Shown: positions 1-53,572 of the stretch, piece after piece
Numbering within the stretch: the stretch's first letter is position 1
Layout of the letters: every line of letters starts with the position of its first letter
Source of the DNA: a virus
Direction: 5' to 3' (one strand)
Length of the DNA stretch: 53,572 bases
Virus record (IMG/VR): IMGVR_UViG_3300032516_000036
Coordinates: 1-53,572 of that record
Program-made: the position numbers and the translations under genes
Notes under the pieces: model-generated
Database searches by the model: none
Seen by the model: the letters and a program-made list of their open reading frames with translations, nothing else
What the model was told of the DNA's origin: nothing

Positions 1-104
1 ATGTACGTCGCGAGACCTGGAGTTGCGCCTAGTGCAAGGGCCATTACTATGCCCATCATCATTCCTATAATACCAAAAATTATTAAAGTATATCTGTTGT
101 TCAT
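1..104 (-). CDS. N-terminal part of a small membrane or secreted protein, cut by window edge
   Basis: A reading frame starting at ATG 104 runs off the left edge after 34 codons. It begins MNNRYT, followed by a strongly hydrophobic stretch of about 20 residues rich in Ile, Met, Gly and Ala, which reads as a transmembrane helix or signal sequence. An AAAGGG Shine-Dalgarno lies 4 to 5 bases before the ATG, which supports this start. The T-rich tract between this gene and the stop of the upstream minus-strand gene could end transcription, but I see no convincing stem. The function cannot be judged from the fragment. Confidence 0.6.
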   Translation of the reverse strand, partial: MNNRYTLIIFGIIGMMMGIVMALALGATPGLATY

Positions 105-168
105 TATCACCCTTTTAAAAATAAAAAAAAATCAAAAAGCCTCCCCTATGGCGCCCGCGTGTTCGACT

Positions 169-1245
169 CTATATACTACCGCTCTTCGCAATGATGCTGA
201 TAACCGACTCTTCTTCTCTTTGATGAGCAAGTATTCCTTTTGCAGATCCACTCCCTGGAGCAGGTCCCTTTTTCCCATGAAGCCCATTAGCTCCATCAAT
301 GTTTTTATTGCGTGCATTTATTTTTTTTGCCTTCCTCTTCGCACATGGCGAAGAAAGTTGTTCATGTACTAATGACACATTGTGAATTTGGTTTCTGGGG
401 ACTCCAAAATACTCGAGCAAGTATATGCCCCGTGTAGCGGAAAATGCTGTGAGCACCGAATCATCCCACCAGATAACATGCTTTCCAGTATCCTTAAGAT
501 TTTGACAATACGCCGCGATTCGTTTGTATCGTTCCGGATCTTCTCTCAATAGCCGTTCACATGTTCGTTTAACTGTTTCACGCATAGATAGTAGCATTCC
601 TGGTTTTCGATGACGAGTGCATTCGTGTGCAGTACAAATTTCCTCCATACGCTTTCGCGACATTCGCGCTGGGGGGCGTTGTTTATTACCCTCAATATCA
701 AAACCAAGTACCATATCTCCGAAGATACCTTTCTCGGGAACACAATATCCCCTGGATTTTGGAAATGAGCAAAATAAAGTATTCCCTAATTTTTCTTGGA
801 AAAATACCGGTTGACTGCATCCATGCGAATCGGAACAAGCCAAAGCAATATTCTCTTCCTGACAAAAGGATCCGACAATATCGACAATTTCTCGCGCGAG
901 CATTTCATGTCGTTTCATTATACGTACGCTGTCTCCTGGCCTCTTAGGAGCCTGAACACCGTTTCTAATTTCCCCCTCTGTTTGAGCAAGATATGCGGCA
1001 TATTTTTTCATAAGATACCTACTGATCCAGCGATCTTTTCTCAATTTGAAAAGAGCATGAATAGCTATTGCCTCGTCAATAAGATCTACTCGAAAACGAA
1101 ACAATGAATTACGTTTGGACGTTGTAAAAAGACCCGGCATATGCTTTTCCAAACAAGCCATAAGGGGATCAATTAATTTAATTTTAAAATGAATATCCTC
1201 AAAGAAAGTATCTCCCTTGATTTGGGGGCGTTGTTTCTCTCGCAT
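169..1245 (-). CDS. Hypothetical protein, 358 aa, Cys- and Arg/Lys-rich
   Basis: This is the longest open frame in the region and continues the minus-strand block. I recognise no family. The first 100 residues look helical and charged. The middle holds scattered cysteines (around SHGCSQP and ICTAHECTRH) without a clear zinc-ribbon spacing. A conserved-looking core, HVIWWDDSVLTAF, is followed by a low-complexity basic tail rich in Ala, Gly and Lys. No good Shine-Dalgarno precedes ATG 1245, and a perfect palindrome overlaps the start codon. It may be a phage accessory protein. Shorter internal starts are possible. Confidence 0.6.
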   Translation of the reverse strand: MREKQRPQIKGDTFFEDIHFKIKLIDPLMACLEKHMPGLFTTSKRNSLFRFRVDLIDEAIAIHALFKLRKDRWISRYLMKKYAAYLAQTEGEIRNGVQAPKRPGDSVRIMKRHEMLAREIVDIVGSFCQEENIALACSDSHGCSQPVFFQEKLGNTLFCSFPKSRGYCVPEKGIFGDMVLGFDIEGNKQRPPARMSRKRMEEICTAHECTRHRKPGMLLSMRETVKRTCERLLREDPERYKRIAAYCQNLKDTGKHVIWWDDSVLTAFSATRGIYLLEYFGVPRNQIHNVSLVHEQLSSPCAKRKAKKINARNKNIDGANGLHGKKGPAPGSGSAKGILAHQREEESVISIIAKSGSI

Positions 1246-1258
1246 GGTACAGTACCAT
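1244..1258. promoter_or_regulatory. Perfect 7-bp-arm palindrome over a start codon (possible operator)
   Basis: The sequence ATGGTAC-A-GTACCAT is a perfect inverted repeat with a single central base. It overlaps the start codon of the 358-codon minus-strand gene. Its position would suit an operator or a small translational hairpin. There is no recognisable promoter beside it. The 190 bases further upstream contain nothing else that I can name. Confidence 0.3.
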
Positions 1259-1436
1259 TCTATTAGTTTAGTAAACAGTTATTTAGTTTCGGACATGTAA
1301 AATTAGCACGCGTTCTCCACAACCAGAGCAATAATTGACGGGAAGATCTCCCGCATCCGGGGTTTATTTCCACTTGGAACGCATGAGGAAAGCGGTAATT
1401 TTATGTATGTGCTTCACGAGTTCATCAATGAGGCAC

Positions 1437-1481
1437 AGAGGGCAACCATAAAGCAACCACCTTTATGATATGGTGCCCTCT
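1437..1481 (-). terminator. Long imperfect hairpin just after a stop codon
   Basis: Starting 5 bases beyond the stop of the 127-codon gene, the minus strand can fold AGAGGGCA-CCAT...AAAG against its complement around a loop of about 7 bases, with small bulges. No U tract follows, so it is not a textbook intrinsic terminator. It may act as a 3' RNA-stabilising structure or a factor-assisted terminator. Confidence 0.4.
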
Positions 1482-1485
1482 ACAA

Positions 1486-1869
1486 TTACTGTATCGGCCA
1501 CCCTCTCACCTTATCACACTTATCACATAGCGTAAGCTCCCAAGCATGTGCGCATCGTAACTTCCCAGGTTCTCCACATCTTTCGCATATGGTAAAAGAC
1601 ATTTGTTCAGCGAGAAATATAACTTCGCGCATTTCCGAAGTTACCGAAGATGTATAGAAGCGCAACCCCCCAAATTTCTCTTTCACTTGAGTTATTTTCC
1701 TATCCCAACCCATAGCCACCAACGATTCAATAAGATCCTTAATGAGTTGATTCCATCCATCGCCAGTGGAAAAGAATCTGGAGTAAATGGGAGGTCTCGG
1801 CTCATTCCACCCCCCATTAACTAAACCACCAATGGATTCAAGGTATTTATCTAATTCTACTTTTGTCAT
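1486..1869 (-). CDS. Small zinc-ribbon phage protein, 127 aa
   Basis: The C-terminal third has two cysteine pairs, CERCG near residue 95 and LCDKC near residue 116, with a CAH between them. This is consistent with a structural zinc ribbon. The middle contains a KEKFGGLRFY element that I recall from small uncharacterised phage proteins. ATG 1869 overlaps the stop of the upstream frame as ATGA, so translation is probably coupled. The first 13 residues (MTKVELDKYLESI) closely match the start of the 49-codon frame at 2054-2203, which indicates a local duplication. The function is unknown; a nucleic-acid-binding role is only a guess. Confidence 0.75.
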   Translation of the reverse strand: MTKVELDKYLESIGGLVNGGWNEPRPPIYSRFFSTGDGWNQLIKDLIESLVAMGWDRKITQVKEKFGGLRFYTSSVTSEMREVIFLAEQMSFTICERCGEPGKLRCAHAWELTLCDKCDKVRGWPIQ

Positions 1870-2057
1870 TTTGCTCTCTCCAATCCTTGATATTTGTAGC
1901 CAGTTATATCAGTACAGGAAAGAGCTTTTTTATAAACTTCTTCCTCTACCTCTAGATATCTTGTGTGAAAAATGTATGAGATTTGTTCGCACTCCAATAT
2001 CTTCACAATCTCATTTATTCGTGCCCACGCCTGCATACCACTATGGTATAGTATCAT
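1866..2057 (-). CDS. Hypothetical protein, 63 aa
   Basis: I chose ATG 2057 rather than an upstream TTG at 2099. It overlaps the stop of the preceding small frame as ATGA and has GAGGG 4 to 5 bases upstream. The product begins MILYHSGMQAW, is mostly helical and charged, and ends EVYKKALSCTDITGYKYQGLERAK. It overlaps the next gene by ATGA. I recognise no family. It could be a protein that infers or adapts phage-specific metabolism, but nothing in the sequence says so. Confidence 0.6.
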   Translation of the reverse strand: MILYHSGMQAWARINEIVKILECEQISYIFHTRYLEVEEEVYKKALSCTDITGYKYQGLERAK

Positions 2058-2203
2058 TTTTCCCTCTTTATCCAGGGCCGTGTGAACCAATAAAACCAAC
2101 CTAATTTGCTTCTATGTGTCATTGACCGCGGAAGCCAGTATAACCATCCCAATCTCTTCTTCTCAATGGATTTAAGATATTCATCTAATTTTGTTCTTGT
2201 CAT
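2054..2203 (-). CDS. Very small protein, 49 aa, truncated paralog of the neighbouring zinc-ribbon gene
   Basis: ATG 2203 is preceded by a strong GGAG ribosome site. The product starts MTRTKLDEYLKSIEKK, which matches the start of the 127-residue zinc-ribbon protein, MTKVELDKYLESI. About 40 of 50 bases match around the two starts, including the upstream region. After that it diverges into a Trp-rich stretch with a near-repeat (GWLYWLPRSMTHRSKLGWFYWF). It stops inside an ATGA overlap with the next gene. It may be a decayed duplicate kept as a leader that couples translation, or a real small protein. Confidence 0.5.
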   Translation of the reverse strand: MTRTKLDEYLKSIEKKRLGWLYWLPRSMTHRSKLGWFYWFTRPWIKREK

Positions 2204-2230
2204 TTCTTTTCTCCTTCGACGCAAAGTCAT

Positions 2231-2620
2231 TTAATCTCTCACCCGGATCCATCCCGCAAACGGGTCGCGCTGTTTCTGAACAACGCGAAGATACTTACCG
2301 GATGGCACGGTGAGAGTATCGTGATCTGGGTGATCGCCCGAAGTGTGGACGAGCCGCGCATCCTCCTTGACCTCAACAATCTGTCCCCTGTCATTCACGG
2401 CTTTATCAGACACTTCCTCCATTACGATAACATTCCCTTCGAGAACATGGTGGTGCCCCGTGGCTTCACCATAGGCGAGGATGTTGTCTGTCTTCTGGGA
2501 AAGATCGGCGCTGAGAAGAGACTTAGCATTATCAAACGCCTCCTTCGTGCGGAAATTCTTGCGTGTGATTGCTTCGATTGGGATGAGAAGTACGTCGCCT
2601 TGCCGAATTATTTTGTTCAT
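2231..2620 (-). CDS. RQGDVLL / GEATGHHH family phage protein, 129 aa
   Basis: The N-terminus reads MNKIIRQGDVLLIPIEAI, and a GEATGHHHVL segment lies in the middle. The C-terminus is beta-rich, DTLTVPSGKYLRVVQKQRDP. I recall small proteins of this shape from phages and bacteria, where they often sit beside DUF6745 proteins, and the next gene here is one. The His cluster suggests metal binding, but no activity is known to me. AAGAGG lies about 7 bases before ATG 2620. Confidence 0.75.
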   Translation of the reverse strand: MNKIIRQGDVLLIPIEAITRKNFRTKEAFDNAKSLLSADLSQKTDNILAYGEATGHHHVLEGNVIVMEEVSDKAVNDRGQIVEVKEDARLVHTSGDHPDHDTLTVPSGKYLRVVQKQRDPFAGWIRVRD

Positions 2621-2631
2621 AGGAAAACCTC

Positions 2632-2721
2632 TTAAATTGATTTATGATTTAGTTTGTTTAACATCATGGTTAATTTTTTGCCTAATCTTTTTTCTCTCCA
2701 TAGTAGGAATAAATATATCAC
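2632..2721 (-). CDS. Possible 29-aa hydrophobic peptide with GTG start
   Basis: GTG 2721 overlaps the stop of the 550-codon gene as GTGA and is preceded by AGGGGG 6 bases upstream. The frame gives VIYLFLLWREKRLGKK followed by a short basic tail. The overlap and ribosome site resemble the other coupled starts in this block. The length is so small that chance cannot be ruled out. Confidence 0.3.
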   Translation of the reverse strand: MIYLFLLWREKRLGKKLTMMLNKLNHKSI

Positions 2722-4370
2722 GACTGACCCCCTATAAAGTTATGATAAAACTCTTGAGTTAATTCAAATGTTGACGCTACCGCTTCAAGCGCTGTCTTGC
2801 AGTCTGGTCCTACCGGCAGAAAATAATCCTTCTTCGTCCCATCCGGTAAGGGCGTGGAGTTTTTAACGTGTACCATTCTGAGTTTGAAACCGGTTAAATC
2901 TTTCTCGTACAGTGTCCCGTATTCACTTTCATCCAACTTCTTTGCGTTTGAATTAACAAGGTATCTCCCAACTCCATAGCGTTCAATCATTACTCTTTTC
3001 ACTTCCTGATTCCCTTCTGCTTCGATTTTGACTATCGTTATCTCTTGAGGGCGCATTACAATGTATTCATCAACAACAACTCCGCCTATCGCATACAGTC
3101 CCCATCCGTCTGGATATTCAATGGCTTTTGAGGTTTCTGAATGTAATCTTCCTTCTGAGTCTCGGTTTATCATTTGTGGCCGCTCACATACGATGACAAA
3201 ATTCTTATTTGCCCAGATGTAATTAACAGATTCACATACTTTTCGGTATGCTTCAGCCCGCTCCATTATATCTTGAGACAATTCAAGTTTACATATGTCC
3301 GTGAAAAAAGAAACATAAGAAGGCGCTCCGTAATACCACCCTCCTACCCAAAATTGTCCCCCAAACCACTCATACCATAGCATTTTTTTTACAGCACCGC
3401 CCACAGCATTGTCCACAGCACCGCCCACAGCATTGTCCACAGCACCGCGCACAGCATCGCCCACAGCAACGCGCACAGCAACGCGCACAGCATCGCGCAC
3501 AGCACCGCGCACAGCATCGCCCACAGCACCGCCGACAGCATTGTCCACAGCACCGCCCACAGCACCGCCGACAGCATTGTCCACAGCACCGCCGACAGCA
3601 TTGTCCACAGCACCGCCCACAGCACCGCCGACAGCATCGCCCACAGCAACGCCCACAGCAACGCGCACAGCACCGCCCACAGCACCGCCGACAGCATCGC
3701 CCACAGCACCGCCGACAGCATCGCCCACAGCACCGCGCACAGCAACGCGCACGGCACCGTCCACAGCATCGCGCACAGCAACGCCCACAGCAACGCCGAC
3801 AGCATTGTCCACAGCACCGCCGACAGCATCGCCCACAGCAACGCGCACAGCAACGCCCACAGCAACGCGCACAGCAACGCGCACAGCACCGTCCACAGCA
3901 CCGCGCACAGCACCGTCCACAGCACCGCCCACAGCACCGCCCACAGCACCGTCCACAGCATCGCGCACAGCATCGCGCACAGCAACGCGCACAGCATTGT
4001 CCACAGCATCGCCCACAGCACCGCCGACAGCAACGCCCACAGCAACGCGCACAGCACCGTCCACAGCACCGCCCACAGCACCGCGCACGGTATCAGGAGA
4101 TTTTAGTATCGCTTCCGCAATCGACGATGCAAAAGCCCCGACCATCGGAGATTTCACCCTAACAACATTTTTGGGATATACAAACCCGGCCTTCTGGTAA
4201 CAAACGGGCATATATTTATCAAACGTCTCAAAATCTGTTTCACCTGTTCTCAGACCGATCTTGATCCACTTCTCAGCCCAAAGCTTCATTTGTGCCTTTT
4301 GTTCTGATGTTAATTTATCTATGCGTTTCACTTTCTCTCTCCTTGTTTGTACTCCTAAGTATTTTTTCAT
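2718..4370 (-). CDS. DUF6745-like protein with a giant tetrapeptide-repeat domain, 550 aa
   Basis: There are three parts. Residues 1-95 are an ordinary helical domain (LTSEQKAQMKLWAEKWIKIG). Residues about 95-328 are 58 tandem four-residue repeats of the form x-x-Ala-Val, with Gly, Asp, Asn, Arg or Val at the variable places. Residues 330-550 form the conserved part: a Trp/Gly-rich FGGQFWVGGWYYG segment, AIEYPDGWGLYAIGG, PQEITIVKIEAEGNQEVKRV, and DESEYGTLYEKDL before PLPDGTKKDYFL. From memory this C-terminal order matches DUF6745 proteins of bacteria and phages, which often carry shorter SVxD-type repeats in the same place. AAGGAG lies 8 bases before ATG 4370, which overlaps the upstream stop as ATGA. 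The function is unknown. Confidence 0.75.
   Translation of the reverse strand: MKKYLGVQTRREKVKRIDKLTSEQKAQMKLWAEKWIKIGLRTGETDFETFDKYMPVCYQKAGFVYPKNVVRVKSPMVGAFASSIAEAILKSPDTVRGAVGGAVDGAVRVAVGVAVGGAVGDAVDNAVRVAVRDAVRDAVDGAVGGAVGGAVDGAVRGAVDGAVRVAVRVAVGVAVRVAVGDAVGGAVDNAVGVAVGVAVRDAVDGAVRVAVRGAVGDAVGGAVGDAVGGAVGGAVRVAVGVAVGDAVGGAVGGAVDNAVGGAVDNAVGGAVGGAVDNAVGGAVGDAVRGAVRDAVRVAVRVAVGDAVRGAVDNAVGGAVDNAVGGAVKKMLWYEWFGGQFWVGGWYYGAPSYVSFFTDICKLELSQDIMERAEAYRKVCESVNYIWANKNFVIVCERPQMINRDSEGRLHSETSKAIEYPDGWGLYAIGGVVVDEYIVMRPQEITIVKIEAEGNQEVKRVMIERYGVGRYLVNSNAKKLDESEYGTLYEKDLTGFKLRMVHVKNSTPLPDGTKKDYFLPVGPDCKTALEAVASTFELTQEFYHNFIGGQS
3391..4086. repeat. 58-unit 12-bp tandem repeat inside the DUF6745-like gene
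   Basis: Fifty-eight head-to-tail 12-base units run without interruption, each close to ACAGCAnCGCCC read on the plus strand. The first two thirds of each unit are fixed, and variation sits in positions encoding the two variable residues. The tract is far more GC-rich than its surroundings. Because the period is a multiple of three and the unit lacks stops, several frames stay open on both strands. Only the minus-strand frame joins the conserved flanking protein domains. Confidence 0.95.
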
Positions 4371-4735
4371 TTCACATCTCCTTTCAACTGCGACTCGATG
4401 AGGGATTGAATCGCGCCCGCATCAAGATCGTGAACCGTTCGACGCTTAGAATAATCACTCCAAAACCTCTTCCAGTCAATTCCCCGCTTGACGATCTGAC
4501 GATTGCGAAGGATTTCGTCAACTATCTCAATGGGCATGTAAGCGTAAAATTCTCCCATTACTATCTTTGCATAACCGTTTGCCGTACCATCAATGATTTT
4601 CTCCCACACTTCCTCTTCCTCACCTTTCAGCTTGGCGAGTTCGGATTCGAGAGAGAGAATGTAATCTCCCAATTCTCTTTGGGACAAATAGTGTGAATTT
4701 CTTAATTCAGTAATTCTTTCGTTCGGTCTGTTCAT
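4367..4735 (-). CDS. Hypothetical protein, 122 aa, coiled-coil N-terminus
   Basis: I chose ATG 4735 because AAGGAG lies 9 bases upstream; a longer frame begins at 4777. Residues 1-50 are a likely coiled coil with heptad-like leucines (ITELRNSHYLSQRELGDYIL then LESELAKLKGEEEEV). The rest is mixed helix. The last codon overlaps the start of the repeat-protein gene as ATGA, so the two are probably co-translated. No known family. Confidence 0.65.
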   Translation of the reverse strand: MNRPNERITELRNSHYLSQRELGDYILSLESELAKLKGEEEEVWEKIIDGTANGYAKIVMGEFYAYMPIEIVDEILRNRQIVKRGIDWKRFWSDYSKRRTVHDLDAGAIQSLIESQLKGDVK

Positions 4736-4773
4736 TCCTTTTCTCCTTTCTTCCTTCGGTGTCACAAAGCACC

Positions 4774-4974
4774 TCACTCAGCGATCAGCGGTTCAAAATC
4801 TGTACCATCTACCCACACGAATGTTTTTGCTTTATCGTCCCATATCAAAAATATAACACCGAAATCAGCGTACTTGGTTGAAGTGCCGTATACAACGACA
4901 TTTTTATTATGAGGTTTGTAAAATAATTGCATATAAAATAATTGCATATAATATGCAGTTTTATCAATCGGCAA
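4774..4974 (-). CDS. Hypothetical protein, 66 aa, paralog of the gene at 6618-6794
   Basis: The C-terminal half (VIFLIWDDKAKTFVWVDG then TDFEP) matches VFLIYYNDAWEWVDTADYGP of the small gene at 6618-6794, so the two are paralogs. The start is uncertain. The frame opens at TTG 4974, and a GAAAGGA site lies about 12 bases upstream. A 15-bp tandem duplication (ATGCAATTATTTTAT twice) sits near the N-terminus and may reflect slippage. Confidence 0.5.
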   Translation of the reverse strand: MPIDKTAYYMQLFYMQLFYKPHNKNVVVYGTSTKYADFGVIFLIWDDKAKTFVWVDGTDFEPLIAE

Positions 4975-5042
4975 AATTATAATATTCCTTTCGTATTATG
5001 CCTTGTCAGGCAACCAGAGTTGTAGTTATGTTATTAGTTATG

Positions 5043-5252
5043 TTATTCATTTTGTCTTGTTTTACTGTTACCATCATGGCATTTGTCATGAGACGTGGGC
5101 TTTATATCTCCACGTGCTTTTTCCACTGCGAGAATAAAAAGAATATTGGCCTGGTCCAAAGTAAGATAATTACCCACTGCTCGGTTAGTTTGTTTATTTG
5201 CTGCTATATATGATTCTAGTAGAATCGTTTCATCTTTTGTTAATTCAATCAT
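5043..5252 (-). CDS. Hypothetical protein, 69 aa
   Basis: The small acidic-to-basic protein begins MIELTKDETILLESYIAANK. AAGGA lies about 9 bases before the ATG, which overlaps the upstream stop by one base (TAATG). The N-terminal 40 residues are predicted helical by eye, and the tail is polar. I recognise no family. Confidence 0.6.
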   Translation of the reverse strand: MIELTKDETILLESYIAANKQTNRAVGNYLTLDQANILFILAVEKARGDIKPTSHDKCHDGNSKTRQNE

Positions 5253-5551
5253 TATTCATTTTCCTTATTTATATAGCGATCAGCGATCGTACGTGATTTA
5301 ATAATTTCGTCAAAACGATCTCGTACATGTGTACAAAGAGAGCATCCGCAGAATTTTTCAAATATGGCCATACGAAGTAATTCTCTTTCCTCTACGGCGG
5401 AATTTTTGACGTTTTCTTTTATAATTTGTTTAGCGGTTTTAAGGACATAATTTCGTGATAATCTCTTTACTCCGATTTCACCGCATTTTTCCATGATGAC
5501 AAAGTGTGCGCCGTCGTCTCTACTATCATCAACCTCTACATATTTTTTCAT
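5252..5551 (-). CDS. Hypothetical protein, 99 aa
   Basis: The frame has a good AAAAGGA site before ATG 5551. The N-terminal 25 residues are acidic. A CGCSLC pair near residue 70 might bind metal together with a nearby His (CTHVRDRF). It is helical, with no known family. The stop overlaps the next start by one base, as in the rest of this minus-strand block. Confidence 0.6.
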   Translation of the reverse strand: MKKYVEVDDSRDDGAHFVIMEKCGEIGVKRLSRNYVLKTAKQIIKENVKNSAVEERELLRMAIFEKFCGCSLCTHVRDRFDEIIKSRTIADRYINKENE

Positions 5552-5642
5552 TGTATTCCTTTTAAAATTCTGGGTTACCGATTGACCTCCGGACTAGTGG
5601 AATAAAAAAATCACTGGTTTTATATCCAGGCCATTATGAAAG

Positions 5643-5825
5643 CTATGGTTTTTTATTTGGTGGGGTTGGGGGGTTGCTTTCTAATTCATCTTTTATATGC
5701 ATAATGAGTTCATCAATCCTTCTATTTCTTGTTTCAGAATATTTATTAGAACTTCTGTCCTCTTCAAGAAGAGTACAAAGACGTATAATGTCACGTCGTA
5801 ACATAAGTGTTATTGGGTAGCTCAT
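5643..5825 (-). CDS. Hypothetical protein, 60 aa
   Basis: I chose ATG 5825 (MSYPITLMLRRD) because GGAGA sits about 6 bases upstream; a longer start lies at 5837. The product is a single charged helical segment ending in a Pro-rich tail (SNPPTPPNKKP). A possible 23-codon GTG frame with its own GGAGA ends in an ATGA overlap at this start. It may be a leader peptide, but I do not annotate it separately. Confidence 0.5.
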   Translation of the reverse strand: MSYPITLMLRRDIIRLCTLLEEDRSSNKYSETRNRRIDELIMHIKDELESNPPTPPNKKP

Positions 5826-5919
5826 AATCTTCTCCATATTATTTTTATGTAAATGTACCGTAGAATACTACTATACATACTGCGTATTTCCACGGCTCTC
5901 CAATCTTTTAATATACTGC

Positions 5920-6090
5920 TTACTCTGGGTTTGATCCGTGCCATGATTTGAATCTATAATTAATTGTTAGTGGTCCTAAGGATAATGATTTATAAGTATA
6001 CCAAGTCCGTTCAGACCATATACAGCCTCGACACGAATCAAATCCCCATGCCCATAAACTTCTGGGCCAATACCATACAAAAGTTTTCAT
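5920..6090 (-). CDS. Trp-rich small phage protein, 56 aa
   Basis: ATG 6090 overlaps the upstream stop as ATGA. The product (MKTFVWYWPRSLWAWGFDS, then CRGCIWSERTWY, ending SLGPLTINYRFKSWHG) has seven Trp and a CxxC pair. The SLGPL-beta-strand ending is a pattern I recall from small uncharacterised phage proteins. The frame fills most of what would otherwise be a 250-base gap, and the overlap supports it. The function is unknown. Confidence 0.6.
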   Translation of the reverse strand: MKTFVWYWPRSLWAWGFDSCRGCIWSERTWYTYKSLSLGPLTINYRFKSWHGSNPE

Positions 6091-6461
6091 TTTCTCATCC
6101 GTTCATCCGTTAAATTAAATATGCTTCGGCCAACTTCACGATAACACTTTATTCGTTCTCTTAGTTTCTTGGGATCACCCTCAGAAAATATTTCCAAATC
6201 TTCTATACAATTGTACAATCTATCGATTAACAACCATTCTAATTTTGCTAAGTAAGCCGTATCAAGGGCCCGTATACCGGTCTGTTTCTTTCTAGTTACT
6301 ACATAGGTTTTACAGCGTGCCCCTAATTCATCTAATAAATACGCAAGCTCTTCTTCGCTGAAAGCGATGATACGAGTTATACTCTCACGTTCTTTAGTGT
6401 ATCCCACACTCATATCGTCCGCTATATAGATTACGTCTACATCAAAGATTCTTGGACTCAT
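6087..6461 (-). CDS. Hypothetical protein, 124 aa
   Basis: The N-terminus is a beta-like segment (MSPRIFDVDVIYIADD), followed by helices rich in Glu, Lys and Leu (EEELAYLLDELGARCKTYVV). The start overlaps the HTH gene upstream by 20 bases, and the stop overlaps the Trp-rich gene as ATGA, so all three belong to one transcript. There is no obvious ribosome site, so translation is probably coupled. No family recognised. Confidence 0.65.
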   Translation of the reverse strand: MSPRIFDVDVIYIADDMSVGYTKERESITRIIAFSEEELAYLLDELGARCKTYVVTRKKQTGIRALDTAYLAKLEWLLIDRLYNCIEDLEIFSEGDPKKLRERIKCYREVGRSIFNLTDERMRK

Positions 6462-6615
6462 CTAAATATTCCCTTACTTTTTTTTGACTAATTCCGAGTG
6501 CCTCCGCTATTTCTCGGATACTTTTCTTTTGTATTTTCTTCATAGTGCGAACATACCAACGTTTCATTTCGTCGGAGGCCTTTTTCTGCTCGTCTTTAGA
6601 TAACTCTTCTTTCAT
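6442..6615 (-). CDS. Small helix-turn-helix protein, 57 aa
   Basis: The frame gives MKEELSKDEQKKASDEMKRW followed by a clear helix-turn-helix at residues 31-50, SIREIAEALGISQKKVREYL. This fits the resolvase/MarR-like pattern with Ala in helix one and a Gly-Ile turn. It starts 2 bases after the stop of the upstream gene. It is a candidate regulator of the minus-strand block or of the divergent promoter next to it. Such a small protein would have to bind DNA as a dimer. The DNA-binding fold is well supported; the target is inferred. Confidence 0.65.
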   Translation of the reverse strand: MKEELSKDEQKKASDEMKRWYVRTMKKIQKKSIREIAEALGISQKKVREYLDESKNL

Positions 6616-6617
6616 TA

Positions 6618-6794
6618 TTATCCAAGGTTATAGGGCCCGTAGTCCGCGGTATCTACCCATTCCCAAGCATCATTATAGTAAATAAGAAATACCGTAGGGA
6701 TACTCTCTAAACTATCCCAATCTGCAGGAGCCATGACTTGGTATACTTTAGCTACTTGTAAAGTTTCTTTGTTTTGTACGTAAAAATCTGTCAT
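6618..6794 (-). CDS. Hypothetical protein, 58 aa, first gene of the minus-strand block
   Basis: I chose ATG 6794 because AAGGA sits 9 bases upstream, whereas ATG 6803 directly abuts that site. The product ends VFLIYYNDAWEWVDTADYGP, shared with the 66-residue protein at 4774-4974. The paralogous pair brackets the accessory block. Function unknown. The upstream divergent intergenic region has only a weak minus-strand candidate promoter (TATACT near 6876 with a poor -35). Confidence 0.55.
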   Translation of the reverse strand: MTDFYVQNKETLQVAKVYQVMAPADWDSLESIPTVFLIYYNDAWEWVDTADYGPYNLG

Positions 6795-6852
6795 ATCTAT
6801 CATTCCTTATGAATTAAAAGGTTCTTACCATTTAGTCTTATACCGTAAAAAC

Positions 6853-6881
6853 TTGATTTTCTCATATTTTATTAGTATAAT
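6853..6881 (+). promoter_or_regulatory. Sigma-70-type promoter, divergent region
   Basis: TTGATT (6853-6858), a 17-base spacer and TATAAT (6876-6881) form a near-consensus promoter pointing toward the hydrolase gene. Transcription would start near 6888, leaving a leader of about 100 bases before ATG 6988. It lies in the only divergent intergenic region of the window. Confidence 0.8.
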
Positions 6882-6987
6882 AGATCCATACAAACTACTT
6901 GAATAAACCCTCAAAAATACCTATCATACTGACATGAGAGCAATAACGCTGTCTGTCCCCACATTTTATAACTCATAAGGAGTATAC

Positions 6988-7566
6988 ATGGCATTCAATA
7001 TAAAACCCGGCGATATAATCATCGTCAATAACTTTGCGGGCAGCTTTCTGTCCAAGGCAATCCGTTTTTTCACCAATAGCTGGTCACATACAGCTCTAGG
7101 CTTTTTTGACTTTCCTCGAAAACCGAGCCAACAAATGATGCTCGAAGCAAATCTTCTTGTAACTCTATCGGGTTGGGATAAAGACGATGAGAATACCCAT
7201 ATCGATTTACGTGTATATCGGTGGAAGAAAAAAAACATCCCAGATAAAATCCTGTGGGAAATGTTCGATACCTATAATGGAAATGTTTACGGATGGTGGC
7301 AGTTGCTTTACTTTGTATGGCGATGGATTGTAGAAAAACTATCCCTTCCCAGACGTTGGGCTTTAAAAAACTTTTTTCCAAATGACGAGATATGCACAGA
7401 AATTGTATATGTCGCACTTACAAAAATAAACGACCCCGTCGTTAACGCAGCCTTAGCAAGGTTGTCGAGAGATCAAAACACAGTTCACCCAGGAGATATA
7501 ATCTCCATTTGCGAAGATCTTTGCAAAGCAGGTGTACTTGAAATGGTATATAATAGAGAACGTTAG
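6988..7566 (+). CDS. Permuted NlpC/P60-like (YiiX/YebB type) cysteine hydrolase, 192 aa
   Basis: The order of conserved elements is that of the circularly permuted papain-like NlpC/P60 group. KPGDIIIVNN opens the barrel, His34 lies in NSWSHTALGF, Glu53 follows, and the Cys136 nucleophile is in DEICTEIV, with HPGDI near the C-terminus. Family members cleave peptides, acyl groups or cell-wall cross-links. In a phage it could act on peptidoglycan or on lipid-linked substrates. A Trp-rich stretch at residues 100-120 is unusually hydrophobic. AAGGAG lies 5 bases before the ATG. It is the first gene after the divergent promoter. Confidence 0.75.
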   Translation: MAFNIKPGDIIIVNNFAGSFLSKAIRFFTNSWSHTALGFFDFPRKPSQQMMLEANLLVTLSGWDKDDENTHIDLRVYRWKKKNIPDKILWEMFDTYNGNVYGWWQLLYFVWRWIVEKLSLPRRWALKNFFPNDEICTEIVYVALTKINDPVVNAALARLSRDQNTVHPGDIISICEDLCKAGVLEMVYNRER

Positions 7567-7575
7567 GAAATCATC

Positions 7576-7785
7576 ATGCATTTATGGTGTCCAGAATGTG
7601 GAGGAACCTCTTTCTTCTACACTACGATTGACCGTAAAGAGGATAAGCAAGAAGGTACAGTTATTCTTACTGACCAAATGAAATGTAAAAAATGTAGTAA
7701 AGAATTCAAGATCGAATGGTACGATCATATAAGAAATAGTTGGATCGAGCTTCAACCAAAAATTTTCAAGAAAAGATTCGCTTAG
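7576..7785 (+). CDS. Small zinc-ribbon protein, 69 aa
   Basis: Two CxxC pairs (CPECGG at residue 5 and CKKCSKEF near residue 37) are separated by a charged 28-residue loop, the layout of a zinc ribbon. The rest is a beta strand and a basic tail. It sits 9 bases after the hydrolase gene. It might bind nucleic acid or RNA polymerase, but there is no direct evidence for a role. Confidence 0.7.
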   Translation: MHLWCPECGGTSFFYTTIDRKEDKQEGTVILTDQMKCKKCSKEFKIEWYDHIRNSWIELQPKIFKKRFA

Positions 7786-7786
7786 T

Positions 7787-8383
7787 ATGCCAGTTAGTAA
7801 TGCAATGGGGGATCCTCAGTATACGGATTGGTTGACACCTTTAGGAAATTATACGATAAATAATAATTTCTATGGCGGCCCCTATATAACTTTATCCGGA
7901 ACGAACACACTGTCCAATATGTTGCTTCCATATAGTTTAGGTATAACCAGTAATACTCCAATCCAAAATGCTCCGTGGAAACAATTATTCACGGCCCCCC
8001 TCATTTTCCCTAATATTGGTGTTACCAGTATTGGTAGTAGTGGTAGTGGTAGTGGTACCACTTTCAATACTACTGCCATATGGCCAAATGTTCATAGAGA
8101 AGCATTCATAGCGTTTGTATTGGAACAACTAATTAATAAATGTCTTATCTTTGAAGAATTATTGGAGAAGAAAAAACGCGTAGTAAATAAAGTAGAGGCT
8201 TTGAAATTTGCTTGTTTTCATTTTACGACCCGGGTAATAAGGCCATTACCAATTATAGCGGAAGACATAAAGTTTAAAGATTTTGAGTGGCACGTACATT
8301 TTAAACCTGCGGAGAGTTCCGAGGAATTAATTGAGGCGATCGTATTTACTAGGGACGAAATATTAAACTCTGTATCTATATAA
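7787..8383 (+). CDS. Hypothetical protein, 198 aa
   Basis: The N-terminal half is polar and rich in Asn, Thr, Pro and Gly, with a GSSGSGSG linker near residue 83. The C-terminal half is a helical domain (AFIAFVLEQLINKCLIFEEL). The composition of the first half resembles exposed virion segments. No ribosome site is obvious before ATG 7787; ATG 7805 is an alternative. I recognise no family. Confidence 0.65.
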   Translation: MPVSNAMGDPQYTDWLTPLGNYTINNNFYGGPYITLSGTNTLSNMLLPYSLGITSNTPIQNAPWKQLFTAPLIFPNIGVTSIGSSGSGSGTTFNTTAIWPNVHREAFIAFVLEQLINKCLIFEELLEKKKRVVNKVEALKFACFHFTTRVIRPLPIIAEDIKFKDFEWHVHFKPAESSEELIEAIVFTRDEILNSVSI

Positions 8384-8390
8384 GAGAACT

Positions 8391-8930
8391 ATGCAATTGA
8401 ATACAGCAAGATTAACGTTGAAGGGTTTAGCACGCAGTAAAGCACAACGATTTAGAGATGATGTAGAACGTATGAGGGGACACACAAACCTAACCCCTGA
8501 ATGGATATATAATAGAATAAAAAAACTTTTGCTCCCAGGCAATTATATAGCCTGTGAAACATGCGGCATGGCAACTACCTTTGAGGGAATAACCATTGAT
8601 CATAAAGTACCTCGCGCTGCACATAAACATTATGGCGGTAATATACATGGGGTTGAAAATCTTGAGTTAGTATGTCCTACATGTAACTCATTAAAGGGAC
8701 AGAAAACACTGCCCGAATTTCTCAGGATGCTACAACAACGAAATGAACAAATACACCAACTACAGAAATCTACTGGACGAAAAGATGTGGTAGCACCCCT
8801 CTTTCCTACAATAGGATTAGGAGAACATATATTTGGACCAGATTTATCCTGTAGTCGAATTAAAGTATACAAAGAAAAGCGTGTACGAAAACGAAGACCT
8901 CCACGAAGATCTGGACGTCGAAAACATTAA
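8391..8930 (+). CDS. HNH endonuclease, 179 aa
   Basis: A zinc-bound HNH core is clear: Cys55 and Cys58 (ACETCGM), IDHKVP at 69-74 with the catalytic His71, GGNIHGVENLELVC, and CPTCNSLKG with Cys95, Cys98 and Asn99. Such enzymes nick or cut double-stranded DNA. In phages some act in packaging beside the terminase and others are homing nucleases. The C-terminal 25 residues are extremely basic (KRVRKRRPPRRSGRRKH). The amidase gene follows by 7 bases. Confidence 0.9.
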   Translation: MQLNTARLTLKGLARSKAQRFRDDVERMRGHTNLTPEWIYNRIKKLLLPGNYIACETCGMATTFEGITIDHKVPRAAHKHYGGNIHGVENLELVCPTCNSLKGQKTLPEFLRMLQQRNEQIHQLQKSTGRKDVVAPLFPTIGLGEHIFGPDLSCSRIKVYKEKRVRKRRPPRRSGRRKH

Positions 8931-8937
8931 AGAGCTT

Positions 8938-9648
8938 ATGCCTACAATTACAATAAATAGACAGTTAAGATTAACTGACGACCAGTATTTTAAAGAAGAA
9001 ACCGTGAAGACACAACTTGTCCTACATCACACTGTAGGAGGTAGTGCCAAATCCACTTTTGACTATTGGCAGTCCAATCCAGACCATATTGCCACCGCCT
9101 ATATCATTGAACGGGACGGGACTATATATGAAACATTTGATCCTCTATACTGGGCACACCATCTTGGTTTAAAAATTCCTAAAAATATAGTGTATAATAA
9201 AGCTTCTATAGGTATAGAGTTAGCATCTGAAGGTGCACTTCGAAGCGGAAAAGAATTGAATACGTTGTCTAAGACAACTAATTTTGAGGAGAACTGGTTA
9301 TACGCATTTGACATAGATATCACACCATTTAAAAATGCACGAAAGCTTTATCATATTTTTCAAGACCAAGGAAAATTTTATGATATGGTGGGTATAGGGA
9401 AAATGCTATTTCGTAATTATCGTTATTTTGATGCCTATGATGCTCCACAAATAGAGGGCACAACTGACCTTGTTCGACATCTGTGTGAACAATTCTCTAT
9501 AGCTACAATATCTTCTAACTCCTTTGATTTTGATGGAAAGTTTATGGAGTTTCCTGGAATTATAACTCACGTTAATGTTCGTAAAGATAAATCTGATTTA
9601 AATCCGGGATGGGACTGGAATAGCTTCAATAAAGCTATAACCACTTGA
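8938..9648 (+). CDS. N-acetylmuramoyl-L-alanine amidase (Amidase_2/PGRP family), 236 aa
   Basis: The zinc site of the T7-lysozyme/AmpD family is visible: LVLHHTVGG with His30, then HVNVRKDKSDLNPGWDW with His211 and Asp220. A family-typical GTIYE and SIGIELASEG occur in between. It hydrolyses the bond between muramic acid and the stem peptide. It has no signal peptide and no separate cell-wall-binding domain; a roughly 80-residue insertion at 105-185 may serve that role. I chose ATG 8938 with AAAGAG just upstream; the frame extends to 8833 inside the HNH gene. It could be the endolysin or a virion lysin. Confidence 0.85.
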   Translation: MPTITINRQLRLTDDQYFKEETVKTQLVLHHTVGGSAKSTFDYWQSNPDHIATAYIIERDGTIYETFDPLYWAHHLGLKIPKNIVYNKASIGIELASEGALRSGKELNTLSKTTNFEENWLYAFDIDITPFKNARKLYHIFQDQGKFYDMVGIGKMLFRNYRYFDAYDAPQIEGTTDLVRHLCEQFSIATISSNSFDFDGKFMEFPGIITHVNVRKDKSDLNPGWDWNSFNKAITT

Positions 9649-9676
9649 TTTTAATGTTGAAAAACAGTACACTATA

Positions 9677-10150
9677 ATGAACTGGCAAAAAACTATATGG
9701 GATATGTATCGTAACGAACAGAAGTCGTTTGAAGAAATTGTCAAATACTTCGATAACCCGATAGTAAACATTGAGTTTGTTCGTAATGCGATAGACATCA
9801 CAAAATTTCTAAAAAGTTTTCCTCGTACTACAGGCCCATGGAAAACAAAGAAAAAATATAAAACTGTACCGGTCCCGGGCACACGTATGAGGAAGGTATG
9901 GGATAAGGTCGACACAATTGGCGGGCTAACCCAATTTCAAGAGTTATTAAAAACACGCGCCCTAAGATCATTTGCTGTAGAGTGGGGCTTTTCATATAAT
10001 GACATGACTAACTATAAGAGGAACTATATCGACGGTCAAAGAAAAGAAGCACGCTATCGTCCTCAAATCCGTACTATTATGATGAACATGTATAGAGCAG
10101 GATTGAAAAGAAGGCCAATGAAGGCGGATAAGAAAAAAACATTATGGTAA
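9677..10150 (+). CDS. Basic hypothetical protein with possible HTH segments, 157 aa
   Basis: The protein is rich in Lys, Arg and aromatic residues. Residues about 15-38 (KSFEEIVKYFDN) and 85-108 (LRSFAVEWGFSYNDM) could each form a helix-turn-helix. The C-terminus is strongly basic (GLKRRPMKADKKKTLW). Its position upstream of the terminase would suit a DNA-binding packaging factor or small terminase subunit, but I see no diagnostic motif. A TATAAT abuts the start without a proper -35. The stop overlaps the next gene. Confidence 0.6.
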   Translation: MNWQKTIWDMYRNEQKSFEEIVKYFDNPIVNIEFVRNAIDITKFLKSFPRTTGPWKTKKKYKTVPVPGTRMRKVWDKVDTIGGLTQFQELLKTRALRSFAVEWGFSYNDMTNYKRNYIDGQRKEARYRPQIRTIMMNMYRAGLKRRPMKADKKKTLW

Positions 10151-11100
10151 GAATACCTGAACGAAAATATATGCAGGCACTTATGGCTGGACGCATAAGC
10201 TCTGCGCTTTTTGTTGATGACCTTCAGACACGAAAAATAGCCATTCCCAAGGAACGTGATATATTAGATTTACGAAATGAATTAGTAGATTCTAATCCCG
10301 ACTATTTTGCCAGTGCCGACGCTGAAGCTGATCCTGATTGGTTGCAAGGTTGGGGACTTAGCCCCATGTTTTATTTTAGGTTTCAGAAGCCTACAAACCT
10401 ATCGCTAAAAGGGTGTGAGGGTGCTTATCGTATGCTTCAAGATCCTCGGATGTCAAAGTTTATGAGCCTTCTCTCCTTTGGAGGAGTGACTCAAGAAGAT
10501 TTGGAGATCATATTAAATGCCAGATATAATATTTCGTTTGAATCAGAGGATTATACGATGTACTTACGATACTTCTCGAATTATTCGGACTGGACCTTTG
10601 CCGACAAAGAACTATTTTCAGATTCTATCACCGATGTGGATCTTAGGAAATTATATAAGCTTGCGCTTAAAGGTGATCGGGCGCAATTGGTATGGGAATT
10701 GGGCCTAGGATCCGATCCCACATTATCAATGGATGACTTGCTTCGTGATATGTTTACAGACTCATATTTCTTTTTTAAAAAGAATGTAAAGCTTAGACCA
10801 GATGATGCCCAGAAGTTCGCGGGCCTAGCCGTTAAGATATCGGATCGTTTAGAATCGATGCAGGATAAGAAACAGAGTTCACAAGATCTTATCTCTGAAT
10901 TAAAAGTAAAGTTGCAGAATAAAAATACATTAGCAGATCCAAAACAAACTATAATTAATATAGGCGATATTAATGTTGAGCTCCCACAACAAACAACAGA
11001 AGCGATTTCGGATCTACAAGCACTAATGCAGGAAGATATAAAAAATTTCGAGGGTATAGAAAAGCATGATGACGGACAAAGCAAAGAAGATACTCAATAA
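10144..11100 (+). CDS. Hypothetical protein, 318 aa, candidate packaging accessory (small terminase?)
   Basis: It is a soluble mixed helical protein. Notable segments are FGGVTQEDLEIILNARYN near residue 115, LRDMFTDSYFFFKKNV near residue 200, and a coiled-coil-like ISDRLESMQDKKQSSQDLIS near residue 242. The acidic tail ends HDDGQSKEDTQ. It overlaps its neighbours on both sides, so it is translated with them. Genes of this size and position sometimes encode the small terminase subunit. No diagnostic motif confirms this. Confidence 0.6.
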   Translation: MVRIPERKYMQALMAGRISSALFVDDLQTRKIAIPKERDILDLRNELVDSNPDYFASADAEADPDWLQGWGLSPMFYFRFQKPTNLSLKGCEGAYRMLQDPRMSKFMSLLSFGGVTQEDLEIILNARYNISFESEDYTMYLRYFSNYSDWTFADKELFSDSITDVDLRKLYKLALKGDRAQLVWELGLGSDPTLSMDDLLRDMFTDSYFFFKKNVKLRPDDAQKFAGLAVKISDRLESMQDKKQSSQDLISELKVKLQNKNTLADPKQTIINIGDINVELPQQTTEAISDLQALMQEDIKNFEGIEKHDDGQSKEDTQ

Positions 11101-12259
11101 GACAGCAGGAATAACAGCAGTCGTTGCGAAAGCAGCACTCCATTCAGCGGGAGAATCTACGGTGTTTGGAACACATGTTCCTACAGGTCGTGTAATGAAA
11201 GCTATAGCGGGAGGACGAACAGCTGCGCGAACTACAATACGCCCTCAGTTTTTGACTGAAAAAATAGGTGGCGTGGTGGATCGTACTGTTGGAGAACTGA
11301 ATGATCTTCAATGGGGATACCGCCAACTTCGTTCTTCGCATGCTGAAGCTAATTCCTCGAGTCGCAATACCAACTATATGCAGGATTATTTTGCTAAACA
11401 GTCCGCGCGATTAAGAGATGTTGATCCACGTAACCGGGTAGTTAATCATGCACGCGAAAGTGGTGGCCTTATTGGAGCCGGTGTGGGATCGACTGCTGCA
11501 TATCTTCTTACTCGCAAAACAAAAATGAAACCGCTTGCAGGTCTTCTTGGGGTTGCTCCAGGATTCGTTGCAGGAGGAGCACTCGCTTCCGGCGCGGCAA
11601 AAGTATATGAACAAACTAAACGCGCGCCTAAAGGATCCCATAACTTCCATAAGAAAACCGAGCATGAAAAAATCGCCATCATTAGAAACGAGAATAATGG
11701 ATTTCATATTTACTCCCATTCGGGTAAACATTTGGGGGGCCCGTATTCGGAGGATCGGGCAAAAAAACGCCTCCAGCAGATTGAGTACTTCAAAAAACAC
11801 GGGGCCTTTCTCGATAAGTTTCCAAGAATTAGGCGGACGATAGCTACTGCTATGACTGCTGGGTCCCTTGCTACTCCTGCAAAAGCAGGGGTAGGAGATT
11901 TAGTAAAAGCCCTAGAAAAAGAAACTCCAAAACTTGAAGCCGCGACATCATCAAGAGTTTTTTATCATAAACCAGGGTCTCTCGAATCACAGAAATATAT
12001 AGAAGATGTGGGACTAAAGGGCCCTCATTGGGTTACGTCCGACACGGCGCGTAATACTCTTCCTTCCGGGGCAGAAAAAAGACATATTGAAACATTTTAT
12101 TTTCCTCAAGAAAGTGGCGATGTAATGAGAAAAGTTACAAAAGAAACAGTAAACCCAAAGTACCCTAATCTTACAGACCGAGAATCATGGTTTCAAGAAT
12201 TTGATTATGACGAGGCAAAAAAATATTTGGCTACAAAGAAAACTTTGGCAACTAAATGA
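11066..12259 (+). CDS. Virion-associated hypothetical protein, 397 aa, with GKxLGGPYS domain
   Basis: The N-terminal third is basic and Ala-rich. A Gly/Ala hydrophobic segment at about 135-175 (ESGGLIGAGVGSTAAYLLT, then LAGLLGVAPGFVAGGALASG) could span or insert in a membrane. Residues about 198-245 form a small domain, FHIYSHSGKHLGGPYSEDRA followed by KKRLQQIEYFKKHG. I recall this hairpin-plus-helix element from many phage structural proteins. The C-terminus contains a hydrophobic segment and then FYHKPGSLESQKYIEDVG, which hints at an ADP-ribosyltransferase-like strand but is too weak to call. An HEKIA motif precedes the small domain. Confidence 0.65.
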   Translation: MMTDKAKKILNKTAGITAVVAKAALHSAGESTVFGTHVPTGRVMKAIAGGRTAARTTIRPQFLTEKIGGVVDRTVGELNDLQWGYRQLRSSHAEANSSSRNTNYMQDYFAKQSARLRDVDPRNRVVNHARESGGLIGAGVGSTAAYLLTRKTKMKPLAGLLGVAPGFVAGGALASGAAKVYEQTKRAPKGSHNFHKKTEHEKIAIIRNENNGFHIYSHSGKHLGGPYSEDRAKKRLQQIEYFKKHGAFLDKFPRIRRTIATAMTAGSLATPAKAGVGDLVKALEKETPKLEAATSSRVFYHKPGSLESQKYIEDVGLKGPHWVTSDTARNTLPSGAEKRHIETFYFPQESGDVMRKVTKETVNPKYPNLTDRESWFQEFDYDEAKKYLATKKTLATK

Positions 12260-12690
12260 ACGAACGCCCACAAACAGTATCGGGACGATTAGATGAAGAA
12301 GCAGATGGACGAAAGCTTACTTACGGCGAAGAAGCACGTCTGTCGGGAAAGGACCCCATGACGGAGAAGGCAAAATTTATTATAAAGAAAATAAATGGCA
12401 AAACCATTTCAGTAGCAACAGATAATAGGCCTGGACCCGTTCTTCAAGATGCGGTTGTCACGAGCGATCTTTTGGGAGGCAAGATCGCATCGTATGGAAT
12501 ACATGCACCTGCAGGATCCGATCAAGTAGCAACTCCTGACTTTGAATTGAAATCTAAAGCTATGCGAAGAGCCGAGTATTCTATGCAGGGTACACTTACT
12601 CGTAAAGACGGGTACAATCAAATTGCAAAGGGTATTCTTACTGGAAATATTCTAAAGAAACCCGGATTACCAAAAATAGGAAAACTATAA
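12256..12690 (+). CDS. Hypothetical protein, 144 aa
   Basis: The start overlaps the previous stop as ATGA, and its own stop overlaps the next start as TAATG, so it sits in a coupled operon. It is basic and polar, with a likely beta core (KFIIKKINGKTISVATDN). No recognised family. Its place between virion-type genes suggests a structural or packaging role. Confidence 0.6.
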   Translation: MNERPQTVSGRLDEEADGRKLTYGEEARLSGKDPMTEKAKFIIKKINGKTISVATDNRPGPVLQDAVVTSDLLGGKIASYGIHAPAGSDQVATPDFELKSKAMRRAEYSMQGTLTRKDGYNQIAKGILTGNILKKPGLPKIGKL

Positions 12691-13124
12691 TGCCAATACA
12701 TAAACCACATACAGAGCGAGAAGCCTGGAACTATGTTATGAAGGGGTGGATGTTTCTTCTTACCAACAAAGCCCAATCTATTACGGATATTATGAAAAAA
12801 GGTTTTTATTGGCCATTAACTTTTTACATGTTATTTGGTGGAGGAATATTCTCCTATAATTATTTTACTGCGGATAAAGTTTCAATCGGCGAGATAAAAA
12901 AGCTTGGTGAAATACCAGCTTCGTCGAAGGTTCAAACTGCCCTATATTATGGGGGTGATCCGATTATAATAAATGGTAACACTATAGGTCTATTCTATGA
13001 CCCAAATTTTATAGCTTATGCCGCAACTAACGGTATTTTATTCCTATACGATAAACGAACCAGGGAAGGCATACCAATACAATTAGCACCTTACAGAACC
13101 TATTTTGAAAAAGCAAAAAAATAA
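12690..13124 (+). CDS. Hypothetical protein with one membrane segment, 144 aa
   Basis: Residues about 40-60 (FYWPLTFYMLFGGGIFSYNY) make one clear hydrophobic helix. The domain after it is small and beta-rich (IIINGNTIGLFYDPNFIAY). An N-terminal cytoplasmic part with His and Glu precedes the helix. The function is unknown. It could be a membrane-embedded virion or host-interaction protein. Confidence 0.6.
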   Translation: MPIHKPHTEREAWNYVMKGWMFLLTNKAQSITDIMKKGFYWPLTFYMLFGGGIFSYNYFTADKVSIGEIKKLGEIPASSKVQTALYYGGDPIIINGNTIGLFYDPNFIAYAATNGILFLYDKRTREGIPIQLAPYRTYFEKAKK

Positions 13125-13126
13125 CT

Positions 13127-13867
13127 ATGTCATTATTTGATACCCCCAGACCATTTTTAAATCCTGTAATATGGACTATAGAACGAACCATAAAACCGGA
13201 AGTTAAAGCTTTTATTTTTAAAACTCTAGAACAGGTGTTTCCTTTAAGTAAAGTGTATTCCACCACGTTTATAGGATCTAATGTCGGATACCAATATTCT
13301 GATACTTCAGATATAGATGTTAATGTAATAGCTCGTAAAGGAGAATTGTTTGAAAAATGGCACAAAGTATTTAAACATTTTAATAACCAGTTAAACTATC
13401 TCCCAGGCACTGAGCATTCTATACATTTCTTTTTTCAAGAGTTTACTCAAGATGAAGATTGGAGTAATTCTTTAGGGGCCTTTAATTTATTTACAGAGAC
13501 ATGGACTAAACAACCAATACCATTTTCAGAGTTAGGTGATCCTGCACTTAGGTATGAGCGTGAAATAGCTTATGGCCGTATATTATTATCCATGATAGAA
13601 ACACAGGTTACGCGAGCTAAAGAAGCTATGGCCCGGGGAGATAAAGACACGGCACAACGTATATATACCGAACTAGCTATTCTTTTTAAACAAATTGAAG
13701 ACAATAGAAAAACAGCATATCGTTATGGAACAGGTACACCGGCACTTCAGGAACATAACATTATATATAAATTAATAGAGGGCAGCGTATATCAAGACCT
13801 ATTTAAGAAGTTAATAGATTTCTATGACGAGGAAATAAACCCAGTTGAATACCACTCTGAATCCTAA
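13127..13867 (+). CDS. Nucleotidyltransferase-fold protein, 246 aa
   Basis: Residues 47-67 contain the pol-beta superfamily signature: FIGSNVGYQYSDTSDIDVNV, with Gly50-Ser51 and the metal-binding pair Asp62 and Asp64. The third acidic residue expected on the next strand is not clear, and His-rich IHFFF occupies that place. The second half is helical (AKEAMARGDKDTAQRIYTEL). Family members add nucleotides to RNA, proteins or small molecules. The setting, just before the terminase, is unusual, and the substrate cannot be inferred. Confidence 0.7.
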   Translation: MSLFDTPRPFLNPVIWTIERTIKPEVKAFIFKTLEQVFPLSKVYSTTFIGSNVGYQYSDTSDIDVNVIARKGELFEKWHKVFKHFNNQLNYLPGTEHSIHFFFQEFTQDEDWSNSLGAFNLFTETWTKQPIPFSELGDPALRYEREIAYGRILLSMIETQVTRAKEAMARGDKDTAQRIYTELAILFKQIEDNRKTAYRYGTGTPALQEHNIIYKLIEGSVYQDLFKKLIDFYDEEINPVEYHSES

Positions 13868-14738
13868 AATATTAGTACCCCTAGGAATAGGGGCAGCTAT
13901 AGGATATGTAGCCGGAGATCCCAAGACTAAACAAACTTTAGACTATGGTAAATATTTGGCTAAACACAAGTATCACGTAATTAAGCCTATGAGAAGCATG
14001 GGCCTAGGTTGGGGACAAGCGTTAAAACACGACCTATCAAAGCTCACCCCAACTGAATTTGGTCCCTATCGAGATTGGTTTGCCGGGCCAAAAGGTATAA
14101 AGGGTACGCGTGATCCTGAGTTGTATGCTAAATGGAGAGAGTCCGTACAACACCATTATCATTCACCTGGAAATATGCATCATTATAGAGCGTTAGGAAT
14201 CAAACAATCAAAAGTTCCCTTGAAATATAGATTGGAAGCTGTGGCGGATTGGTATTCAGTTGGGCGTTCACGTGGAATAACCAGCGAATCTTTTCCTGAA
14301 TGGTATGGTAGATTAAAAGATAAATTGCCTATAAGTCCAGACACTAAAAATACTATTGATACACGGATTGGATTAAAAAAAGAAGCCATAGCTCATGAAC
14401 TAACCATGGCAATTCAAACTGTGATGAATCATCCTAAAGTGATTTCAACAATACAGAGGATTAAAAATGTTCCATTCTTACAAAAGGCGCTGGCCAAAAC
14501 CAAGGAGTTGGACGAAGTTGGAAAACGCATCCATCCCAATTTGCGAAGAGGTGCCCTCGCCGCACAAGTTGCCGGTAATATTGCAACCTTTGCTCTACCA
14601 ACGCCTTATAATCTTATTCCATTTGGAAAAGCCACCGCGGGAACTTATTTGGCTGCATCGGCATATTCGAAAGCATATATAACCAATCCAAAATTCCAGA
14701 GATTCGCTAATTCAGTAATTGGAGCGTTACCGAAATAA
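13845..14738 (+). CDS. DUF5662 family protein with C-terminal extension, 297 aa
   Basis: Residues about 35-175 match the DUF5662 pattern as I know it. They contain YLAKHKYHVIKPM, LKHDLSKLTPTEFGPYRDWF, VQHHYHSPGNMHHY, and then LEAVADWYSVGRSRG with a closing EWY. The conserved HD, HH and ADW elements suggest a metal-dependent hydrolase, though no activity is established to my knowledge. A Gly/Ala hydrophobic N-terminus (LVPLGIGAAIGYVAG) and an Ala-rich C-terminal extension look virion-like. The start is TTG 13845 with GAGG 11 bases upstream, inside the preceding gene. Confidence 0.75.
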   Translation: MNTTLNPKILVPLGIGAAIGYVAGDPKTKQTLDYGKYLAKHKYHVIKPMRSMGLGWGQALKHDLSKLTPTEFGPYRDWFAGPKGIKGTRDPELYAKWRESVQHHYHSPGNMHHYRALGIKQSKVPLKYRLEAVADWYSVGRSRGITSESFPEWYGRLKDKLPISPDTKNTIDTRIGLKKEAIAHELTMAIQTVMNHPKVISTIQRIKNVPFLQKALAKTKELDEVGKRIHPNLRRGALAAQVAGNIATFALPTPYNLIPFGKATAGTYLAASAYSKAYITNPKFQRFANSVIGALPK

Positions 14739-14739
14739 T

Positions 14740-16326
14740 ATGGCCGCGACACTGTCATTTCAAATGTCTGATTTTATAGAGGGATTCTTTTATCTGAATA
14801 GCCAACCTTTTTCATTAGACGACTATCCGCATATGAGAATTATTTATAATATTGATCCTCCAGAAATTGTTCTTAGTACTTCACGTCAGGTTGCTAAGTC
14901 TACAACATTGGCTAATCTTGCCTTAGGCAAAATGGTCGTTATGCCACAAACACGCCCTGAATTTTCAGGGGGATTTAGAACCCTATATATTGCCCCCACC
15001 GTTGAACAAGTAAAGGTTTTTTCTCATGACCGAATTGCTCCAGTTATTGATCAGACACCTATTATCAAAAGGTATTTCATTAACTCCAGTCAAATACAAA
15101 ATGTTTTTCATAAGCGATTTATCAATAACTCCTCAATGTATTTCCGATATGCCGCTGCATCAGCAGATAAGGCGCGCGGGCTCTCAGTGGATATGCTCTT
15201 CGCTGATGAGATACAGGATATTCCAGATGACAACATTACCGTCATTCAGCAGTCCATGGCCCGTTCTCTCTATAAGCGGACTTTGTATGCAGGAACCCCT
15301 AAAAGAACCATCGGGACTTTGGCAAAGCGAATGGACGTATCAACAAAAAACGAATGGTTTGTATTCTGCGATCATTGTAATAGATGGAACTATTTAGATG
15401 AGGGAAATATACAGCACTGGGGATTGGCATGTCGTTATTGTCATAAGGCGATAGATGCACGTAATGGACAATGGGTTCGAACCAATCCGGGGTCACAACT
15501 TTCGGAAAAGAATGGTCAGTATATATTTGAGGGATTTAGAATTTCGGTTTTAATGTTTGCTCATTCGCCTTGGGTTGATTGGCAAAAAGATGTGTATATA
15601 CCATTCCTTCAAAAACCGCGCGGTATTTTTCTCAATGAATATCTTGGTCTGCCCTATGACGCGGGAGTACAACCAATTACTGAAGCCGATATTCGTGCAT
15701 GTTGCACAGGCGGCCCTATGCGTAAGGAACCCGATTCTTATACAATGTCTTATCCTTGTTTTATAGGTATGGATTGGGGGCCAATAAATTCTGAGGTATC
15801 AAAAACAGTGATGTCAGTTCTCCAACGTAAGGGTACGCAAACTGAAATTCTTTATATGAAACGTTATGATGGAAAACAATCCGATTATGCGTTTATACAT
15901 CGTGACATACCGAGACAGTTCGTTAAATGGCACGCGGTACTTATAGGAGCTGATGCGGGGTTTGGAGAGGCTGTGAATAGTGAAGTTAGAAGACGTATAG
16001 CCAATCCAACAAGACTTGTAGCTTTATTACACCAGGGCAATCAAAAACAAATGATGTCTTGGAACCAAAAAATTAATGCCTACACATTAAGTCGTAATAG
16101 ATCCATGACCTGGCTATTTCAGAAGATAAAAAACAAACAAATCATATTCCCTCAATGGGAAGATTTTGCACCTTTTGCCCGTGATATTCTTAATATAATG
16201 GTTGATTATGACGAGGAAAAAAGTAAGTATAAATATATTAATACTAATGCTGATGACTCCTTCCATTCTATTCTATATGGAGACTTAATTGGAGAATTAT
16301 ATACAAGAACATCAGCAGTTGAGTAG
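14740..16326 (+). CDS. terL: Terminase large subunit, GpA-like, 528 aa
   Basis: The ATPase motor that packages DNA and the nuclease that cuts it are both visible. Walker A lies at 46-55 (STSRQVAKST), Walker B at 152-157 (MLFADE), and the coupling motif GTPKR at 185-189. A zinc finger with Cys210, Cys213, Cys231 and Cys234 sits between the domains, as in the lambda GpA group. The RNase H-like nuclease has Asp345 (GMDWGP), Asp405 (GADAGFG) and Asp505/506 with His509 (ADDSFHS). I chose ATG 14740, one base after the previous stop; the frame extends to TTG 14719 with no ribosome site. The length is normal for the family. Confidence 0.95.
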   Translation: MAATLSFQMSDFIEGFFYLNSQPFSLDDYPHMRIIYNIDPPEIVLSTSRQVAKSTTLANLALGKMVVMPQTRPEFSGGFRTLYIAPTVEQVKVFSHDRIAPVIDQTPIIKRYFINSSQIQNVFHKRFINNSSMYFRYAAASADKARGLSVDMLFADEIQDIPDDNITVIQQSMARSLYKRTLYAGTPKRTIGTLAKRMDVSTKNEWFVFCDHCNRWNYLDEGNIQHWGLACRYCHKAIDARNGQWVRTNPGSQLSEKNGQYIFEGFRISVLMFAHSPWVDWQKDVYIPFLQKPRGIFLNEYLGLPYDAGVQPITEADIRACCTGGPMRKEPDSYTMSYPCFIGMDWGPINSEVSKTVMSVLQRKGTQTEILYMKRYDGKQSDYAFIHRDIPRQFVKWHAVLIGADAGFGEAVNSEVRRRIANPTRLVALLHQGNQKQMMSWNQKINAYTLSRNRSMTWLFQKIKNKQIIFPQWEDFAPFARDILNIMVDYDEEKSKYKYINTNADDSFHSILYGDLIGELYTRTSAVE

Positions 16327-16328
16327 TA

Positions 16329-16357
16329 TTGACTATATATCTAAATTTATATATAAT
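16329..16357 (+). promoter_or_regulatory. Sigma-70-type promoter for the head module
   Basis: TTGACT (16329-16334), a 17-base spacer and TATAAT (16352-16357) begin 3 bases after the terminase stop. The predicted start near 16364 leaves a short leader carrying CGGAG before ATG 16378. Confidence 0.85.
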
Positions 16358-16377
16358 ATATAAAACGGAGTATAACC

Positions 16378-17409
16378 ATGTTCACCACATCAGAACTTGA
16401 TAATTATGTAAATGAAGCAGCCCATGGATATCTCAAAGAGTCAAAGCCACTCAATGAGACGATTACAAAGATAGCATCTGAACACGGCCTTAATCGAGAC
16501 CAGATTGCACGTGTAGTTGAGGGCGCCAATACGGAAGTGTATGTCCAAATGATGAACCAGACCCAAGATAAGTATATACAATTTGATAATGCTTCAGCCG
16601 AAAAAGTTGCAGGGGTAGTTTTTGGTACTGAAAAATCTGCGGAGTATTCAATCGAAGATTATGAGGAAGAACCTCCTATAGAAATTGCCGATTCAAACTT
16701 TGAAAAGTTGGCTTCTATAGAGGAAATTCACCCCGATGAAACTGAAACAGTTAAACAAGCATATAGGCTGGCTGCACTTGATGAGCGTTTAACAAATTCA
16801 TTATATGAAATAGATGTTCGATTTCAAGGACATGCTGATGGTTTATATGGAGTAGTGAAGCAAGCATATTTAGGTGGTACCTCCTTTGGAGATTTACAAC
16901 GTGCAATGAATCTAACCTTTGATTCTCCCGTAGTAAAAAAAGTCATGGACGAATGCCAAGAGAAATTAGCAACTGAAATTTACCCAATACAATTAAACAC
17001 TTCGCAAGAATATGTGGGATCCGTTAATATGAGTAATCCTATGATTAAACAAGCTGAACTTATTGTTAAAGATACACAAGAATTTATTACCCTGCGTGAA
17101 AAATTAGCTGAAGCGCACAAGGAAATGGAAAAATTAGCTGCAGGAATGCCTCAGGTTAAAGCGTATTTTAAAACTGTAGGTAAAGCATTGGGAGGCCAAA
17201 ATGTACATGTGTTTACAAACCCTAAAGCGGCAGCAAGTGCTACAGCAGTGGCAGCATCATCAAAAGCAATGTCTGGGGTTAAAAAGACTTTACTTGCTGG
17301 TGGCGCTGGTGTAATCGGTGGTATGGGATTTCAAGCGCATATGCAAAATGTTCGAAGACAACAAACAGCATTGCCAATGCCTCCGGGGGCAGGAAGGTTT
17401 AGAACTTAA
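16378..17409 (+). CDS. Putative virion protein with repeated EKxA motifs, 343 aa
   Basis: This is the first gene behind a strong promoter. It is acidic and helical in the first two thirds, with a hydrophobic Gly/Ala segment near the C-terminus (KTLLAGGAGVIGGMGF). Five Glu-Lys-x-Ala motifs occur: AEKVAG at 74-79, FEKLAS at 108-113, QEKLAT, REKLAE and MEKLAAG. Similar motifs recur in the following proteins, and I propose them as maturation-protease sites. It may be a scaffold, an inner-head protein or a minor head protein. No family recognised. Confidence 0.7.
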   Translation: MFTTSELDNYVNEAAHGYLKESKPLNETITKIASEHGLNRDQIARVVEGANTEVYVQMMNQTQDKYIQFDNASAEKVAGVVFGTEKSAEYSIEDYEEEPPIEIADSNFEKLASIEEIHPDETETVKQAYRLAALDERLTNSLYEIDVRFQGHADGLYGVVKQAYLGGTSFGDLQRAMNLTFDSPVVKKVMDECQEKLATEIYPIQLNTSQEYVGSVNMSNPMIKQAELIVKDTQEFITLREKLAEAHKEMEKLAAGMPQVKAYFKTVGKALGGQNVHVFTNPKAAASATAVAASSKAMSGVKKTLLAGGAGVIGGMGFQAHMQNVRRQQTALPMPPGAGRFRT

Positions 17410-17410
17410 T

Positions 17411-18019
17411 ATGGTTAAGGTAGCTGAATTTATTGCACAACACAGGCAAGGCAAGATTTCAAATGCAACGATTATAAAGATGGCGGCATTTAAAGCGGAG
17501 CTAGAAAAAACGGCCGCAGGTGAGAAATTGGTAGGCGCTATACGTACTGCGTTTAGGGACCAAGTTCCCACTATAATTGCTGGAAGTTTGGGGACTGCTG
17601 CAGGCATGTCCTTGGGCGGATTAATTTTTGAGGGTATTCGACAATTAGAAAAACACTGGACTGCTTATAAACTGGATTCTATAAAGGCACCAAGATTTGA
17701 AGCCATGCTAGACATTCATCCGGAACTAAAGGAAAATAAAGAAACTGAAGAACGCGCAGCCTTATATTTTGATTCGCTTTGGCATTTCTCTCCGACCATG
17801 GCGCAGGATCCTTTAGCGGCAGGAACATATATAAAACAAGCATTAAATATGCATCATGTATCCCAAGGACCCTTACCTGAAATGGTGCAGCGCGTAACCG
17901 ATATACAAAAGAATATAAAACAAAGTCTTCCAGAACAAGAATATGCTACGCCTTTAGGTGCGGTGTTCTTACCGTTTAAACCACAAGCAAATAAAGCATA
18001 CAAGCAGTCGGACAAATAG
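17411..18019 (+). CDS. Putative virion protein with hydrophobic segment, 202 aa
   Basis: The start at ATG 17411 directly follows the previous stop; an overlapping upstream start is less likely. The N-terminus, MVKVAEFIAQHRQGKISNAT followed by LEKTAAGEKL, carries the recurring Glu-Lys-x-Ala motif near residue 32. Residues 52-72 (VPTIIAGSLGTAAGMSLGGL) are hydrophobic and Gly-rich. The rest is helical, with a polar C-terminal tail. No recognised family. Its place between the terminase and the protease suggests a capsid-internal or portal-vertex role. Confidence 0.65.
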   Translation: MVKVAEFIAQHRQGKISNATIIKMAAFKAELEKTAAGEKLVGAIRTAFRDQVPTIIAGSLGTAAGMSLGGLIFEGIRQLEKHWTAYKLDSIKAPRFEAMLDIHPELKENKETEERAALYFDSLWHFSPTMAQDPLAAGTYIKQALNMHHVSQGPLPEMVQRVTDIQKNIKQSLPEQEYATPLGAVFLPFKPQANKAYKQSDK

Positions 18020-18020
18020 T

Positions 18021-19781
18021 ATGATAAAATTCACACATTTTTCTTCTATAGATAATCATGGTAAACCTCTTATGAGAATTCTTAACGAAGAGGCGTTGGA
18101 AAAAACTGCCGGATATAAAAAAGATGTTGAGGATTTCATTGGCACGCTTGAAAAGAAAGCGGATCATTCATATATACTGGTAAACGCCATGACATCCGGG
18201 GATTACTACGGTCCAAATCTTAATGGGGATTATTTCCCAGATGATCAGCTTGTGCGTTTCCATAAAACATTTGAGAAACATGCGTATGCCTATCGCCACC
18301 ATCGAAATAAAAATCCTGAAGAAAGCACTGGGAAAGTTATTTATGCTTCTCATAACCCAGACATGCATCGTGTGGAATTGGTAGTGGAACTGGATAATAA
18401 AAAAGCTGAAGATATTATAGAGAGAATGAAACTGGGAGAATACCCAGCCGTATCTATGGGTACACGCACACCTTCAGATAAGTGTTCGATATGCAGTAAC
18501 CGGGCAAAAAATACAGGAGAATATTGTGACCATCTTCGTTATGAAATGAGGCGCATTCTTCCTGATGGCCGAAGAGTAATGGCAATGAATGATGATCGTT
18601 TAACATTCTTTGATATTTCATTTGTACGTATACCCGCAGATCGAACTGCAGGAGTAATTGCAAAAGTTGCATCAGTAACAGATGAGGCAGTAATTCCATC
18701 TGCAGTATTAGGAGATAAATGGTTGAAAGAAAGTGGTTTGAAAGAATCTGCATTAACAAAAGAAGTGCCTGGAACGATTGAAGGTTTTTCGGCAGACCCA
18801 CAAAATTTAATTTATGATTCCCAAAAGAAAATACCGATGGCTGTTATTGATAAGATCGCTGAAGAGCATTCTTTAAAAGATATTCTCTCTACATTTTTAG
18901 GGCTACGAATAATGCCCAAACAAGAGGAGTTCCAAAGGTTAGTTCTCATTAACATGAATAGACAACCCCTCGCAGATCAAGTTATTGATAAGGGTGCTAT
19001 TCTTATGGACATGGATGAACAACCTCGGATTCCTATAGATGTTTCAATAGACGGATTCAATCATGAGATTGCAGCAAAAGTATTACAATATCTTCCCGAA
19101 ATATCTCTTACTAAACCATTAATTATTCGTCGAGTATTAATAAAACGGGCAGACATAGAAAGTGAGCCTCAAGGACTAGTGGCAAAAATGACACAGCTAC
19201 TTCCTACTGTAGGCACACCAAAAGGACCGAGACCATCTTTATATGCACCAGGTAAAAACCCATTATTTCCTTTAGTAGGCTTAGGAGGTTTGTATGCGGG
19301 CTTTGCAAAACTCATGACATCCACAGGCAGCGATCTATCACATTTCCACGCATGGGATGCTATGTTAATGAAAAATCCATATCTTATTCCTATATTTATT
19401 GGCGCTATAGCATTGGGTACGGAAGGGTTACAACAAATTAATCGCGAGAAACATGCGGCAGCGATACCCACACCACAGCAAATGAAAAAAGTTCCGGCAA
19501 TTGCACAACGCATTTTAGTAGGTGTTCCTGCATCATATTTATATGCCGGATATCAAGAAAATAAATTACAACAAGGAAAACCAATATCTAAATTTCAAGA
19601 CATGGTTCGTAAACATCCTTTTATGACCGGTATGGCCGGTATTGGTGCACATGCGTATCTCTGGCCAAAAGTAAAACAAGATCTAGCAAAATTGGGCTCT
19701 CTAGACCGAGTGGTCTATGGACTGGGCCCGGAAAAGTTCGAAGAACTATATAATGATGTCATAGGTGTAACAAACCCTTGA
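18021..19781 (+). CDS. Capsid maturation (prohead) protease with zinc-finger insert and long C-terminal domain, 586 aa
   Basis: Residues 48-205 follow the herpesvirus-assemblin/HK97 prohead protease layout. A conserved NAMTSGDYYGPNLNGDYFP is followed by the probable catalytic His93/94 (YRHHRNKNPEESTGKV), then VELVVELDN and the probable nucleophile Ser145 in YPAVSMGTR, and FFDISFVRIPADRTAG. A CSIC...CDH zinc finger (Cys155, Cys158, Cys169, His171) is inserted after the Ser strand. EKTAG at 27-31 and EKKAD at 44-48 lie just before the protease domain and could be self-cleavage sites. The C-terminal 240 residues hold hydrophobic segments. The length is more than twice that of a simple prohead protease. 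I chose ATG 18021, one base after the previous stop. Confidence 0.8.
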   Translation: MIKFTHFSSIDNHGKPLMRILNEEALEKTAGYKKDVEDFIGTLEKKADHSYILVNAMTSGDYYGPNLNGDYFPDDQLVRFHKTFEKHAYAYRHHRNKNPEESTGKVIYASHNPDMHRVELVVELDNKKAEDIIERMKLGEYPAVSMGTRTPSDKCSICSNRAKNTGEYCDHLRYEMRRILPDGRRVMAMNDDRLTFFDISFVRIPADRTAGVIAKVASVTDEAVIPSAVLGDKWLKESGLKESALTKEVPGTIEGFSADPQNLIYDSQKKIPMAVIDKIAEEHSLKDILSTFLGLRIMPKQEEFQRLVLINMNRQPLADQVIDKGAILMDMDEQPRIPIDVSIDGFNHEIAAKVLQYLPEISLTKPLIIRRVLIKRADIESEPQGLVAKMTQLLPTVGTPKGPRPSLYAPGKNPLFPLVGLGGLYAGFAKLMTSTGSDLSHFHAWDAMLMKNPYLIPIFIGAIALGTEGLQQINREKHAAAIPTPQQMKKVPAIAQRILVGVPASYLYAGYQENKLQQGKPISKFQDMVRKHPFMTGMAGIGAHAYLWPKVKQDLAKLGSLDRVVYGLGPEKFEELYNDVIGVTNP

Positions 19782-19806
19782 CATTCATCTATTTTTTAAC
19801 TATATT
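19778..19806 (+). promoter_or_regulatory. Sigma-70-type promoter
   Basis: TTGACA (19778-19783, perfect) overlaps the protease stop codon. A 17-base spacer and TATATT (19801-19806) follow, within TATATTATA. It would drive the small virion genes and the major capsid gene. Confidence 0.8.
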
Positions 19807-19841
19807 ATACATATCAACTTAATTAAGGAGAATATTTTTAT

Positions 19842-20336
19842 ATGGGAAACACATTACAAGACATAATTGCCGAATTAGAAAAAGTTGCAACTTCACCAGT
19901 TGAAACTCCGGCTTCCGAACAACCTACAGAAGTTCCTGTTGAAAACCAAGTCAACGAAAATGACGAACTTCGCAAGTTAGCAGAAGAGTACGATGCGGCG
20001 GGACGTATTATGGCCCGTGCTTTCGCAAGTGAACTGGAGAAAATTGCGGTTGGAGCAACAGGCGTTACTCCGAATACAGCAGCTGAAGGAGATAATCCAG
20101 CAGTTCAGGTTAGCAACTCAGATGTAAACTTAGCGAATGTTCAGCAGGTTGTAGGTGTTCTTAAAGCCACAACAATGGGCGCAGAAGCAAAGAATACGTC
20201 ACAGGGACAATTACAGGTTGACAGCATGAATACAGTTGCAACAACGCCGATGGAGAATCCTCCAGTAGCGGCAGATATAAAACAGGCGTCAGCAGATGTT
20301 GTGGAACGTCTTTGGCAGCACTACTTTGGAAACTAA
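19842..20336 (+). CDS. Putative small virion or scaffold-like protein, 164 aa
   Basis: It is acidic and low-complexity in the middle (SPVETPASEQPTEVPVENQV). ELEKVATS (11-18), LRKLAEE and ELEKIAVG carry the repeated motif, dividing it into short pieces. The second half is rich in Asn, Gln, Val and Thr. A long AAGGAG site lies 11 bases before the ATG. Composition and position before the capsid gene suit a scaffold or an internal head peptide processed by the protease. Confidence 0.7.
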   Translation: MGNTLQDIIAELEKVATSPVETPASEQPTEVPVENQVNENDELRKLAEEYDAAGRIMARAFASELEKIAVGATGVTPNTAAEGDNPAVQVSNSDVNLANVQQVVGVLKATTMGAEAKNTSQGQLQVDSMNTVATTPMENPPVAADIKQASADVVERLWQHYFGN

Positions 20337-20351
20337 GGGAGGATACCACTA

Positions 20352-20798
20352 ATGGCACGCCTACTCGAAGTTTACAACGATATGCTTAAAGAAGCGGAAT
20401 TTGCAGAGGTAGCTGAACAAGTTCAGACTATGTTTGCCAAGTATGCAGAAACTGCAGAGACACTTCTTAAAGAAGAATATGGTACAGATTTTAATGTCAA
20501 TGACGTTGAAAGTCTTACACGCGGTTTAATGGAACGCGATAGTCAAATACTCGAAGACTCACAGAAAGTTGCTGAGTACGAAGAGATTGGAAAAGCGCTT
20601 GCATATAAAGTTGCAGACGAAATAAAAACAGCTGCGATTGCTGGAAACGTTACAAAGGGTGCTGATGCGGTACGTAAAACCTTGCGAACAACCGCCTCCA
20701 TTATGAAGCATTTCCCCGCACAATCAGCAGTGTTAGCTGGTGGCGGACTCGCGGCAGGAGCAGCGGCTGGACGTATGTTTTCTGGAGGAGATAACTAA
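20352..20798 (+). CDS. Putative virion protein, 148 aa
   Basis: It is acidic and helical over residues 1-95 (MFAKYAETAETLLKEEYGTD), with a Gly/Ala-rich tail (VLAGGGLAAGAAAGRMF). The segment LLKEEYGTDFNVNDVESLTR resembles MLKQEYGLNYTPENIEKLAM of the next protein, so the two are related by duplication. GGAGG lies about 9 bases before ATG 20352. The role is unknown; head-internal is likely from context. Confidence 0.7.
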   Translation: MARLLEVYNDMLKEAEFAEVAEQVQTMFAKYAETAETLLKEEYGTDFNVNDVESLTRGLMERDSQILEDSQKVAEYEEIGKALAYKVADEIKTAAIAGNVTKGADAVRKTLRTTASIMKHFPAQSAVLAGGGLAAGAAAGRMFSGGDN

Positions 20799-20799
20799 A

Positions 20800-21060
20800 A
20801 TGGCAGATGCAACTCGGGGAGTGCTACAAGAATATGTTAAAGCGGCGGAAACAATGCTGAAACAGGAGTATGGTTTAAACTATACACCCGAGAACATCGA
20901 GAAGCTTGCTATGGTTCTTATCGAACGTGATAAGGAAACAGCCATGGAAAAAGAAGCGGACAATGTCATCTATAGATCTTTTGCAGGTGAGCTTATAAAT
21001 TTGGGTATTAATCCTATACCAATTTTAAAGGATATGGCCCAAACAGATGAGCAGCACTAG
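20800..21060 (+). CDS. Putative virion protein, 86 aa, related to the preceding gene
   Basis: I chose ATG 20800, which has GGAGGAG upstream, over a longer overlapping start. The N-terminal half repeats the layout of the previous protein (YVKAAETMLKQEYGLNYTPE), followed by IEKLAMV and MEKEADN motifs. It is short, acidic and helical. The pair probably arose by duplication. No family known. Confidence 0.65.
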   Translation: MADATRGVLQEYVKAAETMLKQEYGLNYTPENIEKLAMVLIERDKETAMEKEADNVIYRSFAGELINLGINPIPILKDMAQTDEQH

Positions 21061-21080
21061 GCATCTGTGGAGAATTATTT

Positions 21081-21281
21081 ATGAAACTCGATGATATTCT
21101 GAATGAACCCCTAAAGTCAGCCCCATTGATGGTGCTGGTTAAGGATGAAAAGACTGTCGACGAAGAAGTAGAGAAACTAGCAGAGTACCTGGAAGCTTTT
21201 GCCGAAGAGGATACTTTGCTGGATGATCTTGCGAAAGCTGCGGTAATCGCAGATATGCTGGAGAAACGTTATGGACACTAA
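21081..21281 (+). CDS. Small acidic protein, 66 aa
   Basis: A GGAG site lies about 8 bases upstream. The protein is acidic and helical with a VEKLAEYLEAF motif, and ends LAKAAVIADMLEKRYGH. Its last 11 bases overlap the next gene. Context suggests a scaffold-like or internal head component. Confidence 0.65.
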   Translation: MKLDDILNEPLKSAPLMVLVKDEKTVDEEVEKLAEYLEAFAEEDTLLDDLAKAAVIADMLEKRYGH

Positions 21282-21603
21282 AAAAGAAATGTTAAAACAA
21301 GCTGCGGTTGTCCTACGAAATCAACAAGTTGAGCTTCATGGGTTAAGAGAAAAATTGGCTCGGGAAGAAATAGCAGAACGAGTTGTTCAAAGACTTGTAG
21401 ATAACGATGTTCTTCTGGCAGATGAAGTACTAAAAAAACTCAGCGAGCTGAGGGACCAGCCTTTAGAAGATTTAGAGGTTATGGAAAAAGCAGCAGAATT
21501 ATATCAGGGAAATTTCTTTTCTGGGTTTGGAAAGTTAAGCGAATTAACTGATAGTCAAGGTTATGATAGTTTAACCTCATATTTACTAAGTGAAGGAGAA
21601 TAA
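21271..21603 (+). CDS. Small helical virion-type protein, 110 aa
   Basis: The start overlaps the previous gene, with GGAG 7 bases upstream. It is helical and charged: MLKQAAVVLRNQQVELHGLR, LREKLAREEIAERVVQRL and VMEKAAELYQGNFF. These contain two more Glu-Lys-x-Ala elements. The C-terminus is polar. It sits directly before the probable decoration protein. Confidence 0.65.
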   Translation: MDTKKEMLKQAAVVLRNQQVELHGLREKLAREEIAERVVQRLVDNDVLLADEVLKKLSELRDQPLEDLEVMEKAAELYQGNFFSGFGKLSELTDSQGYDSLTSYLLSEGE

Positions 21604-21607
21604 CTTA

Positions 21608-22036
21608 ATGTTTACAGTGTTAACCGACCTGAGCTTAATTACGAGACGCGAATTGTCGATCGACGCAACCGGTACGATTCTTACATCAGGCCTACAAGGG
21701 TACTGGGTATCAATTGGTTCCAATGGTGCAGTCGCTCCTCCGTCCGCCACGAAATTAGCTTGGCCAATATTCAACGAGTCAAAGAGAGACCAAACAGTTG
21801 GTCAATGGGCACCCGATGTTGTAAAGACATCCAAGGTTACCATTCTCGCTGGAAAATATTTTGCACGTACGACAGTGTTTGGTGGAAGTCCAACAGTCAA
21901 TGCATCGCTGGACGTCAACGCCATCGGCCAGTTGGTCGCTGGATCCACAGCACCTGTCGCTTATTGCACAGTTGCCCCAAGAAATATAGATTATCTTGGA
22001 ACAACAGTTAGTGCTATGGATATCTACGTATTCTAA
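21608..22036 (+). CDS. Probable capsid decoration or head-fibre base protein, 142 aa
   Basis: It is a beta-rich protein directly before the major capsid gene. It is rich in Gly, Ser, Thr and Val, with a typical surface-protein pattern (SGLQGYWVSIGSNGAVAPPS, then AGKYFARTTVFGG) and a Trp-Ala-Pro segment (TVGQWAPDVV). There are no protease motifs. I chose ATG 21608, which has AAGGAG 8 bases upstream. Genes in this position and of this size often encode trimeric capsid cement proteins such as the lambda gpD type, but I see no direct signature. Confidence 0.6.
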   Translation: MFTVLTDLSLITRRELSIDATGTILTSGLQGYWVSIGSNGAVAPPSATKLAWPIFNESKRDQTVGQWAPDVVKTSKVTILAGKYFARTTVFGGSPTVNASLDVNAIGQLVAGSTAPVAYCTVAPRNIDYLGTTVSAMDIYVF

Positions 22037-22048
22037 GGAGAGCTAATA

Positions 22049-22960
22049 ATGGAAAATCTAAATCCACGAACAGTGAACGAGCTCTTCGTCCAGAAACTGG
22101 ATACCGAGCATGAAAAAGTAGCGGCCGAAACGGCAGCATTTATACGTACGAAGCTTCGTGAAGTTTCGTTTGCACGTAAAATAATTAACCCGCAATATGT
22201 AACGAAAGCCGATTTACAGAGAAGTGTCAACCATGACCAGCTCGTAAAAGTTATCGACATTGAACCAGATTCGTCAGCAATGATGATCAATCTTCGCGGT
22301 AACCCGGATGTACGATACGTTGAGGGGAAACGCGCTGAAATGCAATTCTTCAATATTTCGTCTGAGGAATTCCAAAAGACCGAAGAAGAGCTTTTAGCAT
22401 ATGAAATGCCAGTTACAGAAGTCATCGAACGTAATTCGATTAAAGATATTCAGAAAATCGAAGACACTGCGTTTATGACAGGCGTCAACGCGGCAATTAC
22501 AGTATCTGGAAAGTCCACGACATACGCCGTGACCACATCCGGAACGATCGAAATAGCAGCGTTTGTGAGACTCTTTAATACATTAGAGGGTTCAAGCACA
22601 GGCGTCAATCCGTTAAAGACAGACATGGTTCTTATGAATCTGGCCGACTTTAATAAATTCTTAGCATTACCTGCAACCACAATTGGTTCGGGCGTTGCCG
22701 GAGAACAATATGTAAATGGCTATAAATACGATACACTTTTAGGCAAGAAACTCATTGTCACGAATAAAGGCGATCTGGTTCCTGAAAAGACAATTTATGC
22801 ATTCACGTCTCAGGAGTTCTTAGGTAAGTTCTTCATTCTCAATGATACGAAGTTCTGGGTCGAGAAGAAACGTAATCTAATCAAATGGTCTGCTTATGAA
22901 ACCATCTCTCAGGGTATCTTAAACAACCTAGCGTGTGCAAAACTCACACTCACGCCGTAA
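22049..22960 (+). CDS. Major capsid protein, HK97-fold type, 303 aa
   Basis: Size, position and elements fit an HK97-fold capsid protein. A charged N-terminal arm is followed by FARKIINPQYVTKADLQRSV, a central E-loop-like segment (MMINLRGNPDVRYVEGKRAE), a long spine-helix region (IKDIQKIEDTAFMTGVNAAI), and a P-domain ending with TIYAFTSQEFLGKFFILNDT. Residues 20-26 (EHEKVAA) carry the Glu-Lys-x-Ala motif, so the first 25 residues may be removed at maturation. AAGGAGAG lies 8 to 10 bases upstream. A strong terminator follows. I assign the fold from gene order and layout, not from a match to a specific family. Confidence 0.8.
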   Translation: MENLNPRTVNELFVQKLDTEHEKVAAETAAFIRTKLREVSFARKIINPQYVTKADLQRSVNHDQLVKVIDIEPDSSAMMINLRGNPDVRYVEGKRAEMQFFNISSEEFQKTEEELLAYEMPVTEVIERNSIKDIQKIEDTAFMTGVNAAITVSGKSTTYAVTTSGTIEIAAFVRLFNTLEGSSTGVNPLKTDMVLMNLADFNKFLALPATTIGSGVAGEQYVNGYKYDTLLGKKLIVTNKGDLVPEKTIYAFTSQEFLGKFFILNDTKFWVEKKRNLIKWSAYETISQGILNNLACAKLTLTP

Positions 22961-22983
22961 TCGGTAAGACTCACCTCTTTATC

Positions 22984-23020
22984 GAATAGAAGGCGGCCAG
23001 CAATGGTCGCCTTTTCTATT
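22984..23020 (+). terminator. Rho-independent terminator after the capsid gene
   Basis: Stem AAGGCGgCC (22990-22998), loop AGCAAT and GGtCGCCTT (23005-23013) are followed by TTTTCTATTT. One G-U pair interrupts a 9-bp stem. It lies 30 bases after the stop and right before the next promoter, so it isolates the capsid transcript. Confidence 0.85.
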
Positions 23021-23028
23021 TACGGGGC

Positions 23029-23057
23029 TTGACTTTATATACATATTTACATATAAT
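23029..23057 (+). promoter_or_regulatory. Sigma-70-type promoter
   Basis: TTGACT (23029-23034), a 17-base spacer and TATAAT (23052-23057) lie directly after the capsid terminator. The predicted start near 23064 leaves about 48 bases of leader before ATG 23112, with AAGGAG in it. Confidence 0.85.
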
Positions 23058-23111
23058 ATAGAGAACTGATATATCAGTTTTTATGCATAAAACTAAAGGA
23101 GATTATAATCT

Positions 23112-23636
23112 ATGGCAGCAACATTTATATGGTACCAGGACTACAGTGCGGGTCGCACATCTTTTTCTGGTATAGCAAATTGTAACTGGAAGAATGTCGA
23201 CGATCCGGCACAAGCGTACTCTTCCTTCCCAATAACGGCGGGAAATAATTCATATGATTTATGGATGTACGGAAAATTTATTGGGGCATTTAATCAAATT
23301 CTTAATGGTTTGTGGGCACATACCGCAGGAGTATTTGGGGCAGGTCTTACACTAAAGTGTAGTCCACCTAATATATCCGGTATAGTGTATACACAACCAG
23401 TAACTACGGCAACCGCTGCATTAACCGTTGACATGACTGCGGTCAGTGGTATTGGTAACGGCATGCTTATTAATTTTGGTTTAACAGATGCACAACCAAT
23501 TGGCAAGGCAGCGTCGTCTACTGGTCCGGCCCCAGTATATACCAATTATATGGTAACACAATTACAAACAACAGGTTCAGCAGTCGCAGGGGATACAATT
23601 ACAGCCACCTTCACATTGCAATATGATGAAAACTGA
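23112..23636 (+). CDS. Beta-rich virion protein, 174 aa
   Basis: It is a soluble beta-rich protein with no motif repeats. It begins MAATFIWYQDYSAGRTSFSG and ends TITATFTLQYDEN. It is rich in Ala, Thr, Gly and Val, as expected for a tail or decoration protein. It has its own promoter, which suggests high expression, as for a decoration or tail tube subunit. I recognise no family. Confidence 0.65.
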   Translation: MAATFIWYQDYSAGRTSFSGIANCNWKNVDDPAQAYSSFPITAGNNSYDLWMYGKFIGAFNQILNGLWAHTAGVFGAGLTLKCSPPNISGIVYTQPVTTATAALTVDMTAVSGIGNGMLINFGLTDAQPIGKAASSTGPAPVYTNYMVTQLQTTGSAVAGDTITATFTLQYDEN

Positions 23637-23663
23637 CCTATATTGAGAATTAATTAATTTTAC

Positions 23664-23692
23664 TTGACCTTGATAAAATAATGTCGTATAAT
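23664..23692 (+). promoter_or_regulatory. Sigma-70-type promoter of the HNH cassette
   Basis: TTGACC (23664-23669), a 17-base spacer and TATAAT (23687-23692) precede a leader of about 25 bases and AAGGAG before ATG 23724. The promoter serves the HNH gene alone or with the next gene. Confidence 0.85.
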
Positions 23693-23723
23693 AGTATATC
23701 ACTTAATTAAAGGAGATATACTA

Positions 23724-24218
23724 ATGTCAAGATGGAAAAAAGAAGATAAGGATTTGACCTGGCATGGTTCTCTATATATGCGAGAATGGTTAAAAACTGC
23801 AAATGGTTTAAAATATAAAAAACGTCAAAGTGAATATACAAAACAATGGCGTAAAAAGAATAAAGAAAAATTTCATGCTACGCAGAAAGCATGCTATGCA
23901 AAAGTACGATTGGAGGCATTAACACATTATAGTAAAGGAACTCCAAAGTGTGCTTGCTGTGGCGAAGATAAACTTTATTTTCTTTCTATAGACCACATAA
24001 AAGGAAATGGCAATACACATCGAAAACAATTAGGAATGAGACAGGGTGGAACCATACAATCTATAGGCCAGAAACATAAAGTAACAATGGGCGGTAATGG
24101 CTTTGTATATTGGCTGAAAAAAAATGAATACCCTAAAGGATACCAGGTTCTTTGTTACAATTGTAACTTTGCTAAACGCCAAAATTCTAAATGTCCTTGC
24201 TCAATACACACAAAATAA
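23724..24218 (+). CDS. HNH homing-type endonuclease, 164 aa
   Basis: The HNH fold with zinc is clear: Cys76 and Cys79 (KCACCGED), LSIDHIKGNGNTHRK with His91, and LCYNCNFAKR with Cys144, Cys147 and Asn148. A further CPC lies near the C-terminus. The N-terminus is basic and Trp-rich (KEDKDLTWHGSLYMREWLK), likely DNA-binding. It resembles free-standing phage HNH nucleases that spread by cutting DNA lacking them. It has its own promoter and sits between structural genes, as such elements often do. Confidence 0.9.
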   Translation: MSRWKKEDKDLTWHGSLYMREWLKTANGLKYKKRQSEYTKQWRKKNKEKFHATQKACYAKVRLEALTHYSKGTPKCACCGEDKLYFLSIDHIKGNGNTHRKQLGMRQGGTIQSIGQKHKVTMGGNGFVYWLKKNEYPKGYQVLCYNCNFAKRQNSKCPCSIHTK

Positions 24219-24231
24219 CCAAAACAATACA

Positions 24232-24615
24232 ATGTTGAAATACAAATTTATTGCACAATATTCAGACGGCACAATATACAGACAAAATGATGAAGACGTG
24301 TCAATTACAGACCCAGTACGCTCCTCATATTACGATGTTGCTCACGATAAACTTATAGGGTTTATTCTTCAAGATATCGAAGATCATTCTTATTTTGTAG
24401 ATTTATTAGATGGCCACTTTGAAATAAACGAGATTCCTTTTAAACTTACAGATGTAGAAGTTACAAATCGTAGGCTCATTTATTTCCGCAGGCATCTTCA
24501 CCATTTTGGCCAACTCGATGGAGTCGAACAAAGTCATACCATTGCCTTTCATGTTGGCTGGCAAGGAAATGATAAAGAAGGCAAGAACGTACAACACACA
24601 TTAATAATAAGCTAA
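24232..24615 (+). CDS. Hypothetical protein, 127 aa
   Basis: I chose ATG 24232, which follows the HNH stop by 13 bases; an overlapping longer start is unlikely. The product starts MLKYKFIAQYSDGTIYRQND and is beta-rich, with a DVEVTNRRLIYFRRHL segment and a final QHTLIIS. No obvious ribosome site precedes it. I recall similar short proteins in phages but can give no function. A terminator follows. Confidence 0.65.
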   Translation: MLKYKFIAQYSDGTIYRQNDEDVSITDPVRSSYYDVAHDKLIGFILQDIEDHSYFVDLLDGHFEINEIPFKLTDVEVTNRRLIYFRRHLHHFGQLDGVEQSHTIAFHVGWQGNDKEGKNVQHTLIIS

Positions 24616-24650
24616 TTCCATAGCTGCACATAGAGCAATCCAATGCAAAG

Positions 24651-24683
24651 AAGCGAGGCATAAACTCTATGTCTCGCTTTTTT
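24651..24683 (+). terminator. Rho-independent terminator
   Basis: AAGCGAGgCATA (24651-24662), loop AACTC and TATGtCTCGCTT (24668-24679) are followed by TTTT. The 12-bp stem has one G-U pair. It closes the HNH cassette. Confidence 0.85.
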
Positions 24684-24705
24684 CATTATATAAAAAATAA
24701 AAAAT

Positions 24706-25293
24706 ATGAGTATCTCTTTAGCACCCTACGGAACAAATATACAACGATGGGCATTAACCCGTCTGGTTCAATTCCCTACCATAGACAGATTAGGCAATGC
24801 CTACTCCTCAGGAATTATAGATACTACCCGAAATATACTATACAATTGTCTGCAAGATTGGACCGAAGTACTTTTAGCAGAACACGGTTGTTATGGTTGG
24901 GGCGAAATATATAATGGTTGGTGTCTTTGTTTGGTTGAAGGTCAACCAGCCACACTTACAACAATTGCAAATGATACAAGAATGAATGTAAAAACATTTC
25001 CTCAAAAACGACTCACTGATTTTCTTACCGCGGGACAAGTAACAACTTTGAATGGTTGGCTTTTAAATTTGGGATTTGATCAAACTGAAATTGATACTTT
25101 TGATCTTGCGAATCGCACACTAAGAGAAATTTTTCATGGTATCAACCGTGGAGTATGCCGTAAATCTTATGATGATGTGACAAAAACTATAACGATTGAT
25201 AACACGGAGATATGGGGTGCGCATGCTACTATCGACGGTATCGTGGATGAATTTAATCGCATGAAACCAAGGAGTCTTGGCTATGGCGCGTAA
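24706..25293 (+). CDS. Hypothetical virion-type protein, 195 aa
   Basis: The gene starts 23 bases after the terminator with no promoter that I can recognise. The protein is mixed, with a Trp-rich segment (YGWGEIYNGWCLCLVEG) and LTDFLTAGQVTTLNGWLLNL. Its 3' end overlaps the next gene, whose ribosome site lies inside it. The family is unknown. Position and coupling link it to the tail or fibre genes. Confidence 0.6.
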   Translation: MSISLAPYGTNIQRWALTRLVQFPTIDRLGNAYSSGIIDTTRNILYNCLQDWTEVLLAEHGCYGWGEIYNGWCLCLVEGQPATLTTIANDTRMNVKTFPQKRLTDFLTAGQVTTLNGWLLNLGFDQTEIDTFDLANRTLREIFHGINRGVCRKSYDDVTKTITIDNTEIWGAHATIDGIVDEFNRMKPRSLGYGA

Positions 25294-28200
25294 GTACACC
25301 ATATCATTTGATTCCGCTCAACTTGGGAGTAGCACGTTTCCCAGTAGTGTGGAAGAATGTTTCACTCCAACTTGGGCGGTATCGGGATTAATAAATTCTG
25401 GTGAGACTCATAGAACAAGTAGCTATGCATGGGAATCACGTGGAGCACAATATATGAGTCCACCCCCAGCAGTACAACTTCCAGTAATATCGACGTGGAA
25501 TCGAGGCTATCAACGAGCTGCGGTATATATATATGGATTTAGTGATGCGAAGGTACAGGGGATGGGATTCGCTCCTTCTAATGGTGGGGCCGATGTTGTG
25601 TACTGGGATTCTAATGGATTTTTAAATCTTGATACCGGTCCGGCGCAAACATTTAGAATGACAGGAACATATAAGTGTGCTAAAAATACTTGGTATGTTC
25701 TTGAGCTACAATCGTATCATGCTGGAGCTTCTTCAATTGTAGAGTATAAACTCTACGATATATCTGGAACCATTCTTCTGGAAACAGGTACTGATACTAC
25801 AAATCTTACAACTTCAACATTACAGTATGCATATCTTTTCGGAGGTTGGTGGAATACTGGAAGCAATCCTTCTTTACGATGGGATAGCTGGGCTGTTAAT
25901 GATGATACGGGAGGAAGTGAAAACTCTTATCCTAATCCGCGTGGAAGAATAGCATTACTTCTTCCTATAAGTGATAGTAAGCGAATGAATTGGACGACAG
26001 GTGCGGGGGGCACTACGAACTTGTGGGACGCTGTAAATAAGACACCGCCTTTAGGTGCATTAGCGGCTTCCGAAACAGCCACATCGAATATTAAATCCAC
26101 TTACAGCGGTATCGTACAAGATTATGATACAAATATAGCAGCGTATACAACGGCCCCGATATATTCTACTGATACGATTTTATTAGTACAACCGATGGCT
26201 CGTTTTGGTAATCATGGATCTGACGTAACTATTTCTGGTGGGGTACAGATTTTAAATAACCCTGTCGGTTCAATGTCTACTTTATATGCCCTTCCTGGGG
26301 TTACTCATAGTGGAGAAATAAATAATTGGCATACGGTATTTGGTGATCCAATATATTCACCTTCTATTAGCGGCACACAATATTCTCCAATTGTTAGGGC
26401 ACGGGCGGCATATACCTCAGCAAGCGCTGGAAATTTATGCTGTGATTTTATTGGGCTACTCACTGAGTACATTAATCCCGATCTTGATCTTACCATGATC
26501 CCAAATAATAGGTTTGATCGCCCCGATGAATCTCCATTAGCAAGTGGGTGGATAAATTCTCAAGCTGGTAGTAAGGGAATGAGGATCGTAGACCAATCCA
26601 TCCAAGCACAAGCCGCTGATACTGGGGGAAGCACCTATACTAATGTAACATATAGTGGGCAGGTACAAGTAGCGATAAGAAATTATACTCTCGACTCAGA
26701 TAATAATAATTGGCAGATGAGATTAAAGACTAAATATGATGACGTCAATCCAAATGCAATTGGTTATTTTCTTGAACATAAATGGTGGACTCCTGGATGG
26801 GCATTACAATTTTTTAGAGAGGGTGGAGGAACCTCTACAGCCTTAGGCAGTCCAGACAATGATGTTAATTTTAAAAAAGGGGATGAGCTATGGGGTATAT
26901 TCGATAATGACGCTGCGGGAACATTGACGGCATATGTCAATGGGCGACAGATAATACAAACCACGGACACCACTTATAAAGATAGAAATGGCTATGTAGC
27001 ATTTAGTTCATCGCAAGCAGGAACTGCAAGAAAATGGGACAATTTCAAAACACAGGTATTTGTCAATGCTCCAGCTATAGCTAATGGAACTATTCTCGAT
27101 GATTTTAATCGTGCGTCTGTAGATCCGATGCGTGGTAATTGGTCAAAATTACAACAAGATAATAATGACTTTAGGATCGTTGGGAGCGGTATTGAAGAGA
27201 ATTATACTGCCACACAAGGATCAAGTACCGGAACAGTTTGGAATGCCAATATATGGGGTGGCAATCTTCAGGTCGGAATAACAGTAACACAGTTCCAATC
27301 TGCTTTTTCAGGCGATCAGATGTTACTTGAGATATGGTTGAAGATGAATCCCGATGGAGCTACCAACAGTGCAGCATTTACTGGTAGTGGGTATAGATTT
27401 AGGATTGATCGTAATGGTACAAGTGGATTAACCCGGTGGCGCATAGATAAACTTGTTTCGGGTGGATGGTCAACACCGGTTTTCACCAATATTGCGGATG
27501 TGTCCAGTGTTTCTATGGCTGTAGGAGATAAGGTACGTTGTCATTCCTATACTAATGGAACATTAGTATTTCTTAAAAATAACGCACCCGTAGCATCTGG
27601 AACAGACACGGCTTTTCATAATCCTTCTGGTTCACTATGGATTCGTACTGAAAGTGATACCACAACAAATGCACGTTTTGATGATGTTACTCTTGATGTT
27701 ATTCCTCCAGCACTTGCCAAAAATGTATTAAGAGGAACAACTACAATCGGTGCTGGAAGTGCATCGCAAACACAGGCTATTGTTCCAGTGAATACTTCAA
27801 AATCGGTGCTATTCATTTCAAAAAGTTTGGGTGACGCGTCCCCAGGATTTGGAATGGTTTCTGGACAAATTACAAATAGTGGCTTATTAACTTTTGCACG
27901 CATTACTGCCGCCGCTTCTCCTGCCACCACGGTACGGTGGGCGGTGATAGAATATTTAGAAGGTGTGAGAGTACAGCGCGGCTCCACTACTTGGGATGGA
28001 GTTGCATCTGGAATGAATGTATACCTTCCATCCGGAATTACCGTTGCTAATGCATATTGTTATTTTACTTCTCGAGATGCTGGAACATCTTATAACGACG
28101 ATGATCTGTATACTGTTGAAATCATCTCAACCAGTGGGCTTCTGTTCCAGTCACGAAATAGTCCGGCCAATACCTCGGTTGTAGAATGGCAAGTTGTAGA

Positions 28201-29149
28201 ATCTACTATAGGTCCTACCTTCACCGTTCAAACAGGGCAGGTAATTCTAAGTACCGCACAACTTAGTACTACGGCAACAGTTAATTCTGTGGATACTTCT
28301 AAATCATGGTTAATTTTTTCACATGATGGGAATGTTGGTGGCGCTACAGATATAGGACAGAAGATGATTCGTGGAATGATAACGAATTCTACCACCCTCA
28401 CCTTCTCACGACATCATGTTGGAGGAACACCAACATCTGTTATTATTAAATTTTTCTTGATAACTCATAGTGATGCCACTTATGTGCAACATAACAACGC
28501 CTTTTTTGATTTGGCTGATACCGTAAACACAGTAACTTTACAAAGACCGGTTCCACTGAACGCTTCATTGGCATTAGGAGGCGGTATTTATTCGCAGGGG
28601 GGAGAAGTCTCAGCAGCAGGAGACGATAATCCTGGATATGGTGGATGGGTAGACATGGATTTGAAAACATCTCAACTTACGTTAACAAGAGCGGTAGCAT
28701 CGGGTATTGCCAATGTTGGGTGGTTTGTTGTAACGTTTCCGCATGATGGGCAATTCTCATATGCTGTTGCAGATGTTGCTTCGGGATTATGGAATCCAAG
28801 TGTTTCAGGATTGCTGTATCCGATGATCGATGAAATAATATATGACGATTCAGACTATATCTATAGTCCATATTCTCCAAACAATACCTATTGTGAGGTA
28901 TTACTAAGCGGGCTCGTGGATCCAATTACTCCGAGCGGACATATAGTTTCATATAGATTTCGTGATTACCCAGTTTCTGGACAGTCCAGTGTAACTGTTG
29001 GATTATATCAAGGTGGAAGTTTAATATCTTCCTATACGCATGCAAGTGTAGCTTCAGGATTTCAATATGGAGGCTTTGCATTATCTAATGCAGAAGCAGA
29101 TTCCATAACAGATTATACAAATTTACGATTACGATTTACAGCAAACTAA
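25283..29149 (+). CDS. Giant tail or fibre protein with LamG-like repeats, 1288 aa
   Basis: I chose ATG 25283 (AAGGAG 8 bases upstream) over TTG 25277. It is almost entirely beta-rich: Gly, Ser, Thr, Asn and Trp dominate. At least two concanavalin A/LamG-like modules begin with the diagnostic FDRPDESPLASGW near residue 412 and DDFNRASVDPMRGNWSKL near residue 611, and end with RFDDVTLDV. Other regions contain fibronectin-like strands and a C-terminal beta domain. The protein probably binds host glycans or forms a tail fibre or baseplate. No protease motif is evident. Confidence 0.75.
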   Translation: MARKYTISFDSAQLGSSTFPSSVEECFTPTWAVSGLINSGETHRTSSYAWESRGAQYMSPPPAVQLPVISTWNRGYQRAAVYIYGFSDAKVQGMGFAPSNGGADVVYWDSNGFLNLDTGPAQTFRMTGTYKCAKNTWYVLELQSYHAGASSIVEYKLYDISGTILLETGTDTTNLTTSTLQYAYLFGGWWNTGSNPSLRWDSWAVNDDTGGSENSYPNPRGRIALLLPISDSKRMNWTTGAGGTTNLWDAVNKTPPLGALAASETATSNIKSTYSGIVQDYDTNIAAYTTAPIYSTDTILLVQPMARFGNHGSDVTISGGVQILNNPVGSMSTLYALPGVTHSGEINNWHTVFGDPIYSPSISGTQYSPIVRARAAYTSASAGNLCCDFIGLLTEYINPDLDLTMIPNNRFDRPDESPLASGWINSQAGSKGMRIVDQSIQAQAADTGGSTYTNVTYSGQVQVAIRNYTLDSDNNNWQMRLKTKYDDVNPNAIGYFLEHKWWTPGWALQFFREGGGTSTALGSPDNDVNFKKGDELWGIFDNDAAGTLTAYVNGRQIIQTTDTTYKDRNGYVAFSSSQAGTARKWDNFKTQVFVNAPAIANGTILDDFNRASVDPMRGNWSKLQQDNNDFRIVGSGIEENYTATQGSSTGTVWNANIWGGNLQVGITVTQFQSAFSGDQMLLEIWLKMNPDGATNSAAFTGSGYRFRIDRNGTSGLTRWRIDKLVSGGWSTPVFTNIADVSSVSMAVGDKVRCHSYTNGTLVFLKNNAPVASGTDTAFHNPSGSLWIRTESDTTTNARFDDVTLDVIPPALAKNVLRGTTTIGAGSASQTQAIVPVNTSKSVLFISKSLGDASPGFGMVSGQITNSGLLTFARITAAASPATTVRWAVIEYLEGVRVQRGSTTWDGVASGMNVYLPSGITVANAYCYFTSRDAGTSYNDDDLYTVEIISTSGLLFQSRNSPANTSVVEWQVVESTIGPTFTVQTGQVILSTAQLSTTATVNSVDTSKSWLIFSHDGNVGGATDIGQKMIRGMITNSTTLTFSRHHVGGTPTSVIIKFFLITHSDATYVQHNNAFFDLADTVNTVTLQRPVPLNASLALGGGIYSQGGEVSAAGDDNPGYGGWVDMDLKTSQLTLTRAVASGIANVGWFVVTFPHDGQFSYAVADVASGLWNPSVSGLLYPMIDEIIYDDSDYIYSPYSPNNTYCEVLLSGLVDPITPSGHIVSYRFRDYPVSGQSSVTVGLYQGGSLISSYTHASVASGFQYGGFALSNAEADSITDYTNLRLRFTAN

Positions 29150-29159
29150 GGATAAAATT

Positions 29160-31172
29160 ATGGCATTAAGAGTAAAAACAGTTGAGTACGCGTTTCCACA
29201 AAGGTTCACTCCATTTCTTCCAACGAATACTACTTTAGCTACTTCAGGAAGATTTGATACCGCAAATATCCAACTAACAATTCCAGAAACTGCGAGCCGA
29301 ACTTTTCGTTCTGTTCATTTAGAAATAAGTTGGAGGGATGCTTTTAGTGCAGCAGTGAATGTTAGTGGTTGGAGAATTGGGATCAAGCTGAATAATTTGG
29401 CTCCAACTGATACAGATTATACTCCTACTGCGTTAACTAATACCAGCGATCATGAGTGTTCAAAATTACTGCATGATGTAACCGCATACTTTGTATCCAA
29501 TTTTGGTACGGAAACCACACAAAGTTGCGTTGCATCATTTGCTTTATCCACGGCATCCATTTCTGCTGCAACATCGATTTGTATAAAACTGATTATAACC
29601 TATGAATATGATGATGCAGCTTCTACTTTAGTTAAGACCGTTCGCATCCCTATGCAAAGCCATCATGCCCTCCTTACCACGGCACAGGTTGAAATAGGTA
29701 CTACTGCGGGAGTTAATAACGCACCTGCCAACCAATGGCCTCTGCTCGATACATTTCTTCCAGAAAATAATAAGGTGATAAAAAATTTATGGGTAGAGAC
29801 CTTTGGAAATGATGCAGGCGCAGCCGCAACACATTTCAGCGGTGTTATACAAATTGATTCTGCCACAGAAATTCCAAGAGGACAAATTGTACAGTCATTG
29901 AACACTGGAACCATGTATTGGGATACGTGGGTTACCAGATATATCACTGCTTTATCTGGTACTGTAGATGATGGTACATTTCCCGCAACTAATGCTGCAC
30001 ACGCATTTAAATTTCGTAGTACGCTTACTAACAGATTCGATACCTACGGGGGAGTGATCTATGTTACATACACTTATGATGCTTCGAGTGCGCGCATAAT
30101 AAATTCTATGCTTCTCGGTATCGACGCAAATCCTGGGTGGGTAGGAAGCACAACAGCGGCAGATCGAAATCATTTGATGAAAACATTTTTAATTGAGGAG
30201 CCAGGAATTATTTCTGGATTAAACTCAGCAATTGTTATGTTCCCTCAATCATCGAATGGAGCTACTTTTAATGTACTGGCATCCGGCCACAATACTGCCG
30301 AACAATCTACTCGTGCATACACTCTTACGGCACTTGTGAATTCAGGAGGACATGCTGTTGTACATAGAATAGATCATAGTAATGGTATGGCATGGAATCG
30401 CGGAACAAATTATGTACATGTCAAAATCTATACGAGCGCCGCCTCAACAATATCGGATATGTCTGGAAGTTATGTCATTATTAATTATACAAGCGATAAG
30501 ATGACAGCTGGTGAGGGAGCACACAACCATACCACGTCGTGGTTTATTACGAACCAGATTACCGGGGGTGCTGGAACATCTATGACAGAGATAGCGACTA
30601 CCAATCAACGAACTCCGAATATTCCGGAAACTAATTATGTATTGAATGGTACTTTTTATGATATGTGGTTTAGATTTGGAGCTGCAACAAATGGGATTAT
30701 TTGGAAAGCACAGCGACTAACAGGAGAGTTTCAAGGAGAAGGTTGGCAATTGACGGATACTCATTTCTACCAAAATGATGGGGAACTTTCTTCTACACGA
30801 TTTACATTCGCCGCTTTTGAATCTTTTAATCGTTATGGATGGCTTAATCAAAATGAACTAAATATTGAAACAGCACGAAAATATCGGCTTGAAACGGCCA
30901 CGGCTGGATTTTTTTCGTGTAATTTATGGGTTACGTATTATACTACTCCATTTATTGTATCCGGAATACTAACGGGATATACGGGAAATGGTACGGGCAT
31001 TAATGTAGGTGTACATCAAGATAGTGATGGACAAATAGTAAATATTGGAACTTCTGTTAGTGGATTATTTTCATTAGTTGTTCCAGATAACACAATAAAT
31101 TATTTTGCACAAGCATATCAAGATGGCACCCATCTTGGTAGATCTGACATAGGCACTGCATATGGTTCCTAA
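29160..31172 (+). CDS. Beta-rich virion protein with carboxypeptidase-regulatory-like C-terminus, 670 aa
   Basis: It is rich in Thr, Ala, Ser and Asn and has repeated beta-sandwich-sized sections, each with a TYTYD or TYEYDD strand (VTYTYDASSARIINSM and IITYEYDDAASTLVKT). The last 80 residues (SGILTGYTGNGTGINVGVHQ, then FSLVVPDNTINYFAQAYQDG) resemble a carboxypeptidase-regulatory/Ig-like domain. It follows the fibre gene by 10 bases. It is likely a fibre, tip or adhesion protein. No enzymatic motif is seen. Confidence 0.7.
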   Translation: MALRVKTVEYAFPQRFTPFLPTNTTLATSGRFDTANIQLTIPETASRTFRSVHLEISWRDAFSAAVNVSGWRIGIKLNNLAPTDTDYTPTALTNTSDHECSKLLHDVTAYFVSNFGTETTQSCVASFALSTASISAATSICIKLIITYEYDDAASTLVKTVRIPMQSHHALLTTAQVEIGTTAGVNNAPANQWPLLDTFLPENNKVIKNLWVETFGNDAGAAATHFSGVIQIDSATEIPRGQIVQSLNTGTMYWDTWVTRYITALSGTVDDGTFPATNAAHAFKFRSTLTNRFDTYGGVIYVTYTYDASSARIINSMLLGIDANPGWVGSTTAADRNHLMKTFLIEEPGIISGLNSAIVMFPQSSNGATFNVLASGHNTAEQSTRAYTLTALVNSGGHAVVHRIDHSNGMAWNRGTNYVHVKIYTSAASTISDMSGSYVIINYTSDKMTAGEGAHNHTTSWFITNQITGGAGTSMTEIATTNQRTPNIPETNYVLNGTFYDMWFRFGAATNGIIWKAQRLTGEFQGEGWQLTDTHFYQNDGELSSTRFTFAAFESFNRYGWLNQNELNIETARKYRLETATAGFFSCNLWVTYYTTPFIVSGILTGYTGNGTGINVGVHQDSDGQIVNIGTSVSGLFSLVVPDNTINYFAQAYQDGTHLGRSDIGTAYGS

Positions 31173-31185
31173 CTAAGTCAATACA

Positions 31186-34164
31186 ATGGCTAATTATAAC
31201 ATATCGCTTCGATCTCCCGGACAAAAGTACAACATTCCCCTCATCGATGCTGGTGGCAATGTTACACGTACCCAAACGATCACAGGCGTAGCGAGAATAC
31301 GTAAGACTGTTACCCAAACGATCACAGGCGTAGCAAGAATACGTAAGACTGTTACCCAAACGATCACAGGCGTAGCAAGAATACGTAAGACTGTTACCCA
31401 AACGATCACTGGTAAAGCCGACATCAGGAAAAATGCTAACCAGCAGACGATCACAGGCGTAGCAAGAATACGTAAGACCGTTACCCAAACGCTCTCCGGT
31501 AAAGCTTCGATTCGCCGCCCACGCGTTGAAGTTTCTTGGGCACAACTCGAAGTTCCTACAGCAGGTACTACACCACCATCTGGACATACTACTCAAACGA
31601 TCACTGGTAAAGCCGACATCAGGAAAAATGCTAACCAGCAGACGATCACAGGCGTAGCAAGAATACGTAAGACTGTTACCCAAACGATTACCGGTGTTGC
31701 GAGAATACGTAAGACTGTTACCCAAACGATCACAGGCGTAGCAAGAATACGTAAGACCGTTACTAAAACGATCGTAGGCGTAGCAAGAATACGTAAGACT
31801 GTTACCCAAACGATCACAGGCGTAGCGAGAATACGTAAGACTGTTACCCAAACGATCACAGGCGTAGCAAGAATACGTAAGACTGTTACCCAAACGATCA
31901 CTGGTAAAGCCGACATCAGGAAAAATGCTAACCAGCAGACGATCACAGGCGTAGCGAGAATACGTAAGACTGTTGCCCAAACGATCACTGGTAAAGCCGA
32001 CATCAGGAAAAATGCTAACCAGCAGACGATCACAGGCGTAGCAAGAATACGTAAGACCGTTACTAAAACGATCGTAGGCGTAGCAAGAATACGTAAGACT
32101 GTTACCCAAACGATCACAGGCGTAGCGAGAATACGTAAGACTGTTGCCCAAACGATCACAGGCGTAGCAAGAATACGTAAGACTGTTACCCAAACGATCA
32201 CAGGCGTAGCAAGAATACGTAAGACTGTTACCCAAACGATCACTGGTAAAGCCGACATCAGGAAAAATGCTAATCAGCAGACGATTACCGGTGTCGCAAA
32301 AATTGGCTCATCAGTACAAAAAACTCTTACTGGTAAAGCCGACATCAGGAAAAATGCTAACCAGCAGACGATCACAGGCGTAGCAAGAATACGTAAGACC
32401 GTTACTAAAACGATTACCGGTGTTGCGAGAATACGTAAGACTGTTACCCAAACGATTACCGGTGTTGCGAGAATACGTAAGACTGTTACCCAAACGATCA
32501 CAGGCGTAGCAAGAATACGTAAGACTGCAACCCAAACGATCACAGGCGTAGCGAGAATACGTAAGACTGTTACCCAAACGATCACAGGCGTAGCAAGAAT
32601 ACGTAAGACTGTTACCCAAACGATCACTGGTAAAGCCGACATCAGGAAAAATGCTAACCAGCAGACGATCACAGGCGTAGCAAGAATACGTAAGACTGCA
32701 ACCCAAACGATCACAGGCGTAGCGAGAATACGTAAGACTGTTACCCAAACGATCACTGGTAAAGCCGACATCAGGAAAAATGCTAATCAGCAGACGATTA
32801 CCGGTGTCGCAAAAATTGGCTCATCAGTACAAAAAACTCTTACTGGTAAAGCCGACATCAGGAAAAATGCTAACCAGCAGACGATCACAGGCGTAGCAAG
32901 AATACGTAAGACCGTTACTAAAACGATTACCGGTGTTGCGAGAATACGTAAGACTGTTACCCAAACGATTACCGGTGTTGCGAGAATACGTAAGACTGTT
33001 ACCCAAACGATCACAGGCGTAGCAAGAATACGTAAGACTGCAACCCAAACGATCATTGGTAAAACTCGTATACAGAAAACAGCCTCGCAAACCATTACCG
33101 GTAAGGCGCGCATTACAGTACATACTCCGCAGACGATTACGGGCAAAGCCGATATACGTAAAAATGCCAATCAGAGAACACTCACTGGTGTAGCTAAGAT
33201 TATTGCCGGTGCTACACGTACACTAACTGGTAAGGCGGCTATACGCAAGAACGGTAATCAGCAGACGATTACTGGTATAGCACGTATAAGAAAGACTGTT
33301 ACTCAAACTATCACAGGTACGGCCCGGATACGAAAAACAGTACAACAAACAAGATCTGGCGTTGCTCGTATCCGTGTTACTACGTCTCGTACACTAACTG
33401 GTAAGGCGGCTATACGCAAGAACGGTAATCAGCAGACGATTACTGGTATAGCACGTATAAGAAAGACTGTTACTCAAACTATCACAGGTACGGCCCGGAT
33501 ACGAAAAACAGTACAACAAACAAGATCTGGCGTTGCTCGTATCCGTGTTACTACGTCTCGTACACTAACTGGTAAGGCGGCTATACGCAAGAACGGTAAT
33601 CAGCAGACGATTACTGGTAAGGGTAGAATTTCACTTAGTGCGCCTAAAACCCTTACTGGTAAGGCACGAATCACGGCATCTACACAAAAGATTCTTACTG
33701 GCAAAGCTAGAATAACTGCAAGGGTAACTACCCCCATTACTGGTAAAGCCGACATTCGTAAGACGGCCCCACTTCAAACGATTACTGGTGTAGCAAGAAT
33801 ACGTGTAAGACGAACAAAGTTACAGACTGGCGTAGCTAGTATTAAAAAAGTTAGCATTCAAACTATTGCTGGTATCGCACGTATCAGACGTAGAAGTACT
33901 GTTACAATAGTAGGAAAAGCGTTCATTGTTTCTCCAGGATCTACGGTCATATTTGGAAAGGCGCGTATATCTGGAACCACTAAACGAGTACTTACGGGTA
34001 TAGCAAGAATAAAGAGTAAACCAAAGTATATAATCTTACCAGCTCCGGGGGCAAATACTGGAAAAGTATATCAAGGGAATATAAATATAGCTGATTTGCC
34101 GAAGGGCTCTGTCGGAGGTTCGGCTAACGGTAAAAAAGTTTACCCAGCAGGAGAAAAAAGTTGA
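31186..34164 (+). CDS. 14-residue tandem repeat virion protein, 992 aa
   Basis: A 28-residue N-terminus (MANYNISLRSPGQKYNIPLI) is followed by about 63 repeats. The commonest unit is TQTITGVARIRKTV, alternating with TQTITGKADIRKNANQ, both of the form T-x-T-(I/L)-T-G-(V/K)-A-x-I-x. A unique tail of about 45 residues (ILPAPGANTGKVYQGNINIA) ends it. The repeat alternates two beta strands and should fold as a long beta solenoid or a flexible brush. I recall the TGKARI-type repeat in other environmental phage tail proteins. It lies between fibre and neck genes. Confidence 0.75.
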   Translation: MANYNISLRSPGQKYNIPLIDAGGNVTRTQTITGVARIRKTVTQTITGVARIRKTVTQTITGVARIRKTVTQTITGKADIRKNANQQTITGVARIRKTVTQTLSGKASIRRPRVEVSWAQLEVPTAGTTPPSGHTTQTITGKADIRKNANQQTITGVARIRKTVTQTITGVARIRKTVTQTITGVARIRKTVTKTIVGVARIRKTVTQTITGVARIRKTVTQTITGVARIRKTVTQTITGKADIRKNANQQTITGVARIRKTVAQTITGKADIRKNANQQTITGVARIRKTVTKTIVGVARIRKTVTQTITGVARIRKTVAQTITGVARIRKTVTQTITGVARIRKTVTQTITGKADIRKNANQQTITGVAKIGSSVQKTLTGKADIRKNANQQTITGVARIRKTVTKTITGVARIRKTVTQTITGVARIRKTVTQTITGVARIRKTATQTITGVARIRKTVTQTITGVARIRKTVTQTITGKADIRKNANQQTITGVARIRKTATQTITGVARIRKTVTQTITGKADIRKNANQQTITGVAKIGSSVQKTLTGKADIRKNANQQTITGVARIRKTVTKTITGVARIRKTVTQTITGVARIRKTVTQTITGVARIRKTATQTIIGKTRIQKTASQTITGKARITVHTPQTITGKADIRKNANQRTLTGVAKIIAGATRTLTGKAAIRKNGNQQTITGIARIRKTVTQTITGTARIRKTVQQTRSGVARIRVTTSRTLTGKAAIRKNGNQQTITGIARIRKTVTQTITGTARIRKTVQQTRSGVARIRVTTSRTLTGKAAIRKNGNQQTITGKGRISLSAPKTLTGKARITASTQKILTGKARITARVTTPITGKADIRKTAPLQTITGVARIRVRRTKLQTGVASIKKVSIQTIAGIARIRRRSTVTIVGKAFIVSPGSTVIFGKARISGTTKRVLTGIARIKSKPKYIILPAPGANTGKVYQGNINIADLPKGSVGGSANGKKVYPAGEKS
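31270..34023 (+). repeat. About 63 tandem 42-bp-type repeats with nested duplications
   Basis: The 39-, 42- and 48-base units encode 13-, 14- and 16-residue repeats and are nearly identical at the DNA level in the first two thirds. Larger duplications are nested inside. A segment near 32273-32540 recurs at offset 513 near 32786, and a 171-bp block (33217-33387) is repeated perfectly at 33388-33558 with a third partial copy. These are signs of recent recombination or slippage. Confidence 0.95.
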
Positions 34165-34189
34165 TTTTGATCAAAAAATTTAGTATAAT
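34161..34189 (+). promoter_or_regulatory. Sigma-70-type promoter with near-leaderless start
   Basis: TTGATT (34161-34166), a 17-base spacer and TATAAT (34184-34189) overlap the stop of the repeat gene. The predicted start near 34196 leaves only about 9 bases before ATG 34205. The GGAG at 34191 would then lie upstream of the transcript, so translation may be nearly leaderless from this promoter. Confidence 0.75.
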
Positions 34190-34204
34190 AGGAGAAGAAA
34201 AATT

Positions 34205-34582
34205 ATGCCAGTATACCGTTATATAGATGATTTTACAGCGGCTGATAGCTATACAGTGATACGGTCTATGGACCCACTTAATAGTAATCAGCCCATAACT
34301 AGCGCATGGTTCACCGTCAAATCGTCGACTACTGACAATGATTCAATGGCGTTAATAAACGTAGTTATAACAACAATAACAACAACTCCAGGATTTGTAA
34401 ATAATTATCCAGACGGCACTGCACTATTAACATTTTATATTCAACCACCGTTATCGGAAAAATTACAGCCGTCCCAAACATATTATTATGATATATGCAT
34501 CGCATCAGCTACAGATGAACGTTACACCGTGGAAGAAGGAAAACTTTTTACCACTCGCTATGTAAGACAAGTATTAGCATAA
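34205..34582 (+). CDS. Beta-rich tail or neck protein, 125 aa
   Basis: It is a single beta-sandwich-like domain: SAWFTVKSSTTDNDSMALIN, GTALLTFYIQPPLSEKLQPS and TYYYDICIASATDERY. The pattern of a strand, a polar linker, DxxALI and a final YYDI is that of small domains in phage baseplate or head-tail completion proteins. It starts a neck-type gene group behind a strong promoter. No catalytic motif. Confidence 0.65.
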   Translation: MPVYRYIDDFTAADSYTVIRSMDPLNSNQPITSAWFTVKSSTTDNDSMALINVVITTITTTPGFVNNYPDGTALLTFYIQPPLSEKLQPSQTYYYDICIASATDERYTVEEGKLFTTRYVRQVLA

Positions 34583-34591
34583 GGATTAATT

Positions 34592-35077
34592 ATGGCATTT
34601 GCATCATATAGAGACGCGGTAGTTGCTTTTAGAAGATATCTCAATGATATTCCTCAACTCAACACCCTAGATAATGAAATGGAAAGTACTGATGATGAGC
34701 TTGAAGAATTCATTAAAGATGCTTTGAACGATATTAATTTTAATTATTCTCCTCCATCAAATTACTCTTTAGTCAATATCGTTGTTGAACCGGGAGTTGA
34801 CAATGGAACCATTTCATGGACTACAATAAAACTCGGCGCTACCTTACAGCTATTACAAATCAAAGGAATAATATCAGCTAGAAATGCTATAACCTATAGT
34901 GACGCCGGTGGTGTAACCGTTGCTGAAATGGATAAGTACGGACGCTATCTATCTTTCTTTAACCAGCTAGCTGCGCGCTATGAAAAACAAGTGCAACAAA
35001 CTAAGATACGTTTAAATATTGATAATGCTTATGGTGGAGTAAATTCACCCTTTGGATTTGATTCATACTACGGATAA
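34592..35077 (+). CDS. Putative neck or head-tail connector protein, 161 aa
   Basis: An N-terminal acidic helix (DDELEEFIKDALNDINFNY) is followed by a region ending LKIKG-like (LQLLQIKGIISARNAITYSD) and DAGGVTVAEMDKYGRYLSFF, then YEKQVQQTKIRLNIDNAYGG. I recognise this layout from small phage connector proteins that occur beside the neck gene. No family name can be given with certainty. Confidence 0.65.
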   Translation: MAFASYRDAVVAFRRYLNDIPQLNTLDNEMESTDDELEEFIKDALNDINFNYSPPSNYSLVNIVVEPGVDNGTISWTTIKLGATLQLLQIKGIISARNAITYSDAGGVTVAEMDKYGRYLSFFNQLAARYEKQVQQTKIRLNIDNAYGGVNSPFGFDSYYG

Positions 35078-35079
35078 GT

Positions 35080-35865
35080 ATGCTTGTTATAACAAACATA
35101 GATACGAAACAACTAACCCCAAACTATATTTCTCTAGAGTGGGTTATCCAATCTACTCAAGAAGCGCTTTCGAATTATCGTTTATTAATTTGGAAAAGTA
35201 ATGCGGATTCTCCGAATCTTACAGATTACACATTATTAATTTCTGGTATTAATCCTCAAACTACAAATTCGTATAACGATGCTACTGTTTATGGTGTATC
35301 GAGTAAAACAGTAGACTATTTTTATAAAATACAAATATCTGGTATTACTGCTCCTTTTGCTTCAAGTTTTACAGGGGCTTATCATATCGATGTAAGAGAA
35401 GATAAATATGCACGAGAAATTGAACGTCGTCGGCACCTTGTATTTACCAAGCATAGTGGGCAACCATTTTTTCTATTGAAGAGAAGAATTTATGGAACGT
35501 TTTGTACTAATTGCTATGACGAAACTTTGCAGAGAACTACGCTGTCAAAATGTCCCGTTTGCTACGATACGGGATTTGTAGGTGGTTTCTTTGGCCCAAT
35601 TGACGTGGTTGGTCAGCTGATGGAACGTCCTGTTAGAGAAATACATCAAATGTTTGGAGCTTGGCAAGATCAAGATTCGGCATTGTATTGTGAAGCACTC
35701 CCTGCAATTAACCCAAAAGATATTCTTGTAGACCGATTGTCACGTAGGTGGATAGTTTTAAATACGGGCTCATATTCAAAAGGAACCCATTCAATAGGGC
35801 AAATTGTTCAGCTTCGACAGATCGAAAAAGAAGATATCGTATACACATTTCCTATAACTTATTAA
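35080..35865 (+). CDS. Neck protein with fibronectin-like N-terminus and zinc ribbon, 261 aa
   Basis: Residues 1-95 read as a fibronectin type III-like beta sandwich (SLEWVIQSTQEALSNYRLLI). Residues 130-200 contain a four-cysteine zinc ribbon: FCTNCYDETLQRTTLSKCPV then CYDTGFVGGFFGP. The C-terminal part (SRRWIVLNTGSYSKGTHS) is beta-rich. Proteins with a Cys-x2-Cys ribbon and GPIDV segment of this type are found in head-tail completion regions of large phages. It is the last gene before the glycan operon. Confidence 0.65.
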   Translation: MLVITNIDTKQLTPNYISLEWVIQSTQEALSNYRLLIWKSNADSPNLTDYTLLISGINPQTTNSYNDATVYGVSSKTVDYFYKIQISGITAPFASSFTGAYHIDVREDKYAREIERRRHLVFTKHSGQPFFLLKRRIYGTFCTNCYDETLQRTTLSKCPVCYDTGFVGGFFGPIDVVGQLMERPVREIHQMFGAWQDQDSALYCEALPAINPKDILVDRLSRRWIVLNTGSYSKGTHSIGQIVQLRQIEKEDIVYTFPITY

Positions 35866-35981
35866 CCAAGCCTCATAAAAAGTGCCCACTATAAAACAAC
35901 TGACTCGTAGGAAATATTATACTAGTCATAGGGTAGAATTAATAAAATAATGTAGTGTCCTGTTGTTTTGATTGTAATTCT

Positions 35982-36056
35982 ATGAAACGTAACAGAACAG
36001 CCAATGAGTTTATTTCTAAATGTAAAAAAATTTTAGCCCATTATAATACGAAATGA
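35982..36056 (+). CDS. Possible 24-aa leader peptide
   Basis: A frame in the 187-base gap before the glycan operon gives MKRNRTANEFISKCKKILAH followed by YNTK and stops in an ATGA overlap with the first glycosyltransferase. Overlapping coupling is the rule in this operon. It lacks a ribosome site, so chance is possible. I see no promoter in the rest of this gap. Confidence 0.3.
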   Translation: MKRNRTANEFISKCKKILAHYNTK

Positions 36057-36793
36057 ATAGTATCCCGTTATTTGGAGTTTTAGTTTTAAATCGTGCAGAT
36101 TTACTATTACGTTTATTTGAAAGTATCGATTATTCAATCGATGAGATTGTTATTGTTAATAACAGCACTAAGCCAGACGTAGCAGAGGCTATAGAAAAAA
36201 TAAAAATAAACTTCCCCCAAACCACCGTCTATACCCCAGGACACAACATGGGCGTCGGACCAGGATGGAATTGGATATATAAATCATTTGATAAGCCATG
36301 GTATCTCATTGCGGGAAGTGATGTACAGTTCACCCCAGGGGATCTAGAAAAGATGGCGGCAGCAGCATGGGATGAGCATTTGAATTATGGCCACATATAC
36401 GGCAATTTGGAGATGAATGCTTTTGTAACAACGAAGTTAAATTTAGAAGTGGTAGGCTATTTTGATGAGAATTTTTATCCAGCCTATCTCGAAGATTGTG
36501 ACATGAAGTGGAGAATGAAGGTATTAAAAATAGGTACTCTTGTAATTGGTGGTACTAATATTATACACGGCGAAGCGCCTACGTGGGGCTCACATACTAT
36601 ATACTCGGATAAGAGATTAAAGTTTCTAAATAGTATTACTCATCAAAATGGTTGGAATTACTATGAGAGAAAATGGGGCGGACAAAATGACCGCGAGATT
36701 TTTAGCACACCATTTAACAATCCAAAGATACATCCTAAAGAATGGATATTTGATCCTGAGCTTAGAAAGTTAAACGATATTTGGGGCGTATAA
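36053..36793 (+). CDS. Glycosyltransferase family 2-type (GT-A), 246 aa
   Basis: The N-terminal Rossmann-like strand (SIPLFGVLVLNRADLLLRLF) leads to IDEIVIVNNSTKPD, then GPGWNWIYKS, and the DxD-type IAGSDVQFTP, followed by EDCDMKWRM. These are the features of GT2 enzymes that move a sugar from a nucleotide donor to an acceptor. There is no membrane segment, so it is probably cytoplasmic. It opens a 16-gene overlapping operon for glycan synthesis. Substrate unknown. Confidence 0.85.
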   Translation: MNSIPLFGVLVLNRADLLLRLFESIDYSIDEIVIVNNSTKPDVAEAIEKIKINFPQTTVYTPGHNMGVGPGWNWIYKSFDKPWYLIAGSDVQFTPGDLEKMAAAAWDEHLNYGHIYGNLEMNAFVTTKLNLEVVGYFDENFYPAYLEDCDMKWRMKVLKIGTLVIGGTNIIHGEAPTWGSHTIYSDKRLKFLNSITHQNGWNYYERKWGGQNDREIFSTPFNNPKIHPKEWIFDPELRKLNDIWGV

Positions 36794-36796
36794 AAT

Positions 36797-37504
36797 ATGG
36801 ACTTTAAAAATATCCCCATAATTATACAGAATCGAGATCGTGTTTCTTGTTTGAAAGAGCAGATCGAAGCCTTTGAAAAACGAGGTTATAAAAATATTCA
36901 TATAGTAGATGTAGCTTCTACTTATATCCCTCTATTGGAATATTACAAAACATTGCCGCATGAAATAATCTACTACCCAACCAATGAGCACGGACATACA
37001 ACCTTTGTAAACGCGGGAATAGTACAACAGTTCAGCCACGATTGGTATGCATATACCGATCCGGACATCATTCCTTGCGAAGATTGCCCAGATGATTTTA
37101 TGGAATTTTTTTGGAACCTTCTTCAATACAGCCCAGATTTATTAAAAGCTGGGTTCTCATTGAAAATCGATGATATACCAGAACACTATGAACCAAAGCA
37201 AGAGCTAGTAGGATGGGAAAAGCAGTATTGGGTCAATAAACTTCCTAGTCTTAATGCCTACTTGGCTCCGATAGATACAACATTTGCCTTATGTCGTCCA
37301 GGTACTTCCCCTATATGGGCATGGGCAGCACGAAGCGGTTCCCCATATGTAGCACGACATTCTTCGTGGTACTTAGATTTGAAAAATCTGCCTGAAGAAG
37401 AAATTTATTATTATAAACATATAAAACAAGGAGATACACATTGGAGTCAAATAAACAGCTCGCGGTCATTACCGGGGGCGCCGGTTATCTCGGATCTGTA
37501 CTAA
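36797..37504 (+). CDS. Glycosyltransferase-like (GT-A) protein, 235 aa
   Basis: The protein begins with NIPIIIQNRDRVSCLKEQIE, has IHIVDVASTYIPLLEYYK and a DPDIIP motif that could bind the metal-nucleotide sugar, and ends with a conserved RPGTSPIWAWAARSGSPYVA segment and HSSWYLDLKNLPEEEIYYYK. It is a paralog of the gene at 49697-50374 (IDTTFALYRPGT and AARHLTWYTN), so the two bracket the cluster. The activity is inferred from the fold and context. Its last 64 bases overlap the next gene. Confidence 0.75.
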   Translation: MDFKNIPIIIQNRDRVSCLKEQIEAFEKRGYKNIHIVDVASTYIPLLEYYKTLPHEIIYYPTNEHGHTTFVNAGIVQQFSHDWYAYTDPDIIPCEDCPDDFMEFFWNLLQYSPDLLKAGFSLKIDDIPEHYEPKQELVGWEKQYWVNKLPSLNAYLAPIDTTFALCRPGTSPIWAWAARSGSPYVARHSSWYLDLKNLPEEEIYYYKHIKQGDTHWSQINSSRSLPGAPVISDLY

Positions 37505-38397
37505 CCCAATATCTGTTAGAACGTGGTTATAGGGTTAGAGTATTCGATAACCTTATGTATAAACAACTGTCTTTGTTAGAATATTGTTTTAACAAGGACT
37601 TTGAATTTGTATTCGGAGATGTACGGGATTTTAAAACTCTGGCTAAAGTTACTGAAGATGCAGAAATAATTATTCCGCTTGCGGCTATAGTTGGGGCACC
37701 AGCATGCGAGAAAGATCGCAAAATGACCTTCGACGTCAATTTTATGCATATAGTAGCATTAAAAGATTGTACCGTTGGAAGTCAGAAAATAATTTTCCCG
37801 TGTACCAACAGTGGTTATGGTATTGGGCAAGAGGGTATTTTTTGTGATGAGGAGACACCACTAAATCCCATCTCACTGTACGGTAAAACCAAAGTTGACG
37901 CAGAAAAGGCGCTGCTAGATACTGGTCGTGCAGTTACTCTACGATTAGCAACAGTATTTGGAATTAGTCCAAGAATGCGGCTCGATCTTTTAGTCAATGA
38001 TTTTACATATAAGGCGGTGGCAGATGGTTATCTCGTATTATTTGAAGAGCATTTTAAACGTAACTTTATTCATATTCGTGACGTAGCACGCACCTTTTTA
38101 TTTGCTATTGATAACTATGATAAAATGGTGGGCAAGCCTTTTAATGTTGGATTAGCAGATGCAAATATGAGTAAAAGAGAATTAGCCGAAACGATAAAAA
38201 AATATGTGCCAAAACTTTCAATACAGAGCGATGCAATTGGACAAGATCCAGATAAACGAAATTACATCATTTCCAACGAGCGTATTGAGAAGCTCGGATG
38301 GACTTCTGAATTTCCATTAGAGCCCGGCATTGAAGAACTTATTAAAGCATACAGTATTATATTGAATAACAGCAATTCCAAATTTACAAACCTATAA
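37441..38397 (+). CDS. NAD-dependent sugar-nucleotide epimerase/dehydratase (extended SDR), 318 aa
   Basis: GGAGYLG at 12-18 is the nucleotide-binding motif. Tyr147 and Lys151 (LYGKTK) form the catalytic pair, with TNSGYG upstream. The fold is the UDP-glucose 4-epimerase type and would convert one nucleotide sugar to another. The start is TTG 37441, supported by AAGGAG 7 bases upstream, and it lies inside the previous gene. An ATG farther downstream would remove the cofactor loop. Confidence 0.9.
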   Translation: MESNKQLAVITGGAGYLGSVLTQYLLERGYRVRVFDNLMYKQLSLLEYCFNKDFEFVFGDVRDFKTLAKVTEDAEIIIPLAAIVGAPACEKDRKMTFDVNFMHIVALKDCTVGSQKIIFPCTNSGYGIGQEGIFCDEETPLNPISLYGKTKVDAEKALLDTGRAVTLRLATVFGISPRMRLDLLVNDFTYKAVADGYLVLFEEHFKRNFIHIRDVARTFLFAIDNYDKMVGKPFNVGLADANMSKRELAETIKKYVPKLSIQSDAIGQDPDKRNYIISNERIEKLGWTSEFPLEPGIEELIKAYSIILNNSNSKFTNL

Positions 38398-39098
38398 TGA
38401 AGAACATACTCATAGTACATCCAAGTCGCGGCAGACCGCAACAAGCAAAGAAGATCTATGACCATATTCTAAAGACTTTGTCCGGAGAGAATATGCTGAA
38501 AAGTTATGTAGTATCTGTGGATCTTGACGATCCAACAATGCCAGAATATAATGATTTATTCCCTTTAACATTGGTACATGAAAACAATGGTGCGGTTCAG
38601 GCTACTAATCGTGCCTATGATCGTACACTTCTAGAACAACATGATATATGTATTATCGCCGCGGACGATATCTATTTTCCAGAAAATTGGGACAAGGATT
38701 TAGTTGCCGTATTCGATCAGTATGGATATGATAAGATTGTAAAGACTACAAACCAGTTCCAAGGTAATTTGGATCTAATAAATCTACAAGCAGCCGGTAC
38801 GCAGTTCTGGTTAGATTATGGAATATTCTATTGGCCAGAATATATTAACATGTTTGCTGACGATGATTTAACGATATGGGCAAAACAAAATAACAGATAT
38901 GTCGAAGCACGGCATCTGTTCTTTGCACACATGCAATACTCACTACAAATGCCTCCAGAAGTTGTTGAGAAGTTCGGAGCTATACACCAGTTCGATGAAA
39001 CATATGCGCGAGAAAACAGTGGTATTGGATGGACAGTAGGACAAGAGGTAATAACAAGAAGAAGACAGGAGGGTTTTCCACATTATGGCAAGAATTAG
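38397..39098 (+). CDS. Glycosyltransferase-like protein, 233 aa
   Basis: It begins KNILIVHPSRGRPQQAKKIY, then SYVVSVDLDDPTMPEYND, and DICIIAADDIYFPENWDKDL with an ADD metal-binding-type motif, ending in FADDDLTIWAKQNNRYVEAR. This resembles GT-A fold transferases of phage and bacterial surface-glycan clusters. It overlaps the SDR stop (TAATG) and the rSAM start by 14 bases. The donor is unknown. Confidence 0.75.
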   Translation: MKNILIVHPSRGRPQQAKKIYDHILKTLSGENMLKSYVVSVDLDDPTMPEYNDLFPLTLVHENNGAVQATNRAYDRTLLEQHDICIIAADDIYFPENWDKDLVAVFDQYGYDKIVKTTNQFQGNLDLINLQAAGTQFWLDYGIFYWPEYINMFADDDLTIWAKQNNRYVEARHLFFAHMQYSLQMPPEVVEKFGAIHQFDETYARENSGIGWTVGQEVITRRRQEGFPHYGKN

Positions 39099-41646
39099 TT
39101 TGATATATCCAAGCGATGGGTTATGTTATAAATTCGCACGTAACAGAACACGACGTATGCCTTTAGGTTTAGCATATATCGCGGCGGCCTTAGAAAAAGC
39201 ACAGCATGATGTAAGCGTAACTGATGGGGCATTACACGATCTATCTGTAGAAGATACGGTGGAACGTGCGATGAAGACAGACCCACAATTTGTTGGTATC
39301 GGATGTACAACTCCGCTGTATCATCAAGCTGTGGCTATTATAGATCTAATAAAGAAACTCTCTCCCAACACAATCGTGTTGTTTGGAGGCCCCCACGTCA
39401 GTGCTCTTCCTGATCCAACGCTTAATTCCAGCAGGGCTGATTTCGTTTGTATAGGAGAAGGTGAAGAGTCTGTTGTCGCTATCATTGACAATATACTTTC
39501 TGGAAAGAACGATTTTAAGAGTATCCCCGGTATCGCATATAGAACCGATACCGGCGCGATTGAACATAATGTGGAATATAGATTGCGTCTACACCAATCA
39601 AAGGTCACTACGGTGAAGGCCATTGATTTGAATAAATGTCCCATGGCAGCTCGGCATCTATTCGAATGGACTAAGTATGTTGATTATGCTCGCGATATTT
39701 ATACTCCACAAACGGGTACCATGTTCTCACGCGGATGTCCTGGAAAATCATATGATGATAAAACAGAAATTTATTCTGAAAATGGCTGGAAACTTTTTAA
39801 AGATTTAAAAGATGAAGAAAAAGTTGCTGCCTATCATCCAGAAACAGATAGTCTTATATTTGAAATTCCTCGAGGACGTTTAACATATCCTTATAAAGAT
39901 GATATGATTCATATACATAATAAACAAGTTGATATAATGGTTACTTCAAATCATGTTAATTATTGTAATACAAATGATGGAGTTTATAGTAAAAAACCTT
40001 ACAGATTTGAAGATGCTATAAAGTTTCTGGAACTTGGGGAAAATCAACAAAGAGCTTTTTTAAAAGGATGTAATGGGCATCAAGGGAAAAATGAACCCAT
40101 AGTAATAGGGAAGCATACCTTCGAACCAACAACCTTCTTTAAATTTATGGGCTATTATTTGTCCGAGGGTTATACAGTAAAGAAAGAAGGGGCAATTTGG
40201 TTATATCAAAATGAAGATAGTCCCGCATTTCAATCTATGTTGCAATGTACGAAAGACATGGGAATGAGATCTTTTATAGTTAAACGGCCGAAAAAACTTA
40301 ATGCGCAAGCAAGGGCCATTATTTTTAAATGTAAAGATTTGGCGGATTATTTAAGGCCTCTTGGACGAAGCTGGGAAAAAGGTTTGTACAAGGAATTATT
40401 ATCGTATGATAAAAAATATTTAAAGATTTTCTTAGATGCTTATGTGGAAGGAGATGGCTCTATAAATATATTTAAAAATAAAAGTCATGCTAAACCACAA
40501 ACAACCATATATACAACCTCTAAAAAAATGGCAGATGATATACAATACATTACATTTTTATTGGGGCGCTCGGCCAATGTGTTTATAAAAATTCGTGATA
40601 CTGAACGATTGTTACAGGACCACATTGTAAAAAAGTCACGTCCCTTATATCAAATTACTATTCCTACTAATGATTCAAATACTTTTATTACCGGAGCTGA
40701 TGTAAAACGAGTGCCATATAATGGAATGGCCTATTGTGTCGAGGTTAGTACAGGGGTTATATTAATACGACGAAACAATAAAGTTATTTTGAATGGAAAT
40801 TGTGCATTCTGTGGAGCCGCAGATACATTAGTTCGTTGGAGACATACAGATAATATCGTAGATGAATTAAAACAGATTGAAGATATGGGAATAAAAAATG
40901 TCTTCATTATGGATGATACCTATACAAACAATAAGAAGCGTATAATGGAAATCTCGCAACGTATTATTGACAGGGGTATAAAGTTACATATGTCCGTTCA
41001 ATTACGTCTGGATCAACTCGACAAAGAGGTGTGCGACATCATGTATGCCAGCGGTATTCGTTATGTAGGTCCTGGAATCGAATCTGGTAATGAAGAGATT
41101 ATGAAGGCAATAGGAAAAGGTCCAAAAGAAAATAAACATCATATGCGAGAGAAAATGGATTTGCTAAAACAATATGATTGGCGTGTACGATGTTCCTATG
41201 TGTTCGGGATGACGGGCGAAACCGAAGAACAGATTATGGAGACCATCGAGTTTGCTAAGGAACTAAAAGCTGACGAGAATGCTTTCTCAATATTAGTTCC
41301 ATACCCGGATTCTCCTCTATGGGCGGTAGCAAAAGCCAGAGGATTAGTACATGATTATATGGACTTTAGTAAGTTTTTATATTACCACGAAATAGGTGCA
41401 AACCTATCAGCTGTTCCTACAGAGCGTCTTCTCGAACTTCATGAGTTCGCATACGAATATGTAGGTAACCCAGCATATGCGCTCGATGACAATTCAGTTA
41501 GTTCAGGAAATCGACCTCATGTTCCATATCTCACTTCAGAAGCTTTCCGTAAGTTCAGAGAAGCTGAACGAAAAGCAAAAGAAGTATCACACGATCAAGT
41601 GGATATAGATTTGGATTTAAGACGGAGAAGTCAAAATGCAATGTAG
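39085..41646 (+). CDS. Cobalamin-binding radical SAM enzyme interrupted by an intein, 853 aa precursor
   Basis: Residues 1-200 form a B12-binding Rossmann domain: GIGCTTPLYHQAVAIIDLIK, then VLFGGPHVSALPD and CIGEGEESV. The radical SAM CxxxCxxC motif is split. SRGCPGK ends at residue 221, and CAFC resumes at residue 573, where splicing would give CPGKCAFC. The rest of the barrel follows (FIMDDTYTN, YVGPGIESGNEE, FGMTGETEEQ). The mature enzyme would be 502 aa. Family members do C-methylations and other radical chemistry using methylcobalamin. In this cluster a sugar or lipid-carrier substrate is likely, but this is inference. It overlaps both neighbours. Confidence 0.9.
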   Translation: MARISLIYPSDGLCYKFARNRTRRMPLGLAYIAAALEKAQHDVSVTDGALHDLSVEDTVERAMKTDPQFVGIGCTTPLYHQAVAIIDLIKKLSPNTIVLFGGPHVSALPDPTLNSSRADFVCIGEGEESVVAIIDNILSGKNDFKSIPGIAYRTDTGAIEHNVEYRLRLHQSKVTTVKAIDLNKCPMAARHLFEWTKYVDYARDIYTPQTGTMFSRGCPGKSYDDKTEIYSENGWKLFKDLKDEEKVAAYHPETDSLIFEIPRGRLTYPYKDDMIHIHNKQVDIMVTSNHVNYCNTNDGVYSKKPYRFEDAIKFLELGENQQRAFLKGCNGHQGKNEPIVIGKHTFEPTTFFKFMGYYLSEGYTVKKEGAIWLYQNEDSPAFQSMLQCTKDMGMRSFIVKRPKKLNAQARAIIFKCKDLADYLRPLGRSWEKGLYKELLSYDKKYLKIFLDAYVEGDGSINIFKNKSHAKPQTTIYTTSKKMADDIQYITFLLGRSANVFIKIRDTERLLQDHIVKKSRPLYQITIPTNDSNTFITGADVKRVPYNGMAYCVEVSTGVILIRRNNKVILNGNCAFCGAADTLVRWRHTDNIVDELKQIEDMGIKNVFIMDDTYTNNKKRIMEISQRIIDRGIKLHMSVQLRLDQLDKEVCDIMYASGIRYVGPGIESGNEEIMKAIGKGPKENKHHMREKMDLLKQYDWRVRCSYVFGMTGETEEQIMETIEFAKELKADENAFSILVPYPDSPLWAVAKARGLVHDYMDFSKFLYYHEIGANLSAVPTERLLELHEFAYEYVGNPAYALDDNSVSSGNRPHVPYLTSEAFRKFREAERKAKEVSHDQVDIDLDLRRRSQNAM
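39748..40800 (+). mobile_element. Intein with LAGLIDADG homing endonuclease domain, 351 aa
   Basis: The in-frame insert begins at Ser222 (block A, SYDDKTEIYSENG with Thr at position 6) and ends at Asn572 (IRRNNKVILNGN) followed by Cys573 as the +1 residue. Block B is DIMVTSNH. Between them are the two LAGLIDADG-type motifs, FMGYYLSEGYT and FLDAYVEGDGSI. Removal restores the host motif exactly. The element should splice itself out and can home into intein-free copies. It interrupts the active-site motif, the site inteins usually choose because it cannot be lost. Confidence 0.9.
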
Positions 41647-42838
41647 AAGTTGCGGGTCAGACCAACTTGTCCCCGTACTCAACCTGGGCCAAACACCCTG
41701 GTGTAATAATTTTATTACAAAGGAAGAGATAGGAAAGGAAGCCTTCTATCCTCTTGAATTAGTATACTGTGAAAAATGCACCTTATCACAATTGAACTAT
41801 ACGGTGCCTAAGGAAGTGATGTTTTCTAATCACACCTATGTATCTGGTACTACGAAAACACTGGCGAAACACTTTTTTGATTTGGCGAAAGATAACATAG
41901 ATATGTTTTCCTTATCGCCACATGATCTTATTGTAGACATCGGTGGTAACGATGGTACACAATTGTTACAGTACCAGAAACTTGGTATGGGCAACCTCGT
42001 CAATGTAGAGTCAGCCGGTAACATTGCTGCTATTTCAAACCTTCATGGGATAAATACTGTCGTTGGATTTTTCAATGAAGAGTTAGTTAGCGCGAATTTT
42101 GCGCCCCGTTCAGCCAAATTAATAAATGCTGCTGGGGTATTCTTCCACCTCGAGGAGTTACATTCTGTACTTCGTGGAGTAAAGAATCTTCTAAGCGATA
42201 ATGGTGTTTTCGTTATACAATTTATGTACCTTAAAGACATCATTGAGAACATGGCATTCGATGCTATCTATCACGAGCATCTGTGTTATTATACATTGAA
42301 GTCGTTGGATAATTTGCTAAGACCTTACGGACTTCGGATCTTTCATGCATTTCATTCTCCAATACATGCTGGCTCGATGATGGTTCGCGTAAGCCATGAG
42401 GATTCGTCGGCTATGCATACATCCTTTCTGGACATACCCTCGGAATCAAATCAATGCGATTTAGTAAAAATAAAAGCCTTTGCACAACAGGTTGAAAATA
42501 AAAAACATGACCTACGAAACATACTCGAACAGCTAAAAAAAGGCGGACTAAAAGTTTATGGGTATGGTGCCCCAGCCAAATCAACCACACTGTTGAACTA
42601 TCTCGGCATAGATAACACCCTTATCGAAAAGATGGTTGAAGTGAATGGTCTAAAAGTTGGAAGATATACTCCCGGAACACACATACCTATTGTAAGAGAG
42701 CGTATGGAAGATATCCCAGATTACTATCTTATGTTAGCGTATAACTTTAAGGACGAGATCTTGGAACGAAATCGTGGTGCCAACGTTACATTTATTACCC
42801 CATTTCCAAACATTATATTACATAGGCCACAACCATGA
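41636..42838 (+). CDS. SAM-dependent C-methyltransferase, NovU/TylC3 type, 400 aa
   Basis: Three parts in order: an N-terminal zinc-binding domain with Cys3, Cys6, Cys45 and Cys48 (MQCRSCG and YCEKC); a Rossmann methyltransferase with DIGGNDGTQL at 101-110 binding SAM; and a C-terminal domain with VYGYGAPAKSTTLLNYLG. This is the layout of C-methyltransferases that add a methyl group to a keto-sugar carbon (as in noviose and mycarose pathways), though related enzymes act elsewhere. It has GGAG upstream and overlaps both neighbours. The substrate is probably a nucleotide sugar made by the neighbouring SDR enzymes. Confidence 0.85.
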   Translation: MQCRSCGSDQLVPVLNLGQTPWCNNFITKEEIGKEAFYPLELVYCEKCTLSQLNYTVPKEVMFSNHTYVSGTTKTLAKHFFDLAKDNIDMFSLSPHDLIVDIGGNDGTQLLQYQKLGMGNLVNVESAGNIAAISNLHGINTVVGFFNEELVSANFAPRSAKLINAAGVFFHLEELHSVLRGVKNLLSDNGVFVIQFMYLKDIIENMAFDAIYHEHLCYYTLKSLDNLLRPYGLRIFHAFHSPIHAGSMMVRVSHEDSSAMHTSFLDIPSESNQCDLVKIKAFAQQVENKKHDLRNILEQLKKGGLKVYGYGAPAKSTTLLNYLGIDNTLIEKMVEVNGLKVGRYTPGTHIPIVRERMEDIPDYYLMLAYNFKDEILERNRGANVTFITPFPNIILHRPQP

Positions 42839-43824
42839 ATTTAGAAAACTATAAAGGTAAGCGCGTTTTAATGACCGGAGGAACCGGCTTCTTAGGAAAG
42901 AACATTGTTCCATATCTACAAAACTTAGGCGCAGAAATAATCACCCCTTCAAGTCAAGAGTTTGATCTGACGAAGTGGAAAGACACCATTCAAATGTTCC
43001 TCCAATACGGTGATTTGGACTACATCATTCATGGCGCATCTATGCAGGGTGCTGGCGACTGGAATGCTTTTCACCAAGCTGACCAATTTAGAGTAAACAC
43101 GTCCATCCATTCAAATGTATTAGAAGCATGGTACAGGTATCAACCTCAAGCGATTATGATGGGCTGTGGTAGTTCTTGTAGTTATCCGGGCAATTTACAC
43201 AGACTCAGAGAAGAAGATTATCTTACAGGACCTATGCACGAATCTCTTCAGTTCTACGGACTAACCAAGGCTCTTATGCAACAAGGTATTGAGGCATATA
43301 AAGCACAGCATCCAACTATGCGAGGAACCACCGGTGTATTCGCAACGCTTTATGGGCCGCATGACCCCGTTGGAGAACGTGCGCATGTTGCTACTGCTTT
43401 GATTACAAAATTCGTTAAAGCAAAAAAAGAAAGTCTGCCCACCGTTGAGGTATGGGGAGATGGCACAGCTACACGAGAACTTACTTATGTAGACGATCAG
43501 ATCCGCGGCTTACTTATGATAGCGGATTATAATGGCCCGATTATCAACATCGGAACTGGTATAGAAATAACTATTAGGGAGTTAGCCGAACTCATATCAG
43601 AATTAACCGAATATGATGGACAGATAGTATATAATCTGAACCAGTTCGTTGGGATAAAGCACAAGGTGTTGGATGTTAGTTTGGCAAAAAAACTATACGG
43701 ATGGACAGTTGATCCTCCGCTTATTTCACTGCGCGAGGGGCTTAAGAAGACCATTGAGTGGTATGATATAAATGGTTTGGAGATGTCCACCAGAGCATCA
43801 TATAGTGATAAATTTAAAAAATAA
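42835..43824 (+). CDS. NAD(P)-dependent epimerase/reductase, GDP-fucose-synthase-like SDR, 329 aa
   Basis: The cofactor loop GGTGFLG lies at 15-21. Tyr141 and Lys145 (YGLTK) are the catalytic pair, and GCGSSCSYPG is a fucose-synthase-like motif, followed by ATLYGPHDP and WGDGTATRELTYVDD. This matches the GDP-4-keto-6-deoxymannose epimerase/reductase layout, so it probably makes a deoxy sugar. It overlaps the methyltransferase stop as ATGA. Other sugar epimerases of the family cannot be excluded. Confidence 0.85.
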   Translation: MNLENYKGKRVLMTGGTGFLGKNIVPYLQNLGAEIITPSSQEFDLTKWKDTIQMFLQYGDLDYIIHGASMQGAGDWNAFHQADQFRVNTSIHSNVLEAWYRYQPQAIMMGCGSSCSYPGNLHRLREEDYLTGPMHESLQFYGLTKALMQQGIEAYKAQHPTMRGTTGVFATLYGPHDPVGERAHVATALITKFVKAKKESLPTVEVWGDGTATRELTYVDDQIRGLLMIADYNGPIINIGTGIEITIRELAELISELTEYDGQIVYNLNQFVGIKHKVLDVSLAKKLYGWTVDPPLISLREGLKKTIEWYDINGLEMSTRASYSDKFKK

Positions 43825-43825
43825 T

Positions 43826-44509
43826 ATGAATATAAAAGTCATAACAACCTACCCAGTCGCGCTTGATTCAAATGATCATCTTTATCCTCACGGAACTGCC
43901 CATGATAATAATGCTAACTGGCGTTTTAATGACAATGTATATAATCTGGTTCCAGAACGCCCACTAAATGTTTTAGATTTGGGATGTGCCGGTGGTGCGA
44001 TGATAAAAAATTTCGTAGAAGATGGGATAAGTTTTGAACTGCCTGATGGCAGTCCTTCTGTGGTCGCTGTAGGATTAGAGGGTTCCGATTATTGTAAAAA
44101 AAATAAACGTTTTGAATGGAAGTATATACCAGATAATTTATTTACGTGCGATATATCCAGACCATTTGAAATCCTAATGGATAGTATACCATTAAAGTTT
44201 CACGTAATTACTGCCTGGGATGTGTTGGAGCATATGAACAATCAGGAAAGACTTGATGGCGTATGTAGAAATATTGTCAACCATCTTGCACCAGCGGGCT
44301 ATTTTATTTGTTCAATGCCAGCAAACGAAGAGGGGCCGGCTTATGGTGATCCCAAATGGCATCATATGCATCTCACCTCCGATCAATGGGAACATCAATT
44401 TGCTACGTATGGATTGGTACCCATTACACCCCGTTATTGGCATCCGTGTGGATGGTTGCGGGGAGAAGACGACGCACATTGCTATAGAAAGATACTAAGG
44501 AAAATATGA
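43826..44509 (+). CDS. SAM-dependent methyltransferase, first of three paralogs, 227 aa
   Basis: I chose ATG 43826, one base after the SDR stop. The SAM site is VLDLGCAGG at 49-57, with an acidic follow-up (GLEGSDYC) and VITAWDVLEHM, the usual class I arrangement. The N-terminal strand, VITTYPVALDSNDHLYPHGT, is shared with the next two proteins. The three are tandem duplicates. It probably methylates a sugar hydroxyl or amino group; the acceptor is unknown. Confidence 0.85.
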   Translation: MNIKVITTYPVALDSNDHLYPHGTAHDNNANWRFNDNVYNLVPERPLNVLDLGCAGGAMIKNFVEDGISFELPDGSPSVVAVGLEGSDYCKKNKRFEWKYIPDNLFTCDISRPFEILMDSIPLKFHVITAWDVLEHMNNQERLDGVCRNIVNHLAPAGYFICSMPANEEGPAYGDPKWHHMHLTSDQWEHQFATYGLVPITPRYWHPCGWLRGEDDAHCYRKILRKI

Positions 44510-45180
44510 GCTTACAAGTAAAAACAGAACATCCGGTAGCAATTGATTCGCCGGACCACAAATGGCCGAAAGGCACAAGATATGATAATCATACCGACCC
44601 TATATTTATAGAAGAGGTAGAAAAATATTTCAACAATCAAAAAATTAACTTCGTCGATCTCGGTTGTGCAGGAGGCCAATTAGCACTGGACTTTATGGGT
44701 CGTGGGCATACCGCTCTTGGCTTAGAAGGAAGTGATTATTCTGCAATAAACAAAAGAGAGGGTTGGGCACGGTACTATGAAAAATATCTTTTTACTTGCG
44801 ATCTAACCAAACCCTATACAATTACGAAAGATGATAAACCGTTACTATTCGACTGTATTACATCGTGGGAAGTATTGGAACATATAAAAGAAGAAGATCT
44901 GCCGCAGTTCATGCAGAATATCGTAAACCATTTAAAACCAGAAGGAATTTTTTGTGCTTCCGTTACTTCTTATCCTGACTTTTTTGGTTTGATGGTACCG
45001 CCATATACTCCCGAGCTAGACAAACCCCTACACCAAACAGTACAACCATTTGAATGGTGGAGACAAAATATATTTGCACCGTACATTGAACTCATAGAAC
45101 CATATCCATTCACCAGCCATGTTCGTGCGGACGTTAATCCGCCTTATTCAGCATGGTTCGCATCAAGGAAAAAACAATGA
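44506..45180 (+). CDS. SAM-dependent methyltransferase, second of three paralogs, 224 aa
   Basis: VDLGCAGGQLALDFMGRGH at about 50 and the LEGSDYS and ITSWEVLEHIKEEDLPQFM segments match the first and third copies. AAGGA lies 5 bases before the ATG, which overlaps the previous stop as ATGA. The sequence shared with the third copy (IEEVEKYFNNQKINFVDLG) is especially close, indicating a recent duplication. It probably methylates the same glycan at another position. Confidence 0.85.
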   Translation: MSLQVKTEHPVAIDSPDHKWPKGTRYDNHTDPIFIEEVEKYFNNQKINFVDLGCAGGQLALDFMGRGHTALGLEGSDYSAINKREGWARYYEKYLFTCDLTKPYTITKDDKPLLFDCITSWEVLEHIKEEDLPQFMQNIVNHLKPEGIFCASVTSYPDFFGLMVPPYTPELDKPLHQTVQPFEWWRQNIFAPYIELIEPYPFTSHVRADVNPPYSAWFASRKKQ

Positions 45181-45848
45181 TATTCACCATTAAAACAGAA
45201 TGGCCAGTAGCCATAGATTCAAACGACCATCTTCATCCTAAAGGAACAAAGGATGATAACCACACTTCGCTTGCTTATATAGAAGATGTGGAAAAATATT
45301 TTAACGATAGAAAAATTAATTTTATGGACCTCGGTTGTGCAGGCGGTCAGCTTGCAGTAGACTTTGCTACAAGAGGGCATAATGCCTTAGGCATAGAAGG
45401 TAGCGACTATTCTGCAGTACATGGTAGAGCGTGTTGGGCAGAGTATCATAATAAGAATCTTTTCACATGCGATATCAAGAAACCTTTTACAGTATTAGGG
45501 GATGGAGAACCAATCTTATTTGATTGTATTTCTTCATGGGAAGTTTTAGAGCATATTAAGCGTCCAGATCTTCCACAAATGTTACAGAACGTGGCCGACC
45601 ACTTGAAACCGGATGGTATCTTTACCGCCAGTATAACGCACTGCCAAGATTTTTGGGATAATGGACAACCTCCTTATACGAAACATTATGATATTCTTAT
45701 GCATGAAACGGTCGAAGAGCCCGCGGTATGGCACAATGAAATTTTAGCACCATACTTCGAATTTCTTCCCTACCCATTCAGAAGCCACGTACGTGACGAA
45801 TTAGACCAATGGGGAGTTACAACTTGGTTTATGGCAAGAAAGAAATGA
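45177..45848 (+). CDS. SAM-dependent methyltransferase, third of three paralogs, 223 aa
   Basis: I chose ATG 45177, which overlaps the previous stop as ATGA and has AAGGA 7 bases upstream. IEDVEKYFNDRKINFMDLG, GLAVDFATRGH-like and SDYSAVHGRACWAEYHNK segments align with the second copy. The core binds SAM at DLGCAGG (51-57). It is soluble with no membrane segment. It is likely a sugar O- or N-methyltransferase. Confidence 0.85.
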   Translation: MIFTIKTEWPVAIDSNDHLHPKGTKDDNHTSLAYIEDVEKYFNDRKINFMDLGCAGGQLAVDFATRGHNALGIEGSDYSAVHGRACWAEYHNKNLFTCDIKKPFTVLGDGEPILFDCISSWEVLEHIKRPDLPQMLQNVADHLKPDGIFTASITHCQDFWDNGQPPYTKHYDILMHETVEEPAVWHNEILAPYFEFLPYPFRSHVRDELDQWGVTTWFMARKK

Positions 45849-46786
45849 AAACATTATACACATTAATAGATCCTTATCCGTACTCACAACTCACTGTACA
45901 CGAAGATTATAAAGTGTTGGCAAAGAGGCTTGGGTACGAACATAAATTCTATACAATTGACCAGCAAATAAGGGAAGAGATCGACCACGACTCTTCCCCC
46001 GATGCTATTTTTATGTTTGAGCCGGCGCTATTAAAACACCCCCACAAAACAACTAAAGATATAAGACGGTGGTTTCCAAACTGTAAAATAGTAGCTCTCT
46101 CGTCAGAAGCGCTTACATATAAGCACGGATACCAATGGTGGTATCCAGAAAATTTAACGAAAGAGTTTGAGATTTACGATGGGTATGAAGTAGATCTTTG
46201 GCTCGATATCAACGATGAGATAGTAGAAGACTATCGAGCAAAAGGTTTGAAAGTGGATACTTGGGAAATGACTACATCTCATTTCTTAATCGATCTTTAT
46301 GAAAATCGTGTACGATTGCCAAAGACACAAGATATCATTAGCCTGATGGGACATAGAAATCCTTATCGCAACGCTCTTATAGAGTTTCTCTCCGCGCGAT
46401 ATAAATGTCAGTTCGGCGTACATCCAGATCATGCGGATTTCAACTTAGATCACATGTATGAGCAATTTTCTGGTTCGCGTATTGTATTGGGAACGTCTTC
46501 TCCCTGTTGGTGGTCTCAAAGAAGTATGAAGGGTTTTCGTGATTGGATAGGCCCAATCTGCGGTACTGTACTTATTTACGATAATTACCCAGATGTTTTA
46601 AAGAAATATCCAACGTGTCCAATATATGACTATGATAAATTTGAAACTATAGTAGATCGGATCAATGAGTTGGTAAACAATCCAGAACACTATTATGCTG
46701 TATTGGCAACTCAATTGTCGTGGATAAAAGAAAACACTATTGCCATCCAATTATTTAACGCATTAACCAAATATAATATTGTATGA
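45845..46786 (+). CDS. GT-B-like glycosyltransferase, first of a tandem pair, 313 aa
   Basis: I chose ATG 45845, which overlaps the previous stop. The product has two Rossmann-like halves: KIVALSSEALTYKHGYQWWY in the first, and an RIVLGTSSPCWWSQRSMKGF segment in the second before GTVLIYDNYPDV. The second half resembles CgeB-type GT-B enzymes with a His-Arg nucleotide-binding area. Its neighbour downstream is about as long and has the same layout. No membrane anchor. Confidence 0.75.
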   Translation: MKTLYTLIDPYPYSQLTVHEDYKVLAKRLGYEHKFYTIDQQIREEIDHDSSPDAIFMFEPALLKHPHKTTKDIRRWFPNCKIVALSSEALTYKHGYQWWYPENLTKEFEIYDGYEVDLWLDINDEIVEDYRAKGLKVDTWEMTTSHFLIDLYENRVRLPKTQDIISLMGHRNPYRNALIEFLSARYKCQFGVHPDHADFNLDHMYEQFSGSRIVLGTSSPCWWSQRSMKGFRDWIGPICGTVLIYDNYPDVLKKYPTCPIYDYDKFETIVDRINELVNNPEHYYAVLATQLSWIKENTIAIQLFNALTKYNIV

Positions 46787-47730
46787 AATACATTTATTCT
46801 GTAGTAGATCCCTACCAACCGTCACAACTAACTGTACACCGTGATCTCGAATATTTAGCAGGTATGTTGGGATATGGCTACAAAGGGTATATGCACGAAC
46901 AATTCGACGCAGGACAAGTGGAACCAGATTCTACCCCCGGGACTATATTTGTATTTGAAGGTGCTGATCTAAAGGTTTCTAACAAGACTACGAAAGATGT
47001 GCGGGGCTGGTTTCCCAATAGTAAGCTTGTTGCCCTTACTGGGGAATCTCTTACTTACAAATATGGCTACGGCCATTACACAAACAACCCCACAAAGGAA
47101 TTTGAGTTCTATGATGGCCATGATATTGATCTCTGGTTGGATGGCAATGATGAGATAGTAACAGATTATCGAGCAATTGGATTGACTATTGATTACTGGA
47201 TGTGGACAACGAGCCATTACCTCATCGAACAATTTATCAATCGAGAAAGAATTCCTAAAGTTCAAGACACAGTATGCCTCATAGGACATAAAGGCCCTTA
47301 TCGTCACCAGTTGATGGACTTTATGAACCAACGATATAGATGCCAGTGGGGCACTGGAGCTGATGTTGGTAACTATGATCTCGACCATCTATTTAGTTCC
47401 TTTGGCGGATCACGGTTTGTTCTTGGAACAACTTCTCCGTGTTGGTGGATAAATAGATCAGTAAAAGGTTTTCGAGATTGGCTTGGACCACTCTGTGGGA
47501 CCGTCTTAATATATGACAATTATCCTGATGTTGTAAAGAAGTATCCATGCCCAATATACGACTATGATAATCTAAATACAATTGCAGAGTTGATGGAAAG
47601 TATATGGAATGATCCAATAAAGTATCAACAAATATTAAATGAACAGGTTGCTTGGGTTAAAGAAAATACCATAGCTAAACAACTATACAATCGCTTTAAA
47701 CAATACAATATAATAGAAGGATTACAATGA
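46783..47730 (+). CDS. GT-B-like glycosyltransferase, second of a tandem pair, 315 aa
   Basis: It starts MKYIYSVVDPYQPSQLTVHR, parallel to MKTLYTLIDPYPYSQLTVHE of the previous protein, and shares KLVALTGESLTYKYGYGH and RFVLGTTSPCWWINRSVKGF. The pair arose by tandem duplication and probably adds related sugars. It overlaps both neighbours as ATGA. No ribosome site is seen, so it depends on coupling. Confidence 0.75.
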   Translation: MKYIYSVVDPYQPSQLTVHRDLEYLAGMLGYGYKGYMHEQFDAGQVEPDSTPGTIFVFEGADLKVSNKTTKDVRGWFPNSKLVALTGESLTYKYGYGHYTNNPTKEFEFYDGHDIDLWLDGNDEIVTDYRAIGLTIDYWMWTTSHYLIEQFINRERIPKVQDTVCLIGHKGPYRHQLMDFMNQRYRCQWGTGADVGNYDLDHLFSSFGGSRFVLGTTSPCWWINRSVKGFRDWLGPLCGTVLIYDNYPDVVKKYPCPIYDYDNLNTIAELMESIWNDPIKYQQILNEQVAWVKENTIAKQLYNRFKQYNIIEGLQ

Positions 47731-48374
47731 CAGTACACGAATATATAAGAGATTCAATTATTGGTATCGAAACGCCAATCTTAGTAAACATAGGAGCTGA
47801 ACGTGGAGACGGGGAAACGACCGACTTCTGTACAGTTGCCCCGCACGGGAAAGTTTATTCAATCGAAGCCGATCCACGTACTTATGCGCTTCTGGAACCA
47901 AGAATGAATCAGTTCCCCAACCTAAAAACTTTCAACATAGCAATAGCAAATAAGAACGAGATGACAACATTCTATCTTAGCGGTGGTCCGAATCCCGCGG
48001 AACCGTATCATCCCTGGACATCAGCTTCTAACCTATTCTCGCGCGAACGAGATCATTCGGGAAACTATTATCCGTGGATGACTTCAGAGCCAATTCAAGT
48101 ACAATGCCGTACGCTGGATTCATGGGCGGAAGAGAATGGTGTAGACCACATAGATTTTCTTTGGGTCGATATAGAAGGTGCCACACATTTACTTATTGAG
48201 GGTGGACAGAATATTTTAGCCAAAACAAAGTGGTTCTATACAGAAGCCTTTGATTGGCAACGGTATGATGGTGAAGGTTTGAAGAAAGATATTATCGCCT
48301 TAGTTCCAAATTTCGAATTGGTAGCAGACTATGGAAATGATGTACTACTAAAGAATAAAGTTTATAATGCCTAA
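47727..48374 (+). CDS. FkbM-family methyltransferase, 215 aa
   Basis: The FkbM layout is visible: ILVNIGAERGDGE binds SAM, KVYSIEADPRTYALLEPRM follows, then NIAIANKNEMTTFYLSGG and DFLWVDIEGATHLLIEGGQN, closing with FYTEAFDWQRYDGEG. FkbM proteins are SAM-dependent O-methyltransferases of polyketides and of bacterial and phage glycans. AAGGA lies 6 bases before the ATG. It overlaps the next gene by 8 bases. Confidence 0.85.
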   Translation: MTVHEYIRDSIIGIETPILVNIGAERGDGETTDFCTVAPHGKVYSIEADPRTYALLEPRMNQFPNLKTFNIAIANKNEMTTFYLSGGPNPAEPYHPWTSASNLFSRERDHSGNYYPWMTSEPIQVQCRTLDSWAEENGVDHIDFLWVDIEGATHLLIEGGQNILAKTKWFYTEAFDWQRYDGEGLKKDIIALVPNFELVADYGNDVLLKNKVYNA

Positions 48375-49140
48375 TCCTGGAATAATGTTGGCTGCATGGC
48401 CCGGGTCCCAACATTCTTTGACCATAGGAAAATATTTTCTTAAAACATACGAAGAGTATTTTCCAGATGCTACGATATATATTGGCATCAACGACGGTCC
48501 TTTTTTAGAGCAGTGGCTTGAAATATTAAAAGCCAGCAACTTAAATATACTTTATGATATTACCCCGAAAGCCATAACTATGAATTCAGATGCAAGTGCC
48601 TATCAGACTGCTCTGAAACTGTATAAAGAGAGTGGGAATGTTCACGATCTAATATGGTTTAATCATTTTAAAGGTGCCAGTCATGCCGAACATGAGTTAC
48701 AGGCATCCCAATTCTATTCACAAACTGATGGCTTAATGTGTAATAGACATGAAATAGAACAAGTGTTCTTGGATAATGATGCTGTGGGGTTGTATGCATT
48801 AACGGGCTGGCCAATCCACCACGATAAGTTGGACATTGGGCATGAGGATGATTTTAGTTCTCGATACCTAACTCTGCCATACTCAACTTTACGCATCACT
48901 GTTGTTTATACATTCTATGTTGCACGTGCAAAAGCAATTAGATACATAGTTGATAATGCAACAGTAGATTTCTTTGAACAGCCATACCCACATCGATTCT
49001 TCTTCGAACAGGATTTTTATCATATGATCTTCAGACAGGGTTATATACCCATTATTAAAATACCTTACCCGGGCCACGGCTTTACACAACAAACATTTAC
49101 AACTATAATAGATAAATGGAAAGCAGATAATAATTTATGA
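48367..49140 (+). CDS. Glycosyltransferase-like protein, 257 aa
   Basis: It begins with PNPGIMLAAWPGSQHSLTIG and contains ATIYIGINDGPFLEQWLEIL. A DLIWFNHFKGASHAEHELQA segment follows, then EDDFSSRYLTLPYSTL, and the C-terminus contains FFEQDFYHMIFRQGYIPIIK. The arrangement of strands and acidic motifs suggests a GT-A-type transferase, but there is no clean DxD. The position in the operon is the main support. Substrate unknown. Confidence 0.6.
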   Translation: MPNPGIMLAAWPGSQHSLTIGKYFLKTYEEYFPDATIYIGINDGPFLEQWLEILKASNLNILYDITPKAITMNSDASAYQTALKLYKESGNVHDLIWFNHFKGASHAEHELQASQFYSQTDGLMCNRHEIEQVFLDNDAVGLYALTGWPIHHDKLDIGHEDDFSSRYLTLPYSTLRITVVYTFYVARAKAIRYIVDNATVDFFEQPYPHRFFFEQDFYHMIFRQGYIPIIKIPYPGHGFTQQTFTTIIDKWKADNNL

Positions 49141-49700
49141 AATCATTTGAAGAGATATGGAAGATAGGATTAGATCACAAGATTCAGCAAAAGAAAGTAG
49201 AATTTTTTCCATTTATGGAATTGTTGCTACAAGAGAATGTAAAAAATATTATGGAGATCGGTATGTGTTATGGAGGCTCCACAGTATGTTTTGCAAACTT
49301 GGCAGATGTAGTTATTGGCATAGACGTTCCTATTACAGCAAATGGAATTCCAACAGATGTATTAAGATCATACTGCGATTTTCGGCATGTTATTGGTAAT
49401 ACGCACGATGACAGTACAGTAGAATTAACAAGACAAACTTTGAATGGGTTATTGGTGGACATGTTATTTATTGACGGCGACCATGGTGCAGTTGGTGTCT
49501 GGCAGGACTTTAATAAATTTAGTCCGTTTGTAAAGTCTGGTGGTCTTGTTGCTTTCCATGATATTGCGGATAGTGTAGAACATAGATCTGTGGGAGTTAA
49601 TCTGGTGGAAGTATATAATGAACTTGTTAAGACGCACAGGCATACGGAGTTTATGGAGCCGGGTGGATTAGATTGTGGGATCGGGGTTATATGGCTATGA
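49137..49700 (+). CDS. Class I methyltransferase, Methyltransf_24/CmcI-like, 187 aa
   Basis: NIMEIGMCYGGSTVCFANLA binds SAM, VVIGIDVPITANGIPTDV supplies the acidic second strand, and LFIDGDHGAVGVWQDFNKFS with VKSGGLVAFHDI completes the core. This layout belongs to the cephalosporin-hydroxylase-like group of small O-methyltransferases found in polysaccharide clusters. It overlaps both neighbours as ATGA. The acceptor is unknown. Confidence 0.8.
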   Translation: MKSFEEIWKIGLDHKIQQKKVEFFPFMELLLQENVKNIMEIGMCYGGSTVCFANLADVVIGIDVPITANGIPTDVLRSYCDFRHVIGNTHDDSTVELTRQTLNGLLVDMLFIDGDHGAVGVWQDFNKFSPFVKSGGLVAFHDIADSVEHRSVGVNLVEVYNELVKTHRHTEFMEPGGLDCGIGVIWL

Positions 49701-50374
49701 AAGATACACCTATTTTTATAAATAGCAAGGATCGCTATTCATATCTCAAAAAGTTGGTCACACGCCTGGAAGAATTGGAGACGACTAATATAACTATTGT
49801 CGATACCGGTTCTACGTATCCTCCAATGTTGGAATACTATGAAACGTTAAAGTATCCTATTAAGCGCTTGGGCAATGTACAAACAGATGCCCACCATGCC
49901 CTATGGAATTGTGGTTTGATGCCAGACGGATGGTTTGTATACACTGATTGCGACGTTGTTCCGATGGAAGAATGTCCTAAAGATTATTTGGATTTTTTTT
50001 ATGCTTCGCTTATGAAGTACCCCCAAAAAGTAAAAATTGGTTTTGGATTACATATCGAAGATATCCCAGATCACTATAAACATAAACATGTACTACCGGG
50101 GGAAGATGTGGGACTGCATCCAGGTGTATTGGAATGGGAAGCTCATTTTTGGCAAAATCCCATAGATAATCTTCTTTATGACGCTGACATAGATACCACA
50201 TTTGCTTTATATAGACCGGGAACAATAGGTAGAACAGGACAGCCAGCCATACGTACGGGGCATCCCTACGCCGCCCGTCATTTAACATGGTATACAAATT
50301 CTTCAAATCTTACTGAAGAAGAGATCTATTATAAGGCACATGTAGTTCCAGGAGTTAGCTCTTGGGGTATATAG
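49697..50374 (+). CDS. Glycosyltransferase-like (GT-A) protein, paralog of 36797-37504, 225 aa
   Basis: I chose ATG 49697, which overlaps the previous stop as ATGA. TPIFINSKDRYSYLKKLVTR, TDCDVVPMEECPKDYLDFF, and IDTTFALYRPGTIGRTGQ with AARHLTWYTN match the second gene of the operon. These shared parts include the DxD-like TDCDVV. It ends the operon. The same protein type at both ends suggests they add the first and last units, or came from a cluster duplication. Confidence 0.75.
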   Translation: MKDTPIFINSKDRYSYLKKLVTRLEELETTNITIVDTGSTYPPMLEYYETLKYPIKRLGNVQTDAHHALWNCGLMPDGWFVYTDCDVVPMEECPKDYLDFFYASLMKYPQKVKIGFGLHIEDIPDHYKHKHVLPGEDVGLHPGVLEWEAHFWQNPIDNLLYDADIDTTFALYRPGTIGRTGQPAIRTGHPYAARHLTWYTNSSNLTEEEIYYKAHVVPGVSSWGI

Positions 50375-50378
50375 GGTA

Positions 50379-50407
50379 TTGATTCTTAATCTTAATTTTT
50401 ATATCAT
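50379..50407 (+). promoter_or_regulatory. Sigma-70-type promoter
   Basis: TTGATT (50379-50384), a 17-base spacer and TATCAT (50402-50407, two bases from TATAAT) start 5 bases after the glycan operon. The second TATAAT at 50407 sits with a 22-base spacer and is less likely. The predicted start near 50414 leaves a short leader before ATG 50425, where GAGGA is present. Confidence 0.7.
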
Positions 50408-50424
50408 ATAATGAGGAATACGCT

Positions 50425-50640
50425 ATGAAAAAACAATCATTATTTATCCCGCGCTCTAACATGATAGGTGCCCCCGTCAACATGCATAATGTGAAACGGC
50501 AGCCCTCACATTCATTTAAAGCAGTTAGTGCTGTAGGTGCTTCAAGACAAGAAGGCCCATACGGCGGAGCAGTAGATAAAATAGGATCAGTCCTAACAAA
50601 AAAAGCACAGGCAATACTTCAAAAAATTGCGGGGGCATAA
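50425..50640 (+). CDS. Small virion-type protein with KKA and QKIA motifs, 71 aa
   Basis: A basic, Gly- and Pro-containing N-terminal part (FIPRSNMIGAPVNMHNVKRQ) is followed by a helical C-terminus, KIGSVLTKKAQAILQKIAGA, that carries the repeated Lys-Lys-Ala and Lys-Ile-Ala motifs. The gene lies 3 bases before the ligase fusion. It may be a short capsid-targeting or scaffold-type peptide. No known family. Confidence 0.6.
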   Translation: MKKQSLFIPRSNMIGAPVNMHNVKRQPSHSFKAVSAVGASRQEGPYGGAVDKIGSVLTKKAQAILQKIAGA

Positions 50641-50643
50641 ACA

Positions 50644-53397
50644 ATGCCTGAAATCCCTCAATCAGCAATGATGTTTGCGGACGATGCAGTTGTTTGGGGT
50701 GTCAAATTATTAAACGCATACGAGCAAGAGAAGCAATCGCCGAAAACAAAAAAAGCAAAAAAAATTCTTGAGAAGAAGGCAGACGGTATGTATCTTCTCG
50801 ATGACGCACTGATTATGGGAAATAAACTGATGAAGCCGAAGAACCCTTCGGTACAAAAACCGCAACAAGCCGGTATTACTAAGATATCTGGACGTTATTT
50901 TATAAATGCCGAGGTCCCACCGCATATTCGTTCGTTACTTCGTGGTACCATAGCCCCTCAAAATAGGCACATGACATTAAAATTTTTAGGGGATTTGTCT
51001 GAAAAAGAAATAGGCGCCGTAAAAATTGTGCTGAATAGATTATCTGAAGAGGTCGCCGCGCCGGTAAAACATGTTGGATACAGTAATGCAACAAGACATG
51101 CTGTCCAAGGAGTCTACCATGCGGAAATGCATTCATCTGGATTACAGCGTATATTGAATAAATTAAATCGATTTTTACCGACACCGTCTTCGAATAAATT
51201 TAAGCCTCACATAACTCTTAGTATCGGGGCACCTGGTGAAATAACTAAATTCCGCATACCTACATTTAGAGTAAAAAAAATACAGCTAATGAGTTCCGAT
51301 GGACAACACAATTATACGCCTATTCACGAGGTACAGTTAAAAAAGAAAGCAGAGTATGCTCCAGGAATACCTTCACGACACAGCAAAGAATTGCCTCGAA
51401 TATCTGAGCCTCAGGCTATGCGTCTCGCTATTCAGTCGCACAAGGCCAGACGAGCTGGGCACCATTATGATGTTCGCATTGTTGATGAAAAGACGGGCAA
51501 AGCCTATTCCTGGGCGGCTCGAAATCTTCCTACGAACCCAGGCGATAAAACTCTTGCAATATTACAACCTACCCATACAGCCGAATACTCAACATGGTCT
51601 GGCAAAATTGAATCTGGGTATGGAGCCGGAGATGTAGAGTTATTTAGTCAGGATAAAATTGAGGTTACAAAAGCAGAGCCACAAAAAATAACTTTCAATG
51701 TCTATAAATCTAACGGAGATACTGAACGTTATGCCATGATTAATACCAGCGGAGACCAGTGGCTATTTCACAACGTTACTCCAACACGCACTACCCGACC
51801 AGAGATTCCAAATGAGAAGCCGCATTACAAATCCATATCGCCAGACACACTTGATCCGAATAAACCAAATGAAGTGTGGTCGCCAAAAATAGATGGAGCT
51901 TTAAATGTTTTTAGATTGGTACCAGATAAACCCATTGAAACTTATTCCTATAGACCGTCGGCCAAAGGTATTAATAAACTTATTGATCATACTTTTCGGA
52001 TTGGACTTCATAGGACGATTGTCCCCACGGCGTTTAAAGGGCACACAGTGGTACTTGGAGAAGTCTTTGCCCGTGATCGCTCTAGTGGTAATGTCCTACC
52101 CTCCACGGATACATCGGCTCGTCTTTTATCTAATGTGTGGAGATCTCGAGAGCTTCAACAACACGCTCCGCTTGATAATGTGGTTTTTAATGTATTGCGA
52201 TATAATGGACGTGATGTGTCTGCTAAGCCATACGCAGAAAAACTTCAAATATTAAAGCAAATCACAGCTGCAGTCCCCCAACTAAAAATGCCCCCTCTTC
52301 ATACTACCGAAGATAGTAAATTTGAACTTATGAAGGATATTAAAGCTGGTAAGCATCCACTGACAGGCGAGGGTGTGGTGGTATATAAACTGAATGAATC
52401 TATTCCGCTCAAGTCAAAGTTACAACAAGACTATGATGTATTCATCCGAGGAGTATTTCCGGGTGAGGGTAAGTATAAAGGTAAAGCGGCAGGAGGCTTT
52501 ACATATTCATTTAAACCGGCTGGTAAAATTATAGGTAAGGTAGGAACTGGGCTCTCTGATACAATGAGAACCGATCTCTGGAAACAGCCAAAGAAATATA
52601 CTGGATCCGTGGCGCGTATATTTGCACAACAACAATTGCCCAGTGGATCATTAAGAATGCCGGTATTTAAAGATATACGTAGTGAAAAGTTTGCTGAGGC
52701 AAAACAATTTTTATTAAAACAGGCGTTATTCGATACTCCACAAGCGTATGAATTTGGTGCTAAGATAACCATAGATAGAGCGAAGAAAATTTGGGAGACA
52801 GCTACTCAAGCAAGCAATAAACTAAAAACCCCATTATCGGAGTTAAATAAACTTACTCGAGGCGAGAGGACGGCTTTAATACAAAAACATTATAAAGTGC
52901 AAGTAGGTAAAGAGATTGTTCATGGGCATATGTTAAAAAATACTGCCGCTCCTGCAGGAGTAGGCAAAGTAAATTATACCCCAGAAGAAGTGGAGAGCTA
53001 TTTGTATAAAAAAGCTTATCCAGCAGCTACCGAACCATCGACAAATTATCCTCTAGCTTCAACAAATTTACACGAGATAGGAAAAACACAGGGGGCAGAT
53101 ATGCCTGATCCTAATGTTCAAATGCTCGAAGATAACCCCTATATATCTCGAGCATCGGCAGTTAAGGTTAAAGAGAGCCGTAAATTTTTACGTAAAAAAG
53201 CCGATGCTTCGGCGCCTCTAACAACTGGAGGTGATCTTTATATGTCTGAAACACCAAAGACACAAAATTTTTATCAAGACATTACTCCGCAACGTATTAC
53301 AGAACATATAGCTGACAATCCTTCTGCAACGGCTCCAGCAATGACGGCCACTAAAGACATAGGGGGCCGAAAGGTCAGAATTGCTACACGGCCTTGA
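50644..53397 (+). CDS. Multidomain end-healing and sealing enzyme: 2H phosphoesterase, LigD-type 3'-phosphoesterase and ATP-dependent DNA ligase, 917 aa
   Basis: Residues 80-200 are a LigT-like 2H phosphoesterase with two HxT motifs, His109/Thr111 (RHMTLKFLGDL) and His189/Thr191 (PHITLSIG). Residues 255-380 match the LigD 3'-phosphoesterase: SHKARRAGHHYDVRIV, KAYSWAARNLPTNPGDK, EYSTWSGKIESGYGAGDVEL. Residues 410-680 are a DNA ligase adenylation and OB region: Lys415 in KIDG, GEVFARD at 472-478, EGVVVYK at 576-582, SKLQQDYDVF and a final RMPVFKDIRSEK. The 230-residue tail is of unknown fold. EKKAD at 43-47, KKKAE at 233-237, EKFAE at 681-685, YKKA at 788-791 and KKAD at 851-854 sit at domain boundaries. 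It could repair and seal nucleic-acid ends, perhaps in the virion. Confidence 0.8.
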   Translation: MPEIPQSAMMFADDAVVWGVKLLNAYEQEKQSPKTKKAKKILEKKADGMYLLDDALIMGNKLMKPKNPSVQKPQQAGITKISGRYFINAEVPPHIRSLLRGTIAPQNRHMTLKFLGDLSEKEIGAVKIVLNRLSEEVAAPVKHVGYSNATRHAVQGVYHAEMHSSGLQRILNKLNRFLPTPSSNKFKPHITLSIGAPGEITKFRIPTFRVKKIQLMSSDGQHNYTPIHEVQLKKKAEYAPGIPSRHSKELPRISEPQAMRLAIQSHKARRAGHHYDVRIVDEKTGKAYSWAARNLPTNPGDKTLAILQPTHTAEYSTWSGKIESGYGAGDVELFSQDKIEVTKAEPQKITFNVYKSNGDTERYAMINTSGDQWLFHNVTPTRTTRPEIPNEKPHYKSISPDTLDPNKPNEVWSPKIDGALNVFRLVPDKPIETYSYRPSAKGINKLIDHTFRIGLHRTIVPTAFKGHTVVLGEVFARDRSSGNVLPSTDTSARLLSNVWRSRELQQHAPLDNVVFNVLRYNGRDVSAKPYAEKLQILKQITAAVPQLKMPPLHTTEDSKFELMKDIKAGKHPLTGEGVVVYKLNESIPLKSKLQQDYDVFIRGVFPGEGKYKGKAAGGFTYSFKPAGKIIGKVGTGLSDTMRTDLWKQPKKYTGSVARIFAQQQLPSGSLRMPVFKDIRSEKFAEAKQFLLKQALFDTPQAYEFGAKITIDRAKKIWETATQASNKLKTPLSELNKLTRGERTALIQKHYKVQVGKEIVHGHMLKNTAAPAGVGKVNYTPEEVESYLYKKAYPAATEPSTNYPLASTNLHEIGKTQGADMPDPNVQMLEDNPYISRASAVKVKESRKFLRKKADASAPLTTGGDLYMSETPKTQNFYQDITPQRITEHIADNPSATAPAMTATKDIGGRKVRIATRP

Positions 53398-53422
53398 CAT
53401 TATTAATAAATATAGGTATAAT
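53394..53422 (+). promoter_or_regulatory. Sigma-70-type promoter with leaderless start
   Basis: TTGACA (53394-53399, perfect) overlaps the ligase stop. A 17-base spacer and TATAAT (53417-53422, perfect) follow. The predicted start near 53429 falls on the ATG at 53428-53430, and no ribosome site precedes it, so the transcript may be leaderless. Confidence 0.85.
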
Positions 53423-53427
53423 ATAAC

Positions 53428-53572
53428 ATGGATTTTCCCATCACATTGGAACGAAAAGATAATCAAAACAATGATGATTGGATGATTTTTGCATTAGAAA
53501 ATATTGCAAAACGTTCGGCCTTTGAAAAAGAAGGTAGAAACCCAACGTTGGATGAACTACTTTATAATCAAA
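53428..53572 (+). CDS. Partial protein, cut by window edge
   Basis: The frame runs from ATG 53428 off the right edge for 48 codons. It starts MDFPITLERKDNQNNDDWMI and has ALENIAKRSAFEKEGRNPT and a LDELLYNQ end. The acidic, helical composition with a LENIAK motif resembles the small virion proteins of the head module. No family can be named. It has no ribosome site and directly follows a perfect promoter. Confidence 0.55.
   Translation, partial: MDFPITLERKDNQNNDDWMIFALENIAKRSAFEKEGRNPTLDELLYNQ

Follow-up and report, generated by a model that had tools for sequence, protein, structure and literature searches.

A LigD-type phosphoesterase-ligase and a 2H domain in a predicted phage head polyprotein with putative K-x-A protease joints

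Introduction

Polyvalent proteins carry several unrelated enzyme domains per chain, are encoded near virion genes and are mosaic in composition, with 2H phosphoesterases among their listed domains and release ascribed to embedded peptidases (Iyer et al., 2017, PMC5512222). Anti-signalling or RNase roles were proposed for the 2H domains of these proteins, no 2H domain was reported together with RNA ligases, and the term 'DNA ligase' is absent from the text of that study. The internal head proteins Alt and IPI-III of phage T4 have a single function and one propeptide, the capsid targeting sequence, which the protease gp21 removes, and they are packed and injected (PMC9026906). The prohead protease gp245 of phage SPN3US makes multiple cuts in internal and ejected head proteins at A-x-E, a short motif whose middle position is free, and mostly removes N-terminal propeptides (PMC10052503). 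End sealing of incoming genomes is known from mycobacteriophages Corndog and Omega which, according to Pitcher et al. (2006) as cited in PMC4351075 and PMC7719229, circularise their genome with a phage Ku and the LigD of the host. Bacterial LigD itself joins a 3'-phosphoesterase (PE) domain to an ATP-dependent ligase.

Here we describe one open reading frame of IMG/VR virus record IMGVR_UViG_3300032516_000036 (53,572 bases, analysed over its whole length and called the window). Like polyvalent proteins, its product holds at least two biochemically unrelated domains in one chain and is encoded among virion and late genes; unlike them, it would be released by the prohead protease in trans at predicted K-x-A sites, the T4 motif being I/L-x-E. 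Packing and injection as in T4 are proposed here, and in contrast to the T4 and SPN3US substrates several enzymes would arise from one chain with several sites. The PE-ligase pairing is that of LigD, but the protein is viral, lacks a polymerase domain and has a 2H domain in front. Corndog and Omega resemble the proposed use of NHEJ-type sealing on incoming ends, although in the citing accounts Ku comes from the phage and LigD from the host, whereas here the phage supplies the PE-ligase and Ku was not found. A literature search, incomplete in its journal coverage, returned no description of K-x-A joints or of a virion polyprotein containing a LigD-type PE-ligase. Of the systems already described, polyvalent proteins, the T4 internal head proteins and the Ku/LigD pairing of the mycobacteriophages come nearest.

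Results and discussion

The 917-residue protein is encoded on the strand of the structural genes. Judging by its gene set, the virus appears to be a contractile-tailed phage: the window encodes TerL (14719-16326), a head protease (17958-19781) and a major capsid protein (MCP, 22049-22960), and a tail sheath gene is seen downstream in the near-identical contig L001. ORF 50644-53397 shares its strand with TerL, protease and MCP. L001, a second metagenome contig, holds a 99% identical copy of the ORF with 25 substitutions, 20 of them synonymous, and comparison with the 70% identical relative L002 indicates strong purifying selection (synonymous changes saturated, dN 0.12). Phage records searched by tblastn, with the complete protein, its 2H or PE portion or a stand-alone PE-ligase as query, gave ordinary ligases or noise only, so no record of that phage collection was found with the 917-aa protein; a scan of genome contigs found no relative, and none of the anti-phage defence models matched the protein. 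The gene is laid out as follows, a slash in a motif marking the predicted cut.

50644..53397, plus strand: polyprotein gene with leader, 2H, PE, ligase and C-terminal cassettes (ATG start, 917 aa, open frame)
50644..50781, plus strand: N-terminal leader, residues 1-46, ending LEKKA/DG; candidate head-targeting propeptide by analogy with the T4 capsid targeting sequence, kept in L002 (there LRKQA/EYAPG)
50875..51342, plus strand: 2H (LigT-type) phosphoesterase domain, residues 78-233, with HMT109 and HIT189 (motifs, profiles, fold)
51412..51783, plus strand: LigD-type 3'-phosphoesterase domain, about residues 257-380 (profile, PDB matches, alignment, model)
51856..52683, plus strand: ATP-dependent DNA ligase (nucleotidyltransferase and OB), about residues 405-680 (profiles, invariant motifs, Foldseek)
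52726..53016, plus strand: helical cassette, residues 695-791, ending YKKA/YP; L002 has a DUF5661 cassette at the same place
53017..53394, plus strand: conserved C-terminal segments 792-853 and 854-917, with site K851-K-A853 between them

The fusion of the three enzyme domains is real, as indicated by domain profiles, folds and invariant catalytic residues. An earlier note on this DNA had read 2H, LigD-type PE and ligase in one frame from motifs and had suggested domain searches and structure prediction as checks; the searches returned LigT-type 2H, LigD_N and DNA ligase matches, and the reading is borne out. The two HxT motifs it reported are HMT at 109 and HIT at 189, and both histidines are conserved in the stand-alone homologues L149 and L151. 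The NCBIfam equivalog model for RNA 2',3'-cyclic phosphodiesterase (TIGR02258) matches residues 103-232 (E 1e-8) with 35-41 bits, under the curated cut-off of 65.7, and Pfam LigT matches residues 104-144 (2e-4, slightly below cut-off), so that the domain is placed in the 2H superfamily only. Since full-length AF2 modelling gave no confident 2H domain, owing to alignment depth, this part was folded on its own with two diverged homologues. The resulting model, of moderate confidence (pLDDT 66), shows the 2H fold that had been expected for residues 80-230, and Foldseek puts E. coli LigT at the top of its PDB matches (E 5e-9, probability 1.00). That LigD joins PE and ligase, as the note stated, stands; the 2H domain in front, for which it named no other case, is without parallel in the other fused relatives examined and recurs only in the near-identical L001.

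The PE and ligase domains are related to those of LigD. Pfam LigD_N (PF13298) scores 41.1 bits on residues 264-343, above its curated cut-off of 31.1, and a PDB sequence search with the PE domain matches LigD PE structures. H266, H274, D276, R278, H311 and Y315 are invariant in nine viral homologues and are, as we assume from knowledge of the family, the catalytic residues of the PE. The same nine homologues show invariant ligase motifs I, III, IV and V (KIDG 415-418, which the note had picked out as the ligase site, E473, EG 576-577 and K590/K592). Pfam DNA_ligase_A_M matches residues 468-545 with a score at the cut-off and the ligase OB model (OB_2) matches 606-679 below cut-off. The NCBIfam model for LigD-type ATP-dependent ligases (NF007210) aligns from residue 257, spanning PE and ligase, and the 917-aa protein scores far under the cut-offs of the NCBIfam LigD models; Pfam detects no Pol domain in it, and the Pol-PE-ligase architecture of LigD is thus not seen. 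A full-length AF2 model is confident over about residues 241-680 only, where it has a DNA-ligase fold whose Foldseek matches are DNA ligases including LigD, in keeping with the structure prediction suggested for PE and ligase; its pLDDT drops sharply at 237 and 681, edges that partly reflect alignment depth. The motifs at 415-592 and the OB domain place the protein among ATP-dependent DNA ligases with predicted sealing activity. No Ku was found in the 29 contigs searched, which leaves classical NHEJ unsupported.

The PE-ligase belongs to the late side of the genome. PE-ligase and MCP are on one strand in 16/16 contigs with both, and an ordinary ATP ligase is on the strand opposite the PE-ligase in 10/10 contigs with both, several contigs in these counts being near-copies of one another. 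This pattern indicates that the PE-ligase is not simply the replicative ligase. To judge from gene content and strand, it is a dedicated second ligase; G001 and G002 each have an ordinary ATP ligase besides it.

K-x-A is very probably the signature of the head protease. The pattern L-x-K-[KQ]-A of the earlier reader occurs 5 times in the 917-aa protein versus 0.08 in shuffled sequence, but was taken from that protein itself; independent support comes from unbiased scans, a T4 control and the edge statistics given below. In the scans, every ordered residue pair with gaps of 0-3 (1,600 gapped pairs) was ranked in head genes. Within the window, K-x-A ranks top for the head genes, with 43 copies against 13.5 expected (z 8.0), and the remaining genes show no enrichment (65 against 69.6 expected). 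It comes first or second in the head genes of G002, G006 and G009, and across 32 capsid-related contigs it is rank 1 in 18 and rank 1 or 2 in 25. Among isolated phages, Vibrio phage D69 has it at rank 1 and Salmonella phage Arash at rank 2. Plain K-[KQ]-A proved too narrow and was given up for the K-x-A of the unbiased scan. The specificity of T4 gp21 is recognised to be I-x-E or L-x-E, and the same scan on T4 as a positive control returns I-x-E first for head genes, and I-x-E followed by L-x-E for core genes. At the MCP N-terminus, K-x-A stands just before a conserved FIRxKLR in 39/39 distinct sequences while x and spacing vary, and the protease itself has sites ahead of its protease region.

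17958..19781, plus strand: head maturation protease, 607 aa, the proposed processing enzyme; protease region about residues 72-239, closely preceded by K-x-A at residues 49 and 66
22049..22960, plus strand: major capsid protein with N-terminal site EHEKVA/AET (residues 23-25)

The motif is common to MCP, protease and scaffold proteins, as expected of a substrate motif of the prohead protease. A core-like head protein of 343 aa (16378-17409) has 11 K-x-A sites and, by analogy with T4 core proteins, is probably shredded by the protease.

The predicted sites in the polyprotein fall at module joints. The earlier note had proposed a polyprotein with protease sites at domain edges and placed motifs at residues 43, 233, 681, 788 and 851; these correspond to K44, K234, K682-F-A684, K789 and K851, and K692-Q-A694 is a further site.

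50773..50781, plus strand: predicted protease site K44-K-A46, at the 5' boundary of the 2H cassette missing from L002
51343..51351, plus strand: predicted protease site K234-K-A236 (KKA/EYAPG), at the natural N-terminus of stand-alone PE-ligases
52687..52695, plus strand: predicted protease site K682-F-A684, at the end point of stand-alone orthologues
52717..52725, plus strand: predicted second protease site K692-Q-A694 near the ligase end
53008..53016, plus strand: predicted protease site K789-K-A791
53194..53202, plus strand: predicted protease site K851-K-A853, dividing the C-terminal segments

Four lines of evidence indicate that these sites mark real module joints, and the proposal is well supported by them. 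First, the 2H cassette is missing from L002 precisely site to site: the leader there reads AKKILRKQA/EYAPG, and the matching window sequence is AKKILEKKA, the 2H domain and LKKKA/EYAPG. Second, free PE-ligases of other phages start with MEEFAPG, MKEYAPG, MAEFAPG or MEYAPG, which corresponds to the window joint 236/237, and stop at about the window joint 680-684. Third, fused forms have K-x-A at the edges of the PE-ligase core far more often than shuffled extensions do: on the N side a copy is no more than 10 aa away in 5/9 (0.9 expected, P 4e-4), and on the C side one is no more than 25 aa from the ligase end in 8/8 (1.8 expected, 0/5,000 shuffles). Fourth, a tree of 24 cores implies at least three switches between fused and free states. 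K-x-A over the whole 917-aa chain is not enriched (9 vs 7.4 expected); it is the linker sites alone that stand out, and two copies fall within the OB fold (K614, K624). A K-x-A leader is absent from most stand-alone PE-ligases, and packaging is not suggested for those.

Cassettes are exchanged among late proteins of these phages. In other polyproteins the PE-ligase is accompanied by DUF192 (L170), a P-loop kinase (L174) or DUF5661 (L002), and in those of L156, L176 and L180 by further modules. In L182 (2343-5438) a 1031-aa protein combines a LigD-type primase-polymerase, found in this relative only, with a P-loop kinase and a LigD-type PE; its gene adjoins a multisubunit RNA polymerase-like gene. 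In the G006 version of a different late protein, a homologue of window 11066-12259, the DUF5661 cassette of L002 can be recognised by eye (DFxPKSIxxGxxVExEHT...AMDHLTEDPxYYxKLKKMEKK), and the N-terminal cassette of L156 is similar to a segment of that window protein. The DUF5661 and GKxLGGPYS cassettes each occur in different polyproteins. Three further window genes belong here.

11066..12259, plus strand: second cassette-type late protein, with N-terminal ILNKTA leader and segment boundary EHEKIA/IIR
13845..14738, plus strand: third cassette-type late protein (DUF5662); an additional N-terminal module, with weak metallopeptidase likeness in G006, is present in relatives and has been gained or lost near HHEK(K/T)
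50425..50640, plus strand: small gene upstream of the polyprotein gene, with K-x-A present twice (VLTKKA, ILQKIA) and a C-terminal module gained or lost in relatives

The PE-ligase polyprotein of L176 (4047-8900) has 1617 aa and many K-x-A sites. Stand-alone LigD-type PE proteins of 144-152 aa (L143, L147 and L148) occur in related phages, and in G013 and G015 a stand-alone PE coexists with a full PE-ligase elsewhere on the contig. In L166 and L171, from the 210-kb relatives G016 and G046, an uninterrupted full-length PE-ligase frame requires TGA readthrough; as TGA falls on a conserved Trp, this suggests recoding of TGA as Trp. Code-4 frames of 2,569 and 1,396 aa in L175 and L178 were rejected as artefacts and table-11 frames used instead.

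Taken as a whole, we consider it probable that the gene encodes a late, head-directed polyprotein which is cut by the head protease and whose enzymes are injected, the PE-ligase repairing incoming DNA and the 2H domain being an optional cassette. The polyprotein would be made together with head and tail genes, as its position and strand show, and the leader would carry it to the prohead core as T4 capsid targeting sequences do. Cleavage after K-x-A by the head maturation protease in trans, which we infer from motif statistics, gene ends of relatives and cassette gain and loss, would then yield a 2H enzyme of ~190 aa, a PE-ligase of ~450 aa and smaller peptides. The polyprotein is probably packaged in the virion, and the released enzymes would go into the host along with the DNA. 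There, going by family knowledge and the two-ligase pattern, the PE would remove 3'-phosphates or 3'-ribonucleotides to leave 3'-OH and the ligase, independent of Ku and apart from the ordinary replicative ligase, would close nicks or joined ends in the incoming genome. That the enzymes serve to protect or circularise this genome, as the earlier note proposed, is a speculative further step, no Ku having come up in the 29 contigs. The 2H cassette would open cyclic phosphates on RNA or nucleotide signals and need not work with the ligase.

A close competitor, to which we give slightly less than an even chance, is a polyvalent effector of unrelated cassettes in which the 2H domain serves counter-defence against cyclic or 2'-5' nucleotide signals (or acts as an RNase), the PE-ligase serves DNA repair and one chain is used only for packaging. 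The closest relatives, L002, L005 and L156, have no 2H domain, in G042 and G044 it is encoded separately and close to the head genes, such roles were proposed for 2H domains of polyvalent proteins (Iyer et al., 2017, PMC5512222), and the 2H model has weak structural similarity to the anti-CBASS protein Acb1, although its top structure and profile matches are LigT and RNA 2',3'-cyclic phosphodiesterase. The cassette is separable and may have another purpose than the PE-ligase; its action in one pathway with PE and ligase is weakly supported. It is unlikely that the enzyme instead acts late, sealing nicks or ends of concatemers before or during packaging and being cut merely from sitting in the prohead: late position and strand and the separate ordinary ligase in the replication region would fit, but the leader, the repeated internal sites and the cassette exchange with other head polyproteins would be left unexplained. 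Less likely again is an ordinary multidomain repair enzyme, uncut and unpackaged, with K-x-A incidental in Lys/Ala-rich linkers; the unenriched total over the chain and the many leaderless free-standing PE-ligases agree with it, while the edge statistics, the exact match to gene ends of free relatives and the site-to-site cassette loss in L002 argue against it. Repair of cleaved host or phage RNA, with the 2H domain opening cyclic phosphates, the PE healing 3' ends and the ligase sealing, is the least probable, for although 2H and LigD-type PE enzymes both work on ribose-containing 3' ends and the 2H domain matches LigT, the ligase matches DNA ligases by profile and fold, and in relatives the partners of PE or PE-ligase are a LigD-type primase-polymerase and P-loop kinases.

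If the polyprotein reading is correct, capsid maturation in a widespread tailed-phage group doubles as polyprotein processing, with one protease both shaping the capsid and freeing a swappable set of injected enzymes. K-x-A at cassette edges would then be a sequence rule for listing injected proteins of uncultured phages, and the PE-ligase would hint that phages bring their own Ku-free means to repair or close incoming genomes. An RNA-end enzyme, a DNA 3'-end cleaner and a DNA ligase lined up between likely protease sites suggest a virus that packs and injects repair tools and exchanges them with other viruses as cassettes. More tentatively, and as a possibility on which we would not yet rely, the PE-ligase, in relatives with a P-loop kinase or LigD-type primase-polymerase, may form a virion-delivered, Ku-independent DNA end-repair kit of exchangeable head-polyprotein cassettes, with prohead-protease sites as joints at which recombination lets new enzymes join the injected set.

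Upstream of the polyprotein gene, genes resembling glycosyltransferases, epimerases and methyltransferases form a long island (36053-50374) between structural genes, with tandem duplicates (44506/45153 and 45809/46783). At 39085-41646 the window encodes an 853-aa B12-binding radical SAM protein with a LAGLIDADG domain at residues 448-502, possibly an intein or a homing-endonuclease insertion.
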